A stretch of 64,000 nucleotides of DNA. It comes from Posidoniimonas corsicana. GTDB lineage: Bacteria; Planctomycetota; Planctomycetia; Pirellulales; Lacipirellulaceae. The stretch lies in NCBI RefSeq assembly GCF_007859765.1, contig NZ_SIHJ01000001.1, positions 2,991,075-3,055,074 of the forward strand, read 5' to 3'. Positions 1 through 64,000 of this stretch are shown here, piece by piece. Position 1 is the stretch's first letter, and every line of letters starts with the position of its first letter. The notes under the pieces were generated by a model. That model did not search any database. It had not been told where the DNA came from and saw only the letters and a list, made by a program, of their open reading frames with translations. The position numbers and the translations under genes were made by a program.

Positions 1-1094
1 TGAACCTGGTAGGCAACGCCATCAAGTTCACCGACCAGGGCTCCGTGGTGCTTGTCGCGCGGGTCGACCGGTCGGGGGCGGAGCCCGCGCTTCTGATCGA
101 GGTCCGCGACACCGGCGTGGGGATCCCGCAGGACAAGCTGGACGCCGTGTTCCAGCCGTTCGTCCAGGCCGACGACTCGGTCACCCGGAAGTACGGCGGC
201 ACCGGACTCGGCCTGTCGATCGGCAAGAAGATCGCCGAGGCCCTGGGCGGCGGCCTGACCGCGACCAGCGTGGTGGGGCAGGGCAGCACGTTCGTGGCCC
301 GCGTCGCGACCGGCGCCCTCACCGAAACCGAAGAGCCGCAGCCCGAGCAGCACTCCCCGGCCGGCGACGTCAGCGCCCAGGTCACCTCCGCGTCCGACTT
401 CAACGGCCTGCGGGTGCTGGTCGTCGACGACGGCGACACCAACCGCAAGCTGCTCCGTCTGCTGCTGGAGCGTGGCGGCGCGAAGGTCCGCATGGCGGAG
501 AACGGCCAGGTCGCGGTCGACCTGGCTTCCCAGACACACTTCGACGTGATCCTGATGGACATGCAGATGCCCGTGCTGGACGGCTACGCCGCCACGGCTC
601 GGCTCCGCGAACACGGCTTCAACGGCCCCATCATCGCGCTGACCGCGCACGCGATGAAGGGCGACCGCGAGAAGTGTGAGCGGGCCGGCTGCACGGGCTA
701 CCTGTCCAAGCCGGTCGACGCCGAACAACTGCACGAGGCGCTCTCTTCGCAGTGCCCTCCCGCGGCCGCCCCGGCACCCGCGCAGCACGAGTCCACCGAC
801 GCCATCCGGTCGCTGCTGCCCACCGACGACGAGGAAATCCGTGAGATCGTGGCCGAATTCCTCGACACCCTCGAGACCAAGGTCACGGACATGGAGCGGG
901 CTTGGGACACCGGCGACCTGGACGAGCTGGCCCAGCTTGCCCACTGGCTGAGGGGCGCCGCCGGCACGGTCGGCTTCGGGTGCTTCACCCAGCCGGCAGC
1001 CGACCTGGAACAGGCCGTCCGCGGCGACGGCCCCCCGGCCGCCGACGCCCCGCTCAAGACGATTCAGCAGCTCAAGAAACGGCTCGTGCTGTAG
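1..1094 (+). CDS. Hybrid sensor histidine kinase, C-terminal part (HATPase, receiver, HPt)
   Basis: The gene is cut by the left window edge; the frame is open from base 3. The visible part begins inside the HATPase_c domain: the N box NLVGNAIKFT, then DTGVGIP (G1) and GGTGLGLSI (G2). A receiver domain follows, starting RVLVVDD, with phospho-acceptor Asp at bases 558-560 in LMDMQMP and the conserved Lys in YLSKPVD. The C-terminus is an HPt domain with its His at 942-944 in LAHWLRGAAGTVG. Such proteins run a His-Asp-His phosphorelay at or near the membrane. The N-terminal sensor is outside the window, so the signal is unknown. The HD-GYP regulator starts 43 bp downstream and is the obvious partner; this pairing is inferred from adjacency. 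The receiver reads VVDDGDTN rather than the more common VVDDNxxN, which is tolerated in the family. Confidence 0.93.
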   Translation, partial: NLVGNAIKFTDQGSVVLVARVDRSGAEPALLIEVRDTGVGIPQDKLDAVFQPFVQADDSVTRKYGGTGLGLSIGKKIAEALGGGLTATSVVGQGSTFVARVATGALTETEEPQPEQHSPAGDVSAQVTSASDFNGLRVLVVDDGDTNRKLLRLLLERGGAKVRMAENGQVAVDLASQTHFDVILMDMQMPVLDGYAATARLREHGFNGPIIALTAHAMKGDREKCERAGCTGYLSKPVDAEQLHEALSSQCPPAAAPAPAQHESTDAIRSLLPTDDEEIREIVAEFLDTLETKVTDMERAWDTGDLDELAQLAHWLRGAAGTVGFGCFTQPAADLEQAVRGDGPPAADAPLKTIQQLKKRLVL

Positions 1095-1137
1095 CCCCCT
1101 CACAACCACGAACGCCCCCGACACCTTTAGGCGCCCG

Positions 1138-2340
1138 ATGAACGACTCCCCCGCGATCCCCCACCACCAGACGGCCTTCGCCGCGGCCCCCGCGCCCGCC
1201 GACGCCCACGCGGCGTCGAACGGCCCGGCGTGCGACGGCAAGATTGTCGTCGTCGACGACGAGCCCGTGAACGTCAAGGTGGTCTCGCGCCTGCTCCGCA
1301 TCGAGGGCTACACCCAGTTCTCCTCGACCTCCGACGCCCGGGACGCGCTGCGCCTGATCCACGACGAGTCGCCGGACGTGGTGCTGCTTGACTTGATGAT
1401 GCCGCACGTCAGCGGCCTGGAGATCCTCGCGGCGCTGCGGCAGGACGAGCAGACGCGTCACACCCCGGTGGTGATCCTGACCGCGTCGACCGACCGCGAG
1501 ACGCGTATCGAGGCCCTCCGCGGCGGCGCGAACGACTTCCTGAACAAGCCGATCGACCCCAGCGAGCTGGCGCCGCGGGTGGGCAACCTGCTCACCCTCA
1601 AACGCCACCAGGACCGGCTGCGCGACTACTCCCGCGACCTCGAGGCCGCCGTCCGCCAACGCACCGCCGAGCTCGAGGCCTCGCGCCGCGACATCCTGCA
1701 CTGCCTGGCCCGCGCGGCCGAGTTCCGCGACGACGACACCGGCCACCACATCCTCCGAGTGGGCCGCTACGCGCGGCTGATCGCCGAGGGGCTGGGCAAG
1801 GACGCCGAGTACCTGGACCGCGTCGAACAGGCCGCCCAGCTGCACGACGTGGGCAAGATCGGCGTCGCGGACGCGATCCTCAAGAAGCCCGGCCAGCTCA
1901 GCGAGCAGGAGTTTGAGCTGATGCAGAAGCACAGCGCGCTCGGCAAGCGGGTGCTGCAGCGGATGTCGCCGCAGGACGAGCTGACGCTCCGCCGCCACGC
2001 CGACATCGGCTCGAAGGTGCTCAGCGTCGGTAGCTCGCCCGTTCTCGAGATGGCCACCCGGATCGCGCTGACCCACCACGAGCGGTGGGACGGCTCGGGC
2101 TACCCGCTGGGCCTGCAGGGCGAGGACATCCCGCTGGAGGGCCGGATCACCGCCGTGGCGGACGTGTTCGACGCGCTCAGCACCCGTCGCTGCTATAAGG
2201 ACGCGATCCCGACCAGCACCTGCTTCGACATGATGAGCAAGGAGCGCGGAACCCACTTCGACCCCACCGTCCTCGACGCGTTCTTCGCCAAGCGTTCCGA
2301 GGTGATCGATGTGCAGATGCAGTACGCCGACGACACCTGA
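1138..2340 (+). CDS. Response regulator with HD-GYP domain (probable c-di-GMP phosphodiesterase)
   Basis: A 400-residue protein with a receiver domain at about 36-155 (KIVVVDDEP, phospho-acceptor Asp85 in LLDLMMP, Lys in FLNKPIDP). A short coiled linker (about 155-190) leads to an HD-GYP domain at about 190-375. The HD-GYP signature residues are visible: the HDVGKIG motif, and HHERWDGSGYPLGL containing the GYP triplet. RpfG-type proteins of this architecture hydrolyse cyclic di-GMP under phosphorylation control. The gene starts 43 bp after the hybrid kinase and probably forms an operon with it. It ends just before a strong bidirectional terminator hairpin. The first 35 residues are Ala/Pro-rich and look disordered. 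Confidence 0.93.
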   Translation: MNDSPAIPHHQTAFAAAPAPADAHAASNGPACDGKIVVVDDEPVNVKVVSRLLRIEGYTQFSSTSDARDALRLIHDESPDVVLLDLMMPHVSGLEILAALRQDEQTRHTPVVILTASTDRETRIEALRGGANDFLNKPIDPSELAPRVGNLLTLKRHQDRLRDYSRDLEAAVRQRTAELEASRRDILHCLARAAEFRDDDTGHHILRVGRYARLIAEGLGKDAEYLDRVEQAAQLHDVGKIGVADAILKKPGQLSEQEFELMQKHSALGKRVLQRMSPQDELTLRRHADIGSKVLSVGSSPVLEMATRIALTHHERWDGSGYPLGLQGEDIPLEGRITAVADVFDALSTRRCYKDAIPTSTCFDMMSKERGTHFDPTVLDAFFAKRSEVIDVQMQYADDT

Positions 2341-2376
2341 GCCGAGCACGAGCGTCAGAACCACACGACCAAGAGT

Positions 2377-2409
2377 AGAAGGACGCGCCCGCTCTGAGCG
2401 CGTCCTTCT
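2377..2409. terminator. Bidirectional intrinsic terminator between convergent genes
   Basis: A perfect 12-bp inverted repeat, AGAAGGACGCGC (2377-2388) and GCGCGTCCTTCT (2398-2409), encloses a 9-nt loop. It lies between the HD-GYP gene and the convergent minus-strand gene ending at 2442, so it can stop transcription from both sides. There is no long T run; the A/T-containing arm ends give only a short U tract. Confidence 0.75.
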
Positions 2410-2441
2410 GTAGCAAGACAGTTCCTGTCGCCGCTGCGGCC

Positions 2442-3506
2442 CTAGTACCGCAGGATCAGGTCGGCGGTCAGCCGGTTCTCCATCACGTCCCGCCGACGCG
2501 TGAGCGGGTTCTCCCACGCCAGGCCGAGTTCGTAGTATCGGCTGGGCTTGTACTTCATGCCGAACGCGCCAGTGACGATGTCGTTGCCGGCGATCCCGGT
2601 CGACCCGAAGTTGAACAGGTCGCCGCCGGACACGCCCGGCACCCCGCCGCCGCCGTCCACCAGCCAGTGGTACCAGTTGAACTCGGCCAGCGCGTAGAAG
2701 CCGCGGCCCAGGTGGTAGTCCACGTGGTTGGACCAGTACATGCTGGTGCTCTCGGCGTCCTGGTCGGCCGGCAGCCGCAGCCCGAGGGCGCTGATCACGC
2801 GGCAGTCGCAGCAGACCTGCGTGCCGCCGGTCAGGAACAGGTGGAACTCGCCGTCGCCGTTGCCCTGCTGGGTGCGGTGCGAGCCGACCGGCAGCTCGTA
2901 CACCACGCCGCCGCTCAACAGCGTCTGGGTGTACGTGTCGCGGATCAGGTTGTACTTCAAGCCGAGCGCCACGTCGGCCCAGCCGTCGGCGATCAGCGGG
3001 TTGTCCGACACCGCGTAGCCGTCCTTGGTGGCGATCAGCGACAGGCGCTCGGTCAGCGCCGCGCGGATCTGCAGGGCATAGAGCTGCACGTCGCCGCCGC
3101 CTGCGGTCGACGGCACCTTGTGCTGCAGGAAGATGCCGCGCAGCTCGGTCAGCGTCCGCGGGTCCTCGAAGAAGACCGGGTTGGTCATCGGACTGATCCA
3201 GTCGTCGAAGCAGTGGTCGCTCTCGCAGAAGCAGCCGAGCAGCGTGGCCGGCAGCACGCACGGCTCGGCGCCGCAGCCACAGGCGTCGCCGCAGCACAGG
3301 TCGCCGCAGCAGGGCTCGTCGCAGCAGCCGTCGCACGACGACAACCGGTACTCGACCGGCCTGATGGCCTCGTCCGCCGCGGGCGGTTCGCCAAGCACTT
3401 CCTGGGTCATGAATGAACGCAGCGGGTAGGACTCGGCCGCGAGGCCCGCCACGGGGGATGCGAACGCGGCGAACGCCGCCGCAATTGACGCCAACTGGAT
3501 CTTCAT
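2442..3506 (-). CDS. Exported planctomycete protein with Cys-rich N-terminus, probable outer-membrane barrel
   Basis: 354 residues with a signal peptide (about 1-24, hydrophobic core ASIAAAFAAFASPVAGLA). Residues about 57-85 form a striking Cys-rich stretch of CC/C pairs (CDGCC, EPCCGDLCCGDACGC). The remaining 260 residues alternate polar and hydrophobic positions (e.g. ALGLKYNLIRD, GGVVYELPVG, FGMKYKPSRYYELGLAWE) and end in ADLILRY, a terminal aromatic typical of beta-barrel porin-like proteins. I infer an outer-membrane barrel, but no specific transported substrate can be named. A Shine-Dalgarno GGAG sits about 9 nt before ATG at 3506. It is transcribed toward the 2377-2409 terminator and appears monocistronic. 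The Cys cluster could bind metal or form disulfides; this is not shown by homology. Confidence 0.75.
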   Translation of the reverse strand: MKIQLASIAAAFAAFASPVAGLAAESYPLRSFMTQEVLGEPPAADEAIRPVEYRLSSCDGCCDEPCCGDLCCGDACGCGAEPCVLPATLLGCFCESDHCFDDWISPMTNPVFFEDPRTLTELRGIFLQHKVPSTAGGGDVQLYALQIRAALTERLSLIATKDGYAVSDNPLIADGWADVALGLKYNLIRDTYTQTLLSGGVVYELPVGSHRTQQGNGDGEFHLFLTGGTQVCCDCRVISALGLRLPADQDAESTSMYWSNHVDYHLGRGFYALAEFNWYHWLVDGGGGVPGVSGGDLFNFGSTGIAGNDIVTGAFGMKYKPSRYYELGLAWENPLTRRRDVMENRLTADLILRY

Positions 3507-3835
3507 GAAAGGCTCCGCCTTCTGGTCGTGCGATTGACTTCCGAGTCGCCGCGCAACAGCGTCGCGGCATCTGACCGATTCGGAACCAGCCGTACGTAAT
3601 GATGAAGACCCGCAGGGGTTTTTCGCGCGACCAGGACGTCCCGCAAGGTTTCACACACGGCCTGCGTACCCGCCGCACCCGAGCGGCTCTCAGCTTAGCG
3701 CCGGCGGAACGGTCGCTACAACCGGCCCGCGGCCGGCTGAGTCAACCGGGCGGCGGCGCTCCAGACAGCGGTGAACCACTCGCGTCCCAACCCGATCAAC
3801 CGGCGCAACGCGTCGACCGACTAGGGCAGACACGA
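3507..3835. other. Intergenic stretch, no gene recognised
   Basis: 329 bp between the stop of the GH3 gene and the start of the Cys-rich barrel gene, both on the minus strand. It should hold the terminator of the former and the promoter of the latter. A GC-rich imperfect hairpin (around 3719-3736) lacks a U run. I found no convincing promoter and no gene. Confidence 0.5.
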
Positions 3836-6214
<2,379 letters not shown>

Positions 6215-6257
6215 AGCAAGAACCTCTAACGGACGCTTGTGGACGGCTCAAGAAATC

Positions 6258-6293
6258 GCCGGCCATCGGGGACGCCCTGCCCCGACGGCCGGC
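6258..6293 (-). terminator. Probable intrinsic terminator of the PEP-CTERM gene
   Basis: A 14-bp stem (arms 6258-6271 and 6280-6293, one mismatch at 6265/6286) with an 8-nt loop. On the minus strand it follows the stop of the PEP-CTERM gene at 6320, and the sequence after it reads GATTTCTTG, modestly U-rich. It separates that gene from the GH3 gene. Confidence 0.6.
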
Positions 6294-6319
6294 GTGTCTG
6301 CAGCGGGATCAACCGCTCA

Positions 6320-7021
6320 TCAGGCAGCGCGGCGGCGGCCGCTCAACCCTGCCACGATCCCAAGGGCCAGCAGGCCTAGCGCGGCCGGCTCGGGGACGCC
6401 CGTCAGGCTCAGGTCGTCAACAATGAACGCCTGACCTCCGCCATCCGGGTTGTTGTACGCGTTGAGCATCGAGACCCGCGCCCGCGCTACCGTGGTCCCG
6501 GCCGGGGCGACGCCCGACACATCGTACTGGAGCCAGTCGTTGTTCAGCCCCGCGGCGACCAGATCGGTGACGACCGTGGAGAGGACGCCGTTGGTCGCGT
6601 CGCCATCGTCGTCGAAATCGATCGCGAGGAGGGTCTCGGTCGCGGTCGAAGGGATCAGGCCGGAGTAGTTGTCCTCGCCGCGGGCCCAACCGGACAACGT
6701 GTAGGCGACACCCGCTGTAGCCGCCACATCCTGCGTGATGCTGACATTGGCCAGGTCGCCGGTGGTGTTGTTGCCCTGGAACGCCTTGAAGAAGGCGCCA
6801 AACTCGCCCGCGTCGCCGAGCCGGTCCGCCCAGGGCTCGAGCGTGACGCCGTCCGTCGACGGGCCGGTGAAGGTCTTGAAGTAGTCGATGGTCCAGTCGT
6901 CGATGACCAGACCGGCGCCGGGCGAATCGAGGCCGCCGTTGGTCAGCAGTTCTTGCGCGCCGCTGGCGCCGGCAAAGAGCATCAGAGCAGCCACGGCAAC
7001 ACAACCTTGAGCCACTTTCAT
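6320..7021 (-). CDS. PEP-CTERM sorting-domain protein, unknown function
   Basis: 233 residues. The signal peptide (VAQGCVAVAALMLFAGASGAQ) is followed by a beta-rich ectodomain (ELLTNGGLDSPG, DDWTIDYFKTFTGPS) of the type seen in carbohydrate-binding jelly-roll proteins. It ends with a PEP-CTERM anchor: GVPEPAALGLLALGIVAGL then RRRAA. Such anchors are processed by exosortase, usually for export with exopolysaccharide or to the surface. I preferred ATG 7021 over the upstream in-frame TTG at 7036 because GGGAG lies 8 nt before it. It sits in a minus-strand series with DUF1559 and GH3 genes. The ligand is unknown. Confidence 0.85.
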   Translation of the reverse strand: MKVAQGCVAVAALMLFAGASGAQELLTNGGLDSPGAGLVIDDWTIDYFKTFTGPSTDGVTLEPWADRLGDAGEFGAFFKAFQGNNTTGDLANVSITQDVAATAGVAYTLSGWARGEDNYSGLIPSTATETLLAIDFDDDGDATNGVLSTVVTDLVAAGLNNDWLQYDVSGVAPAGTTVARARVSMLNAYNNPDGGGQAFIVDDLSLTGVPEPAALGLLALGIVAGLSGRRRAA

Positions 7022-7183
7022 TCGATCATCTCCCAAGAGTCAAAGAAAAAGAATCAGAGAAGCAGGAAGCTCGCGGGCGACGCCGCGCAGACCTTGTGCA
7101 ACCAGCACGGCCTGCCGATACACCTACGTGTCCACCCCCAAAGGCAGCCAACAACACGACACAGCTCAGGGGCGACGCCCCCC

Positions 7184-8374
7184 TCAACGCTCTCCACACC
7201 GGCCCCAGCAACCGCCCCTCCGTCGGGCCGCGCCGACCGCTACGCCGGCCAGCGCCAACAACGCCGCCCCCGTCGGCTCCGGCGCCGTCGCCAGTCCGGC
7301 CGCTACGGGCGCCTCGCCCAAACCGGTGCCCGGCAGGTCGCCGTTGAAGTCGAAGTTCGAGAAGGTCACCTTCGACGAGTCGTTGACCACCGCCTGGGTG
7401 CCGAGGTTCTGCACCCGCCACGCGATCTGCGTGTCGTTCGGGATCCCCTGCCACTCGTTCTCGAACGTCAGCGGCCCGCTGCTGATCTCCGCGCCGCCGT
7501 TGAGGCTGATGATGTACTCCAGCGTGCCAGCGGTCACCACGTTAGGGTCGTTCACGATGTCCGGCATCCCCTCGTCGGCCAGCTCCGGCGGCGTGTAGAT
7601 CAGCCGCATGCGGACGGTGTCGCCCGCTTCGTAGTTGGCCTGCCCGCCCTCGCTCCCCTCGCCGAAGGCGTCGCGCCAGACCTGGTAGTCGGCCTCGTCG
7701 ATGAAGTTCTCGCTGGCGCCCTCGTTATTGCCGTTCGCGCGGAAGTCCTCGGTCGAGCCGAGCGTGTCCCGCCAGACGGTGTAGTCCGCTGCGTCGACAC
7801 GGCCGTTGCCGTTGTAGTCGCCCAGCGGCCCGCCGGTGGAGCTGAAGTTGTAGCCCGGGATCACGCCCTCGAAGATCGTAGAGATGGTGCCCGGCCCGTC
7901 GGTGTAGAAGCCGTCGTTGGTGGTGGCCAGGAACAGCGCGTTGCCGACCGGCGACTTGAAGTACATGCCGGCCTCCTTGCGGATCTGCGGGTTGGGCGTC
8001 TCGATCTTCATGTCGAACGCGAAGTCCCACGCCTCGCGGCGCTGGAACTTGTGCCCGGTGGCCTGACCGCCGGAGGTCTCGCCGTCGGTCACGAACCGGA
8101 TCTGGTGCTCGTTCCGCTCAAAGGCGCCGCCCTCCTCGCCGACCGGCGGGAACGAGCCGGTGATGCCCGTCTCTTCGAGCACGTACTCGGACGGGAACGG
8201 CGTGATGAACTCAAAGTTTGGATGGTTGATCGTTGTGGAGGGCATGTCGCCGAAGTCGGTGTACATGCCGCCGAACAGCTTGTCGGGGATGTACAGGGCC
8301 GACGCCTGAGCGGCCCCCAGCGCAACAACCAGCCCGGCCAGCGCCGGGCGTTTGAACCAATCGAGAAGAGGCAT
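7184..8374 (-). CDS. PEP-CTERM protein with internally placed dockerin-type repeat
   Basis: 396 residues from ATG 8374; a longer in-frame reading to 8485 would overlap the upstream gene and bury the signal peptide, so I rejected it. The signal peptide (LAGLVVALGAAQASA) precedes an N-terminal region (about 27-190) resembling a concanavalin-like fold (WDFAFDMKIETPNPQI). A dockerin-type tandem EF-like repeat at about 196-245 reads GDYNGNGRVDAADYTVWRD, then IDEADYQVWRDAFG. A further beta-rich segment (about 250-360) follows, ending with a PEP-CTERM (TAPEPTGAALLALAGVAVGAA, then RRR). Dockerins normally sit at the C-terminus, so placement between two ectodomain halves is odd. The function is unknown; co-location with glycoside hydrolases suggests glycan binding. 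Confidence 0.82.
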   Translation of the reverse strand: MPLLDWFKRPALAGLVVALGAAQASALYIPDKLFGGMYTDFGDMPSTTINHPNFEFITPFPSEYVLEETGITGSFPPVGEEGGAFERNEHQIRFVTDGETSGGQATGHKFQRREAWDFAFDMKIETPNPQIRKEAGMYFKSPVGNALFLATTNDGFYTDGPGTISTIFEGVIPGYNFSSTGGPLGDYNGNGRVDAADYTVWRDTLGSTEDFRANGNNEGASENFIDEADYQVWRDAFGEGSEGGQANYEAGDTVRMRLIYTPPELADEGMPDIVNDPNVVTAGTLEYIISLNGGAEISSGPLTFENEWQGIPNDTQIAWRVQNLGTQAVVNDSSKVTFSNFDFNGDLPGTGLGEAPVAAGLATAPEPTGAALLALAGVAVGAARRRGGCWGRCGER

Positions 8375-8468
8375 GACCGTGGTACCCTGAATAAAAACCG
8401 AGTGTGCCGAATCTAAACCAAGTCGGCCGGCGCAGCGGCCGGCATTCCCTCCCACCCTCTGTCGCCCG

Positions 8469-9560
8469 TTAGTACTCGTCGACAAACACCTCGCCGTCGT
8501 GGCGGTGCCCGAGCTGGTTGAACAGCTCCGGGTTGATGTCGTACCGGATGAACGAAACCGACGCGTCCCCGAACATCGCGTTCACCCCGCCCGAGTGGGC
8601 CGAGCCGAACTGGTAGTGGTTCTTGACGAACTGGCCGGTCGACTCCGCGACGCCGTCCCGCTCGACCGGGAAGAACGTGGAGCGGAGGTTGTCGTAGTCC
8701 CAGCCGTCTGCCCAGCCGCGGTTGTCGGACACGCTGCCGCCCTCCAGCAGGCTGGTGTCCACGCGTTTCTCGGACACCACGAGCGTCTTGCTGGTCCCGT
8801 CGGAGATCTTGGCGAAGGTCATCTTCTTCGCGAACCCAACGCGGACGCCGCCGGCCGCCGACGACGTGTCCGGCCGCCAGTCGGCCCGCTGGATCACGCC
8901 GCGGAACTGGATCGGGTCGCCAACAAACTGCGCCAGCTGCACCGTGGTGGAGGTCGGTAACGCGGGCGTGCCGATCTGCCCCGACCCCCAGAACGCCTGC
9001 CAGTGGTGGGCCTGGGGGTTCGCGATCGCGGCGTCGAACTCGTTGCCCAACTCAGACCGGGCCGGGCCGGCGGTCACGCCGGCGTAGTCGACCAGCGAGA
9101 CGCCGGCCGGGCTGATCTTCGGCTGCCGCCGCGACGGGCAGTTGTAGAGCGTGAGCGTCTGCTGCTGGATCTGCTCCTGGGTCAGCAGGTTCTGCACCGC
9201 GCCCTCCTCCAGGTAGGGGAGGATCTGGTACATCCAGCCCAGGCCCTGCTTCAGCGGACCGTTCGGGGGTCCCTTGCGGTTGGCGGCGGTGGAGACCGTG
9301 GCCGAATCGGCCAGGTAGTTCTCGATCCGCACGTCCGGCTCGGTGCCGCCCATCGGGAAGATCTTGTAGGTGTCCACGAAGTTGTGGATCGACAACCCGA
9401 TGTTCTTCAGGTTGTTCACGCACTGGGTGCGCCGCGCGGCCTCGCGGGCCGCCTGCACCGCGGGCAGGAGTAGCGCGATGAGGATGCCGATGATGGCGAT
9501 CACCACCAAGAGCTCAACGAGAGTAAACGCGCCGCGCCGCCGTTCCGCCTTCGCGTCCAT
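8469..9560 (-). CDS. DUF1559 family type II pseudopilin-like protein
   Basis: 363 residues. The N-terminus is a prepilin type III/IV-like leader and methylation motif, [18 protein letters not shown], followed by the DUF1559 signature ([30 protein letters not shown]). The C-terminal H-x9-DG type motif is [16 protein letters not shown]. These proteins are massively expanded in Planctomycetes and are exported by a type II secretion/pilin-like route; roles in polysaccharide uptake fibres have been proposed, but individual functions are mostly unknown. Start ATG 9560 gives a short basic leader ([10 protein letters not shown]) just before the cleavage site. It lies 94 bp upstream of the dockerin/PEP-CTERM gene and probably heads that operon. 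Its promoter region is shared with the LacI-operator spacer. Confidence 0.93.
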
Positions 9561-9858
9561 AGGTCTCGCCACCTTCCGTTGGCTGTGGGCCAAGGGTTGA
9601 GACTGGATCCGCCGCCGCGGCCAGCGATCGCCGGTGGTCGATGACCTAGCGCCCCGCTGACTCGCCGATTGTAGCCGCTGATGCAGTCGCAGGTTTGTTG
9701 AGTTTGACCGACGCCCCTCGGGCGAGGAGCCGCCTCCGGCGACAGCGTCCCGAGCAGACGAGATAAGTTTGCTGAAAAGCGTGGACTGGGCAGGCCAGCC
9801 GTCATCCGAGGCTGCACCTGCCCATCACGCCGGTGATTCTATTCCGGCCAACCTCGGA

Positions 9859-9874
9859 TTGCAAGCGCTTGCAA
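9859..9874. promoter_or_regulatory. LacI-family operator candidate 1
   Basis: A perfect 16-bp palindrome TTGCAAGCGCTTGCAA with the central CG step typical of LacI/GalR operators; it fits the TGNAANCGNNTNCA consensus. Its centre is about 79 bp upstream of the transcription start predicted from the 9910-9938 promoter. A LacI-family gene lies at 13065-14108. Confidence 0.75.
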
Positions 9875-9909
9875 ATCGATTCCTCTGCGGCTTTCCGGAG
9901 CCGATTTGG

Positions 9910-9938
9910 TTGAATTACCCGGCATTCCTTCCTAGACT
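9910..9938 (+). promoter_or_regulatory. Sigma70-like promoter candidate for the GH144-like operon
   Basis: TTGAAT (9910-9915), a 17-bp spacer and TAGACT (9933-9938), placing the transcription start near 9945. It lies between the two LacI-type operators, as expected for a repressed promoter. The match to consensus is moderate. Confidence 0.45.
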
Positions 9939-9983
9939 CGGCGTAGCGTTCGCGAGGCATTCCGCCCTGCTTATCCCAAGCCT

Positions 9984-9997
9984 TGCAAGCGCTTGCA
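9984..9997. promoter_or_regulatory. LacI-family operator candidate 2
   Basis: A perfect 14-bp palindrome TGCAAGCGCTTGCA, identical to the core of the site at 9859-9874. It lies 28 bp before the GTG start at 10026 and about 46 bp downstream of the predicted transcription start, a repressing position. The 124-bp centre spacing is close to 12 helical turns and could permit looping. Confidence 0.75.
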
Positions 9998-10025
9998 GTA
10001 AACTCCTCTCCCGCCACACCCCACC

Positions 10026-11594
10026 GTGGCAACAAACGACCCCATCGATGCAAAAACCGGCGTGTTCCGCTCCTCGAGATCTCGACTGCGCCTGCTGCTA
10101 GCGGTCGCCACCGCCACCGCCACCGTCGCAACCGACGCGCGGCTCGGCGCGCAGACGCTCGAGCAGATGCGCGCCGACCAGCTGGAACGGCTTCAGACGT
10201 ACGTGCTCGACGCGGTGCAGCCTTCCGGGCTGGTGCGCGACTCGCTGGTGCTCTCTCCTAGCGCTGCGCACTTCCACCCGGCCACGCCCGACGCGGCGGG
10301 CTTCGCCCTGTTGGCGCTCAGCGCGTTCGATGAGTTTGGGCAGCTGCCCAACGCGGCCGGCGTCGTCGAGAACATCCTCGCGGCCTACAACGGCGACACC
10401 CCCGGGGTCACGCCCGATCGATCGGCCGACGGGCACTACGTGCATTTCATGAACGTGGCGACCGGCGCCAAACAGGGGGGCGGGTGGGACGAGTCGTACA
10501 GCCCGATCGGTTCCGCGCTGCTGACGGCCGGCGCCCAGTTCGCCAAGCGTCACTTCGCCGGGAACGACGCCATCGCCTCGCTGGCCGACCAGATCACCGC
10601 CAGCATCGACTTCAACGCCGCCATCCACCCCAGCCTCGACGGCCGGATCTACCTGGACATGACCAAAGCAGGCGGCGGCGCCGGCGGCACGGTCCGGCCC
10701 TGGAACGAGTACATGCTGGTCGAGAGCCTCGCCCTGCGCCAGCCGAACAACGACCGCGCGGTCGCGGTCAAACACCTGTGGCTGAACCCCGACAACCTGC
10801 CCGTGAAGTACTTCAGCGGCACGCCCACCCTGACCGACAACCCCGGCGCGTTCGCCCCGGCGTTCTGGGTGCAGCAGAGCCAGTTCTTCAACAGCGACTT
10901 CCGCGCCGACGCCCGGTTCCAGGAGTTCCTGGCCAGTCAGCAGCAGGCCGACTCGGACTACGCCGAGTTCTTCCTGGCCGACCCGTTCCGCTACGGCCTG
11001 ACCGCCGGCGTCACGCCCGACGGCTACCACGCCGACCGCATCTTCGACCACCCGTCGACCGTGCTGACGCCGGCCGCCGTCAGCGCGTGGGGCGACATGG
11101 ACACGCTGCTGCAGTGGTACCAGCAGCAGGACCCCACCAGCGACGCCCGCTACCGCTATGGGCTGGCGCGGGAGTCGCTCGATGACGAATCCTGGGTCCC
11201 GTACGACGCCGGCCTGGTTGATCACCTGTTCCTGCTGTTCGGGATTGTGGAGAGCATCGACCCCGGCTTCTTCGCCGATCGGCTGTTCGACCCGCTGCAG
11301 CCGGGCGACTACAACCTAGACGGGACGGTCGACGCGGCCGACTACACGCTCTGGCGCGACACGCTCGGCTCCACCACCAACCTCAGCGCCGACGGCGACC
11401 TCGACGGCCAGGTCGGACCGGGCGACTACCAGGTGTGGCGGGCCAGCTTCGGGGCCCCGCACGCGGCATTCGGGGCGGACGCGGCGCCGGCGCCGGGGGC
11501 GCTCGCACTTGCCTGTTTCGGCGGGCTCGCGGTAGCATTGAGTGCTCGTGGCGTTCGCCACAAGACTCTCTTCTTCGCGCCGTCTGAGGACTGA
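10026..11594 (+). CDS. GH144-like (glucoamylase-like fold) protein with dockerin and C-terminal anchor
   Basis: 522 residues, GTG start with no clear ribosome-binding site. A long Ala/Thr-rich signal sequence (LRLLLAVATATATVATDA) precedes an (alpha/alpha)6-type domain at about 45-425. Landmarks match the glucoamylase-like family that includes endo-beta-1,2-glucanases (GH144): DAAGFALLALSAFDEFG, WNEYMLVESLALRQP, FRYGLTAGVTPDGY. A dockerin-type repeat follows at about 428-475 (GDYNLDGTVDAADYTLWRD), then a degenerate PEP-CTERM-like tail (APAPGALALACFGGLAVALS) lacking the strict PEP. It is the first gene of an operon with the next gene (3-bp gap), preceded by the two LacI-type operators. Enzyme activity is inferred from family resemblance; it may be a binding or scaffold version. 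Confidence 0.75.
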   Translation: MATNDPIDAKTGVFRSSRSRLRLLLAVATATATVATDARLGAQTLEQMRADQLERLQTYVLDAVQPSGLVRDSLVLSPSAAHFHPATPDAAGFALLALSAFDEFGQLPNAAGVVENILAAYNGDTPGVTPDRSADGHYVHFMNVATGAKQGGGWDESYSPIGSALLTAGAQFAKRHFAGNDAIASLADQITASIDFNAAIHPSLDGRIYLDMTKAGGGAGGTVRPWNEYMLVESLALRQPNNDRAVAVKHLWLNPDNLPVKYFSGTPTLTDNPGAFAPAFWVQQSQFFNSDFRADARFQEFLASQQQADSDYAEFFLADPFRYGLTAGVTPDGYHADRIFDHPSTVLTPAAVSAWGDMDTLLQWYQQQDPTSDARYRYGLARESLDDESWVPYDAGLVDHLFLLFGIVESIDPGFFADRLFDPLQPGDYNLDGTVDAADYTLWRDTLGSTTNLSADGDLDGQVGPGDYQVWRASFGAPHAAFGADAAPAPGALALACFGGLAVALSARGVRHKTLFFAPSED

Positions 11595-11596
11595 TT

Positions 11597-13045
11597 GTGG
11601 GGCGCCCCGCCGGAATCTCCCGTACGCTGACTCGCGGCCTCGCGGTTGCGTTCGCCTGTGTGGCCTCGCTGGCGTACGGCCAAGCGGCCCCGGACGTCCT
11701 GCGGTCGGACGGGGCGCGCGGGGCGCGGCGCTACGAGTTCTCCGCGTCCGACAGCGAGCTGCTCGAGCAGATCCAGCGCGGCTGCTTCAACTACTTCTGG
11801 AATGAGGTCGGCGAGACCGCCCAGCTAGCCAGAGACTTCACCGGGAGCGAGAAGGCCAGCATGGCCGGCGTCGGCTTCCAGCTCTCCGCGCTGCCGATCG
11901 GCGTCACCCGAGGCTGGATCAGCCGCCAGGAGGGCGAGCAGCGGGCGCTCACCGTGCTGCGGGCGCTGATCGCGCGGGACGACAACCGCCGCGATGGCGT
12001 GTTCCTGCACTTCGTCGACCCCGAGCACGCGGGCCCCGTGTTCGGCCGGCACCGGCCCGAGGCCAGCACCATCGACCACTCGCTGTTCCTGGCCGGAGCG
12101 GCGCCGGCGGCCGCGTTCTTCGGCGGGGAGGTTGCGGAGATCGTCGCGACGCTGATCGATCAGACCAACTGGCGTGCGTACCTAACCGAGGACGGCCGCC
12201 ACCTGTCGATGGCGTTCAAGCCCGACCCGCCGTTCGACGTCAACGGCCCCGGCAAGCTGATGACGCACCACTGGTGGAACGCCAGCGACGAGGAGCGGCT
12301 GGCGTACGTGGTGGCGGTCGGCTCGTCGAACGACGCCCACCGCCTGCCCCCCGAGAGCTACTACCAGCTCAAGCGGACGCTCAAGGCGCACCCGTCGGGC
12401 GCGCCGTTTGTCGTGTCGTGGAGCGGGTGCCTGTTCACCTACTTCTTCACCCACTGCTGGGTCGACTACGGCGCACTCGCCGCGGACGACCCCGCCGGGT
12501 TCGGCTTCGACCTGCCGCGCGTCGACTGGTTCGAGAACAGCCGCCGCGCGACCCTGGCCCACCGCGCGGTCTGCCTGGAGAACGCCGACACCTTCTCCAC
12601 CTTCGCCGAAGACCGCTGGGGCCAGAGCCCCTGCTACGGCTACACGGACCAGGGCCGGCGGGCCTACCTGGTGCCCACGCAGCGCCCGAGCCTGAGCAAC
12701 GAGCAGCAGCTCCACGGCGGCGCCATCGCCCCCTACGCCGCGGGCTCGACCATCGTCTTTACGCCGCGCGAGTCGATGCAGGCGCTGCGGGCGTTTGTCG
12801 CGTTGCGCGGCGCCGACGGCGAGCCGCTCGCGTGGGACGACCCCGCCCAGGGCGGCATCGGACTGGCGGACAGCTTCAACCTGGACAACGGCCAGGCGTT
12901 CCGGGGCGGCGTGGCGATCGACGCGGGCCCGATGCTCGTGTCGATCGAGAACGCCCGCACCGGGCTGATGTGGGACCTGTTCCGCCAGCACCCGATGGGC
13001 GAGCGGGCGGCGATGCGGCTCGCCTGGCAGCCGGCGGCCGACTGA
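11597..13045 (+). CDS. GH144-like beta-glucanase candidate (glucoamylase-like domain protein)
   Basis: 482 residues from a GTG placed 3 bp after the upstream stop, so translation is probably coupled. The signal peptide (LAVAFACVASLAYGQ) is followed by one domain spanning most of the protein with glucoamylase-like (PF10091/GH144-type) landmarks: ELLEQIQRGCFNYFWNE at about 54-70, STIDHSLFLAGAAPAAAFF, HHWWNASDEERLAYVVA, FTHCWVDYG, WFENSRRATLA, WGQSPCYGYTD. These families cleave beta-1,2-glucans or related beta-glucans in the periplasm. No dockerin or PEP-CTERM is present, unlike its partner. The GH3 beta-glucosidase across the divergent promoter is the plausible next enzyme. The exact linkage specificity cannot be read from sequence. 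Confidence 0.85.
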   Translation: MGRPAGISRTLTRGLAVAFACVASLAYGQAAPDVLRSDGARGARRYEFSASDSELLEQIQRGCFNYFWNEVGETAQLARDFTGSEKASMAGVGFQLSALPIGVTRGWISRQEGEQRALTVLRALIARDDNRRDGVFLHFVDPEHAGPVFGRHRPEASTIDHSLFLAGAAPAAAFFGGEVAEIVATLIDQTNWRAYLTEDGRHLSMAFKPDPPFDVNGPGKLMTHHWWNASDEERLAYVVAVGSSNDAHRLPPESYYQLKRTLKAHPSGAPFVVSWSGCLFTYFFTHCWVDYGALAADDPAGFGFDLPRVDWFENSRRATLAHRAVCLENADTFSTFAEDRWGQSPCYGYTDQGRRAYLVPTQRPSLSNEQQLHGGAIAPYAAGSTIVFTPRESMQALRAFVALRGADGEPLAWDDPAQGGIGLADSFNLDNGQAFRGGVAIDAGPMLVSIENARTGLMWDLFRQHPMGERAAMRLAWQPAAD

Positions 13046-13064
13046 CCACTACCCGGCGGCGCCG

Positions 13065-14108
13065 CTAGGAGATGCCCCGCAGCCCCGGCTGGTGAATCTT
13101 GACCGCGGCACCGCACGACTCGCGGACCACCAGCTCGGACTGCAGCGTCATCTTGGTCGAGGGGCGTTTGGGGTCCTCGATCCGCTGCAGCAGCAGCTCC
13201 ACCGCCGACGCGCCCATGATCGCCATGGGCACGTGCACGGTGGTCAGCCGCGGGCGGGTGAGCTGGGCGATGCGGGTGTCGTCGAAGCCCACCACCGGCA
13301 GCTGGTCGGGCACGTTGAGCCCGGCGTCGATGGCGGCGTCGATCACGCCGGCGGCCATCTCGTCGTTCGCGGCGAAGACGCTCGCCCCGATCCGCGACCA
13401 CTCCGCCACCTTCTCCACGCCCAGGTCGAACGCGGTCTGGTAGTCGTAGTCGAGGTGGAACACGTGCTCGTCGGCCACGGCCAGGCCGGCGCCGCTCATC
13501 GCGGCGCGGTACGCCTTGAGCCGGTCGATGCTGTCGAGGTTGGTCTCGTTGCCGCCGACGAAGATCACGGGCCTGCCGGGGCGGAGCTTGATGAGGTGGT
13601 TCATCATCGCCGCGGCGCCCTCGCTCTGGTCGATCACCACGCAGTCGTGGCGGGCGCCGCTGACGTCGCCGTCGAGGACCACCAGCGGCACGTCGACCGT
13701 GGCCAGCGCGTCGGTGATGCCGGCGTTGGTCTCGGAGATCATCGCGATCAACCCGTCCACCAGGCCCTGGTTCGCCACCGCGGCGACGATGTCGTGGCTG
13801 TCGTCCGACTCGATCGCGGCAGACACGGTCAGGTGGTAGCCGAGCTGCCGCGTCTTCTCGTTGGCGCCGCGGATGATCTCCGAGTAGAACTCGCCGTGCA
13901 GGTCGGGCAGCACGAGCCCGATGATGTTGCTCTTGCGCAGCATCAGCCCGCGGGCGAACACGTTGGGGCGGTAGCCGAGCTCGCGGATCGCCTTCTCGAC
14001 GCGTTCACGCGTCGCGGCGTTCACCACGTTCCGCCGGTTGAGCACCCGCGACACGGTGCTGATCGAAACCTTGGCGAGCTTCGCAACGTCTTCGATCGAG
14101 GCCGGCAT
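13065..14108 (-). CDS. LacI-family transcriptional regulator
   Basis: 347 residues. The N-terminal LacI helix-turn-helix reads IEDVAKLAKVSISTVSRVLN followed by the hinge helix (YRPNVFARGLMLRKS). A periplasmic-binding-protein-like sensor domain starts IIGLVLPDLHGEFYSEII and contains FAANDEMAAGVIDAA and PVVGFDDTRIAQLTRPRLTTV. It represses sugar operons until an inducer binds. It is convergent with the GH144-like operon (19 bp between stops) and is the only regulator of this family in the window, so it is the natural candidate for the palindromes at 9859-9874 and 9984-9997. I saw no matching palindrome at its own promoter. The inducer is unknown; a beta-glucan oligosaccharide is inferred. Confidence 0.93.
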   Translation of the reverse strand: MPASIEDVAKLAKVSISTVSRVLNRRNVVNAATRERVEKAIRELGYRPNVFARGLMLRKSNIIGLVLPDLHGEFYSEIIRGANEKTRQLGYHLTVSAAIESDDSHDIVAAVANQGLVDGLIAMISETNAGITDALATVDVPLVVLDGDVSGARHDCVVIDQSEGAAAMMNHLIKLRPGRPVIFVGGNETNLDSIDRLKAYRAAMSGAGLAVADEHVFHLDYDYQTAFDLGVEKVAEWSRIGASVFAANDEMAAGVIDAAIDAGLNVPDQLPVVGFDDTRIAQLTRPRLTTVHVPMAIMGASAVELLLQRIEDPKRPSTKMTLQSELVVRESCGAAVKIHQPGLRGIS

Positions 14109-14248
14109 GATTGGCGTCTGGGGCTAGCGGGGGCTCGGCCGCCAACCCGGGGAAGAGCGGCCGGAGCCGTGTGCGGGCCAGCGGATCCACTGCTGACGCC
14201 GAATTGTACCCGCCCGCGGGGCGGCCGGATACTGGCCGCACGCCGGCC

Positions 14249-15373
14249 CTACCGCGCGGCGCCGGGCTGCTTCGCGAGCTTCGGGTTGTCGAGGTCGCCG
14301 GTGTACACGGTCCAGACGTGCGATTTGGCCTTCAGCTTCTTCATCTTCTCGTTCACCGCGACCGTGAACCTCTGGTCGATGATCTTCTCCCGGATCTCCG
14401 TCTGCACCTCGGTGAACGGCGTGCGTCCGGCCTCCTTACGCTCCAGCACCCGCACGATGTGGAAGCCGGTGCTGCTCTCCAGGATCGGGCTCATCTGTCC
14501 CGGGGGGAGCGTGAACAGCGCCTCGTCGACGCGTTCGGCCGCCAGCGCGCCCTGGGAGGTCCAGTCGTGCTGGCCGCCCTCCTTGGCGGTGATGCCCTGC
14601 GAGCTGGACTTCGCCAGCTCGGCGAACGCGGGCGCAGTGGGGTCGGCCTGCTGGCGGACCAGCCGGAACGCCTGGTTGCCGATCCCGGCGATGGCGCGGT
14701 AGGCGTCGGACTTGGTCGGGTAGCTGCCGAAGTTGACCGCCAGCTCCTCCCACTTCGCCTGCGTGGGGTAGTCGTACTTCTCGGCGGTCTTGTGGTAGTA
14801 GTCGAGCAGCTGCTGGTGCGTCACCTCGCGGCTGAAGGTCAGCCCCTCCTGCGCCCAGCTGCGGGCGATCATCATCCGGAAGAAGTCCTCGCGCCGCTCG
14901 CGGAGCGACGTGCCCAGCTGCACCAGCCGACGCTGCAGCTCGCGCTGGTCCTCGGCGCCGACCTGCTTCATCAGCTTCGGCAACTCCTGCTCCTCGAAGG
15001 GCTTGGTCAGGCTCTCGTGGATCTTCTCCAGGTCGGCCTGCGGCACGGTGCGGCGGAAGTCGGAGTACAGCATCAAGAGGTCGAGCTTCTGCATCAGCAG
15101 CTGCTGCATGAGCTGCCGGCGGGCGTCGTCCTGGTGCTCGCGGGGGACCTTGAGCTCCTCGATCCGCAGGTTGGCCTCCCAGAGCAGCTCGCAGGCCAGC
15201 ACGAGTTCGCCGTTGACCTTGGCGATCACCTCACACTCGTCCACGGGCTGCAGCGAGGTGTCCACCTGCTTGTAGCCGTCCGCCAGGGGCTGCGCCGTTG
15301 TGGAAGCGGGCGCGCCGATGCTAGCGAGGAGGGCCAGGCAGGTCGTCTGTGCGAGTGAAAGGCGTGCCGGCAA
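14249..15373 (-). CDS. Periplasmic peptidyl-prolyl isomerase, parvulin type (PpiC/SurA-like)
   Basis: 374 residues with a signal peptide (TTCLALLASIGAPASTTAQ). The N-terminal half is helical and SurA-like (VIAKVNGELVLACELLWE, RRQLMQQLLMQKLDLLML). The parvulin domain at about 205-340 includes AFAELAKSSSQGITAKEGGQ, EALFTLPPGQMSPILES and GFHIVRVLERKEAGRTPF. It would help fold exported or outer-membrane proteins. It lies 75 bp downstream of mfd on the same strand and could be co-transcribed with it. The spacing of the conserved parvulin segments is normal. Confidence 0.9.
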   Translation of the reverse strand: MPARLSLAQTTCLALLASIGAPASTTAQPLADGYKQVDTSLQPVDECEVIAKVNGELVLACELLWEANLRIEELKVPREHQDDARRQLMQQLLMQKLDLLMLYSDFRRTVPQADLEKIHESLTKPFEEQELPKLMKQVGAEDQRELQRRLVQLGTSLRERREDFFRMMIARSWAQEGLTFSREVTHQQLLDYYHKTAEKYDYPTQAKWEELAVNFGSYPTKSDAYRAIAGIGNQAFRLVRQQADPTAPAFAELAKSSSQGITAKEGGQHDWTSQGALAAERVDEALFTLPPGQMSPILESSTGFHIVRVLERKEAGRTPFTEVQTEIREKIIDQRFTVAVNEKMKKLKAKSHVWTVYTGDLDNPKLAKQPGAAR

Positions 15374-15448
15374 TTGCCTACCCTGAGGAGTAAAACGTGT
15401 CGGTTGAGTGTGCGCGGCCGCCCACGCAGCCCGCAGCGCGGCGGGAGT

Positions 15449-18400
15449 TTAGGCGGCGGAGCGCTGCGGCCGCAAGAGCGTTTTCACCTCGCCCAGCAGG
15501 TCCTCGACCCCGACGCGGGCGCTGTCGAGCGGCAGGTAGGCGCTCTGGCCGTCCGCGATGCGGAGCCGCCCGCCGCTGCGGTCCACCAGCTCGCGGATCT
15601 TGCCGCGGTGGGTGTACGCGAAAACCAGGTAGTTGTCCTCGCGGCGGACCGTCTGCACGCCCCACTGGTGGGCGCAGACCCTCAGCCGCGCGAGCTCGAG
15701 GAATCGCTCGGCCGGCGGGGGGAGGGTCCCGAAGCGGTCATTCAGCTCGCCGGAAAAGTCCTCCACCTCGGCCAGGGTGCTAGCACGCGCCAGCCGGCGG
15801 TAGAGGTCGATCTTCGACCGCATGTCGGGCACGTAGTTGCCGGGCAGGTAGGCGTGCACCGGCAGGTCGATCGTGACGTCGACGCTCTCTTTGGGCGGCA
15901 GCTTGCGGAGCTGCCGCACCGCCTTCTCCAGCATCTGGCAGTACATCTCGTAGCCGACCGTGGCGATGTGCCCCGACTGTTGCGTGCCCAGCAGGTTGCC
16001 GGCGCCGCGGATCTCCAGGTCGCGCATCGAGAGCGCGAAGCCGGCGCCGAGCTGGCTGAACTCCTCCACCGCCCTCAGCCGGCGGGCGGCCTGCGTGGGC
16101 AGCTGCCGGTCCTCCTGGATCAGCAGGTAGCAGTAGCCCCGCCGGTTCGCCCGCCCCACGCGGCCCCGCAGCTGGTGCAGGTCCGCCAGGCCGTAGCGGT
16201 CGGCGTCGTCGACGAACATCGTGTTGGCGTTGGGGATGTCCAGGCCGCTCTCGATGATGGTCGTGGCGAGCAGGATGTCGTACTCGTGGGCCACGAACTT
16301 GACCATCACCTCCTCCAGCTCGCCCTCGGGCATCTGGCCGTGGCCGATGCCGATGCGGGCCTCGGGGACGATCTCGTTCAGCCGGTCGGCGACCGCCTTG
16401 ATGTCGTGTACCCGGTTGTGCACGAAGTACGCCTGCCCGCCCCGATTCAGCTCGCGGAGCATCGCGTGGCGGACCATCTCCTCGTTGAAGCGGGTGACGC
16501 GGGTCTCGACCGCCAGGCGGTTGGAGGGCGGGGTCTCGAGGTTCGAGATGCTCCGCGCGCCCAGCAGTGCCATGTGCAGCGTGCGGGGGATCGGGGTGGC
16601 GGTCATGGTCAGCACGTCGACCGCCGAGCGCATCGCCTTGAGCCGCTCCTTCACCGCCACGCCGAACCGCTGCTCCTCGTCGATGATCAGCAGGCCCAGG
16701 TTGGCGAAGTCCACGTCGCCCGACGCTAGGCGGTGCGTGCCGATGACGATGTCCACGCCGCCCTCGCGGGCCTTCTCCAGGATCTGCCGCTGCTCCTTGG
16801 CGGTACAGAACCGGCTGAGGCAGGCGATCTCGAACGGGAACTCCGCCATCCGCTCGCTGAAGGTGCGGCGGTGCTGCTCGGCCAGCACGGTGGTGGGCGC
16901 GAGCACCGCGACCTGGTAGCCGGCGTCCACCGCCTTGAACGCGGCGCGGATCGCCAGCTCGGTCTTGCCGAACCCGACGTCGCCGCACAGCAGGCGGTCC
17001 ATCGGGCGCGGCTGGGTCATGTCCGCCTTGATCTCTTCGATGGAGCGGAGCTGGTCGGGCGTCTCCTCGTAGGGGAACGCGGCGTCGAACTCCACCTGCC
17101 AGGGCGTGTCTTCGGGGAAGGCCATGCCGGGCCGCGCGTCGCGACGCGCCTGCAGCTCGAGCATGTCGGCCGCCAGGTCGGTGACCGCCTTCTCCGCGGC
17201 CTGCTTCTGCCGCACCCAGGCCTTGCCGCCGATCCGCGCCAGCGGCACCTTGAGCGACTTGCCGCCCACGTACTTCTGCACCAGCTCGATCTTGGTGCTG
17301 GGCACAAAGATGCGGGTGCCGCCGTGGTACTCCAGCTCCAGGTGCTCTTCCTTGCGGCCCTCCTTCTCCAGCAGCTTGATGCCGCGGTAGCGGCCGATGC
17401 CGTGCGTCACGTGGACGATCAGGTCGCCCTCGCGGAGCTCCAGGAACGTGTCGATCGCACGGCCCGCCGCCTGGCGGATCGCGCCGCGGGCCGTGTCGTG
17501 CCGGTTGAACAGCTCGGCGCTGGAGAGCACGATCGCCCGCTCCGCGACCACGCGGAAGCCCTCGGCCAGGTCGCCCACGACGAGCCGCAGCCGGTCCTCG
17601 CGCAGCAGTGGCGTGTCGGCGAACAGCTCGGTCAGGCGCTGCGTCTCCGCGTCGGTCGGGCAGACAATAAACACCATCTGCCCCTCGGCGACAGTCGCCA
17701 GCTCGTCGCGCACCCGCTGGATGTCGCCGCTGAGCCGCTCGACCGACTCGAAGCCGAGGTGGCCGGTCTCCTCGAGCGACCCGGCCGGCACGCCCGCCGC
17801 GGTCACCGAGGGGTACTTGTACACCTCGGCCAGGCTGGTGCGGACGCTGTGCAGCGAGCGGGTGTCGTCCGACCGCTCGTGGTAGAAGCGTCCCTCCTCG
17901 GCCAGGTCGGTGGGCTCGATGAGCAGGAACCAGCTCTCCGGCGGCGCGTACACGGTCATGTGCGCCCGGTCCGAGGCCGACGGCTCCAGCAGCGTCAGGT
18001 CGACGGTCTGCACCGCGCCGGCGCTCCGCTGGGTCGCCACGTCGAAGTGGCGGATCGACTCGACCTCGTCGCCGAAGTACTCGATACGAACCGGGTGCTC
18101 CTCGTCCGGGGGGAACACGTCGATGATGCCGCCCCGCACCGCGAACTCGCCCGGCAGCTCGACCGCGCTGGTGCGGTGGCAGCCGCGCGACGTGAGCCAC
18201 TCTACTAGCTGCTCCTCGCCGGTGGCGTCGCCCACGGCCACGGTGCGTGTCGCCTCGGCGATCGCGTCGGGCGCCGGGGTGGGCTGCATCAGCCCGTGGA
18301 TGCTGGTCACGACCACCCGCGGGTCGGCGGCGCCGGGCGGCTGATCGGGGCTCGCCAGCAGCCGGCTCAGCGTTTTGAGCACGCGCATCCGCTGGCCGTA

Positions 18401-18730
18401 GACCTCGTCGTGCAGCACGCGCTCGCTCTGGTCCCGCTCCCACGCGGGGAACGCCGCGGCGGGCAGGTCGGTGAACAGCGCGAGGTCGGTCAGCAGGCGG
18501 TCGACGTCCGCCTGGTGGGGGGTCACCACGAACAGCGGCCCGGGGCACCGCGAAGCGACCGCCGCCGCGACAAGCGCGCGCGCCGACCCCCAGACTCCGC
18601 CGAGCGTGCCGCTGCGTCCCTCTTCGAGACTACCGACCACCCGCGCGAAGTCGTCCCGCGCACAGACTTTCGCGGCCAGCCGCCTCAGCTCCGTGAGAGC
18701 GTCGACCGCGACCGCCGGGGGGTTATCCAT
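15449..18730 (-). CDS. mfd: Transcription-repair coupling factor Mfd
   Basis: 1093 residues from ATG 18730; the longer in-frame reading to 18775 adds 15 unsupported residues. Domain order matches Mfd: the UvrB-homology region, the CarD-like RNA-polymerase interaction domain (GDLIVHVTHGIGRYRGI), a RecG-like translocase with Walker A GDVGFGKTELAIRAA, the DEEQ box (IIDEEQRFGV), motif III TATPIPRTL and the TRG motif (GAGNLLGTQQSGHI), and a C-terminal D7 domain. It removes RNA polymerase stalled at DNA lesions and recruits UvrA. It is followed by the parvulin gene. The GH29 gene diverges from it, with the two starts about 140 bp apart. Confidence 0.97.
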   Translation of the reverse strand: MDNPPAVAVDALTELRRLAAKVCARDDFARVVGSLEEGRSGTLGGVWGSARALVAAAVASRCPGPLFVVTPHQADVDRLLTDLALFTDLPAAAFPAWERDQSERVLHDEVYGQRMRVLKTLSRLLASPDQPPGAADPRVVVTSIHGLMQPTPAPDAIAEATRTVAVGDATGEEQLVEWLTSRGCHRTSAVELPGEFAVRGGIIDVFPPDEEHPVRIEYFGDEVESIRHFDVATQRSAGAVQTVDLTLLEPSASDRAHMTVYAPPESWFLLIEPTDLAEEGRFYHERSDDTRSLHSVRTSLAEVYKYPSVTAAGVPAGSLEETGHLGFESVERLSGDIQRVRDELATVAEGQMVFIVCPTDAETQRLTELFADTPLLREDRLRLVVGDLAEGFRVVAERAIVLSSAELFNRHDTARGAIRQAAGRAIDTFLELREGDLIVHVTHGIGRYRGIKLLEKEGRKEEHLELEYHGGTRIFVPSTKIELVQKYVGGKSLKVPLARIGGKAWVRQKQAAEKAVTDLAADMLELQARRDARPGMAFPEDTPWQVEFDAAFPYEETPDQLRSIEEIKADMTQPRPMDRLLCGDVGFGKTELAIRAAFKAVDAGYQVAVLAPTTVLAEQHRRTFSERMAEFPFEIACLSRFCTAKEQRQILEKAREGGVDIVIGTHRLASGDVDFANLGLLIIDEEQRFGVAVKERLKAMRSAVDVLTMTATPIPRTLHMALLGARSISNLETPPSNRLAVETRVTRFNEEMVRHAMLRELNRGGQAYFVHNRVHDIKAVADRLNEIVPEARIGIGHGQMPEGELEEVMVKFVAHEYDILLATTIIESGLDIPNANTMFVDDADRYGLADLHQLRGRVGRANRRGYCYLLIQEDRQLPTQAARRLRAVEEFSQLGAGFALSMRDLEIRGAGNLLGTQQSGHIATVGYEMYCQMLEKAVRQLRKLPPKESVDVTIDLPVHAYLPGNYVPDMRSKIDLYRRLARASTLAEVEDFSGELNDRFGTLPPPAERFLELARLRVCAHQWGVQTVRREDNYLVFAYTHRGKIRELVDRSGGRLRIADGQSAYLPLDSARVGVEDLLGEVKTLLRPQRSAA

Positions 18731-18800
18731 TGCGAAAGATTCTAGTTCTTGGCCCCGCGCCTGAGAATCCCGCACAGCCGGCCGGGGTCGGGACGCCGCT

Positions 18801-18830
18801 TTGCTTTTGCGCCCGCGGGCCGGCTATCAT
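18801..18830 (+). promoter_or_regulatory. Sigma70-like promoter candidate for the GH29 gene
   Basis: TTGCTT (18801-18806), an 18-bp spacer and TATCAT (18825-18830), about 42 bp before the GH29 start codon. The -10 match is good; the site is unconfirmed. Confidence 0.45.
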
Positions 18831-18871
18831 GTCCGCCTGCCCACCCCGATCCACCGCCCTGGGAGCCCCCC

Positions 18872-20596
18872 ATGCCCGCCCTCGCTTCGCGTTGCCTGCT
18901 CGCGGCCGCCTGCCTGCTGCTGCTCACCCCGCCGACCGGCTCGGCCGCCGAGCCGGCCCCGGCCGATGACCAGCGCATGGCGTGGTGGCGGGACGCCAAG
19001 TTCGGGATGTTCATCCACTGGGGCGTGTACGCGGCGCCCGCCGGCAACTACCACGGGGAGCAGGTCCCCTGGATCGGCGAGTGGATCATGCGGCAGGCGA
19101 AGATCCCGGTGGCCGAGTACCGCGGCTACGCGGAGGAGTTCGTCCCCACCAAGTACGACCCCCAGGCGTGGGCTACGTTGGCCAAGCAGGCCGGCATGCG
19201 GTACGTGGTGATCACCTCCAAGCACCACGACGGCTTCGCGCTGTACGACTCGTCGGTCACCGACTGGGACATCGCGGACGCGTCGCCGTACGGCAAGGAC
19301 CTGCTGGCGCCGCTGTCCGAGGCGGTGCGGGGCGAGGGGCTGAAGTTCGGCCTCTACTACTCGCAGGCCCAGGACTGGACCCACCCGGGCGGGGCCAAGG
19401 CCGGCTACGACGAGGGCGCCGGCTGGGACGAGGCCCACCGCGGCCGCTTCGACAAGTACCTGCAGGACATCGCCGTGCCGCAGACCGAAGAGATCCTCAC
19501 GCGGTTCAAGCCCGACGTGCTGTGGTGGGACACGCCGGTGTGGATGAACAAGGAGCGCGCCCAGCCGCTGCACGACCTGCTGTCGGCGACGCCCGGCATC
19601 ATCACCAACAACCGCCTGGGCGGCGGCTACGCGGGGGACACCGAGACCCCCGAGCAGCACATCCCCGCCACCGGCTTCAAGGGCCGCGACTGGGAAACGT
19701 GCATGACGATGAACGACACCTGGGGCTACAAGTCGTTCGACCACAACTGGAAGAGCACCGAGACCCTGCTGCACAACCTGGTCGACATCGTTTCCAAGGG
19801 GGGCAACTACCTGCTGAACGTGGGGCCGACCGCCGAGGGCGAGATCCCGCCCGAGTCGATCGAACGCCTGCAGGAGATCGGCGCGTGGATGGAGGTCAAT
19901 GGCGACGCCATCTACGGCACGACCGCCAGCCCCTGCCGCCGGCCCGAGTGGGGTCGCCTGACCCGCAAGGGCGAGCGGCTGTTCCTGCACGTGTTCGACT
20001 GGCCGTCGGACGGCGTGGTGCGCGTCCCGCTGCGGGTCGCGACCTCCTACTGCCGCCTGCTGTCGGACCCGAGCGTCGGCTACTCCGTGACCGGCGGCGA
20101 GGAGGGCCTGGAGGTCCGCCTGACCGGCGCGGCGCCCGACGCGGTCTGCTCGGTCGTCGAGCTGGGCATCGAGGGCGAGCCGGAGGAGGTGTTCCAGTGG
20201 ACGAAGCCGCAGGCCGACGGTCGCCTGGTGCTGGCCGCGGCCGCCGCCCAGACCGAGGGCCATGTCCAGCAGGAACGCATCCACGGCCAGACCAGCCTCG
20301 GCTACTGGACCGAGCCGACCGACGCGGTGCGGTGGCGGGTCGAGCTCCCCGCCGCCACCCGCTTTCGGGTGTCCGCCGAGGTCGCCGCGCCCGCCAAGGC
20401 CGGCCTGACCGTGGCCGCCGCGGGCGGGCGCCTCGGCGCCGAGGTCACCCCGACCGGCGGCTACCAGGACTTCGCCGTGCAGGAGCTCGGCGAAGTCAGC
20501 GTGGATGCGGGCCAGACGGTCCTCGAGCTGCAGCCCAGGGCGGCCGGCTGGAACCCCATCAACCTGCGTTCGGTCACCCTCACGCCGGTCGACTGA
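18872..20596 (+). CDS. Alpha-L-fucosidase, GH29
   Basis: 574 residues from ATG 18872, chosen because GGGAG lies just upstream and a clean signal peptide follows (LLAAACLLLLTPPTGSAA). The GH29 barrel shows WWRDAKFGMFIHWGVYA, KHHDGFALYDS, DWDIADASPYGKDLL and the nucleophile region DVLWWDTPVWM (Asp about residue 219). The region KGGNYLLNVGPTAEGEIP closes the catalytic domain. A C-terminal extension (about 440-574, ending LRSVTLTPVD) looks like a beta-sandwich module. GH29 enzymes remove alpha-L-fucose from algal or host glycans, in keeping with a marine or polysaccharide-degrading planctomycete. It seems monocistronic; the alkaline phosphatase gene has its own candidate promoter. Confidence 0.94.
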   Translation: MPALASRCLLAAACLLLLTPPTGSAAEPAPADDQRMAWWRDAKFGMFIHWGVYAAPAGNYHGEQVPWIGEWIMRQAKIPVAEYRGYAEEFVPTKYDPQAWATLAKQAGMRYVVITSKHHDGFALYDSSVTDWDIADASPYGKDLLAPLSEAVRGEGLKFGLYYSQAQDWTHPGGAKAGYDEGAGWDEAHRGRFDKYLQDIAVPQTEEILTRFKPDVLWWDTPVWMNKERAQPLHDLLSATPGIITNNRLGGGYAGDTETPEQHIPATGFKGRDWETCMTMNDTWGYKSFDHNWKSTETLLHNLVDIVSKGGNYLLNVGPTAEGEIPPESIERLQEIGAWMEVNGDAIYGTTASPCRRPEWGRLTRKGERLFLHVFDWPSDGVVRVPLRVATSYCRLLSDPSVGYSVTGGEEGLEVRLTGAAPDAVCSVVELGIEGEPEEVFQWTKPQADGRLVLAAAAAQTEGHVQQERIHGQTSLGYWTEPTDAVRWRVELPAATRFRVSAEVAAPAKAGLTVAAAGGRLGAEVTPTGGYQDFAVQELGEVSVDAGQTVLELQPRAAGWNPINLRSVTLTPVD

Positions 20597-20635
20597 CCGG
20601 CCGATCCGCCGCAAATCCGGGATCTGACCCTCTGC

Positions 20636-20665
20636 TTGCACGGGCGGGTTGCGCGCACGCATAAT
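20636..20665 (+). promoter_or_regulatory. Sigma70-like promoter candidate for the alkaline phosphatase gene
   Basis: TTGCAC (20636-20641), an 18-bp spacer and CATAAT (20660-20665, five of six consensus bases), about 58 bp upstream of the start at 20724. No Pho box could be recognised by eye. Confidence 0.45.
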
Positions 20666-20723
20666 AGAGGGCTATCCCGCCCCCTTCCTCGCCTCCCGCC
20701 CGCCCACGCTCATCTCCGCCGCC

Positions 20724-22382
20724 ATGCCCATGCTCCGCGCCCTGCTCGCCGCCGCCCTGCTGACGCCGGCGTTGTCCGCTTCGGCCGACTGGATCCGCGA
20801 CCTCCAGGCCGACGCCGTCGAGACCAAGTCCAGCCCCGCCGCGCACTGGGGCCCCAAGCCGGGCCAGTACAGCAGCTGGACGACGCACTCCAACCGCCTG
20901 ATCCCGGTGTACACCTTCGGCACGCTCGGCGCCGGCGAGGGGATCGACCTCGGCAGCTACACCGGCGCGAAGAGCCCCTACCGCGACCCGGCCGCGCTGC
21001 GGCGGATGTACCGCGCCGACCAGCAGCTCTCGGTGTGTGACACCGCGGACTACATGGACCAGACCAACATCTTCGACCTGCAGCTCGCCGCGGTCGAGGC
21101 CGGCAAGAAGAACGTCATCCTCGTGGTGTTCGACGGCATGGACTGGCAGACCACCTACGCGGCCGCCACCCACAACCTGCAGAAGGTCGCCTACCGTGAG
21201 GGACGCGGCGAGGGCACCCACTTCCAGGAGTACCAGGCCGACGGCACCACCCAGTTCGGCTGGATGGTCACCAGCCCGGGGCGCGACGGCATCCAGGTGA
21301 ACGTCAGCAAGCAGAAGGTCCACAACCCCAGCGGCGGCCTGGCCGGCGGGTACGACCCGCGCGTGGCCGGCTACCACCCCTGGTCCGTGTGCCGGCAGCC
21401 GGAATACCTCATCGCCGAGACCGCGGACCGGGCCGCGCGGCACGCCTACACCGACTCGGCCAGCTCGGCCACCAGCATGATGTGCGGCGTCAAGACGTTC
21501 AACGGCGCGATCGGCGTGACGGCCGAGGGCCGGCCGGCGCCGTCGGTGGCGCACATCGCGCAGTCGCACGGCTACCGCGTCGGCGTGGTGACGAGCGTCC
21601 CCATCAGCCACGCCACGCCCGCGTCGGCCTACGGCCACAACGTCAGCCGCGGCGACTACCAGGACCTCACCCGCGACCTGCTGGGGCGGCCCTCGGTCAG
21701 CCACCCCGACCAGCCCCTCGCCGGCATGGACGTGGTGATCGGCGGCGGGCACGGCGTCGAGGTGCTGGAGGACGGCGACCAGGGGGACAACTTTGTCCCC
21801 GGCAACAAGTACCTCACCTTCCAGGACATGAAGGCCATCGACGAGCGCAATGGCGGCCCCTACGTGGTGGCCCAACGCACCGATGGCGTGCTGGGCGGCA
21901 GCGGACTGGCCCAGGCCGCCCACCAGGCGGTCGAGGAGGGCAAACGGCTGTTCGGCTACTACGGCGTCGCCAGCGATTACGACAAGGACAGCGGCCACCT
22001 GCCGTACGCCTCGGCCGACGGCGCCTACGACCCGGCGCCTGGCGTCGACGGCGTGGAGATGTCCTACTCGAAGGAGGACCTCGCCGAGAACCCGACCCTC
22101 GCGGAGATGACCTCCGCCGCCCTAACCGTGCTGAGCGCCGGCGACAAGCCGTTCTGGGTGCTCGTCGAGGCCGGCGACGTCGACTGGGCCAACCACAGCA
22201 ACAACCTGGACGCCTCGATCGGCGCGGTGAACTGTGGCGACCAGGCGGTCCGCGTCATCACGGACTGGGTCGAGAAGAACAGCAACTGGGACGAGACCGT
22301 GCTGATCGTCACGGCCGACCACGGGCACTACCTGGTGCTCGACGACCCCGCGCTGCTGATCCCGCCGGCGGAGTCCGAGTAG
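20724..22382 (+). CDS. Alkaline phosphatase, PhoA superfamily, exported
   Basis: 552 residues from ATG 20724 with a signal peptide (LLAAALLTPALSASA). Metal ligand Asp is in NVILVVFDGMDWQ. The catalytic serine is in the canonical YTDSASSATSMMCG. Downstream metal-binding stretches include DVVIGGGHGVEV, VEAGDVDWANHSNNL and VTADHGHYL. It hydrolyses phosphomonoesters in the periplasm for phosphate acquisition. The first 110 residues after the signal peptide form an extra N-terminal segment (HWGPKPGQYSSWTTHS). It is convergent with two small lipoprotein genes, with only 10 bp between stops. Confidence 0.93.
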   Translation: MPMLRALLAAALLTPALSASADWIRDLQADAVETKSSPAAHWGPKPGQYSSWTTHSNRLIPVYTFGTLGAGEGIDLGSYTGAKSPYRDPAALRRMYRADQQLSVCDTADYMDQTNIFDLQLAAVEAGKKNVILVVFDGMDWQTTYAAATHNLQKVAYREGRGEGTHFQEYQADGTTQFGWMVTSPGRDGIQVNVSKQKVHNPSGGLAGGYDPRVAGYHPWSVCRQPEYLIAETADRAARHAYTDSASSATSMMCGVKTFNGAIGVTAEGRPAPSVAHIAQSHGYRVGVVTSVPISHATPASAYGHNVSRGDYQDLTRDLLGRPSVSHPDQPLAGMDVVIGGGHGVEVLEDGDQGDNFVPGNKYLTFQDMKAIDERNGGPYVVAQRTDGVLGGSGLAQAAHQAVEEGKRLFGYYGVASDYDKDSGHLPYASADGAYDPAPGVDGVEMSYSKEDLAENPTLAEMTSAALTVLSAGDKPFWVLVEAGDVDWANHSNNLDASIGAVNCGDQAVRVITDWVEKNSNWDETVLIVTADHGHYLVLDDPALLIPPAESE

Positions 22383-22392
22383 CCCGCCCCGA

Positions 22393-22611
22393 CTACTCGG
22401 CGGTGGGCTGGGCGCCGTCTTCTGTAGGCGCCGGAGGCTGACGAGAGCCGGGGCCCGGGGCGAAGTACTGCACGTCGTCCGTCATGTAAGACATGGTTGG
22501 CAGCGGCGTCACAACCGCCTCGGTGCGGCAGCCAAGCGAAGCGGCGCCCGCCAGCATCAACGTGCCGGCGGCCCACAACGCGGGCCGGTAAACGCCTGCT
22601 AGCTTCCGCAC
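22393..22611 (-). CDS. Small TDDVQY-motif lipoprotein-like protein (copy 2)
   Basis: 72 residues. The GTG start at 22611 is fixed by a strong AAGGAG 6 nt upstream. A hydrophobic signal (LWAAGTLMLAGAASLGC) ends in a lipobox-like Cys, although the -3 residue is Ser rather than Leu. The mature part carries MSYMTDDVQYFAPGPG and a Pro-rich tail. It is clearly a paralogue of the gene 25 bp upstream, sharing WAAGxxMLAGxAS and TDDVQY. The function is unknown; it is probably a membrane-anchored protein. Confidence 0.8.
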   Translation of the reverse strand: MRKLAGVYRPALWAAGTLMLAGAASLGCRTEAVVTPLPTMSYMTDDVQYFAPGPGSRQPPAPTEDGAQPTAE

Positions 22612-22636
22612 GGCATGCTCCTTCGGGAGGCTGCGA

Positions 22637-22885
22637 CTACGGGCAGCAGTTCGGCTGAGCGCTGCTCTCGTACGCCTCGCGGTCCGCCTTCAGCGCGGCC
22701 GCCTCGCGGGCGAGCTTGAACTCGGGTCCCGGGGCGTAGTACTGCACGTCGTCGGTCAGGTACCAGGGGCTCGGGAGCGTCTGGCCCGCGACGTCCACCT
22801 GGCACCCGGTCGAGGCGATCCCGGCCAGCATCACCGCACCAGCGGCCCAGACCTGAAAACGGTTGCTGCGAGTAGCCTTGTTCAT
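22637..22885 (-). CDS. Small TDDVQY-motif lipoprotein-like protein (copy 1)
   Basis: 82 residues from ATG 22885 (GGAG about 9 nt upstream); the longer reading to 23020 adds an unlikely leader. The signal VWAAGAVMLAGIASTGC ends at a lipobox-like Cys. The mature part reads SPWYLTDDVQYYAPGPEFKL then AREAAALKADREAYES, a short charged helix, ending in NCCP. The second gene lacks this helix. It heads a two-gene operon. I do not recognise a function. Confidence 0.8.
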   Translation of the reverse strand: MNKATRSNRFQVWAAGAVMLAGIASTGCQVDVAGQTLPSPWYLTDDVQYYAPGPEFKLAREAAALKADREAYESSAQPNCCP

Positions 22886-23153
22886 CGCGGAGGTCTCCGT
22901 CCAACGCTCGCCGGTCAGCCAAACCGATGGCCCCGGCAGGATTGATAGCATTCGATTCACGCGGCCCGTCAGAACCGCTGCCATCGTTATCGTCGGACCA
23001 ACCCGCAAACTTTGACTCAATCCGACGGTTTTCTCGTCCCGACCGTCCGCGGGCGGCGCCAGCGGGCCACTTCCGCGCGGCGGGAATTGTGCTCAAAGCA
23101 TTTGCTGACATACACTTACCCTGCATCCCCACCCCCTTCCTCTCCGGTCCCGC

Positions 23154-24989
23154 ATGACTCTAAGCCCCCTGTACCTCTCCGGCGTGCTGGCGCTCGGCAT
23201 CGCCGCCCAGTGGCTGGCCTGGCGGATCAAGCTCCCTGCTATCGTGCTGCTGCTGGTGTTCGGGTTCGGGCTGGGCGCGTTGAACGTGCGGCCCCCGTCC
23301 GACGACATCATCTTCCCGTTCGTGTCGCTGGCGGTCGGCGTGATCCTGTTCGAGGGGGGCCTCAGCCTGCGGCTGCGGGAACTGAAGGACATCGGCCACG
23401 TCGTGACCCGGCTGGTGACCGTCGGGCTGGTGGTGACCTGGCTCGCCACCGCGGTCGCGGCCCACTGGCTGCTCGGCTTCGGCTGGGCCATGTCCGGGCT
23501 GCTGGGGGCGTTGCTTACCGTCAGCGGGCCGACGGTCGTGCTGCCGCTGCTGCGGCAGGTGCGGCCGGAGAAACGCATCGGCTCGGTCATCAAGTGGGAG
23601 GGCATCGTCAACGACCCCATCGGCGCCGTGCTGGCGGCCCTGGTGTTCGAGGCGGTCGCCCACGGCGACACGGTCGGCCAGTCGGCCCAGGGCCTGATGC
23701 TCACGACCGTGGTGGGCGTGTTGCTGGGCGCGCTGGCGGCGACCGTGGTGATCCAGTTGCACAGCCGGTTCTTGGTGCCGGACTACCTGCAGAACGCGGC
23801 CATCCTCAGCCTGGTGGTGCTGGTGTTTGCTATCAGCAACTACCTGCAGCACGAGTCCGGCCTGGTCACCGTGACCGTCATGGGCGTGCTGCTGGCCAAC
23901 CAGCCGTGGGTCACGATCCACCACGTGATGGAGTTCAAGGAGAACCTCCGGGTGCTCCTGATATCCGTGCTGTTCATCGTGCTCTCTTCGCGGGTAGAGA
24001 TCAGCGGCGAGCAGCTGGCCGACTTCGGCGTGGGCGGGTGGCTGTTCATCGCCACGCTGATCCTGCTGATCCGACCGGCCGCGGTGCTGATCGCTACCGC
24101 CGGCAGCGAGCTGTCGCGCAACGAGCGGCTGCTGCTCGGCTGGATCCACCCCCGCGGCATCGTGGCGGCTGCGGTCGCCTCGCTGCTGGCCACCGAGCTG
24201 GCCGACACGCCCTACGCCGAGCAGGCGGACAAGTTCGTGCTGGCCACGTTCCTGGTGATCGTCGGCACCGTAGTGGTGTACGGCCTGACGCTGGCGCCGG
24301 TCGCGCGGTGGCTTGGCCTGTCGCGTCAGGACCCGCAGGGCGTGCTGTTCGCCGGCGCCTCGCCGATGGTCAAGGAGATCGCCCTCTCGCTGCACGCCGA
24401 GGGCTTCACCACGCTGCTGGTGGACACCAACGCCGAGAACATCGCCGCCGCCCGCATGGCCGGGCTGCCGGTCTACTACGGCAGCATCGCCAGCGACCGC
24501 GTGCGCAACGACGCCGACCTGGGCGGCATCGGCCGGCTGCTCGCCATGACGCCGAACGACGAGATCAACTCGATCGCCGCCATGGAGTTCTCCGAACGCC
24601 TGGGCAGCGCCAACACCTACCAGCTGGCGCAGCACGAGTCGCGCGAGCGGCACGAGCGGGTGCCCCACCACCTCCGCGGCCGCACGCTGTTCCGCGAGGG
24701 CATCACCTACGAGGCGCTCGCCGCGCGGTTCGAGAAGGGCCACGTGATCAAGAAGACCACGCTCACCGAAGACTTCACCATCGAGAACTTCCGCGCCAAG
24801 TACCCCGACGCGCTGATCCTGTTCACCGTGCCGGAGAAGGGGCGCCTGCGGGTTTCGGTGGCCGGGCACAAGCTCGACCCCAAGCCCGGCAAGAAGCTGG
24901 TCGCCCTGATCGACGAGAGCGACGACTCGCACGCCGAGATCCCCGCCGCGCAGACCGCCGACAACCAGGCGTCCGCCGCCCAGGCCTGA
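23154..24989 (+). CDS. CPA1-type Na+(K+)/H+ antiporter with C-terminal RCK-like domain
   Basis: 611 residues. About twelve hydrophobic helices in residues 1-385 (e.g. IVLLLVFGFGLGALNV, VSLAVGVILFEGGLSLRLRE) include the conserved CPA segments TVSGPTVVLPLLRQ, KWEGIVNDPIGAVLA and GWIHPRGIVAAAVASLLA. The cytoplasmic tail (about 395-520) resembles a TrkA-N nucleotide-binding domain (VLFAGASPMVKEIALSLH, LLVDTNAENIAAARMAG) but lacks a textbook GxGxxG. The protein exchanges Na+ or K+ for H+ across the inner membrane. A weak promoter, TTGTGC-N18-TACACT (23087-23116), lies upstream. It is monocistronic. Confidence 0.9.
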   Translation: MTLSPLYLSGVLALGIAAQWLAWRIKLPAIVLLLVFGFGLGALNVRPPSDDIIFPFVSLAVGVILFEGGLSLRLRELKDIGHVVTRLVTVGLVVTWLATAVAAHWLLGFGWAMSGLLGALLTVSGPTVVLPLLRQVRPEKRIGSVIKWEGIVNDPIGAVLAALVFEAVAHGDTVGQSAQGLMLTTVVGVLLGALAATVVIQLHSRFLVPDYLQNAAILSLVVLVFAISNYLQHESGLVTVTVMGVLLANQPWVTIHHVMEFKENLRVLLISVLFIVLSSRVEISGEQLADFGVGGWLFIATLILLIRPAAVLIATAGSELSRNERLLLGWIHPRGIVAAAVASLLATELADTPYAEQADKFVLATFLVIVGTVVVYGLTLAPVARWLGLSRQDPQGVLFAGASPMVKEIALSLHAEGFTTLLVDTNAENIAAARMAGLPVYYGSIASDRVRNDADLGGIGRLLAMTPNDEINSIAAMEFSERLGSANTYQLAQHESRERHERVPHHLRGRTLFREGITYEALAARFEKGHVIKKTTLTEDFTIENFRAKYPDALILFTVPEKGRLRVSVAGHKLDPKPGKKLVALIDESDDSHAEIPAAQTADNQASAAQA

Positions 24990-25060
24990 CGGGGGGAAGC
25001 CGTTGTTGGAGTCCGGCCTTGAGGCCGCTGGCTGTGGAGGCTGCCGGCGCTCACGGCGGG

Positions 25061-25498
25061 CTACCCATCCAAGTCTTTCTGCATCTCCACATGCGCGATG
25101 CCCACCTCCTCGAACTCGCCGCCCACCAGTCGGTAGCCGAGTTTTTCGTAGAACCCGATCGCCGGCACGCGGGCGTGGAGCGTCACGCTGGTGTAGCCCC
25201 GCTCGACCAGCGCGGGCTCAACCGACCCCAGCAGCCGACGGCCATATCCGCGTCCCTGCTGGGTCGGATCGACGGCCATCTGCCTGAGCTGCACGGCGGT
25301 TGGCGAGGTCGGCTTGGCGACCACGCAGGCCAGCAGCTCGGCGGCCTCGAACAGGCCGAAGTGTAATTGGTCCGCCTCGCCAGCGAGGTCTTCCTGGAAG
25401 AGGTCCAGGCCGAGCGGGCTACGCAGCACCGCCTGCCGCAAGCGACACGCGCGGCGGTAGTCGTCCGAGTTGTGGGCGATCTCTCGAAACTGCGGCAT
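25061..25498 (-). CDS. GNAT family N-acetyltransferase
   Basis: 145 residues, single GNAT domain. Acetyl-CoA binding motif A is LRQMAVDPTQQGRGYGRRLL, and motif B is present as VPAIGFYEKLGYRLVG. The N-terminus REIAHNSDDYRRACRLRQAV is typical of small-molecule acetyltransferases. The substrate is unknown. It is convergent with the antiporter gene (71 bp between stops) and 19 bp downstream of the Cys-rich gene, so it could be co-transcribed with that gene. Confidence 0.88.
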   Translation of the reverse strand: MPQFREIAHNSDDYRRACRLRQAVLRSPLGLDLFQEDLAGEADQLHFGLFEAAELLACVVAKPTSPTAVQLRQMAVDPTQQGRGYGRRLLGSVEPALVERGYTSVTLHARVPAIGFYEKLGYRLVGGEFEEVGIAHVEMQKDLDG

Positions 25499-25517
25499 CT
25501 CGCTAAGTCCTAGCGCG

Positions 25518-26084
25518 TCAGCGTGGATCGATCTGCTCGATGACGCGGCGAAAGTGCTCGTAATCGGACTTCGCTTCCCGGATCGAGAGCCCTGGATTGA
25601 TTCTGCGATGCTCTTTGATGAAGGCCAGCTGGTTGCCAGTAAAAGCGTGATCAGACAAGGCTTTGGTTGTCACCTTCGGTGGGGCAAGCTGCAGATAGAC
25701 ATGATCGGGACGCCATGATCCCCAATCGAGCCCACGGTGAAAGTGTCCCCACTTGTCTGCATCTTTCAAACAGTGAAACCCGTGTACGTTGTCGACCTGC
25801 AAGTGAACACAACTAACGCACTTCCTGGGTACCGCCACTTTTGCCGAAATAAAGCCGTCTTCGTAGAGCACAGGATCGGTAGGGCCATCGACGCCACAAG
25901 GACCGTGATCTAGGTGGAGTAAGCAGCCTACTTCCTCAACGAATCGCGTACACTCGCCCTCGAACAGGTGGCGGCAATCGGCGCATTTATTAGGAACCGT
26001 CCCTACAAATCCCAAGTGGCCGTATGGCGAGGGCGGATCGATGGGGCCGTCAACGGGACATGGTGGGAAGTAGCGGTGAAACAT
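25518..26084 (-). CDS. Cys-rich protein with duplicated CxxC module, unknown function
   Basis: 188 residues if read from ATG 26084; an in-frame TTG at 26099 is possible, and neither has a good ribosome-binding site. Two repeated modules are visible: CPVDGPIDPPSP with VPNKCADCRHLFEGEC, and CGVDGPTDPVLY with VPRKCVSCVHLQVDN then HGFHC. Each looks like a small zinc or Fe-S binding knuckle. The C-terminal 40 residues (NQLAFIKEHRRINPGLSIRE) form a predicted helical segment. No signal peptide. Base composition is clearly less GC-rich than its neighbours, suggesting relatively recent acquisition. I do not recognise the family. Confidence 0.65.
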   Translation of the reverse strand: MFHRYFPPCPVDGPIDPPSPYGHLGFVGTVPNKCADCRHLFEGECTRFVEEVGCLLHLDHGPCGVDGPTDPVLYEDGFISAKVAVPRKCVSCVHLQVDNVHGFHCLKDADKWGHFHRGLDWGSWRPDHVYLQLAPPKVTTKALSDHAFTGNQLAFIKEHRRINPGLSIREAKSDYEHFRRVIEQIDPR

Positions 26085-26575
26085 GGAAGGAGCAGGCAAC
26101 CGTTAGGGATTCCGTTGTGAACGTCTGCCCCTGCATTGTACGAGAACCTGGTTCTCTCAAACTGGACGGGTCCGACTCCCTAGTTGGAGCCCTGCGGTGG
26201 GTGGGGTGTCAAAGTGGTAGTACCGCGTGTTGTCTCCAGGTTTTCGGTAGAATCCGGCCACCCATCGCGATCTAATGAGGAGACGGGCGAGCTCCGTCTC
26301 CCCGTTGTTCGGCCGCTCGGCCATATCGGAGTTGTGTTCATTCTTGTCGACCAAATCGGACAAAACCCCTCGGCGGCGGCGCCCACTGGATTCCCCGTAA
26401 GCCAAACGTCAAAAACGACTTAAGCGAAAACCAGGGGGAAGATACGCCCGGAGTTTTGTCCCCTCCGCGGGTGTTTTTGGACAAAACGAAAGGGACAAAA
26501 CCCCACCGGCCGCCGCTGTGGCGGCGCCGGCTCTACCTCCTGTTCCTGGCCCACTCCTCTTAGCCGATCTCGCCG
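26085..26575. other. AT-richer intergenic region with repeat element copy 1
   Basis: 491 bp with no supported gene. It contains the element described at 26229-26505 and a perfect 8-bp hairpin (GGAGACGG 26279-26286 / CCGTCTCC 26294-26301). An 82-codon frame at 26157-26405 on the minus strand reads through these repeats and is treated as a decayed remnant. Confidence 0.55.
26229..26505 (-). repeat. Dispersed GTTTTGTCC element, copy 1, with decayed coding remnant
   Basis: Read on the minus strand: GGACAAAAC/GTTTTGTCC motifs at 26494-26502, 26480-26488 and 26454-26462, then an 18-nt block GTTTTGTCCGATTTGGTC at 26367-26350, then a 54-nt remnant at 26282-26229 translating as LLIRSRWVAGFYRKPGDN. 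The second locus (54262-54689, plus strand) has the same motif cluster followed by a remnant PLIGSRQVAGFYANPGKN. The two remnants share 40 of 54 bases by hand alignment. The 18-nt block also occurs exactly at 54409-54426. Confidence 0.7.
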
Positions 26576-28225
26576 ATGCCTGCTCTACTCCGCTGCCCGT
26601 TGATCGTGCTCGCGCTGGCAGGCTGCTGCCTGTCGGCGCACGCCGCGGACGACCAAATCCCCACGCTGTACGTCGCCGGCGACTCGACCGCGGCCAACGG
26701 CGCCGACGGCGCCCGCGGGTGGGGGCGGCACCTGGGCAAGTTCTTCGACGCCGAGCGGGTGCAGGTCGAGAACCGAGCGCGGGGTGGCCGCAGCAGCCGC
26801 ACGTTTGTGACCGAAGGGCTGTGGGAGCAGATCCGCTCGGAGCTCAAGCCGGGCGACGTGGTGCTGATCCAGTTCGGCCACAACGACGGCGGCCGCATCA
26901 ACGACCCGCGCCGCGCCCGCGGCTCGCTGCCCGGCCTGGGCGAGGAGACCAGCGAGATCGACAACGAGCAGACCGGCCGGCACGAGGTGGTGCACACGTT
27001 CGGCTGGTACCTGCGGAAGATGATCGACGAGACCCGCGCCGCCGGCGCCGAGCCGGTGCTGCTGTCGCTCACGGTGCGGAACATCTGGAAGGACGGCCAC
27101 GTCGAGCGCGGCTCCGGCCGGTACGGCAGGTGGACCCGCGAGGTCGCCGAGGCCGAGAACACCCCGTTCATCGATCTGACCAGCATCGCGGCCGACAAGT
27201 ACGAGCGGATGGGGCAGGCGGAGGTCGGTAAGCTGTTCCCCCGCGACCACACGCACACCGGCGACGACGGCGCCCTGCTCAACGCCCGGCTGGTGGTCGA
27301 AGGATTCAAAGGGCTGCGGGAGGAGATGTGGGCGCCGTGGCTGTCGGTCGAGGGACGCAACACACCCCGCGCGGCGCCCCAGTACGTGCGTTTCCCCAGC
27401 GTCCGCCGCGGGGCCACCGAGGCGGGCAAGAGCCGCTTCCTCAACACGCCGCACCGCATCGACGACGCGCTGCCCACGCTGTGGCTGATCGGCGACTCGA
27501 CGGTGCGCACCGGTCGGGGCCGCGGCGAGGGTGGGCAGTTCGGCTGGGGCGACCCGTTGGAGGACTACTTCGACCGCGGCAAGATCAACGTGGTGAACCG
27601 AGCGATGGGCGGCACCGGCGCGCGGACCTTCCGCACCGGTCGCTTCTGGCAGCCCGTGCTCGAACAGTTGCGGCCGGGCGACGTGGTGCTGATGCAGTTC
27701 GGCCACAACGACAACGGCAGCCGCGGCGCGCTGCGCGGCGTCGGCGACCAGACCGAAGAGCAATCCAAAGAGGATGGGCAGACTGAAACCGTGGAGACGT
27801 TCGGCGCGTACCTCCGCAGGTTCATTGCCGAGATCCGCGACAAGGGCGCCGTGCCGATCGTCTGCTCGCTGATCCCCCGCAAGTCGTGGGACGGTGACGC
27901 CATCCGCCGCCCCGACGACGGCCACGCGGCCTGGGCGCGGCAGGTCGCCGAGGACGAGGACGTGCGGTTCATCGACCTCTACGAGCGGATCGCCCAGCGG
28001 TACGACGCGCTCGGCCCCGAGGCGGTCGACCCGCTGTTCGCCGACCGCGCCACGCACACCTCGTACGACGGCGCCGTGCTGAACGCCGCGTGCGTCGTGG
28101 ACGGGCTGCGAGACCTAGACGACAACCCGCTGAAGGAGTTCATGTTGGGCAATGCCACTCCCGCAACGCGACAACAATCAGCCGACGGATTACATCCGTC
28201 GGAGAACCAGCGGCAGGCTCGCTGA
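26576..28225 (+). CDS. Double-domain rhamnogalacturonan acetylesterase-like SGNH protein (CE12)
   Basis: 549 residues, signal peptide (LIVLALAGCCLSAHA). Two homologous SGNH hydrolase domains lie in tandem. Domain 1 (about 28-250) has block I LYVAGDSTAANG, block III FGHNDGG and the His block DHTHTGDDGA. Domain 2 (about 300-525) has LWLIGDSTVRTG, FGHNDNGS and RATHTSYDGA. Both keep Ser, Gly, Asn and the Asp/His pair, so both may be active. CE12 enzymes deacetylate pectin-type polysaccharides. The last roughly 20 residues (from about NATPATRQQSADG onward) are encoded by the palindromic repeat at 28180-28258 and are probably not part of the ancestral protein. Most CE12 proteins have one such domain. 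Confidence 0.9.
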   Translation: MPALLRCPLIVLALAGCCLSAHAADDQIPTLYVAGDSTAANGADGARGWGRHLGKFFDAERVQVENRARGGRSSRTFVTEGLWEQIRSELKPGDVVLIQFGHNDGGRINDPRRARGSLPGLGEETSEIDNEQTGRHEVVHTFGWYLRKMIDETRAAGAEPVLLSLTVRNIWKDGHVERGSGRYGRWTREVAEAENTPFIDLTSIAADKYERMGQAEVGKLFPRDHTHTGDDGALLNARLVVEGFKGLREEMWAPWLSVEGRNTPRAAPQYVRFPSVRRGATEAGKSRFLNTPHRIDDALPTLWLIGDSTVRTGRGRGEGGQFGWGDPLEDYFDRGKINVVNRAMGGTGARTFRTGRFWQPVLEQLRPGDVVLMQFGHNDNGSRGALRGVGDQTEEQSKEDGQTETVETFGAYLRRFIAEIRDKGAVPIVCSLIPRKSWDGDAIRRPDDGHAAWARQVAEDEDVRFIDLYERIAQRYDALGPEAVDPLFADRATHTSYDGAVLNAACVVDGLRDLDDNPLKEFMLGNATPATRQQSADGLHPSENQRQAR

Positions 28226-28258
28226 GCGGGGCAGTCTGACGGATGTAATCCGTCGGCT
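28180..28258. repeat. REP/BIME-like double palindrome
   Basis: A 21-nt arm (28180-28200) and its exact reverse complement (28238-28258) flank a 37-bp spacer. Each arm itself contains a hairpin: CCGACGGAT-TAC-ATCCGTCGG at 28182-28202, and GACGGAT-GTA-ATCCGTC at 28238-28254. Paired inverted REP units of this form are typical of bacterial interspersed mosaic elements. The first unit and the spacer encode the C-terminus and stop of the CE12 esterase. I saw no other copy in the window. Confidence 0.8.
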
Positions 28259-28365
28259 ATTGTCAGTTCCGCTAGCAGCACGCAGCCTGGTTCAAGCCGA
28301 CCGAGCGAGGAACCGAAGAACCACAAGTCCGACACCGATTCTGAACAACTCCGCAGGGAAGCAGC

Positions 28366-29049
28366 TTGAGCGACAACACCTACCGCCCCGGGCCCGCTGA
28401 ACGCACCGTGCTCGACGCCAACGGAAAGTCGCACAGCGTGCCGACGGGCTGGGAGCTGCTGCCGCCGGGCGACGCCACGCTGACCCGGCGGGTGAAGGCC
28501 GCGGGCGAGTTCTGGCTGGTCCAGGAGAAACGCGGCCGGCGGATGTTCTCGCGCGGCGTGTGGGCGCCGGCGGCGACTATCGAGCGCGTGCGAGCGGAGC
28601 TGACGGCGGAGCGGGCCACGCCCGAGTACGCCAAGCGGAAGCAGGCGGGCGCCGAGCGTCGCGAGAAGGAGCAGACCGAGTACGTCGGCGAGTTCACCGA
28701 CGCGGTGCGGCGGTACCTGGCGTTCCACCCGCGGCACGCCGCGCTGGCCGAGCGGATGGCCGACGTGGTGGCCGCGCACGCCACGCCGGTCGGCAGCGGC
28801 ACCGTGGCCCGCACCAAGCGGATCCCGGTGGAGCAGCGGGCCGAGGCGGCGGTGATCGCGTGGATGCGGCACCAGACCACCGCGTACGACTCGCTGAAGA
28901 TCCCCCGCGTAAAAGGGAAGCGGCGCGAGGTGCGGCGGATGCTGGCCGGGCGGTCGAAGGAGCTGCTCGAGCGTTACCGGCAGGGCGCCGCAGCCGACGA
29001 GCACTGCGTGCTGCGCGAGGCCCTGCGGCAGACCGAGGCGCAGCGCTGA
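28366..29049 (+). CDS. DUF2293 domain protein
   Basis: 227 residues from a TTG start supported by AGGGA about 7 nt upstream. It matches the DUF2293 family layout: an N-terminal LPPGDATLTRRVKAAGEFW then a basic RGRRMFSRGVW segment, a central coiled Lys/Glu/Arg helix (about 85-115), and a very conserved C-terminal block ATPVGSGTVARTKRIP, AVIAWMRHQTTAYDSLKIPR, VKGKRREVRRMLA. It is highly basic and has no signal peptide, suggesting a cytoplasmic nucleic-acid-associated protein, though no function is established. Its last 76 bp overlap the 3' end of the convergent PNGase F-like gene. Confidence 0.88.
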   Translation: MSDNTYRPGPAERTVLDANGKSHSVPTGWELLPPGDATLTRRVKAAGEFWLVQEKRGRRMFSRGVWAPAATIERVRAELTAERATPEYAKRKQAGAERREKEQTEYVGEFTDAVRRYLAFHPRHAALAERMADVVAAHATPVGSGTVARTKRIPVEQRAEAAVIAWMRHQTTAYDSLKIPRVKGKRREVRRMLAGRSKELLERYRQGAAADEHCVLREALRQTEAQR

Positions 29050-30293
29050 CGGCGGCAGAGCAGCCCGGCCGCGGCGGCGGTGCAGCACGCCAGCGCCGCG
29101 GGCTCCGGGGCGCTGGCCGCGGCGGCGCCGGCCGAGGCTTGCCCGTAGTTCTCGCGCCAGAGGTCGAGGTCGGCGTAGTCGACGCGGCCGCTGCTGTTGG
29201 CGTCGGCGGGCAGGCCGTCGCCGCGCTGGCCGAGGCTGTCGCGCCACACGGTGTAGTCGGCCGCGTCGACGGCGCCGTCGTCGTTGAAGTCGCCGACCAG
29301 CACGGGCGGCGCTCCAGAGAGGTAGGCCGACACCCGCCAGAAGCTGTTGATGTCCACGTCCTCGATCGTCAGGGTTAGCGTCTTGCGGCCGCCGCCCGCC
29401 ACATAGTCGGTGACGTCGATCTCGTAGGGCGCGACCTCGTCGCCGGGCACCCAGCCGGAGCGGGGGAAGTCGGACGACCACTGGTCGATGGGGTAGGGGT
29501 CGTTGGTGTCGCCGTCGCCATTGCCGTCCCAGCGGCCGGAGGTGGGGTTCACGCTGCGGAAGTCGGGGCCGTCGGTCCTCCACGGGACGCCGGTCCAGAC
29601 CTCCTGGCCGTCGATGGACAGGCGGTGGCGGCGTTGGTTGAACTCGTCGCTGGCGCCGGTCTGCGTGTGGTGGTGGCCCGACGCGAAGTACGTGAGCTTG
29701 ACCCGCCCCAGATTCTGCGGCACGCGGATCTGGTAGCCGCGCGACACGTCGCCGGACTCGTGCCAGCCGAGGCCGCCGTCACGCGGGATGGCCGCGGCGG
29801 CCCAGGTGGCGCCGGGATCGCTTAACGCTTCGGGCTCGACCTCAACCGAAGCGTTCAGGCGCCACGCGTCGGCCACCCAGGTGTCGATGTGGGCCTCGAT
29901 GGCGAGGGTCTGGCCACTGAGCAGCGGCGCCAGGTCCGATATGTCCTGGCTGTGGGAGGTGGTTCCATTGAACCCGGTGATGAACTTGCCGAGTTGCACC
30001 TGCTCCCCGCGGGGCAGGATCACGTGGATGCTGCCTGCGCGGTCCCACGGGTCCTGATCGCCGAGCAGGTCCCAGTTGAAGGTGAGCCGGTCGTTGGGTT
30101 CGAACTCGGGGAAGGTGATGGTCCGCTGGATCTCGCGGCTCTGGCCGTCGGCGAAGCCGATGCGGTCGTTCGAGAAGACGCCGATCGTCTGCGCGGCGGC
30201 GGGCGCCGACGAGAGCAGAGCGAGCAGCATAGCCGCGGGCACGCCTGGCCGGCACGCGGGAAGGGGACGCCGCCGGCGTCCGGAGGGTTTCAC
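28974..30293 (-). CDS. Peptide-N-glycosidase F-like exported protein with dockerin and PEP-CTERM
   Basis: 439 residues from GTG 30293 (basic leader KPSGRRRRPLP, then MLLALLSSAPAAAQ); ATG 30230 is an alternative start. The two eight-stranded PNGase F domains are recognisable by DQDPWDRAGSIHV (Asp about 81 matching the catalytic D60 motif), QLGKFITGF, SDEFNQRRHRLSIDG (Glu matching E206), PWRTDGPDFR, and SGWVPGDEVAPYEIDV. The residue equivalent to E118 appears to be Asp (IEAHIDTW). PNGase F removes intact N-glycans from asparagine. A dockerin-type repeat (GDFNDDGAVDAADYTVWRD, about 333-385) and a PEP-CTERM (APEPAALACCTAAAAGLL) follow. The tail runs on for about 25 Cys/Arg-rich residues into the antisense of the DUF2293 gene. 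The assignment is from remembered family motifs, not a search. Confidence 0.78.
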   Translation of the reverse strand: MKPSGRRRRPLPACRPGVPAAMLLALLSSAPAAAQTIGVFSNDRIGFADGQSREIQRTITFPEFEPNDRLTFNWDLLGDQDPWDRAGSIHVILPRGEQVQLGKFITGFNGTTSHSQDISDLAPLLSGQTLAIEAHIDTWVADAWRLNASVEVEPEALSDPGATWAAAAIPRDGGLGWHESGDVSRGYQIRVPQNLGRVKLTYFASGHHHTQTGASDEFNQRRHRLSIDGQEVWTGVPWRTDGPDFRSVNPTSGRWDGNGDGDTNDPYPIDQWSSDFPRSGWVPGDEVAPYEIDVTDYVAGGGRKTLTLTIEDVDINSFWRVSAYLSGAPPVLVGDFNDDGAVDAADYTVWRDSLGQRGDGLPADANSSGRVDYADLDLWRENYGQASAGAAAASAPEPAALACCTAAAAGLLCRRQRCASVCRRASRSTQCSSAAAPCR

Positions 30294-30472
30294 GTTCAAA
30301 CGACTACCGAGAGTTGCGGCCGCAATGGATCGTGCCAGGATCGCCCGCGGCGGCCTCCGCTGTTCTGTTCCAGAAGCGACGCCCCGCCGTGCTCGGCCGG
30401 CGCGCCACAACTGATTCAGTCTAGCTGTGGGGTCCCGCCACCGCAACAAACCGACCGCTACCAGGTGTTCGG

Positions 30473-31264
30473 TCAGGGCTGCTCGCAGAGCCGCCAGTCG
30501 AGCTTCGCGGTTTGCGCGGCGGCCAGCAGCTGCTCGCTAGTGGCATAGCGACCGACGGGGACACGCAACGCGTCGACAGAAAGATCGAGTTGGGGCTCGG
30601 CGAACGGCCACGGCGTGGCGGTCGCCCGCCCGGCGGCAGCCGTCCAGTGGAACGGGCCAAACTCAAACCGGGAGGCGGAGAGCTCGAGCGTTTCGTCCGG
30701 GTCGTGCGCCCCAAGCGGCGCTCGGCAGCAGAGCCACAGGCTCAGCCAGTCGAACGTCTGGAGATAGAACAACGAGCGGCGGGCTACCTCTGGGGTGTGG
30801 CCGGGGTCCTGCGCCCGCCATTCGTCGAGCCACGCCTGCTGATGTGAGTGCTGCTGGGCGAGCCAAGGCGCCCACTGGTCGTAGTCGTGGTCGTGCTTGG
30901 ATTGGAGGTGGATGAAGTGACCCGATACGATCCAGCCGGCCAGCGGGCCGATCTGTCGGCAGGCCTCGATCGAGTGGGTCCACAACCGCTGCGCGTCGGC
31001 GGGCGGCATCTCGGTGAAGCCGTACGGCCGCTGGTGGTCGGGGTCGATCGCCGGGGCGGACTCCCACTCGGCCCAGCCCTCGTCGTGGGTGCGGACCGCC
31101 TGCAGCAGTTCGCCCCGCGCCGACTCCAGCCCGGACAGCAGCGGAGGAACCACCGCGTTGCCCCACGCGGCGGCCAGCTCGTAGCTGAGCCGCGCGTGCG
31201 CGCGTTGCGGGATCAGCAGCCAGTGATCCGCCTGGCCGGACCTCGGGGCGTCGCGGCGGATCAC
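30473..31264 (-). CDS. DUF3891 family protein
   Basis: 263 residues, all-helical. The GTG start at 31264 overlaps the rhodanese stop (GTGA), giving translational coupling. DUF3891 landmarks are IPQRAHARLSYELAAAWGN, VRTHDEGWAEWESAP, GHFIHLQSKHDHDYDQWAP and the later LQTFDWLSLWLCC. Several conserved His/Asp residues suggest a metal-binding HD-like helical bundle, but no activity is established. No signal peptide. It is co-transcribed with the upstream rhodanese, the only hint of function. Confidence 0.88.
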   Translation of the reverse strand: MIRRDAPRSGQADHWLLIPQRAHARLSYELAAAWGNAVVPPLLSGLESARGELLQAVRTHDEGWAEWESAPAIDPDHQRPYGFTEMPPADAQRLWTHSIEACRQIGPLAGWIVSGHFIHLQSKHDHDYDQWAPWLAQQHSHQQAWLDEWRAQDPGHTPEVARRSLFYLQTFDWLSLWLCCRAPLGAHDPDETLELSASRFEFGPFHWTAAAGRATATPWPFAEPQLDLSVDALRVPVGRYATSEQLLAAAQTAKLDWRLCEQP

Positions 31265-32163
31265 TTGCCGGGCCTCGCGATGGGGACCTCCGGCAGGCGG
31301 CTCCACTCGCCCCAGCTGCCGAAATAGTTGGCCACGTCGCGTCCGCCCATCAGCTCGGTTGCGAACGCCACGACCGATGCCCGGCCGCCGGACTGGCAGT
31401 AGGCGATGGTCCGACGCTGGCGGTCAAAGTCGGCGCGGGCGAGGAGCTCCTCGAGCTGCTCCGGCGAGCGGATCTTGCCGGTCGCCGGGTCGACGTACTC
31501 CTGCCAGTCGGTGTGGCAGGCGGTAGGGATGTAGCCGGCGGTGTGCTCGCCGGTGGTGCGGGTGTCGATCAGGCAGGCCTCGGCGTCGCCCTTGCCGATG
31601 CAGGCCATGACCTCGTCGGCCGTGGCGAGGCGTTCCGGGTGGGGCGTGGCGGTGAACTGGGTGATGGTCTTGGCTTTGGTTGGGAGCGAGAGCTTGCTGC
31701 CCGCGGCTCGCCACGCCTTGACGCCGCCATTGAGCAGCCGCACGTCCTCCACGCCCCAGTACTTGAGGATCCACCAGGCCCGCGCGGCGTTGGGCGTGAC
31801 GGCGTCGTCGAACACAATGACCGTTGAGTTGGGCGCGAGCAGAACCTCGCTGAGCCGCTTGCTCCACGCTGCGGCGTCCTGACCGCCCCGGAAGGCCGCC
31901 TTCCACTCACCCACGTTAATCCGCTGAGCGGATGCGATCGTGCCCCGCTTGAACTCCTCGGCCGATCGGACATCCAGGAGCGTCAGCGGCGGCGGCGCCT
32001 GACGCGCCTCCTCCTCGGTCATATTGCGCAGCGTACGCGGCTGACTACCCAGCTTCGTTTGGAGCTCGGCGGCCTCGATCAGCAGCTCGGGCCGGGCGTA
32101 GGATGCGGGCTCGGCCGCGAGAGTCGGGGCGGCCACGAACAGCAGCAGGCAGGCAAGTCGCAT
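31261..32163 (-). CDS. Exported two-domain sulfurtransferase (rhodanese family)
   Basis: 300 residues from ATG 32163 with a signal peptide (LACLLLFVAAPTLAA). Two rhodanese domains are present: the first (about 35-165; LTLLDVRSAEEFKRGTI) has no active-site Cys. The second (about 175-295) has LIDTRTTGEHTAGYI and the catalytic loop AYCQSGGRAS with Cys. This is the usual thiosulfate or 3-mercaptopyruvate sulfurtransferase arrangement, here located in the periplasm. It overlaps the downstream DUF3891 gene by 4 bp and lies beyond the aldolase terminator, so it has its own transcript. Confidence 0.9.
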   Translation of the reverse strand: MRLACLLLFVAAPTLAAEPASYARPELLIEAAELQTKLGSQPRTLRNMTEEEARQAPPPLTLLDVRSAEEFKRGTIASAQRINVGEWKAAFRGGQDAAAWSKRLSEVLLAPNSTVIVFDDAVTPNAARAWWILKYWGVEDVRLLNGGVKAWRAAGSKLSLPTKAKTITQFTATPHPERLATADEVMACIGKGDAEACLIDTRTTGEHTAGYIPTACHTDWQEYVDPATGKIRSPEQLEELLARADFDRQRRTIAYCQSGGRASVVAFATELMGGRDVANYFGSWGEWSRLPEVPIARPGK

Positions 32164-32227
32164 ACAGGTGTCCCGTGGGGAGGGTGCGTGGGCAGCCTTC
32201 TTGATAGCGGAAACCGGGCGCCAACGC

Positions 32228-32258
32228 AAAAAAGCCGGCGGCCCAGGGGCCGCCGGCT
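32228..32258 (-). terminator. Intrinsic terminator of the aldolase gene
   Basis: On the minus strand an 11-bp perfect stem (arms 32258-32248 and 32243-32233, AGCCGGCGGCC type) with a 4-nt loop is followed by a run of six T (32233-32228). It sits about 30 bp after the aldolase stop. Confidence 0.88.
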
Positions 32259-32288
32259 CGTTGGTCACCATACTTTCGCCGGACGCGA

Positions 32289-33326
32289 TCAGGCGTAGTA
32301 GCTCTTGAAGTCGTCGACGGTCTTGATCTTGATCTTGTCGGCGTTGCCGGCCTGACCGAAGGACTCCATGCGGGCCTTGCAGACCTGCTTCATGGCTTCG
32401 CGGGCGGGCTTCATCCAGTCGCGGACGTCGAACTTCTCCGGGTGCTGCATCAGCAGCTTGCGGACGGCGCCGGTCATGGCCATGCGGTTGTCGGTGTCGA
32501 CGTTGATCTTGCGGACGCCGTGCTTGATGCCCTTCTGGATTTCTTCCACGGGAACGCCGTACGTCTGCTTCATCTCGCCGCCGAACTCGTTGATGATGTC
32601 CTGCAGCTCCTGCGGGACACTCGACGAGCCGTGCATCACCAGGTGGCAGTTGGGCAGCTTGTTGTGGATCGCCTCGATCCGGCCCATGTCCAGGACGTCG
32701 CCGGTGGGCTTCTTGGTGAACTTGTAGGCGCCGTGGCTGGTGCCGATCGCGACCGCCAGGGCGTCGACGCCGGTGTCCGCCACAAACTGAGCGGCCTCGT
32801 CCGGGTCGGTCAGCAGCTGGTCGTGCGAGAGCTCGCCGGTGGCGCCGTGCCCGTCCTCCTGCTCACCGCCGCCCGACTCAAGCGACCCCAGGCAGCCGAG
32901 CTCGCCCTCAACCGAAACGCCCTGCTTGTGGGCGGCCTCGGTGACGGTCTTGGTCACCTGGACGTTGTAGTCGTAGTCGGCGGGGGTGCAGCCGTCTTCC
33001 TTGAGCGAGCCGTCCATCATGACGCTGGTGAAGCCGTTGTCGATGGCGCTCTGGCAGGTCTCGGGGCTGTTGCCGTGGTCCTGGTGCATGCAGACCGGGA
33101 TGTGCGGGTAGAGCTCGGCCGCGGCCAGCATCAGGTGCCGCAGGTACGCGTCCTGCGAGTACTTACGGGCGCCGCGTGACGCCTGGATGATGACGGGCGA
33201 GTTGGTCTCGTCGGCCGCTTCCATGATGGCCTGGATCTGCTCCATGTTGTTCACATTGAGCGCGGCCAAGCCGTAGTTGTTCTCGGCAGCGTGGTCGAGC
33301 AGAAGACGCAGGGGCACCAGAGGCAT
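32289..33326 (-). CDS. fba: Fructose-bisphosphate aldolase, class II
   Basis: 345 residues from ATG 33326. It cleaves fructose-1,6-bisphosphate to DHAP and glyceraldehyde-3-P using zinc. Visible landmarks are [20 protein letters not shown], the metal site in [44 protein letters not shown], and the phosphate-binding VMHGSSSVP and [15 protein letters not shown]. The GELGCLGS[13 protein letters not shown] insert loop is typical of the long class II subgroup. It is flanked by a strong terminator. It is a housekeeping glycolysis/gluconeogenesis gene and shows nothing odd. Confidence 0.96.
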
Positions 33327-33581
33327 GTCACAAACTCCAGATTCGGGGGGCGGCAGAGGCCGCATTCGGGGGGTTCTTGCAGGATTTGAGGCCACAGTTT
33401 ACCCCCGGCGGGCCGGCTAGGGAACGCCCCAGCGGTGGGGGAGAGGGCAGGGCGATGTGCCGGGAAGCGATCCTCGGGCAACGGCCAGGCCCGCGCCTCG
33501 ACCGTGGAAAACCGTCCCCTGAGAGCCGCAATTCCCTCGGCGCGGCGGCGCAGAGCCGTCCCGGGCAAGGCTTCGGCCGGG

Positions 33582-34547
33582 CTACTCGCCAGCGGGCTCG
33601 GCCGCCTTGGCCTGCTCGAGCCGGAGCCACTCCAGCACCACCCAGCCGACTTTCGCCAGCGACTCGCCGCTGCAGTTGCGGGGCACGTCCGCTTCGGTGT
33701 GCCAGTGGGGGTAGTCGAAGTCGATGATGTCGCAGGCCGGGATCTTGCCGATGCTGTGCAGCTTGGTGTGGTCGTCGCGGACCAGGTGCTTCAGGCGTGG
33801 CTTGAACTCGTCCACCCCCAGGCGGGCGGCGGTCTCCCACAGGCTGCGGACCAGCGGCCGGGTGTCCTTCCACCGCCAGCTGTTCACCTCGTAGTACAGC
33901 TGCAGGTCCGCGTCGCCAACCATGTCTAGCAGCACCGCGTACTGGTACTCGCCGCCGGGGTGCTTGCCCTGCTTGTACTGCTGGGCGAAGCCGGTGCTGC
34001 CGAGGAAGTACGGGTCGCGGCGGTCGTTGTAGACCAGCTCCTCGCCATCAAACAGCACGAGGTCGACCCCCAGGGGCCCGGCGAACGCGTCGTGGTGGTG
34101 GGCCAGCTCCATCAGCAACGCCGTGCCGCTGGCGCCGTCGTTGGCGCCGATAAACCGCCCCGAGCGGCGCGCCCGCGGGTTGGGGTCGCGGTCGGGCAGG
34201 GGGCGGGTGTCGTAGTGGGCGCAGACCATTAGCCGCTTCTCCGCGGCCGGGTTGAACCGCACAATCAGGTTGGTGATCCGCACCTTCGGCCCACCCAGCG
34301 GGTTGGCCGCCAGGAAGCCTTGGGAGACGACGTCGTCTGCTAGCGGGCCGAAGTGCCCCCGGAGCAGGTCCTGCTGCCGTGCCATCGCGTCGCTGCCGCT
34401 GGGCCGAGGGCCCAGGTCGCAGAGTTGCTCGAGATAGCCGAAGGCGCGATCGGCATCGATAGGGTTCTGGTCGGCCCCATCGGCGGCCGGGGCTGACAGG
34501 GAGGCGAGCGCCAGCAGCGCCGACGCGAGTAGGGGAGGGCGGTTCAT
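33582..34547 (-). CDS. Exported M28-family zinc peptidase / glutaminyl cyclase-like protein
   Basis: 321 residues with a signal peptide (LLASALLALASLSAPAADG). The sequence follows the bacterial glutaminyl-peptide cyclotransferase branch of M28: QLCDLGPRPSGS, VCAHYDTRP, the zinc site GANDGASGTALLMELA, LVLFDGEEL, LLDMVGDADL and FDYPHWHTEADVP. Either cyclisation of N-terminal Gln or aminopeptidase action is possible; the WHTEAD motif favours the cyclase branch. It lies 48 bp downstream of the TlpA-like gene on the same strand and is probably in the same operon. Confidence 0.87.
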   Translation of the reverse strand: MNRPPLLASALLALASLSAPAADGADQNPIDADRAFGYLEQLCDLGPRPSGSDAMARQQDLLRGHFGPLADDVVSQGFLAANPLGGPKVRITNLIVRFNPAAEKRLMVCAHYDTRPLPDRDPNPRARRSGRFIGANDGASGTALLMELAHHHDAFAGPLGVDLVLFDGEELVYNDRRDPYFLGSTGFAQQYKQGKHPGGEYQYAVLLDMVGDADLQLYYEVNSWRWKDTRPLVRSLWETAARLGVDEFKPRLKHLVRDDHTKLHSIGKIPACDIIDFDYPHWHTEADVPRNCSGESLAKVGWVVLEWLRLEQAKAAEPAGE

Positions 34548-34595
34548 CCCCTCATTCTACGCGGACGCGTCCCGAACCGGCCATAGCAGCGTGGG

Positions 34596-35774
34596 CTACT
34601 GCTGGGCCACCGCGTCCCGCGACTGCTTGCCTTCGGCTGGGGGCGCCGCCGCTACCGGATCGGCCAGTAGTCCCTCGAGCAGCGATTCGAGCTGCTCTCC
34701 CTTGGCGTTCATGTGCACCACGCGGCCGTCGGCGTCCACCAGGATCGCCTGCGGCAGGCGTCGGATGCCGTAGCGGACGGCCATCGGGTGGTTCCAGCCA
34801 GAGTTCTCCGCGGCGTCGCCGCAGAGCGTAGCCCAGGGCACCTTGTTCTGCTCAAGGAACTGGGCCACCGCCTCGGGCGACTCATCAAGCGATACGCCTA
34901 CGACCTCGAAACCGATCGCCTGGTACTTCTCGTAGCAGCGGCGGACATTTGGCAGCTCGGCAATGCAGGGGCCGCACCAGGTGGCCCAGAAATCGACCAG
35001 CACCACCTTGCCGCGGTAGCCTTCCCAGTCGAGCTTGCCGCCGCCGAGCGTCGTGCCGGACAGCTCCATCGGGTTGCCCGGCAGTCGCAGCCGCCGGCTC
35101 AGCCCCTCCACTTTGGGCGCGAGTTCCTGGATCTGCTTGTCGGTTGCTCCCTCGAGCGTGGGAAGCATGTAGTCCAACAGCTGGATGGCGAGCGGCTCGT
35201 CGCCGCTGTTGCCGGCAACGTTGGCGACATTCGACGCCAGCCGCACATTCTCCAGCGAACCCGGCGACTGCTCCAGCAGGGCCTGGGCCTCGCTCCGCAC
35301 CGACTCCTTCTCGTTCGGGCCAAGCTCCCGCCAGTTGTTCAGCTTGTCGTAGGCGGCCAGCCGGCGGGCGGCGGAGGCGATGGCGGGGTTCTCGTCCTGG
35401 CACATCTCGGAGAAGAAGCAGTCGCACTGCTCGCGGCACTTTTTCTCGCCCAGCTGACCGAGCACGCCGAGGTAGTGGCGCTTCGCGCGCAGGGCGGCGG
35501 CTAGGTGTGATTCTTGGCGGCCGATCTTTAGCAGCCGGTTGGCGGCGCGGATCTTCGCCCACGACGCCTTGCGGTGGTACTGGAACTGCTGCTCGCGCGA
35601 AGCGGGCTTGGCCGCCGGCTGCGACTCGGCCTCGATGTACTGAAGCAGCTCAACCGGCGAAGCGTCGGCGGGCGCCTCGCCAACGGTTTCCCCCTCGGTC
35701 GTTTGGCCAACGGCAGCGCTGGCAAGCCCGAGGCAACTGAATCCGACGACCGCAACGTACGACAATCGACTCAT
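34596..35774 (-). CDS. TlpA-like periplasmic thioredoxin-fold protein with long helical N-terminus
   Basis: 392 residues. Signal peptide (VAVVGFSCLGLASAAVGQ). A helical N-terminal region (about 30-240) contains LLKIGRQESHLAAALRAKRH and repeated Leu/Ala heptads. The C-terminal TlpA/AhpC-TSA domain (about 245-375) has the redox motif VLVDFWATWCGPCIAEL, the RCYEKYQAIGFEVVGVSLDE segment and the cis-Pro region RRLPQAILVDADG. It would act as a periplasmic thiol reductant. Start ATG 35774 has AGGA 7 nt upstream. A CxxxC pair (KKCREQCDCFFSEMC) in the helical region is unusual and might be an additional redox or metal site. Confidence 0.88.
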   Translation of the reverse strand: MSRLSYVAVVGFSCLGLASAAVGQTTEGETVGEAPADASPVELLQYIEAESQPAAKPASREQQFQYHRKASWAKIRAANRLLKIGRQESHLAAALRAKRHYLGVLGQLGEKKCREQCDCFFSEMCQDENPAIASAARRLAAYDKLNNWRELGPNEKESVRSEAQALLEQSPGSLENVRLASNVANVAGNSGDEPLAIQLLDYMLPTLEGATDKQIQELAPKVEGLSRRLRLPGNPMELSGTTLGGGKLDWEGYRGKVVLVDFWATWCGPCIAELPNVRRCYEKYQAIGFEVVGVSLDESPEAVAQFLEQNKVPWATLCGDAAENSGWNHPMAVRYGIRRLPQAILVDADGRVVHMNAKGEQLESLLEGLLADPVAAAPPAEGKQSRDAVAQQ

Positions 35775-36092
35775 TCAAACATCCTTTTCCGCCGCGGTGC
35801 TTCGAGAAGGGGCCAGCGTGCTTGTGGGTCCCGCTGAGCGGGGAGCGACGCGAGTCAAACCAGAAGGATCCGTTTCCGGCAATGACGTCGAAGCTAGTCG
35901 AACGCGGGTCTCTGTGAGCGGTGGGGGGATTGCCCGGCAGCCATCCTGGCGCACGTGGAAGTGGGCGGTGGGGTTGAGTGCAGGTTCCCGATTATCCAGA
36001 CCTGCGCGGCAAATGCAATTCTCTGACCTGGGAGAACCATGCACCTCGGCCATGGCCTTTCGGACGGCTATCCGCAGCCAGTTGCCGAGCCT
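35775..36092. other. Intergenic stretch, no gene recognised
   Basis: 318 bp between the stop of the LdcA gene and the start of the TlpA-like gene, both minus strand. It must contain the promoter for the TlpA-M28 pair. I saw a lone TTGACT with no good -10 partner and no hairpin of note. Confidence 0.5.
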
Positions 36093-37028
36093 TCAGCCTC
36101 GCAGCACGCTGACTCGGCCCGCGTCCGCGTCTAAGCGAACGCGGCCGCCATGTGGGAGCGTCAGGTTGGGAACCGTGTGCCCGGTCGGAAATCCCGCCAA
36201 GATTGGCGCGTCGACGTCGGAGAAGTAGTGCTCAAGCACCTGAACGCAGGTCGGCGAGGCGTCGTTCTCGTCTGCCTCGCAGTCGGTAAACTGCCCGAGG
36301 ATCACCCCGGCAACCTCGTCCAGCCGCCCGGCGAGCCGCAGCTGAGCTAGCATCCGGTCAACCCGGTAGGGCGCCTCGGCGAGGTCCTCGAGCAGCAGCA
36401 CGCGTCCGGCGAACGCCGGCTCGAAGCGGGTCCCGAGCAGCCCTACGAGCACCGCCAGGTTGCCGCCCACGAGCTCACCCTCGCAGGCGCCACCGCGCAG
36501 GGTCCTGAGCGTCGCGCCCGTTTCTTCGACCGGCAGGTCGTATGACCCGCGGCCGCTGACGGCGGACCAGAACGCGTCGACGGACGGGGCGTCTAGCTTG
36601 CCACCGCCGCAGAGCCCGTCGATGGCGTTGGGCGAGTGGAAGCTCGCCAAGCCCGCGTGACGATCGACCGCGGCGTGCAACGCGGTCAAGTCGCTGTAGC
36701 CGATCAGCGGCTTGGGGTTGCTCCTGATGACGCCGAAGTCCAGCCGATGGAGCAGCCGCGCAACGCCGTACCCGCCGCGGGCGGCGAACACCGCTGCGAC
36801 GTCGTCGTCGGTGAACGCGCGCATGATCTCTTCGGCGCGGACGTCGTCGGTCCCCGACAGGTAGCCGACCGGTTCGCTAAGCGAGCGGTACACCTTCGGG
36901 CGGTAGCCGGCGTCGGTCAGATTATGGACAGCGAACTCAACCTGCTCGGCGGTGGGCGAACTGGCGGGCGCAATCAGTGCGACGCCAGCACCGGGCTCGA
37001 TCGGCGGTGGTGTGATTCGGGAAGGCAA
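36093..37028 (-). CDS. ldcA: Muramoyltetrapeptide L,D-carboxypeptidase, S66 family
   Basis: 311 residues. The TTG start at 37028 is supported by GGAG 5 nt upstream. S66 landmarks: GVALIAPASSPT at the N-terminus, FAARGGYGVARLL, the nucleophile Ser in PLIGYSDLTALHAA, GELVGGNLAVLVGLLGT, the catalytic Glu in VLLLEDLAEAPYRVDRML and His in FPTGHTVPNLTLPHG. The enzyme removes the terminal D-Ala from tetrapeptide during cytoplasmic murein recycling. It ends an operon with the M14 peptidase, SpmA and SpmB (22 bp after SpmB), linking it to the neighbouring anmK and murQ. Confidence 0.95.
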   Translation of the reverse strand: MPSRITPPPIEPGAGVALIAPASSPTAEQVEFAVHNLTDAGYRPKVYRSLSEPVGYLSGTDDVRAEEIMRAFTDDDVAAVFAARGGYGVARLLHRLDFGVIRSNPKPLIGYSDLTALHAAVDRHAGLASFHSPNAIDGLCGGGKLDAPSVDAFWSAVSGRGSYDLPVEETGATLRTLRGGACEGELVGGNLAVLVGLLGTRFEPAFAGRVLLLEDLAEAPYRVDRMLAQLRLAGRLDEVAGVILGQFTDCEADENDASPTCVQVLEHYFSDVDAPILAGFPTGHTVPNLTLPHGGRVRLDADAGRVSVLRG

Positions 37029-37050
37029 GCGGGCTCCGTGGGGTTGGCGT

Positions 37051-37644
37051 CTAGAACAGAATGAATCCCAGCACTACCGCCGCCGCAAGCCCGACGAAGT
37101 CGGCGATCAGGCACGCCGGCAGCGTGTGGCGGGTCCGCCGCACCTGCACCGCCCCAAAGTAGACCGCGATGACGTAGAAGGTGGTCTCGGTGCTGCCCAT
37201 CATCAGGCTCGCGGTCAGGCCGAGGCGGCTGTCGGGACCGTGGTCCTCGTCGTCGAAGATCTCGACCAATAGTCCGCGCGATGCGCCGCCGCTGAGCGGC
37301 TTGGAGAACGCCAGCGGCATCAACTCCAGCGTGTCGATAGCCTCCTGGCTTTCGATCCCCACCCCGCGCATGCCCATCGCGATCAGGTTTTTAGCGTCGT
37401 CGAACAGCCCGCTGGCGGTGAAGACCTTGATCACCACCAGGATCGCGACCAGGTAAGGCATGATCATCACCGCCACCCCGAACCCCTCCTTGGCTCCAAC
37501 CAAGAATGAGTCGTACATCTGCACGCCACGGATCTTCGCCCAGACAACAATCAGCAGCATCGTCAGCGGGATAGTCCACTGGCTGACAACCTCGGCGACC
37601 TCGACGAGGCTCAGCGATGCGAATGTTTCGTACAGGTAGCTCAT
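37051..37644 (-). CDS. SpmB-like nucleoside-recognition (Gate) membrane protein
   Basis: 197 residues. ATG 37644 overlaps the SpmA stop by 4 bp (ATGA). Hydrophobic helices include IPLTMLLIVVWAKI, VMIMPYLVAILVVIKVF, and a Gate-domain motif ASLMMGSTETTFYVIAVYFG. The C-terminus is LIADFVGLAAAVVLGFILF. It corresponds to Bacillus SpmB; together with SpmA it is tied to cortex/peptidoglycan maturation there, although the mechanism is unknown. Planctomycetes do not sporulate, so here the pair probably serves cell wall or solute transport functions beside LdcA. Confidence 0.9.
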   Translation of the reverse strand: MSYLYETFASLSLVEVAEVVSQWTIPLTMLLIVVWAKIRGVQMYDSFLVGAKEGFGVAVMIMPYLVAILVVIKVFTASGLFDDAKNLIAMGMRGVGIESQEAIDTLELMPLAFSKPLSGGASRGLLVEIFDDEDHGPDSRLGLTASLMMGSTETTFYVIAVYFGAVQVRRTRHTLPACLIADFVGLAAAVVLGFILF

Positions 37645-38390
37645 GACTGGTCGCCCTCCCTGCTCTCGGGTGCGGCGGGGACGCCCTCGCCGGGCGGTGG
37701 CGGGTTGTCTGCGAACGCCGGCAGCCTCGAGAGCCATCGGACCGCGATGACCGCCGCGATGGTGCTGGCGATGGTGGCGAGCAGGATGCCGGCGACCGGC
37801 GCCGCGGGGTCTCCGCCCGCTGCGGCGCGGAGCGCGATCACCGAGATCGGCACCAGGGTTACGCTGCTCGTGTTGATGGCCAGGAAGGTCGCCATCGAGT
37901 TGGTGGCGGTCTCCTTCTCGGTGTTGAGCTCCTGCAACTCCTTCATCGCCTTCAGCCCGAAAGGGGTGGCGGCGTTGTCCAGGCCCAGCATGTTGGCGGA
38001 GATGTTCATCAGCATCGCGCCTTGCGCCGGGTGACCGTCCGGCACGTCGGGGAACAGCCACCGCATCAGCGGCCGCAGCGTCCTCGCGAGCGCGTCCACC
38101 ATGCCAGCGTCCTTAGCAACCTGCAGGATGCCTAGCCACAGGATCATTACGCCGATCAGCTTCAGGCAGATATCGACCGAGATCTGCGCCGCGTCGATAG
38201 CCGCCGCAGTGAGGTCCTGCCCCGCCTGCTTGAACGGGTTCGCCGCCGGCGCCGGGGGCTGACCGTCCTCGAGCGGCGCGTCCGCTGCGACCGTGGGCGG
38301 CGCCTCAAGGTAGTAGCTGCGGTACACTCCTTTGCCAAAGCCGTAGATGATCCCGATGAAGAGCAACCAGAACCAGATGCGATTGAGCAT
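37641..38390 (-). CDS. SpmA-like nucleoside-recognition (Gate) membrane protein
   Basis: 249 residues from ATG 38390; the longer reading to 38483 is not supported. N-terminal helix LNRIWFWLLFIGIIYGFG, a soluble Pro/Ala-rich loop (about 25-60), then helices with the Gate motif SANMLGLDNAATPFGLKAM and NSMATFLAINTSSVTLVPIS. The C-terminal helix is followed by a Pro-rich cytoplasmic tail. Translationally coupled to SpmB. It follows the M14 peptidase by 56 bp in a four-gene operon that ends with LdcA. Confidence 0.9.
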   Translation of the reverse strand: MLNRIWFWLLFIGIIYGFGKGVYRSYYLEAPPTVAADAPLEDGQPPAPAANPFKQAGQDLTAAAIDAAQISVDICLKLIGVMILWLGILQVAKDAGMVDALARTLRPLMRWLFPDVPDGHPAQGAMLMNISANMLGLDNAATPFGLKAMKELQELNTEKETATNSMATFLAINTSSVTLVPISVIALRAAAGGDPAAPVAGILLATIASTIAAVIAVRWLSRLPAFADNPPPPGEGVPAAPESREGDQS

Positions 38391-38446
38391 AGCGTTTCCG
38401 TTGTCGTGTAAGTCGTCGCCGCGCCGCCGTCCCGGCGGCGCGATCG

Positions 38447-40051
38447 CTAGCCGCGGATGATCGCGTGCCCCCGCCGCAGCCACGCGCCCGCGTGCGGGCG
38501 GACCACGGCGCTGTCGCGGACGATGGTCGTGCCGCCCAGCAGCACGCGTTCGATCTGATCGACCGGCTGGCCGTCAGCGGGCGGCTGGGCCAGCACGAGG
38601 TCGGCGATCGACCCGCGGTCAATCTCATGCTTGTCTGTGGGGGTGTAGCGTCCGAGCAGTTCGAATCCCTGTCGCCAGTCGGCGATCGTTGTGGGGGCCG
38701 GCGTTGGCGCTGCCCCCTCACCCACGACGCCAATCAGTGCGGGCGGCAGGTCGTCCGGTAGGCATCCTAACCCTGATTGGCCGGTGCGCAGCAGGAAGCC
38801 AACATTGACTAGCGGGCGGGGGCGGTCGGTGATCGACCGCAGACGCTCGACGTCCTCCGATCCCTCATCTACGGTCAGCAGGAGGGTGCTTACCCCCGCC
38901 TGGGCGGCCTGCTCGCACAGCCGCGGGTCAAGGCCGCCGTCGGCGTCAAACGCTGCCGCGGCCTGGGCGACGCGCCCCGGCAGGCAGATCAGCCCTTCGG
39001 CGTCGATCCACGCGTCGCGTCGGTGAACATACAGGTCGCCGACGTCGACTATCCGCCCGTCGCCGCCACGGTCGGGCATCGCGGAGTTGGACGGCTTGTT
39101 GATCCCCAGGTCGAGCGTCGAGCCGGCGCCCCCCTCGTGCTGAATCACCCGTGCCCGCTGGATGAGTAGGTCAAACGACCCGCCGCCGCCGGCCCTAGCC
39201 AACTGGTCGTAGTCGTCCGGGGGTGACGCCTGGTAGTCGTCGGTCGCGATCGCCCGCAACCCTTCGACAAAGGCCTGGTAGTTGAGTTCCTCCAGAGCGG
39301 GGATATCACCGCCGGGCCAGCCTCCTGCTTCCAGCAGCACGGTTGCGACCCCCTGCGACTGCACCCACTCGCCGAACGCGCGGGGCATGTAGTCGGCGCC
39401 GTAGCGGGTGACGCGGCCTTCGCACAGCGGCCGAACACGGCGCGTGATGCTAGCGGCGACCCGGCGGGCCGCAACCACCGAGGGGGTCTGAGAGTTGTCG
39501 CGGTCCGGCGGCGGAACCAGCAGCGAGATCGAAACCGGGCCTTCGCCCGACCGCAGCCACCGGCGGTGGTCCTGGTTGTGGAGGTTGAAGCCGAAGTCGG
39601 GCCTCAGTTCGAGCACCGCCTGCCGCAGCACCCGCCCCTCGGGGGTGTCTGGGTCGCGTGCGTCGCGGTTCATGTCGACGCCCTGGGCTGTGACGCGCGT
39701 GCGTCTGGCGGCGCCATCGGGGTTGAGCAACGGAATCAGCAGGAGGGTGCAGCCGGCCAGGATATCTGTGGCGAGGGGCGACTCGGGCGCCTCGATCAGC
39801 ATCCGCAATGTATTGAGCACTACCGTTGTGTAGGTCTGTTCGTCGCCGTGCATCTGAGACCAAGCCAGCACGCGACGCCCGCCGTTGCCGATCTTGAGCA
39901 GCTCGATGTCGCGTCCGTCGTAGGAGGAGCCAATTGTGCTCCGCTCTGCGGCGCCGGGATGATCACGCAGCAGGGTGTCGATATAATCGGTTACCGCTTC
40001 CTTAGTCCAGCCATCGGTTGGGCAGGTTGCGGTGGGAGATTTGTTGGGCAT
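38447..40051 (-). CDS. M14 zinc carboxypeptidase fused to a degenerate amidohydrolase-like domain
   Basis: 534 residues, no signal peptide. The N-terminal M14 domain (about 10-275) has the zinc ligands H68 and E71 in SQMHGDEQTYT, a third His in FGFNLHNQDHR (about 157) and catalytic Glu in VATVLLEAGGWPGG (about 239). The C-terminal 230 residues begin LIQRARVIQHEG and DVGDLYVHRRDAWIDAEGLI then CLPG, and end GSIADLVLAQPP and VLLGGTTIVRDSAVV. These match the strand-rich flanking domain of amidohydrolases, but the TIM-barrel metal HxH is absent. A cytoplasmic M14 enzyme in an operon with LdcA could act like MpaA, splitting D-Glu from Dap; this is inference. Confidence 0.85.
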   Translation of the reverse strand: MPNKSPTATCPTDGWTKEAVTDYIDTLLRDHPGAAERSTIGSSYDGRDIELLKIGNGGRRVLAWSQMHGDEQTYTTVVLNTLRMLIEAPESPLATDILAGCTLLLIPLLNPDGAARRTRVTAQGVDMNRDARDPDTPEGRVLRQAVLELRPDFGFNLHNQDHRRWLRSGEGPVSISLLVPPPDRDNSQTPSVVAARRVAASITRRVRPLCEGRVTRYGADYMPRAFGEWVQSQGVATVLLEAGGWPGGDIPALEELNYQAFVEGLRAIATDDYQASPPDDYDQLARAGGGGSFDLLIQRARVIQHEGGAGSTLDLGINKPSNSAMPDRGGDGRIVDVGDLYVHRRDAWIDAEGLICLPGRVAQAAAAFDADGGLDPRLCEQAAQAGVSTLLLTVDEGSEDVERLRSITDRPRPLVNVGFLLRTGQSGLGCLPDDLPPALIGVVGEGAAPTPAPTTIADWRQGFELLGRYTPTDKHEIDRGSIADLVLAQPPADGQPVDQIERVLLGGTTIVRDSAVVRPHAGAWLRRGHAIIRG

Positions 40052-40250
40052 GGATGTCGGCTCACTTCACAAGACAGGCCGGTCCGGGTGCAACGCGTTG
40101 CGGCTACGTGCCGTAGGCGGGGCGTTCTGACCGTGTCTTTTCCCGGGTCGCTCCTACGCGGCCGGCTGGTCTTAAGATACAACAACCCCCAGCGGGCGCC
40201 GAAACGGCCCGCGACCGCCGCCGGCGGCCAACGCACTGGGAGACAATAGC

Positions 40251-41339
40251 TTGGCGAATCAACTGGTCGACGCGATTGGACTGATGAGCGGCACCTCCGC
40301 CGACGGCGTCGACGCCGCGCTGGTCCGCACCGACGGCGAAGCGCACGTCGAGTTCTGCGGCGGCCTGACGGTCGACTACGAGCCGGAACTGCGGGCCCGT
40401 CTGCTCGACGCCTCGCAGCACGACGTGCCGCTCATTGAGGTGCTGCGTCTGGAGCGTGAGATCACCCAGCTGCACGCCGAGGCGGTCCGCGAGCTGCTGG
40501 CCCAGACCAAGGGCGGCAAGCACAAGCCCTCGATCGTCGGGTTTCACGGGCACACCGTCCGCCACGTGCCCCGCGAGCACCTCACCATGCAGATCGGCAA
40601 CCCGTGGCTGCTGACCGAGTTGGTTGGCCTCCCGGTGGTGTCCGACTTCCGCCGCCACGACGTGGCCAAAGGGGGGGAAGGGGCGCCCCTGGTGTCGATG
40701 TTCCACCACGCTTTGTTCCAAGACTGCGAGCGGCCGGTCGGCGTGCTCAACCTGGGCGGCGTGGCCAACCTGACCTGGCTCGGCGCCGACGACCAGATTA
40801 TCGCCGGCGACACCGGACCCGGCTGCGGCCTGCTCGACGAGTGGGCCCAAGAAATGGCCGGCCTTTCCCACGACACCGATGGGCAGCTGGCCCTCAAGGG
40901 GCGGGTCGATCAGTCGATCGTCGATGCGGCGCTCGCCGAGCCGTTCTTCCACAAGCGGCTCCCCAAGTCGGCCGACCGCTACGACTTCGACCACATCGAC
41001 GTGTCGATGCTGACCGTCGAGGATGGCGCGGCCACGCTCTGCGCCGTCACTGTACAGGCGATCGACCGGGCCGTCAGCGTGCTGCCCGCGCGGCCGGGGA
41101 CGCTGTGGGTCACTGGCGGCGGGGTGCACCACCCGGTGATCCTGAGCATGCTCCGCGAGTGCTTCAACGAGGTCCGCTCCGTCGACGAACGCAGCCTCAG
41201 CCCGGACACGCTCGAGGCAGAGTGTTTCGCGTGGCTGGCGGTGCGGCACAAACGGGGGCTGCCGCTTACGATCCCCGAGACAACCGGCTGCAGCGAGCCG
41301 GTCTCTGGCGGCTTCACCGCGACCTCGACCAAGAAGTAG
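40251..41339 (+). CDS. anmK: Anhydro-N-acetylmuramic acid kinase
   Basis: 362 residues from a TTG start with GGGAG about 9 nt upstream. Family landmarks: AIGLMSGTSADGVDAALVRT (phosphate loop), GFHGHTVRHVP, PVVSDFRRHDVAKGGEGAPL, GVLNLGGVANLTWL and the GDTGPGCGLLDEW segment, and TLWVTGGGVHHPVILS. AnmK opens and phosphorylates 1,6-anhydroMurNAc to MurNAc-6-P, the substrate of MurQ. The murQ gene is convergent, 97 bp between stops. Length and motifs are complete. Confidence 0.96.
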   Translation: MANQLVDAIGLMSGTSADGVDAALVRTDGEAHVEFCGGLTVDYEPELRARLLDASQHDVPLIEVLRLEREITQLHAEAVRELLAQTKGGKHKPSIVGFHGHTVRHVPREHLTMQIGNPWLLTELVGLPVVSDFRRHDVAKGGEGAPLVSMFHHALFQDCERPVGVLNLGGVANLTWLGADDQIIAGDTGPGCGLLDEWAQEMAGLSHDTDGQLALKGRVDQSIVDAALAEPFFHKRLPKSADRYDFDHIDVSMLTVEDGAATLCAVTVQAIDRAVSVLPARPGTLWVTGGGVHHPVILSMLRECFNEVRSVDERSLSPDTLEAECFAWLAVRHKRGLPLTIPETTGCSEPVSGGFTATSTKK

Positions 41340-41436
41340 GCCCGCCCGCGTCTGCTGTGTGCGGGGCGGTCCGGGGGCTAGCCGCGGCGTGTTCTCCACG
41401 CGGCGAGCGGCGCGATCGGTGCGGAACGCTGCGACG

Positions 41437-42411
41437 CTAGTGGGGGCCGGCACCATTGCTGCTCGCATGGTCGCTCGTCTGAGCCGGCGAGGTATGGGGA
41501 GGGGGCGCCGCCGGCGAGGGGATGCTCTGCAACGCACGGCCGATGTGCCCCCCCGAGGCCGCGAGCAGCTTGCGGGCCTCGTCGGCGTTGACGTTCGCCT
41601 GCCATGCAACGATGGCGGTCTTTACCTCCCACTCGCACGCCTCGAGCTGCTGGAGGCAGGCGTCGCTCTCCAGGCCGGTGACCTCGCGGACGATGCGGGC
41701 CGCACGCGCAGTGAGCTTGGTGTTGGTGGCCTGCAGGTCCACCATCAGGTTGCCATAGGTCTTGCCGAGCAGGATCATCGCCCCGGTGCTGAGCGTGTTG
41801 AGCACCAGCTTGGTAGCGGTGCCCGCCTTGAGCCGGGTCGAGCCGCTGACCACCTCAGGCCCCACCACCGGCGTGATCGCCAGGTCGGCTTCGGCCGTGA
41901 TCACCGACGCGCTGTTGCAGCTCAGGGCGACCGTGTAGGCGCCGCACTCACGAGCGTACCGCAGGCCGCCCACCACGTACGGCGTGCGGCCGCTTGTGGC
42001 GATGCCGACACAAACGTCGAGCGGGCCGACGTTGATGTTCTTCAGATCGACCGCCGCCAGGTTCGGATCGTCCTCCGCGCCCTCAACCGCCTTGAGCAGT
42101 GCGCCGTGACCGCCGGCGATAATCCCAATCACCTGACCGGGGTCAGAGTTGAACGTTGGGGGACACTCCGCCGCGTCGAGCACGCCGAGCCTGCCGGATG
42201 TGCCAGCGCCGAAGTAGATCAGCCGCCCGCCCTGAGCCAGCCGGTCAGCAGTGACGCTTACCGCCTCGGCGATCGCCTGCTCTTCAGCGGCGACCGCGGC
42301 CGCGACCTTCGCGTCCTCGCTGTTGATCAACCGCACGAATTCGAGCGCCGAAAGCGAATCCAGCTTCTCAGAAGCAGGGTTCCGGGACTCGGTGATAAGT
42401 TTGTCGAGCAT
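41437..42411 (-). CDS. murQ: N-acetylmuramic acid 6-phosphate etherase
   Basis: 324 residues. The SIS-domain etherase shows TESRNPASEKLDSLSALEFV, the sugar-phosphate site IYFGAGTSGRLGVLDAAECP, GIATSGRTPYVVGGLRYA, and SGSTRLKAGTATKLVLN followed by LSTGAMILLGKTYGNLMVDL. The C-terminal UBA-like helix region carries ACEWEVKTAIV. It converts MurNAc-6-P to GlcNAc-6-P plus D-lactate in the cytoplasm. The last 25 residues (SPAAPPPHTSPAQTSDHASS) are a disordered tail. It lies convergent with anmK and divergent from the multidomain amidase, all connected to murein salvage. Confidence 0.96.
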   Translation of the reverse strand: MLDKLITESRNPASEKLDSLSALEFVRLINSEDAKVAAAVAAEEQAIAEAVSVTADRLAQGGRLIYFGAGTSGRLGVLDAAECPPTFNSDPGQVIGIIAGGHGALLKAVEGAEDDPNLAAVDLKNINVGPLDVCVGIATSGRTPYVVGGLRYARECGAYTVALSCNSASVITAEADLAITPVVGPEVVSGSTRLKAGTATKLVLNTLSTGAMILLGKTYGNLMVDLQATNTKLTARAARIVREVTGLESDACLQQLEACEWEVKTAIVAWQANVNADEARKLLAASGGHIGRALQSIPSPAAPPPHTSPAQTSDHASSNGAGPH

Positions 42412-42737
42412 GCTTTTTTGGGTTCGTGTCGGTGACGGCCGAACGCCTGGCAGGAGCAGTTGGAGGGAGGCGTTAGGTCTGGCCCCACGCCCTTCATACG
42501 ATCCTATCTACTGGGTACGAGCGGTCCCAGATCAGATGCGCGAATGTGAGATAGAACTGCGCTGCCTCTCGTCGTGGCCCTTGTCACCTGCCAATACGAT
42601 CGATGTAGATCAGTCTATTGCCGCGCCAAAATCCCGCGTCTTGATTACGCTGAAGGATCACCCGTTTGCAAGCAGATACGGGTACGTGCACCCCCGCCGG
42701 GGGTTCGTGGCGGGCACGCCGGAACAGAGAGCACCTG
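42412..42737. promoter_or_regulatory. Divergent promoter region of murQ and the multidomain amidase
   Basis: 326 bp, no gene seen. For the plus strand a candidate is TTGTCA (42581-42586), a 17-bp spacer and TGTAGA (42604-42609); the -35 is good and the -10 weak. No promoter could be assigned for murQ, whose ATG has no clear ribosome-binding site but follows an A-rich stretch. Confidence 0.35.
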
Positions 42738-45700
42738 ATGACCAAACGCGTATCACCCCAGACGCCGCGACTCGGTCGCGCCGCGCGCCGGCTGTCGCTC
42801 GAGCCGCTTGAGCCGCGCCTCGCGCTGTCGTCCGCCGGGCTGATTGATATCGGCGCGCAGCCTTCCGGCGCGCTCGACGGCAAGATCGTCTACCTGCACG
42901 GCGGGCACGGCTACACCGCCGACAACCTGGGCAACGGCTCTTGGACCTCACAGCGGCCGCTGCTGTACCGGATGGTCGAAGACATGGGCAACCACGATCA
43001 GATGTCCTACCTCGCCCAGTACCTGTTCGATGCGGGCGCGACCGTCGTGCCGCTGAGGCCGGTTGGACACCAACCGAACGAGGTCGTGCTCGACAACGAC
43101 GATGTCGAGGTCACGTTCACTGGCGCGTGGTCCGACAGCAGCGCCAGCATCTACTTTGGCGACCCCGGTGACGTCCCGTACCGGTTCGCGTCGACCTCGT
43201 CCACCCAGACGGCCGCCGCTCAGTACCGTCCCAACATCTCCGAGCCGGGCTTCTACCCCGTGTATTCCTGGACGCGGTACGGGTCCGACCGCGCCGCCGA
43301 CCAGCTCTACCGGGTGCACCACTCGGGCGGCGTCACGGAGGTGACGGTCAACCACCGGCGGGTCGGCAACGGCACCGTCTACTTGGGGACGTACTACTTC
43401 GAGGCTGGCACGGACGGCTACGTGGAGATCAGCAACGAGTCGAGCGAGTCGGGCCGAGTCGTCATCGCGGACATGATCCGCTTCGGCAACGGGGTAGGGG
43501 ATATCAATCGCGGCGGCGGCGTCTCGGGGTTCGACCGCGAAGACGAGGCCGCGCTCTATTGGATTCAATGGCACGTGGACCACTCGCAGGGGGTGTCCAC
43601 GTCGACCTACCGCAGCAGCTCCGAGGACCGCTCCGCAACGGTGGGCGCGGCGCCAAGGTACGCCGAGTACATGAACCGCGAAGCCGACGGCGACCTGTCG
43701 GATCGGCTGTTTGTCAGCTTCCACTCTAACGCCGGCGGTGGCCGCGGCGTGGTCGGCCTGCACAACACATCCAGCGGGGGCGACACGCCAAACCAGCTGT
43801 TCCTCGCCCAGACGCTCGCCGAGCAGGTAAACGACGACCTGGTCGCCCAGAACGGCGACTTCGAGCACAACTGGTTCAACCGGACCAGCCTAACCTACCA
43901 GGCGTCGTTCAATTACGGCGAGATCAACAACGCCTACATCGACGACGAGTTCGACGCCACGATCGTCGAAACCGCCTTCCACGATAACGAGTTCGACGCG
44001 GAGCTGATGCGCGACCCCCGGGTCCGCGACGCGATCGCCCGGGCCACCTACCAAGGGATCGTCGACTACTTCCACGCGATCGACTCCGGCGCCACGCCCG
44101 ACACGGACGCCCCCGGCCAGCCAACGGACGTGTGGGTTGAAACGAAAACCGCCGGCGAGGCGGTGGTCCACTGGACTGCGGGCGCCGCGAACGGCTACGC
44201 GGGCGGACCCGCAGCAGGATTCACCGTGTACGCGTCGACCAACGGCTACGGTTTCGACGGCGGTCGGTACGTCGCGGGCGCCGGTGCAACCTCGCTAGTG
44301 ATCACCGGCCTGGACCCGGCGCAGGCCTACTTCTTCAAGGTCGTGGCCAACAACCAGGGGGGCCAGTCCCCCGCCAGCGAAGTGGTCGCCGCCAGCGCCT
44401 CAGGAGGGCAGGAGCGGGTCCTCATCGTCAACGGGTTCGATCGGCTCGACCGCTCACTCAATCCGACGCAGACGTTCGTCCAGGGCGGGCTGCTCGAGCG
44501 GGTCCGGCCGCGTCAGAGCAACTCCTTCGATTACGCGGTTCAGATGGCGTCTGCCATCCATTCGGCCGCGCCCGGGCTGTCCATTAGCACCGCCGCAAAC
44601 GAGCTGGTAGCCAACGGCACGGTCGACCTGACGGACTACGATGCGGTGTTCTGGATCCTCGGCGAAGAGTCGACCGCCGACCAGACGTTCGACGTCAGCG
44701 AGCAATCAGCAGTAGCCTCCTACCTGACAGGAGGCGGCAAGCTGTTTGTCTCTGGCGCCGAGATCGGCTGGGAGCTCGACAATCTCGGCGGCGGGCAGTC
44801 GTTCTACAACAACACCCTGCGGGCGGAGTACATCGCCGACGACGCCAACACCTACCAGGCTACGGGCGCGGTCGGGTCGATCTTCGAGGGGATCAACCTG
44901 ACCTTCGACGACGGAGATCTGTACTACGACACCGAGTACGCCGACGTCATCGCCCCCTCGGGCGGCGCGTCGCCGGCGCTGTCTTACGGGAACGGCGCGG
45001 GGACTGCCGCCGTGCAGTTCTCCCAAGGCGAAGAGCGGGTGGTGATGCTCGCCTTCCCATTCGAGACGATCACCGATGCAGCCGTCAGAGCCGAGATGAT
45101 GGCGCGGGTGATCGACTTCTTCGACGCGGGCGGTGGCGGCGTACCGACCGTGACCATCCAGGAGATCCTAGACAACGACGACGGCCCCGCTACCTACACC
45201 TCCACCACCGGATGGATCACCAGCAGCGACCCTGGATATCAAGGCGGGACCTTCCAGTTCAATTTGGTCGGCGGACAGGGCCAGGCCCAGTGGCGCACGA
45301 CGCTTCCTCTAGCAGGAACCGCCCAGGTCTACGTGCAGCACACCGCCGCAGGCAACCGCGCAACCGGCGCACGCTTCGAGGTCACATCCGGTGATCGGAG
45401 CATCAGTCAAAGTGTTAACCAAACCGCCAACAATCTGCAGTGGGTTTTGCTCGGGAGCCTGCCCGTCGAGGCCGGCGAGCTTACCGTCACACTGGACGTT
45501 GCGTCGAGCACCGGCCCGGCCAACTCGGTGATCGTCGCCGACGTCGTCCGAGTGGTGCTGACCGCTCCGATGCCTCCCTCGGGCGACTTCAACGATGACG
45601 GTTTCGTCGACGCCGCTGACTACACCGTGTGGCGGGACCAGAAGGACCAAACTGTCGAGCCGGGCACGGGCGCCGACGGAAACTTCGATGGCATTGTCGA

Positions 45701-46112
45701 TTCCCAGGACTACCAGCTGTGGCGATCACAATACGGCACAGCGATCGTGACGCCGACGCCAATTGTCATCGACACACCGACGGCCGCCACTCTTGAGCAA
45801 AGCCCATCCGTCGCAATGTCGCCAGCCACTGCGCAAGAACCGACGCCCACGCCGATCGAGCCGGCGTCACCCGGCCAACAGCTCGCACCGCTGCCTGCGA
45901 CCGCGACAGCCGAAGTGGTCGGAGAGCCCGTGATTCAGGACATCGTTTCGAGCGAACGAAACAACCAGTTGCTGCTGCTCTTCACAGACAATCCAACAGC
46001 TTCTTCCTCAGAGTTGGTCCTCGTCGAAGCGCTCTTTGACACCGACCAATCCGACGAGGAAGAGCCCGCCCGAGACGCCGTGTTCGCCCGATTTGGTTCT
46101 TCTGAAGTCTGA
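42738..46112 (+). CDS. Giant secreted amidase_3-type / xanthan-lyase-like protein with golvesin, Fn3 and dockerin modules
   Basis: 1124 residues from ATG 42738. It starts with the planctomycete export motif LEPLEPRLALS (21-31). The amidase_3-like core is KIVYLHGGHGYT (about 50), RLFVSFHSNAGGG (about 323) and TIVETAFHDNEFDAELM (about 408). A golvesin-type beta module (about 115-255; YRVHHSGGVTEVTVNHRRV, GYVEISNES) is inserted into it. Then come Fn3 (about 457-555), a GATase-like domain (about 558-805; ERVLIVNGFDRLDRS, YDAVFWILGEES), a second golvesin-type module (about 810-945), a dockerin repeat (GDFNDDGFVDAADYTVWRD, about 955-1005) and a Pro/Thr-rich tail. It may cleave the MurNAc-L-Ala amide of peptidoglycan or act on another acidic polymer. 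Its place beside murQ and anmK supports a wall role. Confidence 0.82.
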   Translation: MTKRVSPQTPRLGRAARRLSLEPLEPRLALSSAGLIDIGAQPSGALDGKIVYLHGGHGYTADNLGNGSWTSQRPLLYRMVEDMGNHDQMSYLAQYLFDAGATVVPLRPVGHQPNEVVLDNDDVEVTFTGAWSDSSASIYFGDPGDVPYRFASTSSTQTAAAQYRPNISEPGFYPVYSWTRYGSDRAADQLYRVHHSGGVTEVTVNHRRVGNGTVYLGTYYFEAGTDGYVEISNESSESGRVVIADMIRFGNGVGDINRGGGVSGFDREDEAALYWIQWHVDHSQGVSTSTYRSSSEDRSATVGAAPRYAEYMNREADGDLSDRLFVSFHSNAGGGRGVVGLHNTSSGGDTPNQLFLAQTLAEQVNDDLVAQNGDFEHNWFNRTSLTYQASFNYGEINNAYIDDEFDATIVETAFHDNEFDAELMRDPRVRDAIARATYQGIVDYFHAIDSGATPDTDAPGQPTDVWVETKTAGEAVVHWTAGAANGYAGGPAAGFTVYASTNGYGFDGGRYVAGAGATSLVITGLDPAQAYFFKVVANNQGGQSPASEVVAASASGGQERVLIVNGFDRLDRSLNPTQTFVQGGLLERVRPRQSNSFDYAVQMASAIHSAAPGLSISTAANELVANGTVDLTDYDAVFWILGEESTADQTFDVSEQSAVASYLTGGGKLFVSGAEIGWELDNLGGGQSFYNNTLRAEYIADDANTYQATGAVGSIFEGINLTFDDGDLYYDTEYADVIAPSGGASPALSYGNGAGTAAVQFSQGEERVVMLAFPFETITDAAVRAEMMARVIDFFDAGGGGVPTVTIQEILDNDDGPATYTSTTGWITSSDPGYQGGTFQFNLVGGQGQAQWRTTLPLAGTAQVYVQHTAAGNRATGARFEVTSGDRSISQSVNQTANNLQWVLLGSLPVEAGELTVTLDVASSTGPANSVIVADVVRVVLTAPMPPSGDFNDDGFVDAADYTVWRDQKDQTVEPGTGADGNFDGIVDSQDYQLWRSQYGTAIVTPTPIVIDTPTAATLEQSPSVAMSPATAQEPTPTPIEPASPGQQLAPLPATATAEVVGEPVIQDIVSSERNNQLLLLFTDNPTASSSELVLVEALFDTDQSDEEEPARDAVFARFGSSEV

Positions 46113-46370
46113 TACGGTTTGCCACCAGAACGGCGGTCAATCCGCCGAATGTGGTGGTGCGCAACGCCGAATCGCTCGGCGCGAGAGCCGACACACACAG
46201 GTTGACGCAGAGGTGCACACACGCTCGCGAATGCGCGAGAAAACCCTGCGCAATGCGATGTAGATATTCTCGTAAATCACAGCCAGATTGGAAGAGAAGG
46301 GCGCGCGATGCCCTCTTTGCCAGAACAACTCATCCAGCCGTTTGAACAACTTCCGCCCGGAGCTATCGCC

Positions 46371-47504
46371 ATGACGACCCGCCTTGCCTGGCGCCTCGCA
46401 GCCCTACTGCTCATCGCAGGAACCGCCCCTGCCGACATCATCATCGTTGATGAAGACTTCGAGTCGTACAATAACGACTCGGAACTGTGGAACGTCTGGG
46501 CGCCCATAGTGGCCGAGTCCGACGCCGGGTTACTTGAGGATGGCACGTTCATCCCCAATGCGTTCCCTGAGGGTGGGCAAGGTGTCGACCACATCGGAGG
46601 CCCGGTGAACGAGTACGTCCCCGCTTTGGGCAACGAAGGAAGCGGTGAGGCAATCGTGCCATCGGCTACTCAAAGCATCGTGCTGTCCGGTGATATCTTC
46701 GACACGGAGGCCGCCGGTAACAAGCGCATGACTATCGGGCTTCGAAACAGCTCGGTGCCCTCGAATATCATTGAGCTGGGTCTGTACAACTCTTTCGGCG
46801 TCACCGAGCCCAACGACGTCGATAGCCCGTCCTACGGTTTTCGATTGGTGCTGTTCTCAGGTGGCAGCACTGGCTACCTCGGTGGCTGGGTGCCTATCCT
46901 GCTTGACCCATCGCTGGACACGGCGCCGGAAGGCGAAGAGCCTGACGGGGTTGTTGGACCGGGCGACATCGGCGAAGCGTGGCATCGCTACACGGCAACG
47001 ATTACCCCAACCGACATTACAGTCACGATGGACCTGTTTCGAGATGGGCTAAACAACGCCACTCAGGAAGCCGGCGTCGACTTCACCCAGACCCTAGACA
47101 TCGTAACGTCGGCCGATGGCTTCGACAGCTTGAGAATCGGCGGCCCATCAAACTCCTCCTCCGCCGGCGGCGGCGTGGTGTTCGACAACATCTCCCTGAC
47201 GTTGGTCGATGTTGACGCCCCCAGCCTAATCGGCGACTACAACGGCGACGGAACGGTTGACGCCGCGGACTACACCGTGTGGCGTGACACGCTGGGTGAC
47301 AGCGTCACCGCCGGCGAGGGCGCCGACGGCAATAACAACGGCGTCATTGACACCGGCGACTACGACGAGTGGGTCGCCAACTATGGCGCCACGAGCGCCG
47401 CACCGTCGGCTGCTGCTGCAGCGCCCGAGCCCGCAACGCTGGGTCTGCTGCTGGCTGGATCGCTTGCCCTGGCGGCATCGCGTCGCCGGTTCGCAGGCGC
47501 GTAG
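46371..47504 (+). CDS. PEP-CTERM and dockerin protein, paralogue A
   Basis: 377 residues from ATG 46371 (CCCGGAG about 9 nt upstream). Signal peptide LAWRLAALLLIAGTAPA. A jelly-roll-like ectodomain (DEDFESYNNDSELW, NKRMTIGLRNSS, NIIELGLYNS, AWHRYTATITPTDITV, FDSLRIGGPSNSSS) is followed by a dockerin-type repeat (GDYNGDGTVDAADYTVWRD) and a PEP-CTERM (AAPEPATLGLLLAGSLALA). The ectodomain is homologous to the next gene, which lacks the dockerin. The function is unknown; a carbohydrate-binding role is plausible. Confidence 0.85.
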   Translation: MTTRLAWRLAALLLIAGTAPADIIIVDEDFESYNNDSELWNVWAPIVAESDAGLLEDGTFIPNAFPEGGQGVDHIGGPVNEYVPALGNEGSGEAIVPSATQSIVLSGDIFDTEAAGNKRMTIGLRNSSVPSNIIELGLYNSFGVTEPNDVDSPSYGFRLVLFSGGSTGYLGGWVPILLDPSLDTAPEGEEPDGVVGPGDIGEAWHRYTATITPTDITVTMDLFRDGLNNATQEAGVDFTQTLDIVTSADGFDSLRIGGPSNSSSAGGGVVFDNISLTLVDVDAPSLIGDYNGDGTVDAADYTVWRDTLGDSVTAGEGADGNNNGVIDTGDYDEWVANYGATSAAPSAAAAAPEPATLGLLLAGSLALAASRRRFAGA

Positions 47505-47846
47505 TCGTCGGTCATGGCCGAGTTGCCGGAGATTCAGTAAAGGTCGTTGCACCTGCCAGGGCCCGATTGAGCCCTGGCAGGGCCAACTCACAACGCTCAG
47601 CGTATCTGTGCGTCCGCGGAGGCTAACGTGCACAGCGACACCGTAAACGCGAAGCAATGCGGCTTTTCGCATGCGTGAAGCGCTGAGTCCGTTGCGCAAA
47701 TTTGACAACATACTCATTTCAATTGGTTTAGATTGGAAGCTAGCTAGACGCCGCTCAGGGCTTCGCACCTGGACACTGCATTCGGGACAAGAGAGCAAGC
47801 GACAATCCGCGTCATTCCGACACCTTAAGAACGGGAGCTTGAGCTA
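47505..47846. other. Intergenic region between PEP-CTERM paralogues
   Basis: 342 bp, less GC-rich than average. It contains the 47552-47581 hairpin and a weak promoter-like TTGACA (47702-47707) with TTTAGA 19 bp further on (47727-47732). The string GATTGGAAG occurs here and also before paralogue A, hinting at duplicated upstream sequence. No gene seen. Confidence 0.45.
47552..47581 (+). terminator. Hairpin, possible terminator of paralogue A
   Basis: A perfect 11-bp stem, CCTGCCAGGGC (47552-47562) and GCCCTGGCAGG (47571-47581), with an 8-nt loop, 48 bp after the stop. No U run follows, so factor-independent termination is uncertain. Confidence 0.5.
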
Positions 47847-48620
47847 ATGAAGAGAATCATCCTCGCTGCTGCAGCAGCAATCCTTCCAGCGTTGTGCGCC
47901 AACGCTGCGACAATCGTCATGGAGGATTTTGAATCGTACGCCGACGACGCAGCGCTGGCAGGCGTGTGGTCGTTGGGGGATGGATCTCTCGACAACGTGC
48001 TGGCCAACCCTGGTCAGTCGCTCTACCATCCAGGCACCGGCGCGTCCTTTTCCGGCGGAAACACCAACTCAATCAGCTTTGCCGAGGTCGCTCCCGGACC
48101 TGGAGAGAAGCTGATCTTCTCTGCCGACATCTACGACAACGGCGCCTCGGCTAACAAGCGGACGACTGCCGGTCTTCGTAAGGCAGCGGGCGCCAACATC
48201 ATCGAGCTGGGCATGTACAACAGCCCCGCGCACTACGCCTACCGTTCCATCTTGTTCGGCCCTGGCGACCCCAGTTGGGTGGCGTTCAGCAACATCGTCG
48301 ACGACGACGGGATGCCGATCGACAACGAGCCGATCGCTGGCTGGCACCGCTTCTCCGCCGTGATCAGCGAGACGAACATCGATTTCTCGCTCGACCTGAA
48401 TGCAGATGGTGTGATCAACGCCACGGCTTCGGTGGCCATCGCGCCGGTGGATCCCGGGTTTGACATCATCCGCCTGGGAGGTCCGTCTGACCTAAGCTCC
48501 GGCGGCGGTGGTGTAAACATTGACAACGTATCGCTGGTGCGTACTCCCGAACCGAACGCCATCGGACTGGCGCTCGTGCTCGGTTCGTGCGGCGTCCTGC
48601 GTCGCCGCAAAGCGGCCTAA
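47847..48620 (+). CDS. PEP-CTERM protein, paralogue B without dockerin
   Basis: 257 residues. Signal peptide IILAAAAAILPALCANA. The ectodomain matches paralogue A: MEDFESYADDAALAGVW, ANKRTTAGLRKAAG, NIIELGMYNS, GWHRFSAVISETNIDFSL, FDIIRLGGPSDLSSGGGGV. It goes directly to the PEP-CTERM (RTPEPNAIGLALVLGSCGVL, then RRRK). Comparison with paralogue A shows that the dockerin was gained or lost as a clean cassette before the anchor. It is followed by a strong terminator. Confidence 0.86.
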   Translation: MKRIILAAAAAILPALCANAATIVMEDFESYADDAALAGVWSLGDGSLDNVLANPGQSLYHPGTGASFSGGNTNSISFAEVAPGPGEKLIFSADIYDNGASANKRTTAGLRKAAGANIIELGMYNSPAHYAYRSILFGPGDPSWVAFSNIVDDDGMPIDNEPIAGWHRFSAVISETNIDFSLDLNADGVINATASVAIAPVDPGFDIIRLGGPSDLSSGGGGVNIDNVSLVRTPEPNAIGLALVLGSCGVLRRRKAA

Positions 48621-48727
48621 GCGATACTTGCAGACCAGCCGTGGCAGAGGCGGCTGTTTCTTGCAGGCGGAAGACGAAGGGGGCGCGGCCATTAGGCCCG
48701 CCCCGGTGGAGACCGGGCGTCGCCTAC

Positions 48728-48760
48728 GCGTCTTGGCAGAAATGCCAAGACGCTTTTTTT
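48728..48760 (+). terminator. Strong intrinsic terminator with GAAA tetraloop
   Basis: Perfect 11-bp stem GCGTCTTGGCA (48728-48738) / TGCCAAGACGC (48743-48753), GAAA tetraloop (48739-48742) and seven T (48754-48760). It ends the PEP-CTERM paralogue B transcript and isolates the following DigH-AmpG-GNAT-NagZ operon. Confidence 0.93.
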
Positions 48761-48845
48761 ATGCCCTCACGCAGGTGCGCATCAGCGAGACGCGAGTGCG
48801 CACTTTCCGCAAGGCGCACGCCCCCTCAGCGGGTATCGTAAAGGC

Positions 48846-50378
48846 ATGAAGTGCATACCTTTGCTGGCGTCTGTGATCGCCGTTGCCGCCTGCGCCTTGA
48901 CGACCTCCGCACCGGTGCGAGGGGCGGCCCCCCCTCAGATCGAAAGCGAGTTCCGCGCCGCCTGGATAGCGACCGTCGCGAACATCGACTGGCCGTCGAA
49001 GCCCGGGCTGTCGGTCAAACGGCAGAAGCAAGAGTTCGTCGACCTGCTCGACGCGGCCGTCGACCTGAACCTGAACGCCGTTGTGCTGCAGGTGCGGCCT
49101 GCGTGCGACGCCATCTACCGCTCCGAGCTGGAGCCCTGGTCCTCGGTGCTATCGGGCCGCATGGGCGTTGCCCCAGACCCCGCGTACGACCCGCTGGAGT
49201 TCGCGGTCGCCGAGGCGCACCGCCGCGGCCTGCAGCTGCACGCTTGGTTCAACCCCTATCGGGCGTCACACCCTTCTTACAAGGGTGAGCTCTCCTCGGA
49301 CCACGTCAGCGAACGCCTGCCCAACTCGGTCGTCGAGTACGGCTCCTACCTGTGGCTCGATCCGAGCGACGCTGATGCAGCGAAGCACTCCCTGGACGTG
49401 ATTCTCGACGTGGTCCGCCGGTACGACATCGACGGCGTTCACTTCGACGACTACTTCTACCCCTACCCAATCACCCAAACCGCCGAGGACGCGAACAACG
49501 GTCTGGAGGGCGGCGTCGCGAAGAGCGGCAAGGTCCCCTTCCCCGACGACCGCAGTTGGAACGCGTACGTCGCATCCACCGACGCAGGCGAGCGTCTTGC
49601 CAGGCCCGACTGGCGACGGCAGAGCATCAATAACTTCGTGCGAGACGTCTACCATGGCGTTAAGCGAGAGAAGCCGCACGTGCTGTTCGGCATCAGCCCG
49701 TTCGGCATCTGGAGGCCCGGCCACCCGGCATCGGTCGTCGGATTCGACGCCTACGCCGAGCTCTACGCCGACTCCAAGCTTTGGCTGGAGGAGGGCTGGG
49801 TCGACTACTTCACCCCGCAGCTCTACTGGCCGGTCCGCTCATCGGGGCAGAGCTACCCCGTGCTGCTGGAGTGGTGGACGCGGCAGAACCCCCACGGGCG
49901 GCCGATCTGGCCCGGCCTGTTCACGTCCAAGGTGCGTCAATCACCGCGTGGCAAAGACTGGGGCGCCAGTGAGATCGTCGAGCAGGTTCAGATAACCCAA
50001 GCCTTTGATGACGCCGGCGGAAATGTGCACTTCAGCATGAAGGCCCTGTCCCAGAACTACGGCGGCGTCGCGGACGCGCTCCGCGAGGGCCCCTACCGCA
50101 CCCCCGCCCTGCCGCCCAACTGCGGCGCACTGGGCGGCGCTAGCGCCCCGCCCGCCCAGCCCACCGCTACACTAGATGCGGGTCGGATCCGCCTCCAGCC
50201 CGACGCGGCGCCCTGGCTGTGGGCCGTGCAGACACGCGACGCTTCCGGCTGGACCACCCGGGTGCTACCGGGTGCGACGGAAAGCGTTGAGGTCGCCAAC
50301 GGCGCGCAAGAGGTGGTCATTACCGCGGTCGATCGCCTGGGACAACGCAGCGTGCCCGCACGGGTCGTCCCCCAGTAG
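48846..50378 (+). CDS. GHL10-family exported glycoside hydrolase (DigH/YngK-like)
   Basis: 510 residues. Signal peptide LASVIAVAACALTTSAPVRG. The GHL10 (DUF187-type) barrel shows FRAAWIATVANIDWPSKPGL, LNAVVLQVRPACDAIYRSEL, LQLHAWFNPYRAS, DIDGVHFDDYFYPYP (about 197-211), GISPFGIWRPG, WVDYFTPQLYWPVRSSGQSY and PIWPGLFTSKV. A C-terminal beta-sandwich (about 425-510) is Fn3-like. E. coli DigH of this family cleaves amidase-denuded peptidoglycan glycans. Here the gene leads an operon with AmpG-like (26 bp), GNAT and NagZ, so a murein substrate is likely but inferred. Confidence 0.88.
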   Translation: MKCIPLLASVIAVAACALTTSAPVRGAAPPQIESEFRAAWIATVANIDWPSKPGLSVKRQKQEFVDLLDAAVDLNLNAVVLQVRPACDAIYRSELEPWSSVLSGRMGVAPDPAYDPLEFAVAEAHRRGLQLHAWFNPYRASHPSYKGELSSDHVSERLPNSVVEYGSYLWLDPSDADAAKHSLDVILDVVRRYDIDGVHFDDYFYPYPITQTAEDANNGLEGGVAKSGKVPFPDDRSWNAYVASTDAGERLARPDWRRQSINNFVRDVYHGVKREKPHVLFGISPFGIWRPGHPASVVGFDAYAELYADSKLWLEEGWVDYFTPQLYWPVRSSGQSYPVLLEWWTRQNPHGRPIWPGLFTSKVRQSPRGKDWGASEIVEQVQITQAFDDAGGNVHFSMKALSQNYGGVADALREGPYRTPALPPNCGALGGASAPPAQPTATLDAGRIRLQPDAAPWLWAVQTRDASGWTTRVLPGATESVEVANGAQEVVITAVDRLGQRSVPARVVPQ

Positions 50379-50404
50379 CCCGAACGCTCCCGACTAGGTT
50401 CCGC

Positions 50405-51727
50405 ATGGCGTCCCCGACCACTACCGAGCGCGAGGAGCGGCCCGCATCTGTCGCCACGGCCCCTCCGGCCGAGCCGCCCGCCGGCGCGTCGGCCGCCTGG
50501 TGGTGGATCCCGACGCTCTACTTCGCCGAGGGGGTGCCGAACGAGGTTGTGATGTCGCTGGCGGGCGCCATGTACGCGCTGCTGGGGATCGGCAACCAGG
50601 AGATGGCCCTCTACACCGGCATGCTCTACCTGCCGTGGGTCCTGAAGCCGTTGTGGAGCCCGCTGGTTGACGTGCTCGGCACGCAGCGGCGGTGGATCAT
50701 CGGCACGCAGGTCGCCCTCGCCGCTGGCTTCCTGGGCGTCGCGGTCGCGTTGCCCACCGCCGGGTTCTTCTTCGGATCGCTGTGCTTCCTGTGGGTGCTG
50801 GCGTTCAGCTCCGCGACCCACGACATCGCCGCCGACGGGTACTACATGTCGGCACTGCCCGAGAAGAGCCAGGCCTGGTTCGTCGGCATCCGGAGCACGT
50901 TCTACCGCGGCGCCAAGTTCTTTGTTTCGGCCGTGCTGCTGGCTGCCGCCGGCAGGCTCAGCGGCGTGCTGCCTGAACAGCAGGCGTGGGCGTGGACGTT
51001 CGGCCTGGCTGCGCTGACCTACGTGGTGCTCGCGGCCTACCACGCGTGGAGCCTGCCGCCGCAGGTGGCCCCGCCCCGATCGGGCAGAACGGCCGCCGGC
51101 CTGCTGAGAGACCTGGGCGACACGTTCGTCTCGTTCTTTGAGAAGCCCGGCGTGGTCGTGGGCATCGCGTTCCTGCTCCTGTACCGATTCTCCGAAGCGC
51201 AGCTCGGCAAGATCGCTCAACCGTTCATGTTCGCGTCCCGCGCCGACGGCGGCTTGGCGCTCAGCCCGGAGAGCGTCGCGGTCATTTACGGCACCTTTGG
51301 TCTCCTCTTCCTGACACTGGGCGGCATCCTCGGTGGGTTCGCCATCGCCAAGCACGGGCTGCGGCCCTGGTTCCTGCCGATGGCGGTCGCGATCAACATC
51401 CCCAACGTGCTCTACCTGGTGCTCGCCACCACCCAGCCGGAGCAGCTGTGGCTAGTTGGGCTGGCGGTTTCGGTAGAGCAGTTTGGCTACGGGTTCGGCT
51501 TCGCGGCCTACCTGATGTACATGCTCAAGATCTCCCGCGGGGCTCACCAGACCGCACACTATGCGCTGTGCACCGGCTTCATGGCGTTGGGGGTCATGCT
51601 GCCGAGCATGGCGTCGGGCTGGGTGGAGGAGCGTCTGGGCTATGTCGGCTTCTTCTGGTGGATCCTCGTGGCGACCATCCCCAGCTTCGTCATCACCGCG
51701 GTCGCGCGGCGGGGAGTGGTGGATTGA
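50405..51727 (+). CDS. MFS transporter, AmpG-like muropeptide permease
   Basis: 440 residues. Roughly 12 helices after a 35-residue disordered N-terminus. AmpG-like MFS features: WWIPTLYFAEGVPNEVVM, LYLPWVLKPLWSPLVDVLG with RRWII (helix 2-3 signature), SATHDIAADGYYMSALP and LYRFSEAQLGKIAQPFMF. AmpG imports GlcNAc-anhMurNAc (peptides) from the periplasm. The assignment is strengthened by genes on both sides: a DigH-like hydrolase upstream, and a GNAT (4-bp overlap) and NagZ downstream. Sequence alone supports the MFS/AmpG superfamily; muropeptide specificity is inferred from context. Confidence 0.87.
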   Translation: MASPTTTEREERPASVATAPPAEPPAGASAAWWWIPTLYFAEGVPNEVVMSLAGAMYALLGIGNQEMALYTGMLYLPWVLKPLWSPLVDVLGTQRRWIIGTQVALAAGFLGVAVALPTAGFFFGSLCFLWVLAFSSATHDIAADGYYMSALPEKSQAWFVGIRSTFYRGAKFFVSAVLLAAAGRLSGVLPEQQAWAWTFGLAALTYVVLAAYHAWSLPPQVAPPRSGRTAAGLLRDLGDTFVSFFEKPGVVVGIAFLLLYRFSEAQLGKIAQPFMFASRADGGLALSPESVAVIYGTFGLLFLTLGGILGGFAIAKHGLRPWFLPMAVAINIPNVLYLVLATTQPEQLWLVGLAVSVEQFGYGFGFAAYLMYMLKISRGAHQTAHYALCTGFMALGVMLPSMASGWVEERLGYVGFFWWILVATIPSFVITAVARRGVVD

Positions 51728-52638
51728 AAACCACCCCACCCACCGCGCCCGTGCTGATCCGACCGATGACCCCAGCCGACACGCACTCCGCCAGGCTGCT
51801 GTGGAACCGCTCGGCGGAGCACGACTTCCTCTCCGGCAGGCTCTTCGAGGAAAAAGTATCCGGCGAGCCAACTGGCGCCACGCTGCTTGCCGAGCACGAG
51901 GGCAGTGCGGTCGGTTTGGTGGTCACCGCGTCCGATCCTGCCGGCGAGCGTGGCTTCATCAAGCTGCAGGCCACGCTGCCGGAGTGGCGTGGACGCGGCG
52001 TCGGCTCGGAGCTGCTCGCCGCCGCCGAGGCGGCGCTCCGCCAGCAGGGCTACCGGACCGTGAGGATCGCCGAGTCGGCGCCCAACTACCTGACGCCCGG
52101 CGTCGACGTCCGGTACGAATCGGCCCTGCGGTTCTACAGCCAACGTGGCTACCAGGAAATCGGCCGCGCCCAGAACCTCTCGGTCGACCTCGAGCAGTTT
52201 GAGGCCGCCCGACCGAGTTCAACATGTGTGGTCCCCCTCGACTGGAAGGTGCGCCGCGCCACCGACGAGGACCTCGACTCGCTGTTCGCTCTGCTCGCCG
52301 CGCACTGGCCCAGCTGGCGCCCCGAGGTGTCGACCTCGCTGCGAACGAGCCCCGGGTCGGTCTTCGTGGCTTCCCACGACAACCGCGTGCTAGGCTTCGC
52401 CGCGTACGACGGCAACAATGTGGGCTCCGGCTGGTTCGGCCCGATGGGCATGTCCCCGGAGATGCGGGGGCAGGGCGTTGGGCAGGCGCTCCTGCTGCAG
52501 ACGCTGCACGACATGCGGACCATCGGCTACCGGCGGGCCATCATCCCGTGGGTCGGGCCGGTGGAGTTCTACGAACGGGCGGTCGGCGCTCGCGCCTCGC
52601 GTCAGTTCGTCCGACTCGAAAAACAACTCACAGACTGA
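51724..52638 (+). CDS. Tandem GNAT acetyltransferase coupled to AmpG and NagZ genes
   Basis: 304 residues. The TTG start overlaps the AmpG stop (TTGA), and the stop is 2 bp before the NagZ start. Two GNAT domains are present: domain 1 (about 9-150) has PEWRGRGVGSELLAAAEAAL and ALRFYSQRGYQEIG; domain 2 (about 168-300) has EMRGQGVGQALLLQTLHDM and GPVEFYERAVGARASRQF. Both keep a Q/RxxGxG-like pyrophosphate loop (RGRGVG and RGQGVG). The strict coupling suggests a substrate in the salvage route, for example an amino sugar or muropeptide amine. This is inference; no characterised member can be named. Confidence 0.9.
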   Translation: MKTTPPTAPVLIRPMTPADTHSARLLWNRSAEHDFLSGRLFEEKVSGEPTGATLLAEHEGSAVGLVVTASDPAGERGFIKLQATLPEWRGRGVGSELLAAAEAALRQQGYRTVRIAESAPNYLTPGVDVRYESALRFYSQRGYQEIGRAQNLSVDLEQFEAARPSSTCVVPLDWKVRRATDEDLDSLFALLAAHWPSWRPEVSTSLRTSPGSVFVASHDNRVLGFAAYDGNNVGSGWFGPMGMSPEMRGQGVGQALLLQTLHDMRTIGYRRAIIPWVGPVEFYERAVGARASRQFVRLEKQLTD

Positions 52639-52640
52639 CT

Positions 52641-54209
52641 ATGGAAACCGCCGTGGCGCCCACAACCGAGCAGCTCACGCTGGAAGAAAAACTCGCTCAG
52701 CTCATGTTCGTGCGGATGGGCTCCAACCTGCCGCCGATCGTGACCGCCTCGGACGACGAGCAACGCGTCGCCGAACTGCTGGAGCGCTGCCCGATCGGCG
52801 GGCTCCTGCTGTTCAACGGCGTGTGGCCCCACGTGCGCGACTCGCTCACCCGCCTGCAGGCCAAGTCGCGCGTCCCACTCCTCGTCTCGGCCGACCTCGA
52901 GCGCGGCGCCGGGCAGCAGGTCGGTGGGCTCACCGTGTTCCCGCACGCCCGCGCCTTCGCCCAACTCGGCGATCAGGCCGAATCCTCCCTCCGCGACGCA
53001 ATCTCCATCACCGCCCGCGAGGCGCTGCAGGCGGGCGTGCAGATCCTGTTCGCTCCGGTCGCGGACGCAAACACCAACCCGCAGAACCCGATCATCGCCA
53101 CCCGCGCGTACGGCGAGGACCCCGCCGAGGTCGCGCGGCTCGTGGCCGTTGTGGTCGAAGCCGCCGGCCAGGCGGGCGCGCTCGCCGCCGCCAAGCACTT
53201 CCCCGGCCACGGCGACACCAGCCAGGACTCGCACGACGGGCAGCCCTGCGTCGACCGCCCGGCCGACGAGCTGCACGCCTGCGAGCTGCCCCCCTTCCGG
53301 TCCGCCATCCAGTCGGGCGTCCCGCTGATTATGTCGGCCCATGTCAGCTACCCTGCTCTCGACCCAACCGGCGAGCCGGCCACGTTCTCCAAGCCGATCC
53401 TCACCGACCTGCTGCGCGGCGAGCTCGGGTTCACCGGCGCGGTCTGCTCCGACAGCCTGCTGATGGCCGGCGCGCGCGACCGCTACCAGTCCGAGGGCCA
53501 GATGGCCGCGGCGGCCTTGTTGGCGGGCGTCGACATGCTGTTGGACCTGGCGGACCCGGCCGCGGCGGTCGCGGAAATGGCGGAGCTGGTCCGTTCGGAA
53601 CAAATCCCCGAGGCCCGCGTCAACGAGGCGGTCGGCCGGGTGCTCAAGCTCAAAGCGAAGATCGCCAACCAGGCGCCGCACGCCGATCCGATCCCGGCAG
53701 AGCAGGTCCAAGAGCACAAGCGCACGGCCGCCGCGATCGCCAAGGCAGCGATCCGCGTGGTCTCACCGGCCGGCGGCGCCCCGCCTCGACTGGCGCCCGA
53801 CAAGCCGACCACCGTGGTGCTGATGAAGCCGTTCAACCTGCCCAGCGACCCCGCCCAACAACCACTGGCCGCGGCCATCCAGCAACGGATCCCCTCCGCC
53901 CAGTACTTCGAGTTCGGCCCCGACGTCGACGCCGACCTCCGCGACCAAGCGGTCGCCGCCGCCCAAAACGGCGGGCAGCTTCTCGTGGCGATCATCGCCA
54001 AGCCCGCGGCCTGGCACGCGTTCGGGATGACCGACCCGCAACGCCAACTGGCGGACGACCTGGCCCAACTCGACGGCGCCGTGATCGCGTCGCTCGGCGT
54101 GCCCACCATCCTGCAGGACTTCCCCGCCGCGGTCCCCAAGCTCTGCACCTACAGCGACGTGCCCGACTCCCAAACCGGCCTGGCCGACCTGCTCTGCCCG
54201 ACCGCCTAG
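52641..54209 (+). CDS. nagZ: Beta-N-acetylhexosaminidase NagZ-type, GH3, with C-terminal extension
   Basis: 522 residues without a signal peptide, so cytoplasmic. The GH3 barrel (about 12-345) shows LTLEEKLAQLMFVRMG, PLLVSADLERGAGQQVGGLT, the NagZ-defining His/Asp loop KHFPGHGDTSQDSH (about 184-197) and the nucleophile Asp in GFTGAVCSDSLLMAGA. The KHFPGHGDTxxDSH loop distinguishes it from the beta-glucosidase at 3836-6214. The enzyme removes GlcNAc from GlcNAc-anhMurNAc products. The extra C-terminal domain (about 365-522; TTVVLMKPFNLPSD) is like the second domain of long Gram-positive NagZ. It ends the DigH-AmpG-GNAT operon. Confidence 0.94.
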   Translation: METAVAPTTEQLTLEEKLAQLMFVRMGSNLPPIVTASDDEQRVAELLERCPIGGLLLFNGVWPHVRDSLTRLQAKSRVPLLVSADLERGAGQQVGGLTVFPHARAFAQLGDQAESSLRDAISITAREALQAGVQILFAPVADANTNPQNPIIATRAYGEDPAEVARLVAVVVEAAGQAGALAAAKHFPGHGDTSQDSHDGQPCVDRPADELHACELPPFRSAIQSGVPLIMSAHVSYPALDPTGEPATFSKPILTDLLRGELGFTGAVCSDSLLMAGARDRYQSEGQMAAAALLAGVDMLLDLADPAAAVAEMAELVRSEQIPEARVNEAVGRVLKLKAKIANQAPHADPIPAEQVQEHKRTAAAIAKAAIRVVSPAGGAPPRLAPDKPTTVVLMKPFNLPSDPAQQPLAAAIQQRIPSAQYFEFGPDVDADLRDQAVAAAQNGGQLLVAIIAKPAAWHAFGMTDPQRQLADDLAQLDGAVIASLGVPTILQDFPAAVPKLCTYSDVPDSQTGLADLLCPTA

Positions 54210-54261
54210 CCTCGCCCAAACGCCCCCCCGCCCAGCGACTAGCACCCGCTTCGTCCGATTC

Positions 54262-54689
54262 GTTTTGTCCAAGAACACGAGCGAAGGGGACAAAACCCCG
54301 GCCACACCTCCTCCCATCTGTCTCCGTAACTGTCAGCAGTTAAAAACGTTACGGATATCGCCCCTCAACATGCCCATAGGGTTTTGTCCGATCGCGTGCA
54401 CCTCCGGGGACCAAATCGGACAAAACCTGCTTCGCCGCACCCGCGTGTGAGAGTGTTCGGAGCTCCAGTCCGCCGGCCAGCGCCGAGTGAATTCGGGCTC
54501 TGAGAGTCGGCCCACCATCGAGTATCAGGGGTGTCCACAGAGCAACGAACCCCCGTAGCCCCGAACCGTGCCAACCGCGCAGCAGCCACCAAAGGCGCCG
54601 CCCGCTGTGGGCACGCCGCGCGCGACCGACCACCCCTCATTGGATCACGGCAGGTGGCCGGTTTCTACGCAAATCCAGGCAAGAACTAG
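54262..54689 (+). repeat. Dispersed GTTTTGTCC element, copy 2, with decayed coding remnant
   Basis: GTTTTGTCC (54262-54270) pairs with GGACAAAAC (54288-54296) across 17 nt. GTTTTGTCCGAT (54381-54392) pairs perfectly with ATCGGACAAAAC (54415-54426) across 22 nt. About 200 bp on, a remnant at 54633-54686 translates PLIGSRQVAGFYANPGKN followed by a stop. The order (motif cluster, then remnant) matches copy 1 read on its minus strand. Confidence 0.7.
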
Positions 54690-54708
54690 GGCATCGCCCC
54701 CCCTGTAA

Positions 54709-54728
54709 CACGGTGGTCCTCCACCGTG
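54709..54728. repeat. Short perfect hairpin
   Basis: CACGGTGG (54709-54716), loop TCCT, CCACCGTG (54721-54728). There is no adjacent gene end and no U run; its role is unknown and it may belong to the element copy just upstream. Confidence 0.5.
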
Positions 54729-55037
54729 GGCGCCGCGAGCCCGAGGGGAACGCGAACGGCGAGTAGGAGTTCCTAGCTAATCCTGCGCAGGACCTCGAAG
54801 CCGACGCGGGTTTGAGCTGCTAAACAATCGCGGAGGTGTGCTGCATGTACGCAGGCTTGATTGCACTTTCGGCGTCGCATTAGACTGGCCCCGAGCGGTG
54901 CCTATAGGGCGGCCTCAGGGCTATTGGCAAGTGGTCACCTCGGTGATGATGCGGTGGGGTCTCGCCTCGCGTTGACGTGGCATGCTCAGTGTCGCATTGG
55001 ACCGCGTACCAATCACCTCCGCGAGAGACAATTAGCG

Positions 55038-56252
55038 ATGGCCAAACTCATCTACCGCTCACGCATTATTTCGACTTCACTGAGCGCACTCGTATTGTTG
55101 ATCGCGGCGTCAGCCGATCTTGCCGCGCAAGCGATCGGACGAGACGAGTCAACGACAGACAAGGTCCGCCAACCCGCCATAGAAGATCGGATCCGGTTGC
55201 TAGAACAGCGGGTACAGCAGCTTGAGTCTCAATTGCGTCAGCAGGCAGGCAGCGCCAGTGGAGGATCGAGTCGACCGGGCCTAGGCTCGAATCCTGCGCC
55301 ACGTTTCTTCGACGCCAGTAAGAACTCTCGGTTCGATAGCGTACCAAAACTACCCGCCGCCGATTCAGTTACCTCGACACGATCGATCCGCGAACGCTTC
55401 GCCGGCGCATCGATCTATGTGTCGTTTGGTCCCGTGTCCAGACCGAGCAAGGTCGTCCAGGTCGATGCCGAAGGCGAAATACTTGGTTGTGTGACGACCC
55501 CCGGCTCAGCAATGGGCTTAGGTGTCGATGGCGACCGCTTGCTTTGCGTTCAGGCAAGTGCAAGGGTGGGGCAAGGCCAAGTACTCGCAATCGGCAAGGC
55601 CGGCGAGCTGAAGTCGGTGTTCAGCAATCCCACCCTGCTACCGGACACAATAGCGTTGTCGAGCAACCCACAGTGTGACTACTACCTTGTAGGCGATAAC
55701 GGCGCCGATCGCGTAGTTCAGATCTCAAAGTCGGGCAGCGACGAGCCGATTGTGCGCTTCCAGCAACAGAGGTCGCCGAGTTTCCAAGACATATCAATCG
55801 CCTCGTGCAGCGACGGTAGTTTGCTCTACTGGAGCAATGACGTTGAAGGAATATACCGTCTCGCCGCTGGTGAATCGGAATTGCCGGACCGCCCATTAGT
55901 CTATGCCGAGTCTCGATTCGGCAACGCGGTGGCGGCGTCCCCGGTGTCGGGCAAGTGGGTTGCGCTGCTGCAGAGTCGGCTCATCTTGTTCGACGGCGAG
56001 AAGCCAGCGTCAGTCATCGGGTATCCGGCCGGCGAGAGACTATTCCGTGGCCTCGCCAGTTTTGTCGGAGACAGCCTGCTAGCGGTGGCGTTTCAGTCCG
56101 GCAATGTGTGGGCGATCGATCTAGAGAGCGGCGATCCCCTCAAGCTATTCAACGTCCGTTCGGACCGAACGATTGGGTTGAGTGTAGGAGAACAACTAGA
56201 CTGGCCGGCGGCTGATAGCTCTCTCTCACAGGTGATTGTTGCCGCGCAATGA
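55038..56252 (+). CDS. Exported protein with coiled coil and propeller-like repeats, unknown
   Basis: 404 residues from ATG 55038 (upstream reading to 54861 lacks a sensible start). Signal peptide STSLSALVLLIAASADLAAQ. A coiled coil at about 45-72 (IEDRIRLLEQRVQQLESQLR) is followed by a Ser/Gly/Pro linker. From about 115 on, repeated beta-rich segments (ASIYVSFGPVSRPSKVVQVD, GEILGCVTTPGSAMGLGVD, YLVGDNGADRVVQISKSG, GSLLYWSNDVEGIYRLAAG, GNVWAIDLESGDPLKLFNVR) suggest a six-bladed propeller like NHL or SGL proteins. The codon usage is less GC-rich than its neighbours. I do not recognise the family. The flanking repeat element suggests accessory DNA. Confidence 0.72.
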   Translation: MAKLIYRSRIISTSLSALVLLIAASADLAAQAIGRDESTTDKVRQPAIEDRIRLLEQRVQQLESQLRQQAGSASGGSSRPGLGSNPAPRFFDASKNSRFDSVPKLPAADSVTSTRSIRERFAGASIYVSFGPVSRPSKVVQVDAEGEILGCVTTPGSAMGLGVDGDRLLCVQASARVGQGQVLAIGKAGELKSVFSNPTLLPDTIALSSNPQCDYYLVGDNGADRVVQISKSGSDEPIVRFQQQRSPSFQDISIASCSDGSLLYWSNDVEGIYRLAAGESELPDRPLVYAESRFGNAVAASPVSGKWVALLQSRLILFDGEKPASVIGYPAGERLFRGLASFVGDSLLAVAFQSGNVWAIDLESGDPLKLFNVRSDRTIGLSVGEQLDWPAADSSLSQVIVAAQ

Positions 56253-56516
56253 CTCGCGGTATCCCCGTCTGGCACTCGGCGTCCCGGCTAGCCGGGCGCC
56301 ATGCTCACACGCGAGAGCGGGTGAGCACTCTAGTTGTTGCATCCCCGTCAAGCACGCCGGCGCCGGCCGCGGCGATCTGACCGGATCTCTGAGCCGCACA
56401 CCTCGCGGCGGTCTTCGGGTAGATTGGGCGTGCGATTGCACCGCACGCTACGACCACCCCACCGAACTCCCACCGTTGGCGGGTCGGGCCCCCGGGCCCG
56501 CCCCAAGAAGTACGCC

Positions 56517-57755
56517 ATGTCGACCGACGAGCCGGCCCAGAAGCGGATTGCGTCCCTGGACCAGTTCCGGGGCTACACCGTCCTGGCCATGTTCCTGGTC
56601 AACTTCTTAGGCAGCTTCGAGGCGTGCCACTGGCTGCTTCGGCACCACAACGTGTTCTGCAGCTTCGCGGACACGATCATGCCGCAGTTCCTCTTCGCGG
56701 TCGGGTTCGCCTTCCGGCTCAGCTTCGAACGCCGGATCGAATCCCGCGGCGCGCCGGCCGCCTACGCCCGCATGGTCCGCCGCCTGCTCGGGCTCGTGCT
56801 GGTGAGCCTGGTCGTCTACTCCGCCGGCTCGAGGGCCGAGACCTGGGACCAGCTGTCCACGATGGGCGCCTGGGAGGCCGTGCGGGGGCCGCTGAAGAGC
56901 ACCTGGTTCCAAACGCTGACGCACATCGCCGTCACCTCACTCTGGGTCCTGCCGGTGGTCCGAGCGGGCGTCGGTTGGCGGATTGCGTTCCTGCTGGGTT
57001 CGGCGGCGATCCACGTCGTGGCGTCGCACGCGTTCTACTTCCACTGGGTCAACAACGGGGCCCCCAACGGCATTGACGGCGGGCCGCTCGGGTTCCTCAC
57101 GTGGGCCGTACCGATGATCGTCGGCACGCTCGCCTACGACGCTGTGGCCCAACCGGAGGGCCGCCGCCCGCTGGCGTCGATGCTGCTCTGGTCGGCCCTG
57201 CTGATGGCGGCGGGCTACGCGCTCTCCTGCGGGACGCGGTTCTACGACGCGCCGTCTGCCACGCAGCCCGCGGCGACGAAGCTGGCCAGCCAACCGGTCA
57301 TCCCCACACCCGCGCAGGTGGCGACCGCCCGCGAGAAGGTGGCGAGCGGACAAGTCCTGCAACTGCTGGCCGAGCCGCCCTTCGTGCCGCCGCCCCACCC
57401 GGACGGCGACATCGGCAAGAGCCACCAGCTGCGGGCGTGGAACTACTGGATGATGAGCCAGCGGTCAGGCACGCTCTCGTACCAGGTGTTCGCAGCCGGG
57501 TTCTCGTTGGCGGTGTTCCTGCTGTTCTACGTCGGCTGCGACCTGTACGGCTGGCGGATTGGCGTGCTCTCCACCTTTGGCGCCAACGCCCTGGCGGCCT
57601 ACGTCCTGCACATGATGGTCGACCACTCGGTCAAGTCGTTCATGCCGCGTGACGCCCCGGAGTGGTACATGTGGGGCGGGTGCGCCGTGTTTATCGGAGT
57701 CACGTACCTGCTGGTCCGCAGCCTGGAACTGCGGGGCATCTACCTGAAGCTGTAG
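56517..57755 (+). CDS. NagX-like heparan-alpha-glucosaminide N-acetyltransferase family membrane protein
   Basis: 412 residues from ATG 56517. N-terminal signature RIASLDQFRGYTVLAMFLVN and the His-containing SFADTIMPQFLFAVGFAFRLS are typical of the DUF5009/COG4299 branch related to HGSNAT. About nine to eleven transmembrane helices follow. A soluble loop at about 250-320 (SATQPAATKLASQPVIPTP) interrupts them. HGSNAT enzymes acetylate terminal glucosamine across a membrane; bacterial NagX sits with GlcNAc utilisation genes. Location near nagZ and murQ fits amino sugar metabolism, but the substrate is not established. Confidence 0.82.
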   Translation: MSTDEPAQKRIASLDQFRGYTVLAMFLVNFLGSFEACHWLLRHHNVFCSFADTIMPQFLFAVGFAFRLSFERRIESRGAPAAYARMVRRLLGLVLVSLVVYSAGSRAETWDQLSTMGAWEAVRGPLKSTWFQTLTHIAVTSLWVLPVVRAGVGWRIAFLLGSAAIHVVASHAFYFHWVNNGAPNGIDGGPLGFLTWAVPMIVGTLAYDAVAQPEGRRPLASMLLWSALLMAAGYALSCGTRFYDAPSATQPAATKLASQPVIPTPAQVATAREKVASGQVLQLLAEPPFVPPPHPDGDIGKSHQLRAWNYWMMSQRSGTLSYQVFAAGFSLAVFLLFYVGCDLYGWRIGVLSTFGANALAAYVLHMMVDHSVKSFMPRDAPEWYMWGGCAVFIGVTYLLVRSLELRGIYLKL

Positions 57756-57873
57756 CCCGACCTCCCCGACAGCGGAGGCTGAGCGATCTAGTGGCGTAAC
57801 CCTCGCCACCACAAACGTCCGAGGCGTTTACTCCACTCTCGAACGTCTGCCAGACCCCAGCACCAAAGACCGC

Positions 57874-60393
57874 CTACCGCGAGCGACCCAGGAGCCGGTC
57901 GACGGTGACGAACTCGTACCCTCGTTCGTGCAGCGCATCGATCAACCGGGGCAGCAGGGGCGGCGCCCGGTCTTGCCGGGCGCTGCCGAGGTGGAGCAGC
58001 AGCAGGTGCCCGTTCAGACCGTTCGGCTCGGACTGCTCGTGCGTCAGGATGCCCTGGACCAGCTCCACCGATGGGAGAAATGCTTTGTGGCCCTCGGGGG
58101 CGAAGTCACGATGCGAGCCGGAACCCGGCGTGAAGTTGAACAGGCGGCAACCGGCGGCTGTGGCCCACTCCGCGTGGCGGGCGTTGTGCCACTCGTAGGG
58201 CGGGATGAACCAGACCGGGTCGCCCGCCGCTCCGCCGAGGGCCCGCACCTCGTCAAGGTTCTTCCGCAGGTCCTGCAGGAAGTCCTGTTTAGTCACGAGG
58301 ATGCGTTCGCGGTCGTCCCAGGGCGCGTACAGCGGGTGGGCGTGGGAGTGCGGCCCGACGTAGTGGCCGCGGACGGCGGCGCGGCGGGTCCAATCGGCCA
58401 TGCCTGGCTGGGCGAGGAAGTCGCCGGTCAGGAAGAACGAGGCTTTCACCCGGCGGTCCGCGAGCGTGGCGAGGATCTCCTCCGCGCCGTCGGTGTGCTC
58501 GCCGCCGGTGAAGACCAGCGCGATCTTGGCCTCGGCCGCGCTGCCGCGCACCACCGCGCCGTGGCTGATCTCTAGCTCGCCAGCCGCGTCGCCCGAGTCG
58601 CTCGCGTACGCCCCGTAGTGCGCCATGAAGTAGATCGCGCCGGCGGTGCCGTCCATCGTCGGCTCGTTGGTCGCGTAGTCGCCGAAGTCGTCGTGGTAGA
58701 CGACATGATCGTTCTGGAAATCCTTGTACTCGTCGGCCTCGTTGAGCTGGACGCCGATGAGCCCGTCGAAGACCGAGCGGTAAACGGGGCCGTCGACCAG
58801 GCCACCGGGGACGTTCCTCCGGAACAGCTTCCAGACCCCGGTGTGAACGTCCAGCGGCGCGTCGCCATCGCGGGGGACGCCGGTAAACATGGTCGTCCCC
58901 CAGGGGTTGCGGCCCAGCAGCCAGTCGCGGTGCCGGGTCGCGTGCTCTCGGTAGCGGGAGTCGCCCGTCATGCGCTCGTACAGCAGCGCCTGGGTGATGA
59001 GCGCGGTCGTCAGGTTGTTGGAGCACCAGATGAACGGCACGCCGACGCCGTACACGTTGGTCTTCGCCCGCGCGACGGTCGCGTCCAGCCCGCTCCGGTA
59101 GTAGCCCGCCAGCTCTTCCTGGAACTCGGCGTCGACGTGCGGGAACAGGGCGAAGTGGCCGACGTTGACGAACGGGTAGTACTCGTAGTGGCCGGCTTGC
59201 TCGTGGTGCATCCAGCCGACATCGCCGGCGATCCGAGCGTAGCGCTTCGCCTGCTCTAGATTCGCAGGGTCGCCGGTCTCGCGGTAGAGCTCGGCGGCGC
59301 CCCACTCCATGTCGTCCGCCCACGTGGCCTCCGCGTACCGGTACGGGGCGCCATAGGAGTTCCCCTGCTGCGTGCCTTCGGCGGCGGCGCCCATCGCGTA
59401 CAGCTCGCGAGCGGCGACCAGGCACCGCTGGGCAAAGACCGGGTCGCCACGCTCCTTCCACACCCGGTGGCCCATCGCCATGGCCGCGGCGCACCGACCG
59501 GCCAGGTTGGCGACCCCGTCGGAGTCGCTCTTGTACTGCTTCAGCCCCTGGGGCCGGCCATCGGCGAAGTAGAGCACCCGGTAGCTGTTGGGTCCCCACC
59601 CGTAGTCGGACGTGTCCGCGTCGGGCGACTTCCAGCCGGAGTGGTCGCGGTCGTCGGCGACCTGGTGGTACAGCTGGTCCGGTTCCGGGTGGAGCTTGTG
59701 GATCCAGTCGAGGCCCCAGCGAGCCTCGTCGAGCACGTCGGGCAGTCCGTTCGGGCCCGGCTGCCCTAGACGGTCGACGTGGTCGGCGAACTTGGTCGGC
59801 TCCAGCTCGTACGCCAAAAGCATCCGAGCCGTCGCGTTGCTGGCGGTCAGCAGGTACTTGAGCTGGTCGCCGGCGTCGTGCCACCCGCCGCTGGCGTCGA
59901 CGAAGGTCCCGGCCGGCCTGGGCCCGTACGCGGTCCGGCCGTCCCGCTGGTGGCAGACCATGTCGAGCAGCGGGTTGTACCCACACCGCTGCTGCCGCAT
60001 GAAGCCGAGCAGGTCTTCGACGTGGCGCCCGAAGGCGTCGGGGCCGATGCGGAAGGGCCGCGACTCGGCCCCACCGGGCTCCAGTCGGATCGCGTAGCGG
60101 CCTTCGGCCCGCAGGTCGGTAAAGTCGAGCCGGTAGTGATGGGCGAAGCTGTTCCAGCTGGACTCGTTGGCGGGCCGGGCTTCACCGGCGTAGACGACCC
60201 GGCCGCTTCCGACCTCGACGACGTGGAACTGCGTGGCTAATTCCTCTTCGCTGAACGCGATCGCCGACTTCGGATCGGACGCCAGGTACCCTAGCTGATT
60301 CGTCCTGATGTGGACCGGCTGAGCGGCAAAGCCGGACGAGCAAACCACCAGCGCCGACGCAACAACCGCCAAGCCGCGTGCCATCGTTCGCAT
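57874..60393 (-). CDS. GH9 glycoside hydrolase fused to a divergent polysaccharide deacetylase-like domain
   Basis: 839 residues from ATG 60393 (GGAGG 5 nt upstream). Signal peptide GLAVVASALVVCSSGFAA. An Ig-like cellulase N domain (PVHIRTNQLGYLASDPKSA, about 25-110) precedes the GH9 toroid: FVDASGGWHDAGDQLKYL (DAGD about 172) and YATNEPTMDGTAGAIYFMAH (acid Glu about 576). The C-terminal domain (about 615-835) has a NodB-like fold: AKIALVFTGGEHTDGAEEIL, VKASFFLTGDFL and GPHSHAHPLY (about 683). The usual TFDDG is replaced by VFTGG, so the catalytic Asp pair is missing while the HxxxH-type metal site remains. It is 22 bp downstream of the beta-lactamase/DacA fusion. Confidence 0.88.
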   Translation of the reverse strand: MRTMARGLAVVASALVVCSSGFAAQPVHIRTNQLGYLASDPKSAIAFSEEELATQFHVVEVGSGRVVYAGEARPANESSWNSFAHHYRLDFTDLRAEGRYAIRLEPGGAESRPFRIGPDAFGRHVEDLLGFMRQQRCGYNPLLDMVCHQRDGRTAYGPRPAGTFVDASGGWHDAGDQLKYLLTASNATARMLLAYELEPTKFADHVDRLGQPGPNGLPDVLDEARWGLDWIHKLHPEPDQLYHQVADDRDHSGWKSPDADTSDYGWGPNSYRVLYFADGRPQGLKQYKSDSDGVANLAGRCAAAMAMGHRVWKERGDPVFAQRCLVAARELYAMGAAAEGTQQGNSYGAPYRYAEATWADDMEWGAAELYRETGDPANLEQAKRYARIAGDVGWMHHEQAGHYEYYPFVNVGHFALFPHVDAEFQEELAGYYRSGLDATVARAKTNVYGVGVPFIWCSNNLTTALITQALLYERMTGDSRYREHATRHRDWLLGRNPWGTTMFTGVPRDGDAPLDVHTGVWKLFRRNVPGGLVDGPVYRSVFDGLIGVQLNEADEYKDFQNDHVVYHDDFGDYATNEPTMDGTAGAIYFMAHYGAYASDSGDAAGELEISHGAVVRGSAAEAKIALVFTGGEHTDGAEEILATLADRRVKASFFLTGDFLAQPGMADWTRRAAVRGHYVGPHSHAHPLYAPWDDRERILVTKQDFLQDLRKNLDEVRALGGAAGDPVWFIPPYEWHNARHAEWATAAGCRLFNFTPGSGSHRDFAPEGHKAFLPSVELVQGILTHEQSEPNGLNGHLLLLHLGSARQDRAPPLLPRLIDALHERGYEFVTVDRLLGRSR

Positions 60394-60415
60394 AGGACCT
60401 CCGGGCGGCGTCCGC

Positions 60416-62422
60416 TTATTCGGCTTGCAGCTGCGCCCAGGCCCAGCGGTACAGGTTCCGCGAGTCGACATATCGGGCGTCGCCCGAGGTGGCGCCGAGC
60501 ACGACCATGATGAGGTCCGCGTCGCCGCGGCGGCCGGCCGAGACCAGGCACGCGCCGGCCGGGCCGGTGGTGCCGGTCTTCACGCCGTAGAAACCCTCGA
60601 TGCCGAGCAGCCGGTTGGTGTTCTTCCACACCACGTTCCGCTGGTAGCCGTCGACCGAGTCGACCGTGATCGCGTGCAGGCGGGTGTTGACCACTTCGCG
60701 GAGCACGGGCAGATCGAGCGCCGCGCGGGCCAGCTTCACCATGTCGGCGGCGGTGGTGTGGTGGCCGTGCGCAGTGAGCCCGTGTGGGTTGCGGTAGCCG
60801 GTGCCGTCCATGCCGAGCTCTTCCGCGGCGCGGTTCATGGCGGCGATGAACGAGTCGTAGGGCGGTTGCTCCTCGGCCCCTTCTTCGGCCAGACGGGGGC
60901 CGAAGTGCTCGGCGAAGGCGACCGACATGTCATTGCCCGAGGGGAGCATCAGCCCGTACAGCGCGTCGGCGATCTTAACGCGTTCGCCGGCGCGGAGGTC
61001 GGACGTCGAGCCGGAGGTGTCGTCGGCCCGCTGCGAGAACGTGAGCACCTCTTCCAGGACCGACGGGTCCTGCTCCGCCAGGCGGCAGACGAGGTACGCG
61101 GTCATGATCTTGGTGACGCTCGCCGGGTCACGCCGCCGCGAGTCGTTGTAGCCCCACAGCACCTCGCCGGTCTTGGCGTCGGCGATCGCGTACGCCTTGC
61201 AGGTGACGATCGGAGGGCCCGCGAGCGTGTCGGCGGGGTCCTTCTTCTTGAGGCCCGCCATCGCCACGGCCGGCTCGGGCGTGGGCTCGTCCTCGGTGAC
61301 CAGCGGCCCGAGCGCCCGCCAGGTGTCGGGGCCGACCTCGCCGGTCGGCTCGACGCCGGCCTGCTTCTGGAACGCGATGACCGCCCGCTGGGTGTTGGGG
61401 CCGAAGTCGCCGTCGGCGCTGAGCTCGGGCGAGGGCTTCAGCTGCTTGTTGAGCGTGCGCTGGAGCGACTCCACCAATGTGCCGTCGGCGCCGACCTTCA
61501 GCACCCGGGCGACCACCGCGGCGGGGGCGTCCTCGTCGGTCCCGTAGTGGGTGTAGATCGCCTTGCCGAACTCGGCGGCCAGCAGCTCGGCCTCGTTCTC
61601 GTCGCCCCAGCTGTGGTCCTTGTTGTCGCCGGTCAGGATGCAGAACGCGATGGGGCCCTTGGGCGACTCGATAATCCCCGCGTCGCAGCGGGCGGCGGAG
61701 ACCGATCCCGTCTTGTGAGCGACGGGCGTGTCCTCGGGCAGGTAGCGGGGGACCTTGCTGCGCGACTCGCAGGCCAGCAGGTGCTGGTACATCGCTTCGC
61801 TCGCCTGGGAGCTGATCAGCTTGCGGTCGTTGATCTGCTCGAGCAGCTCGATCATCTCCGAGGCGGTGGTGCTCCCCAGCCCGAACTCGCGGCTCCGCTC
61901 GGGCGCGATCGAGGTGTCGCGGCGGAACACCTTGGCGTGCAGCCGCGTGCTGGGCAGGCCCAGTTCCTCCATGTACTCGGTGGTGGCGGGCAGGCCGACC
62001 TGGTCGATCACCAGGTTGGTGGCCGTGTTGTCGGAGAACGCGATCATCAGCCGGATCGCGTCGTGCAGCGGCATCGACAGGCCCGCCGAGAAGTTCTCCG
62101 TCAGCACTCCCGACCCGGGAACCTTGTCCTCCTCCTTGAGGGAAACCTCGTCGCTCATCTTGAGCCGCCCGTCCGCTTCGGCCTTGAAGGCGGCCGCCAT
62201 GATCGACAGCTTGATCAGGCTGGCGGTCGGCATCGGCTGGTCGGCGTTGAAGCGGAACTCCTTACCCGAAGGGAGGTGCTTCGCGGCCGCGGCGACCGTG
62301 CCGCGGTGCCCCTCGAGCAGCTCGGTGAGCGACGCTTCGAACGAGTCGGCCCCGATCGCCGCCGTGGCGAACAGGGTTAGCAGAACGGTGACAGCCGTCG
62401 CGCAGGTGGGCGCCTTCATCAT
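60416..62422 (-). CDS. Class A beta-lactamase-like / PG-binding / D-Ala-D-Ala carboxypeptidase fusion
   Basis: 668 residues. Signal peptide AVTVLLTLFATAAIGA. Domain 1 (about 28-295) is beta-lactamase-like: S68LIK71 in PTASLIKLSIMA, S130DN in FSDNTATN, KTG in AHKTGSVS. A clear ExxLN omega-loop Glu is not found. Domain 2 (about 315-375) is a PG_binding_1 module (SLQRTLNKQL, GDFGPNTQRAVIAFQKQAGV). Domain 3 (about 395-665) is an S11 carboxypeptidase: SVTKIMTAYL (about 436), MLPSGNDMSVAFAE and YGVKTGTTGPAGA (about 614). It would trim D-Ala from stem peptides in the periplasm while bound to glycan. It lies in a minus-strand operon with the epimerase and the GH9 fusion. Confidence 0.92.
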   Translation of the reverse strand: MMKAPTCATAVTVLLTLFATAAIGADSFEASLTELLEGHRGTVAAAAKHLPSGKEFRFNADQPMPTASLIKLSIMAAAFKAEADGRLKMSDEVSLKEEDKVPGSGVLTENFSAGLSMPLHDAIRLMIAFSDNTATNLVIDQVGLPATTEYMEELGLPSTRLHAKVFRRDTSIAPERSREFGLGSTTASEMIELLEQINDRKLISSQASEAMYQHLLACESRSKVPRYLPEDTPVAHKTGSVSAARCDAGIIESPKGPIAFCILTGDNKDHSWGDENEAELLAAEFGKAIYTHYGTDEDAPAAVVARVLKVGADGTLVESLQRTLNKQLKPSPELSADGDFGPNTQRAVIAFQKQAGVEPTGEVGPDTWRALGPLVTEDEPTPEPAVAMAGLKKKDPADTLAGPPIVTCKAYAIADAKTGEVLWGYNDSRRRDPASVTKIMTAYLVCRLAEQDPSVLEEVLTFSQRADDTSGSTSDLRAGERVKIADALYGLMLPSGNDMSVAFAEHFGPRLAEEGAEEQPPYDSFIAAMNRAAEELGMDGTGYRNPHGLTAHGHHTTAADMVKLARAALDLPVLREVVNTRLHAITVDSVDGYQRNVVWKNTNRLLGIEGFYGVKTGTTGPAGACLVSAGRRGDADLIMVVLGATSGDARYVDSRNLYRWAWAQLQAE

Positions 62423-62467
62423 GGGGCCTCCTCTAGGGCGTAGATCACTTGTCAGGCAGCGGGGACG

Positions 62468-63517
62468 CTAACCGAGCGGCCCGTCGTTGAGCTCGACGCC
62501 GAGCCCACCAGCGCCCGGCAGCACGCAGCGTCCCTTGTCGACGCGGGCGCCGGACGCGATGTCTTGGGCGATGAGCACGGCGCCGTCCATGTCGACGTAG
62601 TCGAGCATCGGCAGCAGCTGAGCGATGGCGGAGATCCCGACCGACGACTCCGTCATGCAGCCCACCATGGTCTTCATGCCGCGGCGGCGGGCCTCGGTCA
62701 GCATCCGCCGTGCGGGCGCCAGGCCGCCGCACTTCACCAGCTTGACGTTCACGCCGTGGAACAGGTCCTGGCACCGCGCGACGTCGGGCTCGGTGATGCA
62801 GCTCTCGTCGGCGATCACCGGCAGCGCGGACTCGGCAAAGACCCGCTCCATCCCGGCGCGGTCGTCGGCGGGGAGCGGCTGCTCGATAAACTCGACGCCC
62901 AGCTCCTTCAGCTCGGCGGAGAGCTCGATGGTCTTCTCCGCGGTCCAGCCGCAGTTGGCGTCCACGCGGAAGCGGGCGTCGGTGTGCTTGCGGAGCTCGC
63001 GGACAATCTCGATGTCCTCGGGCGTGCCGAGCTTGATCTTGTAGGTCGGCCAGCCCGGCTCCTCCGCCAGCTTCTCGACCATCACCGGGATCGTGTCGAT
63101 GCCGATGGTGAAGTTGGACTGCGGGCCGATTGATTGGTCGAGGCCCCACAGCCCGGCGACCGGCTTGCCGGCCGACTTGCCCCACAGGTCGTGCAGGGCG
63201 CAGTCGATCGCGCACTGGGCGAACGAGGCGCCCGGCACGCCGTCGTCGAACCCGATAACGGCGCCGACGTCGCGGAGCACGTCGGCCGGGTCCTGCGGCG
63301 CCCAGCCGTCGAGCAGCGGCTGCGCCTTGGCGACCATCGCGGTGATGTTCTCGATGGTCGCCTGGTAGTAGTCGTTCTCGGTCGCCTCGCCGTAGCCGTA
63401 CAGCCCACCGGCGGCGGCCTGCACGATCATGGTCGGCTGCACCGAGACCGCGCTCCGCGAGATCCGGAACACGTGCTTCAGCGGGAGGTCGAACCCGCGG
63501 GTCGTGAGCGTGGTCAT
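62468..63517 (-). CDS. Enolase-superfamily dipeptide epimerase / N-acetyl-glutamate racemase candidate
   Basis: 349 residues. Muconate-lactonising subgroup residues: YKIKLGTPEDIE (KxK acid/base), FRVDANCGWTAEKTIE (Asp), VEFIEQPLPADDR (Glu), IADESCITEPD (Asp) and KLVKCGGLAPAR (second Lys). The C-terminal loop GCMTESSVGISA fits L-Ala-D/L-Glu epimerases. Start ATG 63517 overlaps the stop of the DUF1611 gene by 4 bp (ATGA). With DUF1611 (DgcN-type) this pairing recalls DgcN-DgcA, in which N-acetyl-D-Glu is racemised; alternatively it epimerises L-Ala-D-Glu as YcjG does. Either releases L-Glu from wall peptides. Confidence 0.93.
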   Translation of the reverse strand: MTTLTTRGFDLPLKHVFRISRSAVSVQPTMIVQAAAGGLYGYGEATENDYYQATIENITAMVAKAQPLLDGWAPQDPADVLRDVGAVIGFDDGVPGASFAQCAIDCALHDLWGKSAGKPVAGLWGLDQSIGPQSNFTIGIDTIPVMVEKLAEEPGWPTYKIKLGTPEDIEIVRELRKHTDARFRVDANCGWTAEKTIELSAELKELGVEFIEQPLPADDRAGMERVFAESALPVIADESCITEPDVARCQDLFHGVNVKLVKCGGLAPARRMLTEARRRGMKTMVGCMTESSVGISAIAQLLPMLDYVDMDGAVLIAQDIASGARVDKGRCVLPGAGGLGVELNDGPLG

Positions 63518-64000
63518 TGGGCGGCCTCGGCCGGAGCAATCACTTCCGCCCGCAGGGCCTCGATCGCATCGACGAGCTCTCCCACGCCGTGCCGCAGCGG
63601 GTCGGCGACCGGCAGGCCCAGCTCGGCGCGGACGCGTTCGCGTTCGACGGCGGCCTCCTCCTCGCTGACGTTGCGGCTGTTCATGGCGATGGCGATCACC
63701 TTCGACGGCATCCGCAGCGCGGCCAGGGTCTCGTAGGCGGCGATCAGCTTGGGGAGCGGCTGCAGCGGGACGTGATCGACGCCGTGCACGTTCTCACGGC
63801 CGACCTCGTACACCATGACCATGCCGTGCGGCGTCGAACCGTGCAGCAGCCCCGCTGAGACACACGAGTACGCCGGGTGCGAGATGGTCGCCTGCCCCTC
63901 CACGACCAGCACCTCGTGGTGCTGGTTGGCGAGGATCTGCTTCTCCACGGCGCCGTTTACAAAATCGGACACCACGCAGTCCACGGGGCAGCCGTCGCCC
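63514..64000 (-). CDS. DUF1611 (DgcN-like) protein, C-terminal part
   Basis: At least 162 codons; the gene continues past the right edge of the window, so its start and P-loop-like N-terminus are not visible. The visible part has the DUF1611 C-terminal motifs LVVEGQATISHPAYSCVSAG, LLHGSTPHGMVMVYEVGRE, and the segment PSKVIAIAMNSRNVS. DgcN of this family is described as a D-glutamate N-acetyltransferase acting with the racemase DgcA. The 4-bp overlap with the following epimerase gene strongly supports such a pair. DUF1611 proteins have also been annotated generally as NAD-dependent-fold proteins of unknown function. Confidence 0.88.
   Translation of the reverse strand, partial: GDGCPVDCVVSDFVNGAVEKQILANQHHEVLVVEGQATISHPAYSCVSAGLLHGSTPHGMVMVYEVGRENVHGVDHVPLQPLPKLIAAYETLAALRMPSKVIAIAMNSRNVSEEEAAVERERVRAELGLPVADPLRHGVGELVDAIEALRAEVIAPAEAAQ

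Follow-up and report, generated by a model that had tools for sequence, protein, structure and literature searches.

Within the 64,000-nucleotide stretch of Posidoniimonas corsicana DNA that was analysed (hereafter, the window), four genes lie head to tail on the forward strand as an operon, preceded by a stem-loop:

48728..48753, + strand: Rho-independent-terminator-like stem-loop just upstream of the operon, with a perfect 11-bp stem and T7
48846..50378, + strand: GHL10 (DUF187) gene, first gene of the operon
50405..51727, + strand: AmpG-like MFS permease gene, 26 bp after the GHL10 gene
51724..52638, + strand: tandem GNAT gene, with a TTG start and a 4-bp overlap with the AmpG-like gene at 51724-51727
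52641..54209, + strand: GH3/NagZ-like gene, after a 2-bp gap

The open reading frames confirm exactly the gene order and spacings given in the original prediction, and the terminator that it had placed upstream of the operon is present. Since 4 terminator-like sites were found in a 6-kb scan, against 3.1 expected, only the stem at 48728-48753 is notable; no promoter-like site was found in the 6-kb scan. A GGGGAG-like site (identified by eye) precedes the TTG start of the GNAT gene.

The product of the first gene carries the GHL10 domain (PF02638, 4.5e-59), has Cwp19 as its sole PDB match (5oq2, E 1.7e-81) and shows, by eye, a lipobox-like VAAC in its signal region; it is probably a peptidoglycan glycosidase or lytic-transglycosylase-like enzyme and is predicted to be exported. 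It had been called DigH-like, a name that stands at the family level (DigH being presumably a GHL10 member), the only PDB match being a lytic transglycosylase; the likeness to both Cwp19 and DigH lies in the GHL10 domain and is known here from sequence. Cwp19, from C. difficile, is described as a GHL10 lytic transglycosylase producing 1,6-anhydroMurNAc ends (PMC6016235), and E. coli DigH as a glycosyl hydrolase degrading denuded glycans (PMC12288456). For the second product, TIGR00901 (3.4e-46, 158 bits) is under its 350-bit cut-off, yet it is the best-scoring NCBIfam model, and all 4 PDB matches are AmpG-type muropeptide transporters (best 8zgz, 4.9e-11). The fourth product (522 aa) matches GH3 (PF00933, 3e-76; PDB 3sql, E 1.9e-64) and, below the 207-bit cut-off, the beta-N-acetylhexosaminidase model PRK05337 (1.5e-50, 172 bits). 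Its GH3 domain has the His/Asp dyad and the Asp nucleophile, with KHFPGHGDTSQDSH and CSDS aligned with 3sql and the motifs KHFPGHGDTxxDSH and SDS recognised by eye, and the gene is a putative NagZ-like GH3 beta-N-acetylglucosaminidase.

Other genes of recycling type are found in the same region:

36093..37028, - strand: LD-carboxypeptidase-like (LdcA) S66 peptidase (PF02016/PF17676; PRK11253 6.3e-52, below cut-off)
40251..41339, + strand: AnmK, anhydro-N-acetylmuramic acid kinase, in a separate operon (NF007141 7.6e-124, above cut-off)
41437..42411, - strand: MurQ, MurNAc-6-phosphate etherase (TIGR00274 2.9e-115, above cut-off)
42666..46112, + strand: large protein with Golvesin_C, fn3 and Amidase_3 domains, a putative peptidoglycan amidase (Amidase_3 weak, 28.2 bits vs 27)

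The AnmK and MurQ genes lie 6-9 kb upstream of the operon, and a GH9-polysaccharide-deacetylase fusion is encoded 3.7 kb downstream of the NagZ-like gene. E. coli-type anhydromuropeptide recycling consists of AmpG, NagZ, AnmK and MurQ. The window resembles it in holding an AmpG-like permease, a GH3 NagZ-like enzyme, AnmK and MurQ, and differs from it by the GHL10 enzyme in the operon and, in some genomes, the GNAT, neither of which, to our knowledge, belongs to the textbook pathway. The claim of a murein-salvage operon is supported.

According to Pfam and NCBIfam, the third product consists of two GNAT domains in tandem. In a PDB search with a profile of 9 homologues, 5kga, 5kf1 and 5kgh matched over both domains (3.6e-18 to 1.1e-17), the 5kga match (3.6e-18) covering positions 11-281 of 302, which is nearly full length; RmNag (4zm6) came at 1.1e-11 and the next match at 1.4e-9. 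When an AlphaFold model of the protein (pLDDT 83) was compared with the PDB by Foldseek, ranks 1-7 were chains of the C. acetobutylicum glucosamine N-acetyltransferase and RmNag (5kf1: E 9.9e-22, TM 0.83) and rank 8 had 1.2e-16, in a fold so common that 944 PDB chains match the model at E <= 0.001. The nearest solved relatives, by profile and by fold, are consequently the C. acetobutylicum enzyme (5KF1) and the acetyltransferase region of RmNag. The clostridial enzyme is titled a glucosamine N-acetyltransferase in 5KF1, 5KF2, 5KGA and 5KGH, and we take it to be the protein named GlmA by Reith & Mayer 2011; 5KF8, 5KF9, 5KGJ and 5KGP have the same sequence.

RmNag (PDB 4ZM6), from Rhizomucor miehei, joins a GH3 beta-N-acetylglucosaminidase and a tandem GNAT in one chain and has a proposed role in fungal chitin metabolism (PMC4680927). 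It acetylates GlcN to (GlcN)5, its Asp834 lines the sugar pocket, the Y842A variant has no transacetylation activity, and (GlcN)2 is cleaved with AcCoA and not without it (PMC4680927). Its order of steps, acetylation of the GlcN end followed by glucosaminidase cleavage, is also the one described there for bacterial glucosamine N-acetyltransferases: with reference to work on C. acetobutylicum (Reith & Mayer 2011), these are said to restore GlcN residues at the non-reducing ends of peptidoglycan fragments, which a beta-N-acetylglucosaminidase then cleaves (PMC4680927).

The GNAT shares with the clostridial enzyme a stand-alone tandem architecture of ~300 residues, the fold, the Tyr and Trp residues and an N-domain PG loop, and differs from it in sequence (~20% identity in the fold alignment), in the pocket Asp, in the loop, and in having its gene between ampG-like and nagZ-like genes, in a Gram-negative recycling operon. 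With RmNag it shares the loop, the platform residues and, as proposed here, the sequential action of a GH3 enzyme and a tandem GNAT, encoded by adjacent genes instead of one chain; RmNag is, in contrast, fungal, fused, placed in a chitin context and endowed with Asp834 (~19% identity in the fold alignment).

Residue conservation was counted over 83 distinct sequences (6 of 89 rows, differing by at most one letter, were dropped as repeats), the relatives being the best 80 of 94 found by a genome contig scan with two motifs, with no clostridial sequences among them. The general-acid Tyr (Y283, aligned with RmNag Y842 and Clostridium Y297) is kept in 82/83, and so is W198 of the sugar-platform pair, its partner W276 being kept in 83/83 (RmNag W735 and W835, respectively); E201 and P275-W276 are also marked. 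The N-domain insert loop of RmNag (654-666, PRFFPGVPDDDAQ), said to be absent from other GNATs (PMC4680927), has an equivalent here, PNYLTPGVD, aligned to PRFFPGVPDDD. Within it (NYLTPGVD, residues 121-128), P125 and G126 are invariant in the 83 sequences, as are N121, Y122 and D128, of which the first two sit inside a motif used for the scan; the Clostridium enzyme has HFFPGIP at this position and RmNag RFFPGVP. The position of the pocket Asp (Clostridium D287, of which a D287N structure is in the PDB, and RmNag D834) corresponds to residue 275, which is Pro in 80 sequences, Ala in 3 and Asp in none. The acceptor or the base may therefore differ from those of GlmA, and we class the GNAT as a sister branch resembling GlmA, rather than as GlmA. 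At the level of sequence motifs, this branch is recognised by NYxxPGxD, GWFGPM and I[PA]W[VA], without the GlmA Asp. Both the missing Asp and the invariant N121, Y122 and D128 would be explained if the branch acetylated another amine of the imported fragments (MurN/anhMurN or a stem-peptide amine) instead of GlcN, a reading that the NamZ genes found near some relatives (see below) also favour. We consider it unlikely, given that the branch retains the Trp platform and the general-acid Tyr seen in the GlcN enzymes and that no peptide-specific enzyme occurs among the annotated neighbour proteins, from which many small clusters were left out.

Conserved linkage with ampG and nagZ had been set beforehand as the observation on which the original prediction would stand or fall, and the other carriers found within Pirellulales, 8 in number, all encode AmpG directly upstream of the GNAT. 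In the window, as in 6 of these 8, the GNAT gene is flanked by an ampG-like and a nagZ-like gene; a GNAT start with the 4-base overlap of the AmpG stop is available in 6 of the 9 carriers (+7, +13 and +22 in the others), and NagZ starts at -4 to +22 of the GNAT stop in the 7/7 carriers showing NagZ (junction starts chosen by eye among listed candidates). The GNAT gene is nevertheless accessory to the operon: it occurs in 9/196 genomes, vs 32/196 for this AmpG, leaving 23 of these 32 with an operon without it, including the one same-genus genome drawn. In a GNAT tree (quick method, without clostridial sequences) of 82 of the 89 rows, the six repeat rows and L164, cut at its start, being left out, the nine Pirellulales rows amount to 4 changes, and a long branch leads to the row of the window; one origin for the nine may hold. 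Viral carriage was looked for as well: viral contigs gave 16 pattern matches, and no relative is encoded at any of them. Four matches in the phylum scan (G256, G324, G423 and G434) are C-terminal only.

Outside the planctomycete family of the window, the neighbourhood survey covered 74 loci (best 80 of 94 relatives, six loci of that family being counted apart), with AmpG, GHL10 and GH3 as a priori queries, and SpoIID, NamZ, DUF4922, GT2 and the Golvesin protein chosen after seeing the neighbours; for a DUF4922 protein, no PDB match was found by sequence. In the fetched flanks, AmpG was found in 31/74 loci, NamZ (exo-muramidase family) in 13/74, and at least one among AmpG, NamZ, SpoIID and GHL10 in 39/74, while 30/74 had not one of the eight salvage-type genes that were looked for. 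GNATs are functionally labile, and these last loci, together with the many operons lacking the gene, are what would be expected if the GNAT acted on an unrelated substrate (in small-molecule detoxification or protein acetylation) and sat in the operon by chance. This is highly improbable in our view, considering the AmpG gene before it in every other Pirellulales carrier, the salvage genes near it in 39 loci elsewhere, and nearest solved relatives that are GlcN acetyltransferases.

As for the origin of a de-N-acetylated substrate, deacetylase and AnmK searches covered 29 of the 32 genomes with this AmpG, leaving out family f7 (three genomes). Polysacc_deac_1 proteins occur in 28/29, with copy numbers that do not separate the 9 carriers (mean 3.9) from the 20 non-carriers (3.05; p = 0.12), while PF04748 (the SddA family of denuded-strand deacetylases) was found in 0/29 and no N-deacetylase is encoded inside the operon. 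AnmK (PF03702) was found in 29/29 and, together with the core operon GHL10-AmpG-NagZ, points to anhydro-muropeptides. This argues against a nutritional role, in which the operon would bring in chitin/chitosan that is partly deacetylated, or murein fragments of foreign origin, with the GNAT letting NagZ handle GlcN ends, as proposed for RmNag. Such scavenging would suit the patchy distribution of an accessory trait, the range of GlcN oligomers acetylated by RmNag and the GH9-deacetylase fusion downstream, but there is no chitinase among the 17 neighbour proteins scanned, and we regard it as very unlikely.

To the genes, homologies, fold match, residue conservation and linkage reported above we add, by inference, a reaction, its acceptor, a localisation and an order of steps. 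The GNAT would work in the cytoplasm as an AcCoA-dependent N-acetyltransferase for amino sugars, of the tandem-GNAT kind represented by GlmA and RmNag, restoring the acetyl group of GlcN for NagZ, a reading to which we give a probability of roughly 0.57. The GHL10 enzyme would cut glycan strands into (anhydro)disaccharides, which AmpG would import; where the non-reducing GlcNAc lacks its acetyl group, the GNAT would re-acetylate it, making it cleavable by the GH3 NagZ, and the anhMurNAc would pass to AnmK and then to MurQ. The C-terminal GNAT domain would be the catalytic one, with Tyr283 as general acid and Trp198/Trp276 as sugar platform, the N-terminal domain being structural or shaping the acceptor site. 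We count in favour of GlcN repair the profile and fold relatives, the loop equivalent, the kept Tyr and Trp residues, the RmNag precedent, the operon order, AmpG at loci elsewhere and the frequencies of AnmK and Polysacc_deac_1; and against it the lost Asp287, the lack of an N-deacetylase in the operon, the flat deacetylase counts, the missing PF04748, the operons without GNAT, the loci without any salvage gene tested and the commonness of GNAT folds.

Acetylation of de-N-acetylated amino sugars, as first suggested for this protein, is thus the best reading, given its 5KF1 and RmNag relatives, whereas the accompanying claim of an undescribed biochemical step has to be abandoned, because RmNag and C. 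acetobutylicum provide precedents (PMC4680927). Our literature search found no description of the sub-branch without the Asp287 of GlmA, or of its AmpG link. Tentatively, and at somewhat less than even odds, we propose that this widespread unrecognised branch, which to judge by record titles spans more than ten phyla, serves AmpG-type murein recycling as a dedicated module for N-acetyl repair, with an acceptor other than free GlcN (e.g. GlcN-anhMurNAc or de-acetylated muramic acid) and often accompanied by enzymes that cleave glycans (SpoIID, GHL10, NamZ) and by a DUF4922 + GT2 pair, maybe a second salvage step. A recent article shows that denuded strands give rise to GlcN-MurNAcAnh in E. coli (PMC12440217); the string 'recycl' does not occur in its main text, and our search found no account of such fragments re-entering AmpG/NagZ recycling in Gram-negative bacteria. 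Lying between ampG-like and nagZ-like genes here, and beside ampG in other phyla, the GNAT gene is a directly testable candidate for the repair of GlcN-MurNAcAnh-type fragments.

The four-gene operon of the original prediction (GHL10, AmpG-like permease, tandem GNAT, GH3/NagZ-like enzyme) is real, its coordinates proving exact in an ORF check. Among 196 genomes drawn from the order, we found the GNAT in nine (E <= 1e-10), the window-type AmpG in 32 and the window-type GH3 in 29 (both at E <= 1e-30). The proposed linkage to ampG and nagZ was borne out by the genome-neighbourhood check in the order: besides the window, AmpG lies directly upstream of the GNAT in 8/8 carriers, preceded by GHL10 in seven (the eighth contig starts at AmpG), and GH3 directly follows the GNAT in six. 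At that place a contig end falls in G158 (89% complete), and G194 (85%) has SpoIID and DUF4922 genes instead, on the other strand; window-type GH3 was not found in either genome at E <= 1e-30. The GHL10-AmpG-GH3 order also held in all 23 loci of AmpG genomes without the GNAT (contig ends cut some pieces), three of them carrying a less closely related GH3 (31-34% identity), and the GNAT was not found in G048, the sole same-genus genome drawn. Since this order is kept with or without it, the GNAT is an accessory inserted into a fixed operon. In 392 genomes drawn from the phylum, a draw which left out the eight other carriers of the order, a profile of nine GNAT homologues (A1) matched in seven (E <= 1e-25), namely the window, two full-length cases (G505, G511) and four with C-terminal matches only.

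The operon is part of a murein-recycling region with the post-NagZ steps present, as judged from AnmK, MurQ and other recycling genes near it. Upstream of the operon, within the window, lie:

36093-37028, LdcA-like peptidase
40251-41339, AnmK
41437-42411, MurQ
42666-46112, Golvesin_C/fn3/Amidase_3 protein (Amidase_3 match weak)

AnmK was present in 29/29 related genomes tested. In 17 it shares the operon's contig at no more than about 40 kb (coordinates read by eye), in three (G081, G086, G162) it shares the contig but lies far off, and in the remainder it is on a separate contig. The following genes also occur in the window:

38447-40051, (-), M14 zinc-carboxypeptidase domain protein, between the recycling genes, its long C-terminal part without Pfam match
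56418-57755, (+), HGSNAT_cat domain protein (heparan-alpha-glucosaminide N-acetyltransferase, 1.3e-7), start chosen inside frame 56334-57755
57874-60471, (-), fusion of GH9 and polysaccharide deacetylase domains, from a domain search

The HGSNAT_cat gene, 2.2 kb past NagZ, is a second acetyltransferase-type gene close to the salvage operon. Several relatives have Polysacc_deac_1 matches within frames of similar length to the GH9-deacetylase fusion.

The sole PDB match of the GHL10 protein (gene 1, PF02638) is Cwp19 (5oq2, E 1.7e-81), a demonstrated lytic transglycosylase leaving 1,6-anhydroMurNAc ends, plus some reducing-end products (PMC6016235). For gene 2 the best model is the AmpG family, with a score under that model's cut-off, and its four PDB matches are all AmpG-type transporters (top 8zgz, 4.9e-11). 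Gene 4 is a GH3 enzyme in which the NagZ His/Asp dyad region aligns. In 11 relatives, hit spacing and the reading of frames revealed an in-frame permease insert of ~190-200 residues, which follows query residue 186 and probably forms a periplasmic loop; it is longer in L021 and absent from the window AmpG. Among the relatives' loci that carry it are:

L098:5952-7988
L100, L102 and L103 (reverse-complement coordinates)
L021:269-2317

The tandem GNAT matches only general GNAT domains and otherwise no curated family above cut-off (Pfam/NCBIfam), and its next best match in its own genome is weak (30% identity, E 6.8e-6). Against the PDB, the single sequence found RmNag, a Rhizomucor miehei GH3 beta-N-acetylglucosaminidase fused to a tandem GNAT (4zm6, 3.8e-8), and the Clostridium acetobutylicum glucosamine N-acetyltransferase (5kf1, 4.3e-8), and the A1 profile matched the latter almost full length (5kga 3.6e-18, 5kf1 4.7e-18) and RmNag at 1.1e-11. 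Chains of these two proteins occupy Foldseek ranks 1-7 for the AlphaFold model (pLDDT 83.3), many further GNATs following from 1.2e-16 onward. In RmNag the active GNAT domain is the C-terminal one, Y842A lacks transacetylation activity, Trp735 and Trp835 may make a sugar platform, and a first-domain loop, PRFFPGVPDDDAQ, is described as absent from other GNATs (PMC4680927). The window GNAT has a counterpart of this loop, PNYLTPGVD, and Y283, W198 and W276 as equivalents of Y842, W735 and W835, conserved in 82, 82 and 83 of 83 distinct homologues, respectively. The pocket Asp of both known enzymes (RmNag Asp834, Clostridium Asp287) is not conserved in this branch, the position being Pro in 80/83 homologues and Ala in 3/83; it was anchored in the profile alignments by comparing 5kf1 with the D287N entry 5kga, which has Asn there instead of Asp. 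Glu201, three residues past the platform Trp, is present in 82/83, pairs with a Glu in the aligned Clostridium sequence and is a candidate replacement base. Conservation of the GWFGPM and ESAPNY motifs is partly due to selection, because both served to find the homologues; neither motif includes D128, W198, E201, P275, W276 or Y283.

Cleavage of (GlcN)2 by RmNag requires AcCoA (PMC4680927), and in E. coli the SddA route turns denuded strands into GlcN-MurNAcAnh (PMC12440217). The SddA family was found in 0/29 related genomes, and Polysacc_deac_1 proteins, present in 28/29, showed no clear excess in GNAT carriers, so neither family points to where the GlcN would come from. The missing pocket Asp, as read from the alignment, leaves room for an acceptor other than GlcN.

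In a further scan, of named genome contigs, the best 80 of 94 relatives gave 80 loci, mostly from metagenome bins, which by title belong to Bacteroidota, Balneolota, Rhodothermota, Ignavibacteriota, Chlorobiota, Calditrichota, WOR-3, Eremiobacterota, Acidobacteriota, Spirochaetota, Pseudomonadota and others. With six planctomycete records of the source organism's own family counted apart, 74 loci of these best 80 of 94 remain, and their neighbour counts are lower bounds, because many contigs are short: AmpG 31, Golvesin/fn3 protein 24, DUF4922 23, GT2 22, SpoIID 20, NamZ 13, GHL10 4, MurQ 4, GH3 2 and AnmK 1, with window control genes at GH9 2, M14 0 and HGSNAT 0. Within the same 74 (best 80 of 94), AmpG, GHL10, SpoIID or NamZ occurs in 39, any of the eight salvage-type genes tested in 44 and none in 30; 11 of these 30 have 6 kb either side of the GNAT, which therefore has other neighbours in Ignavibacteria, WOR-3 and others. 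A typical Bacteroidota gene order is Golvesin/fn3 - GT2 - DUF4922 - GNAT - SpoIID - AmpG; no Amidase_3 domain was reported in three Golvesin proteins scanned from such loci, so amidase activity is not claimed for them. Genes of a NamZ (exo-beta-N-acetylmuramidase) cluster lie downstream of the GNAT in L112, L116, L117, L137, L142, L170 and L188 (Pseudomonadota, Calditrichota, KSB1 and further bins), and the NamZ domain was confirmed in both proteins scanned (L188, L112).

A DUF4922 gene recurs beside AmpG/GNAT (L128, L158, other Bacteroidota loci), accompanied by GT2 in Bacteroidota and in the GNAT-less planctomycete G182, where AmpG and GH3 flank both genes, which run in the opposite direction; G182 and G194 have DUF4922 on the opposite strand within or beside the operon. 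Coordinates belonging to this observation are:

L097:8119-10541, (-)
L127:4631-5626, (-)

In the open-licence literature DUF4922 is named in work on plant GDP-L-galactose phosphorylase; here it may represent an unknown amino-sugar salvage step.

The GNAT had been put forward as the window's best candidate for an undescribed biochemical step, a claim that does not stand, given that the class of reaction proposed for it is already known from RmNag and the Clostridium glucosamine N-acetyltransferase. The titles and abstract openings of open-licence literature gave no description of the ampG-linked branch, which is best read as a new variant within this known class.
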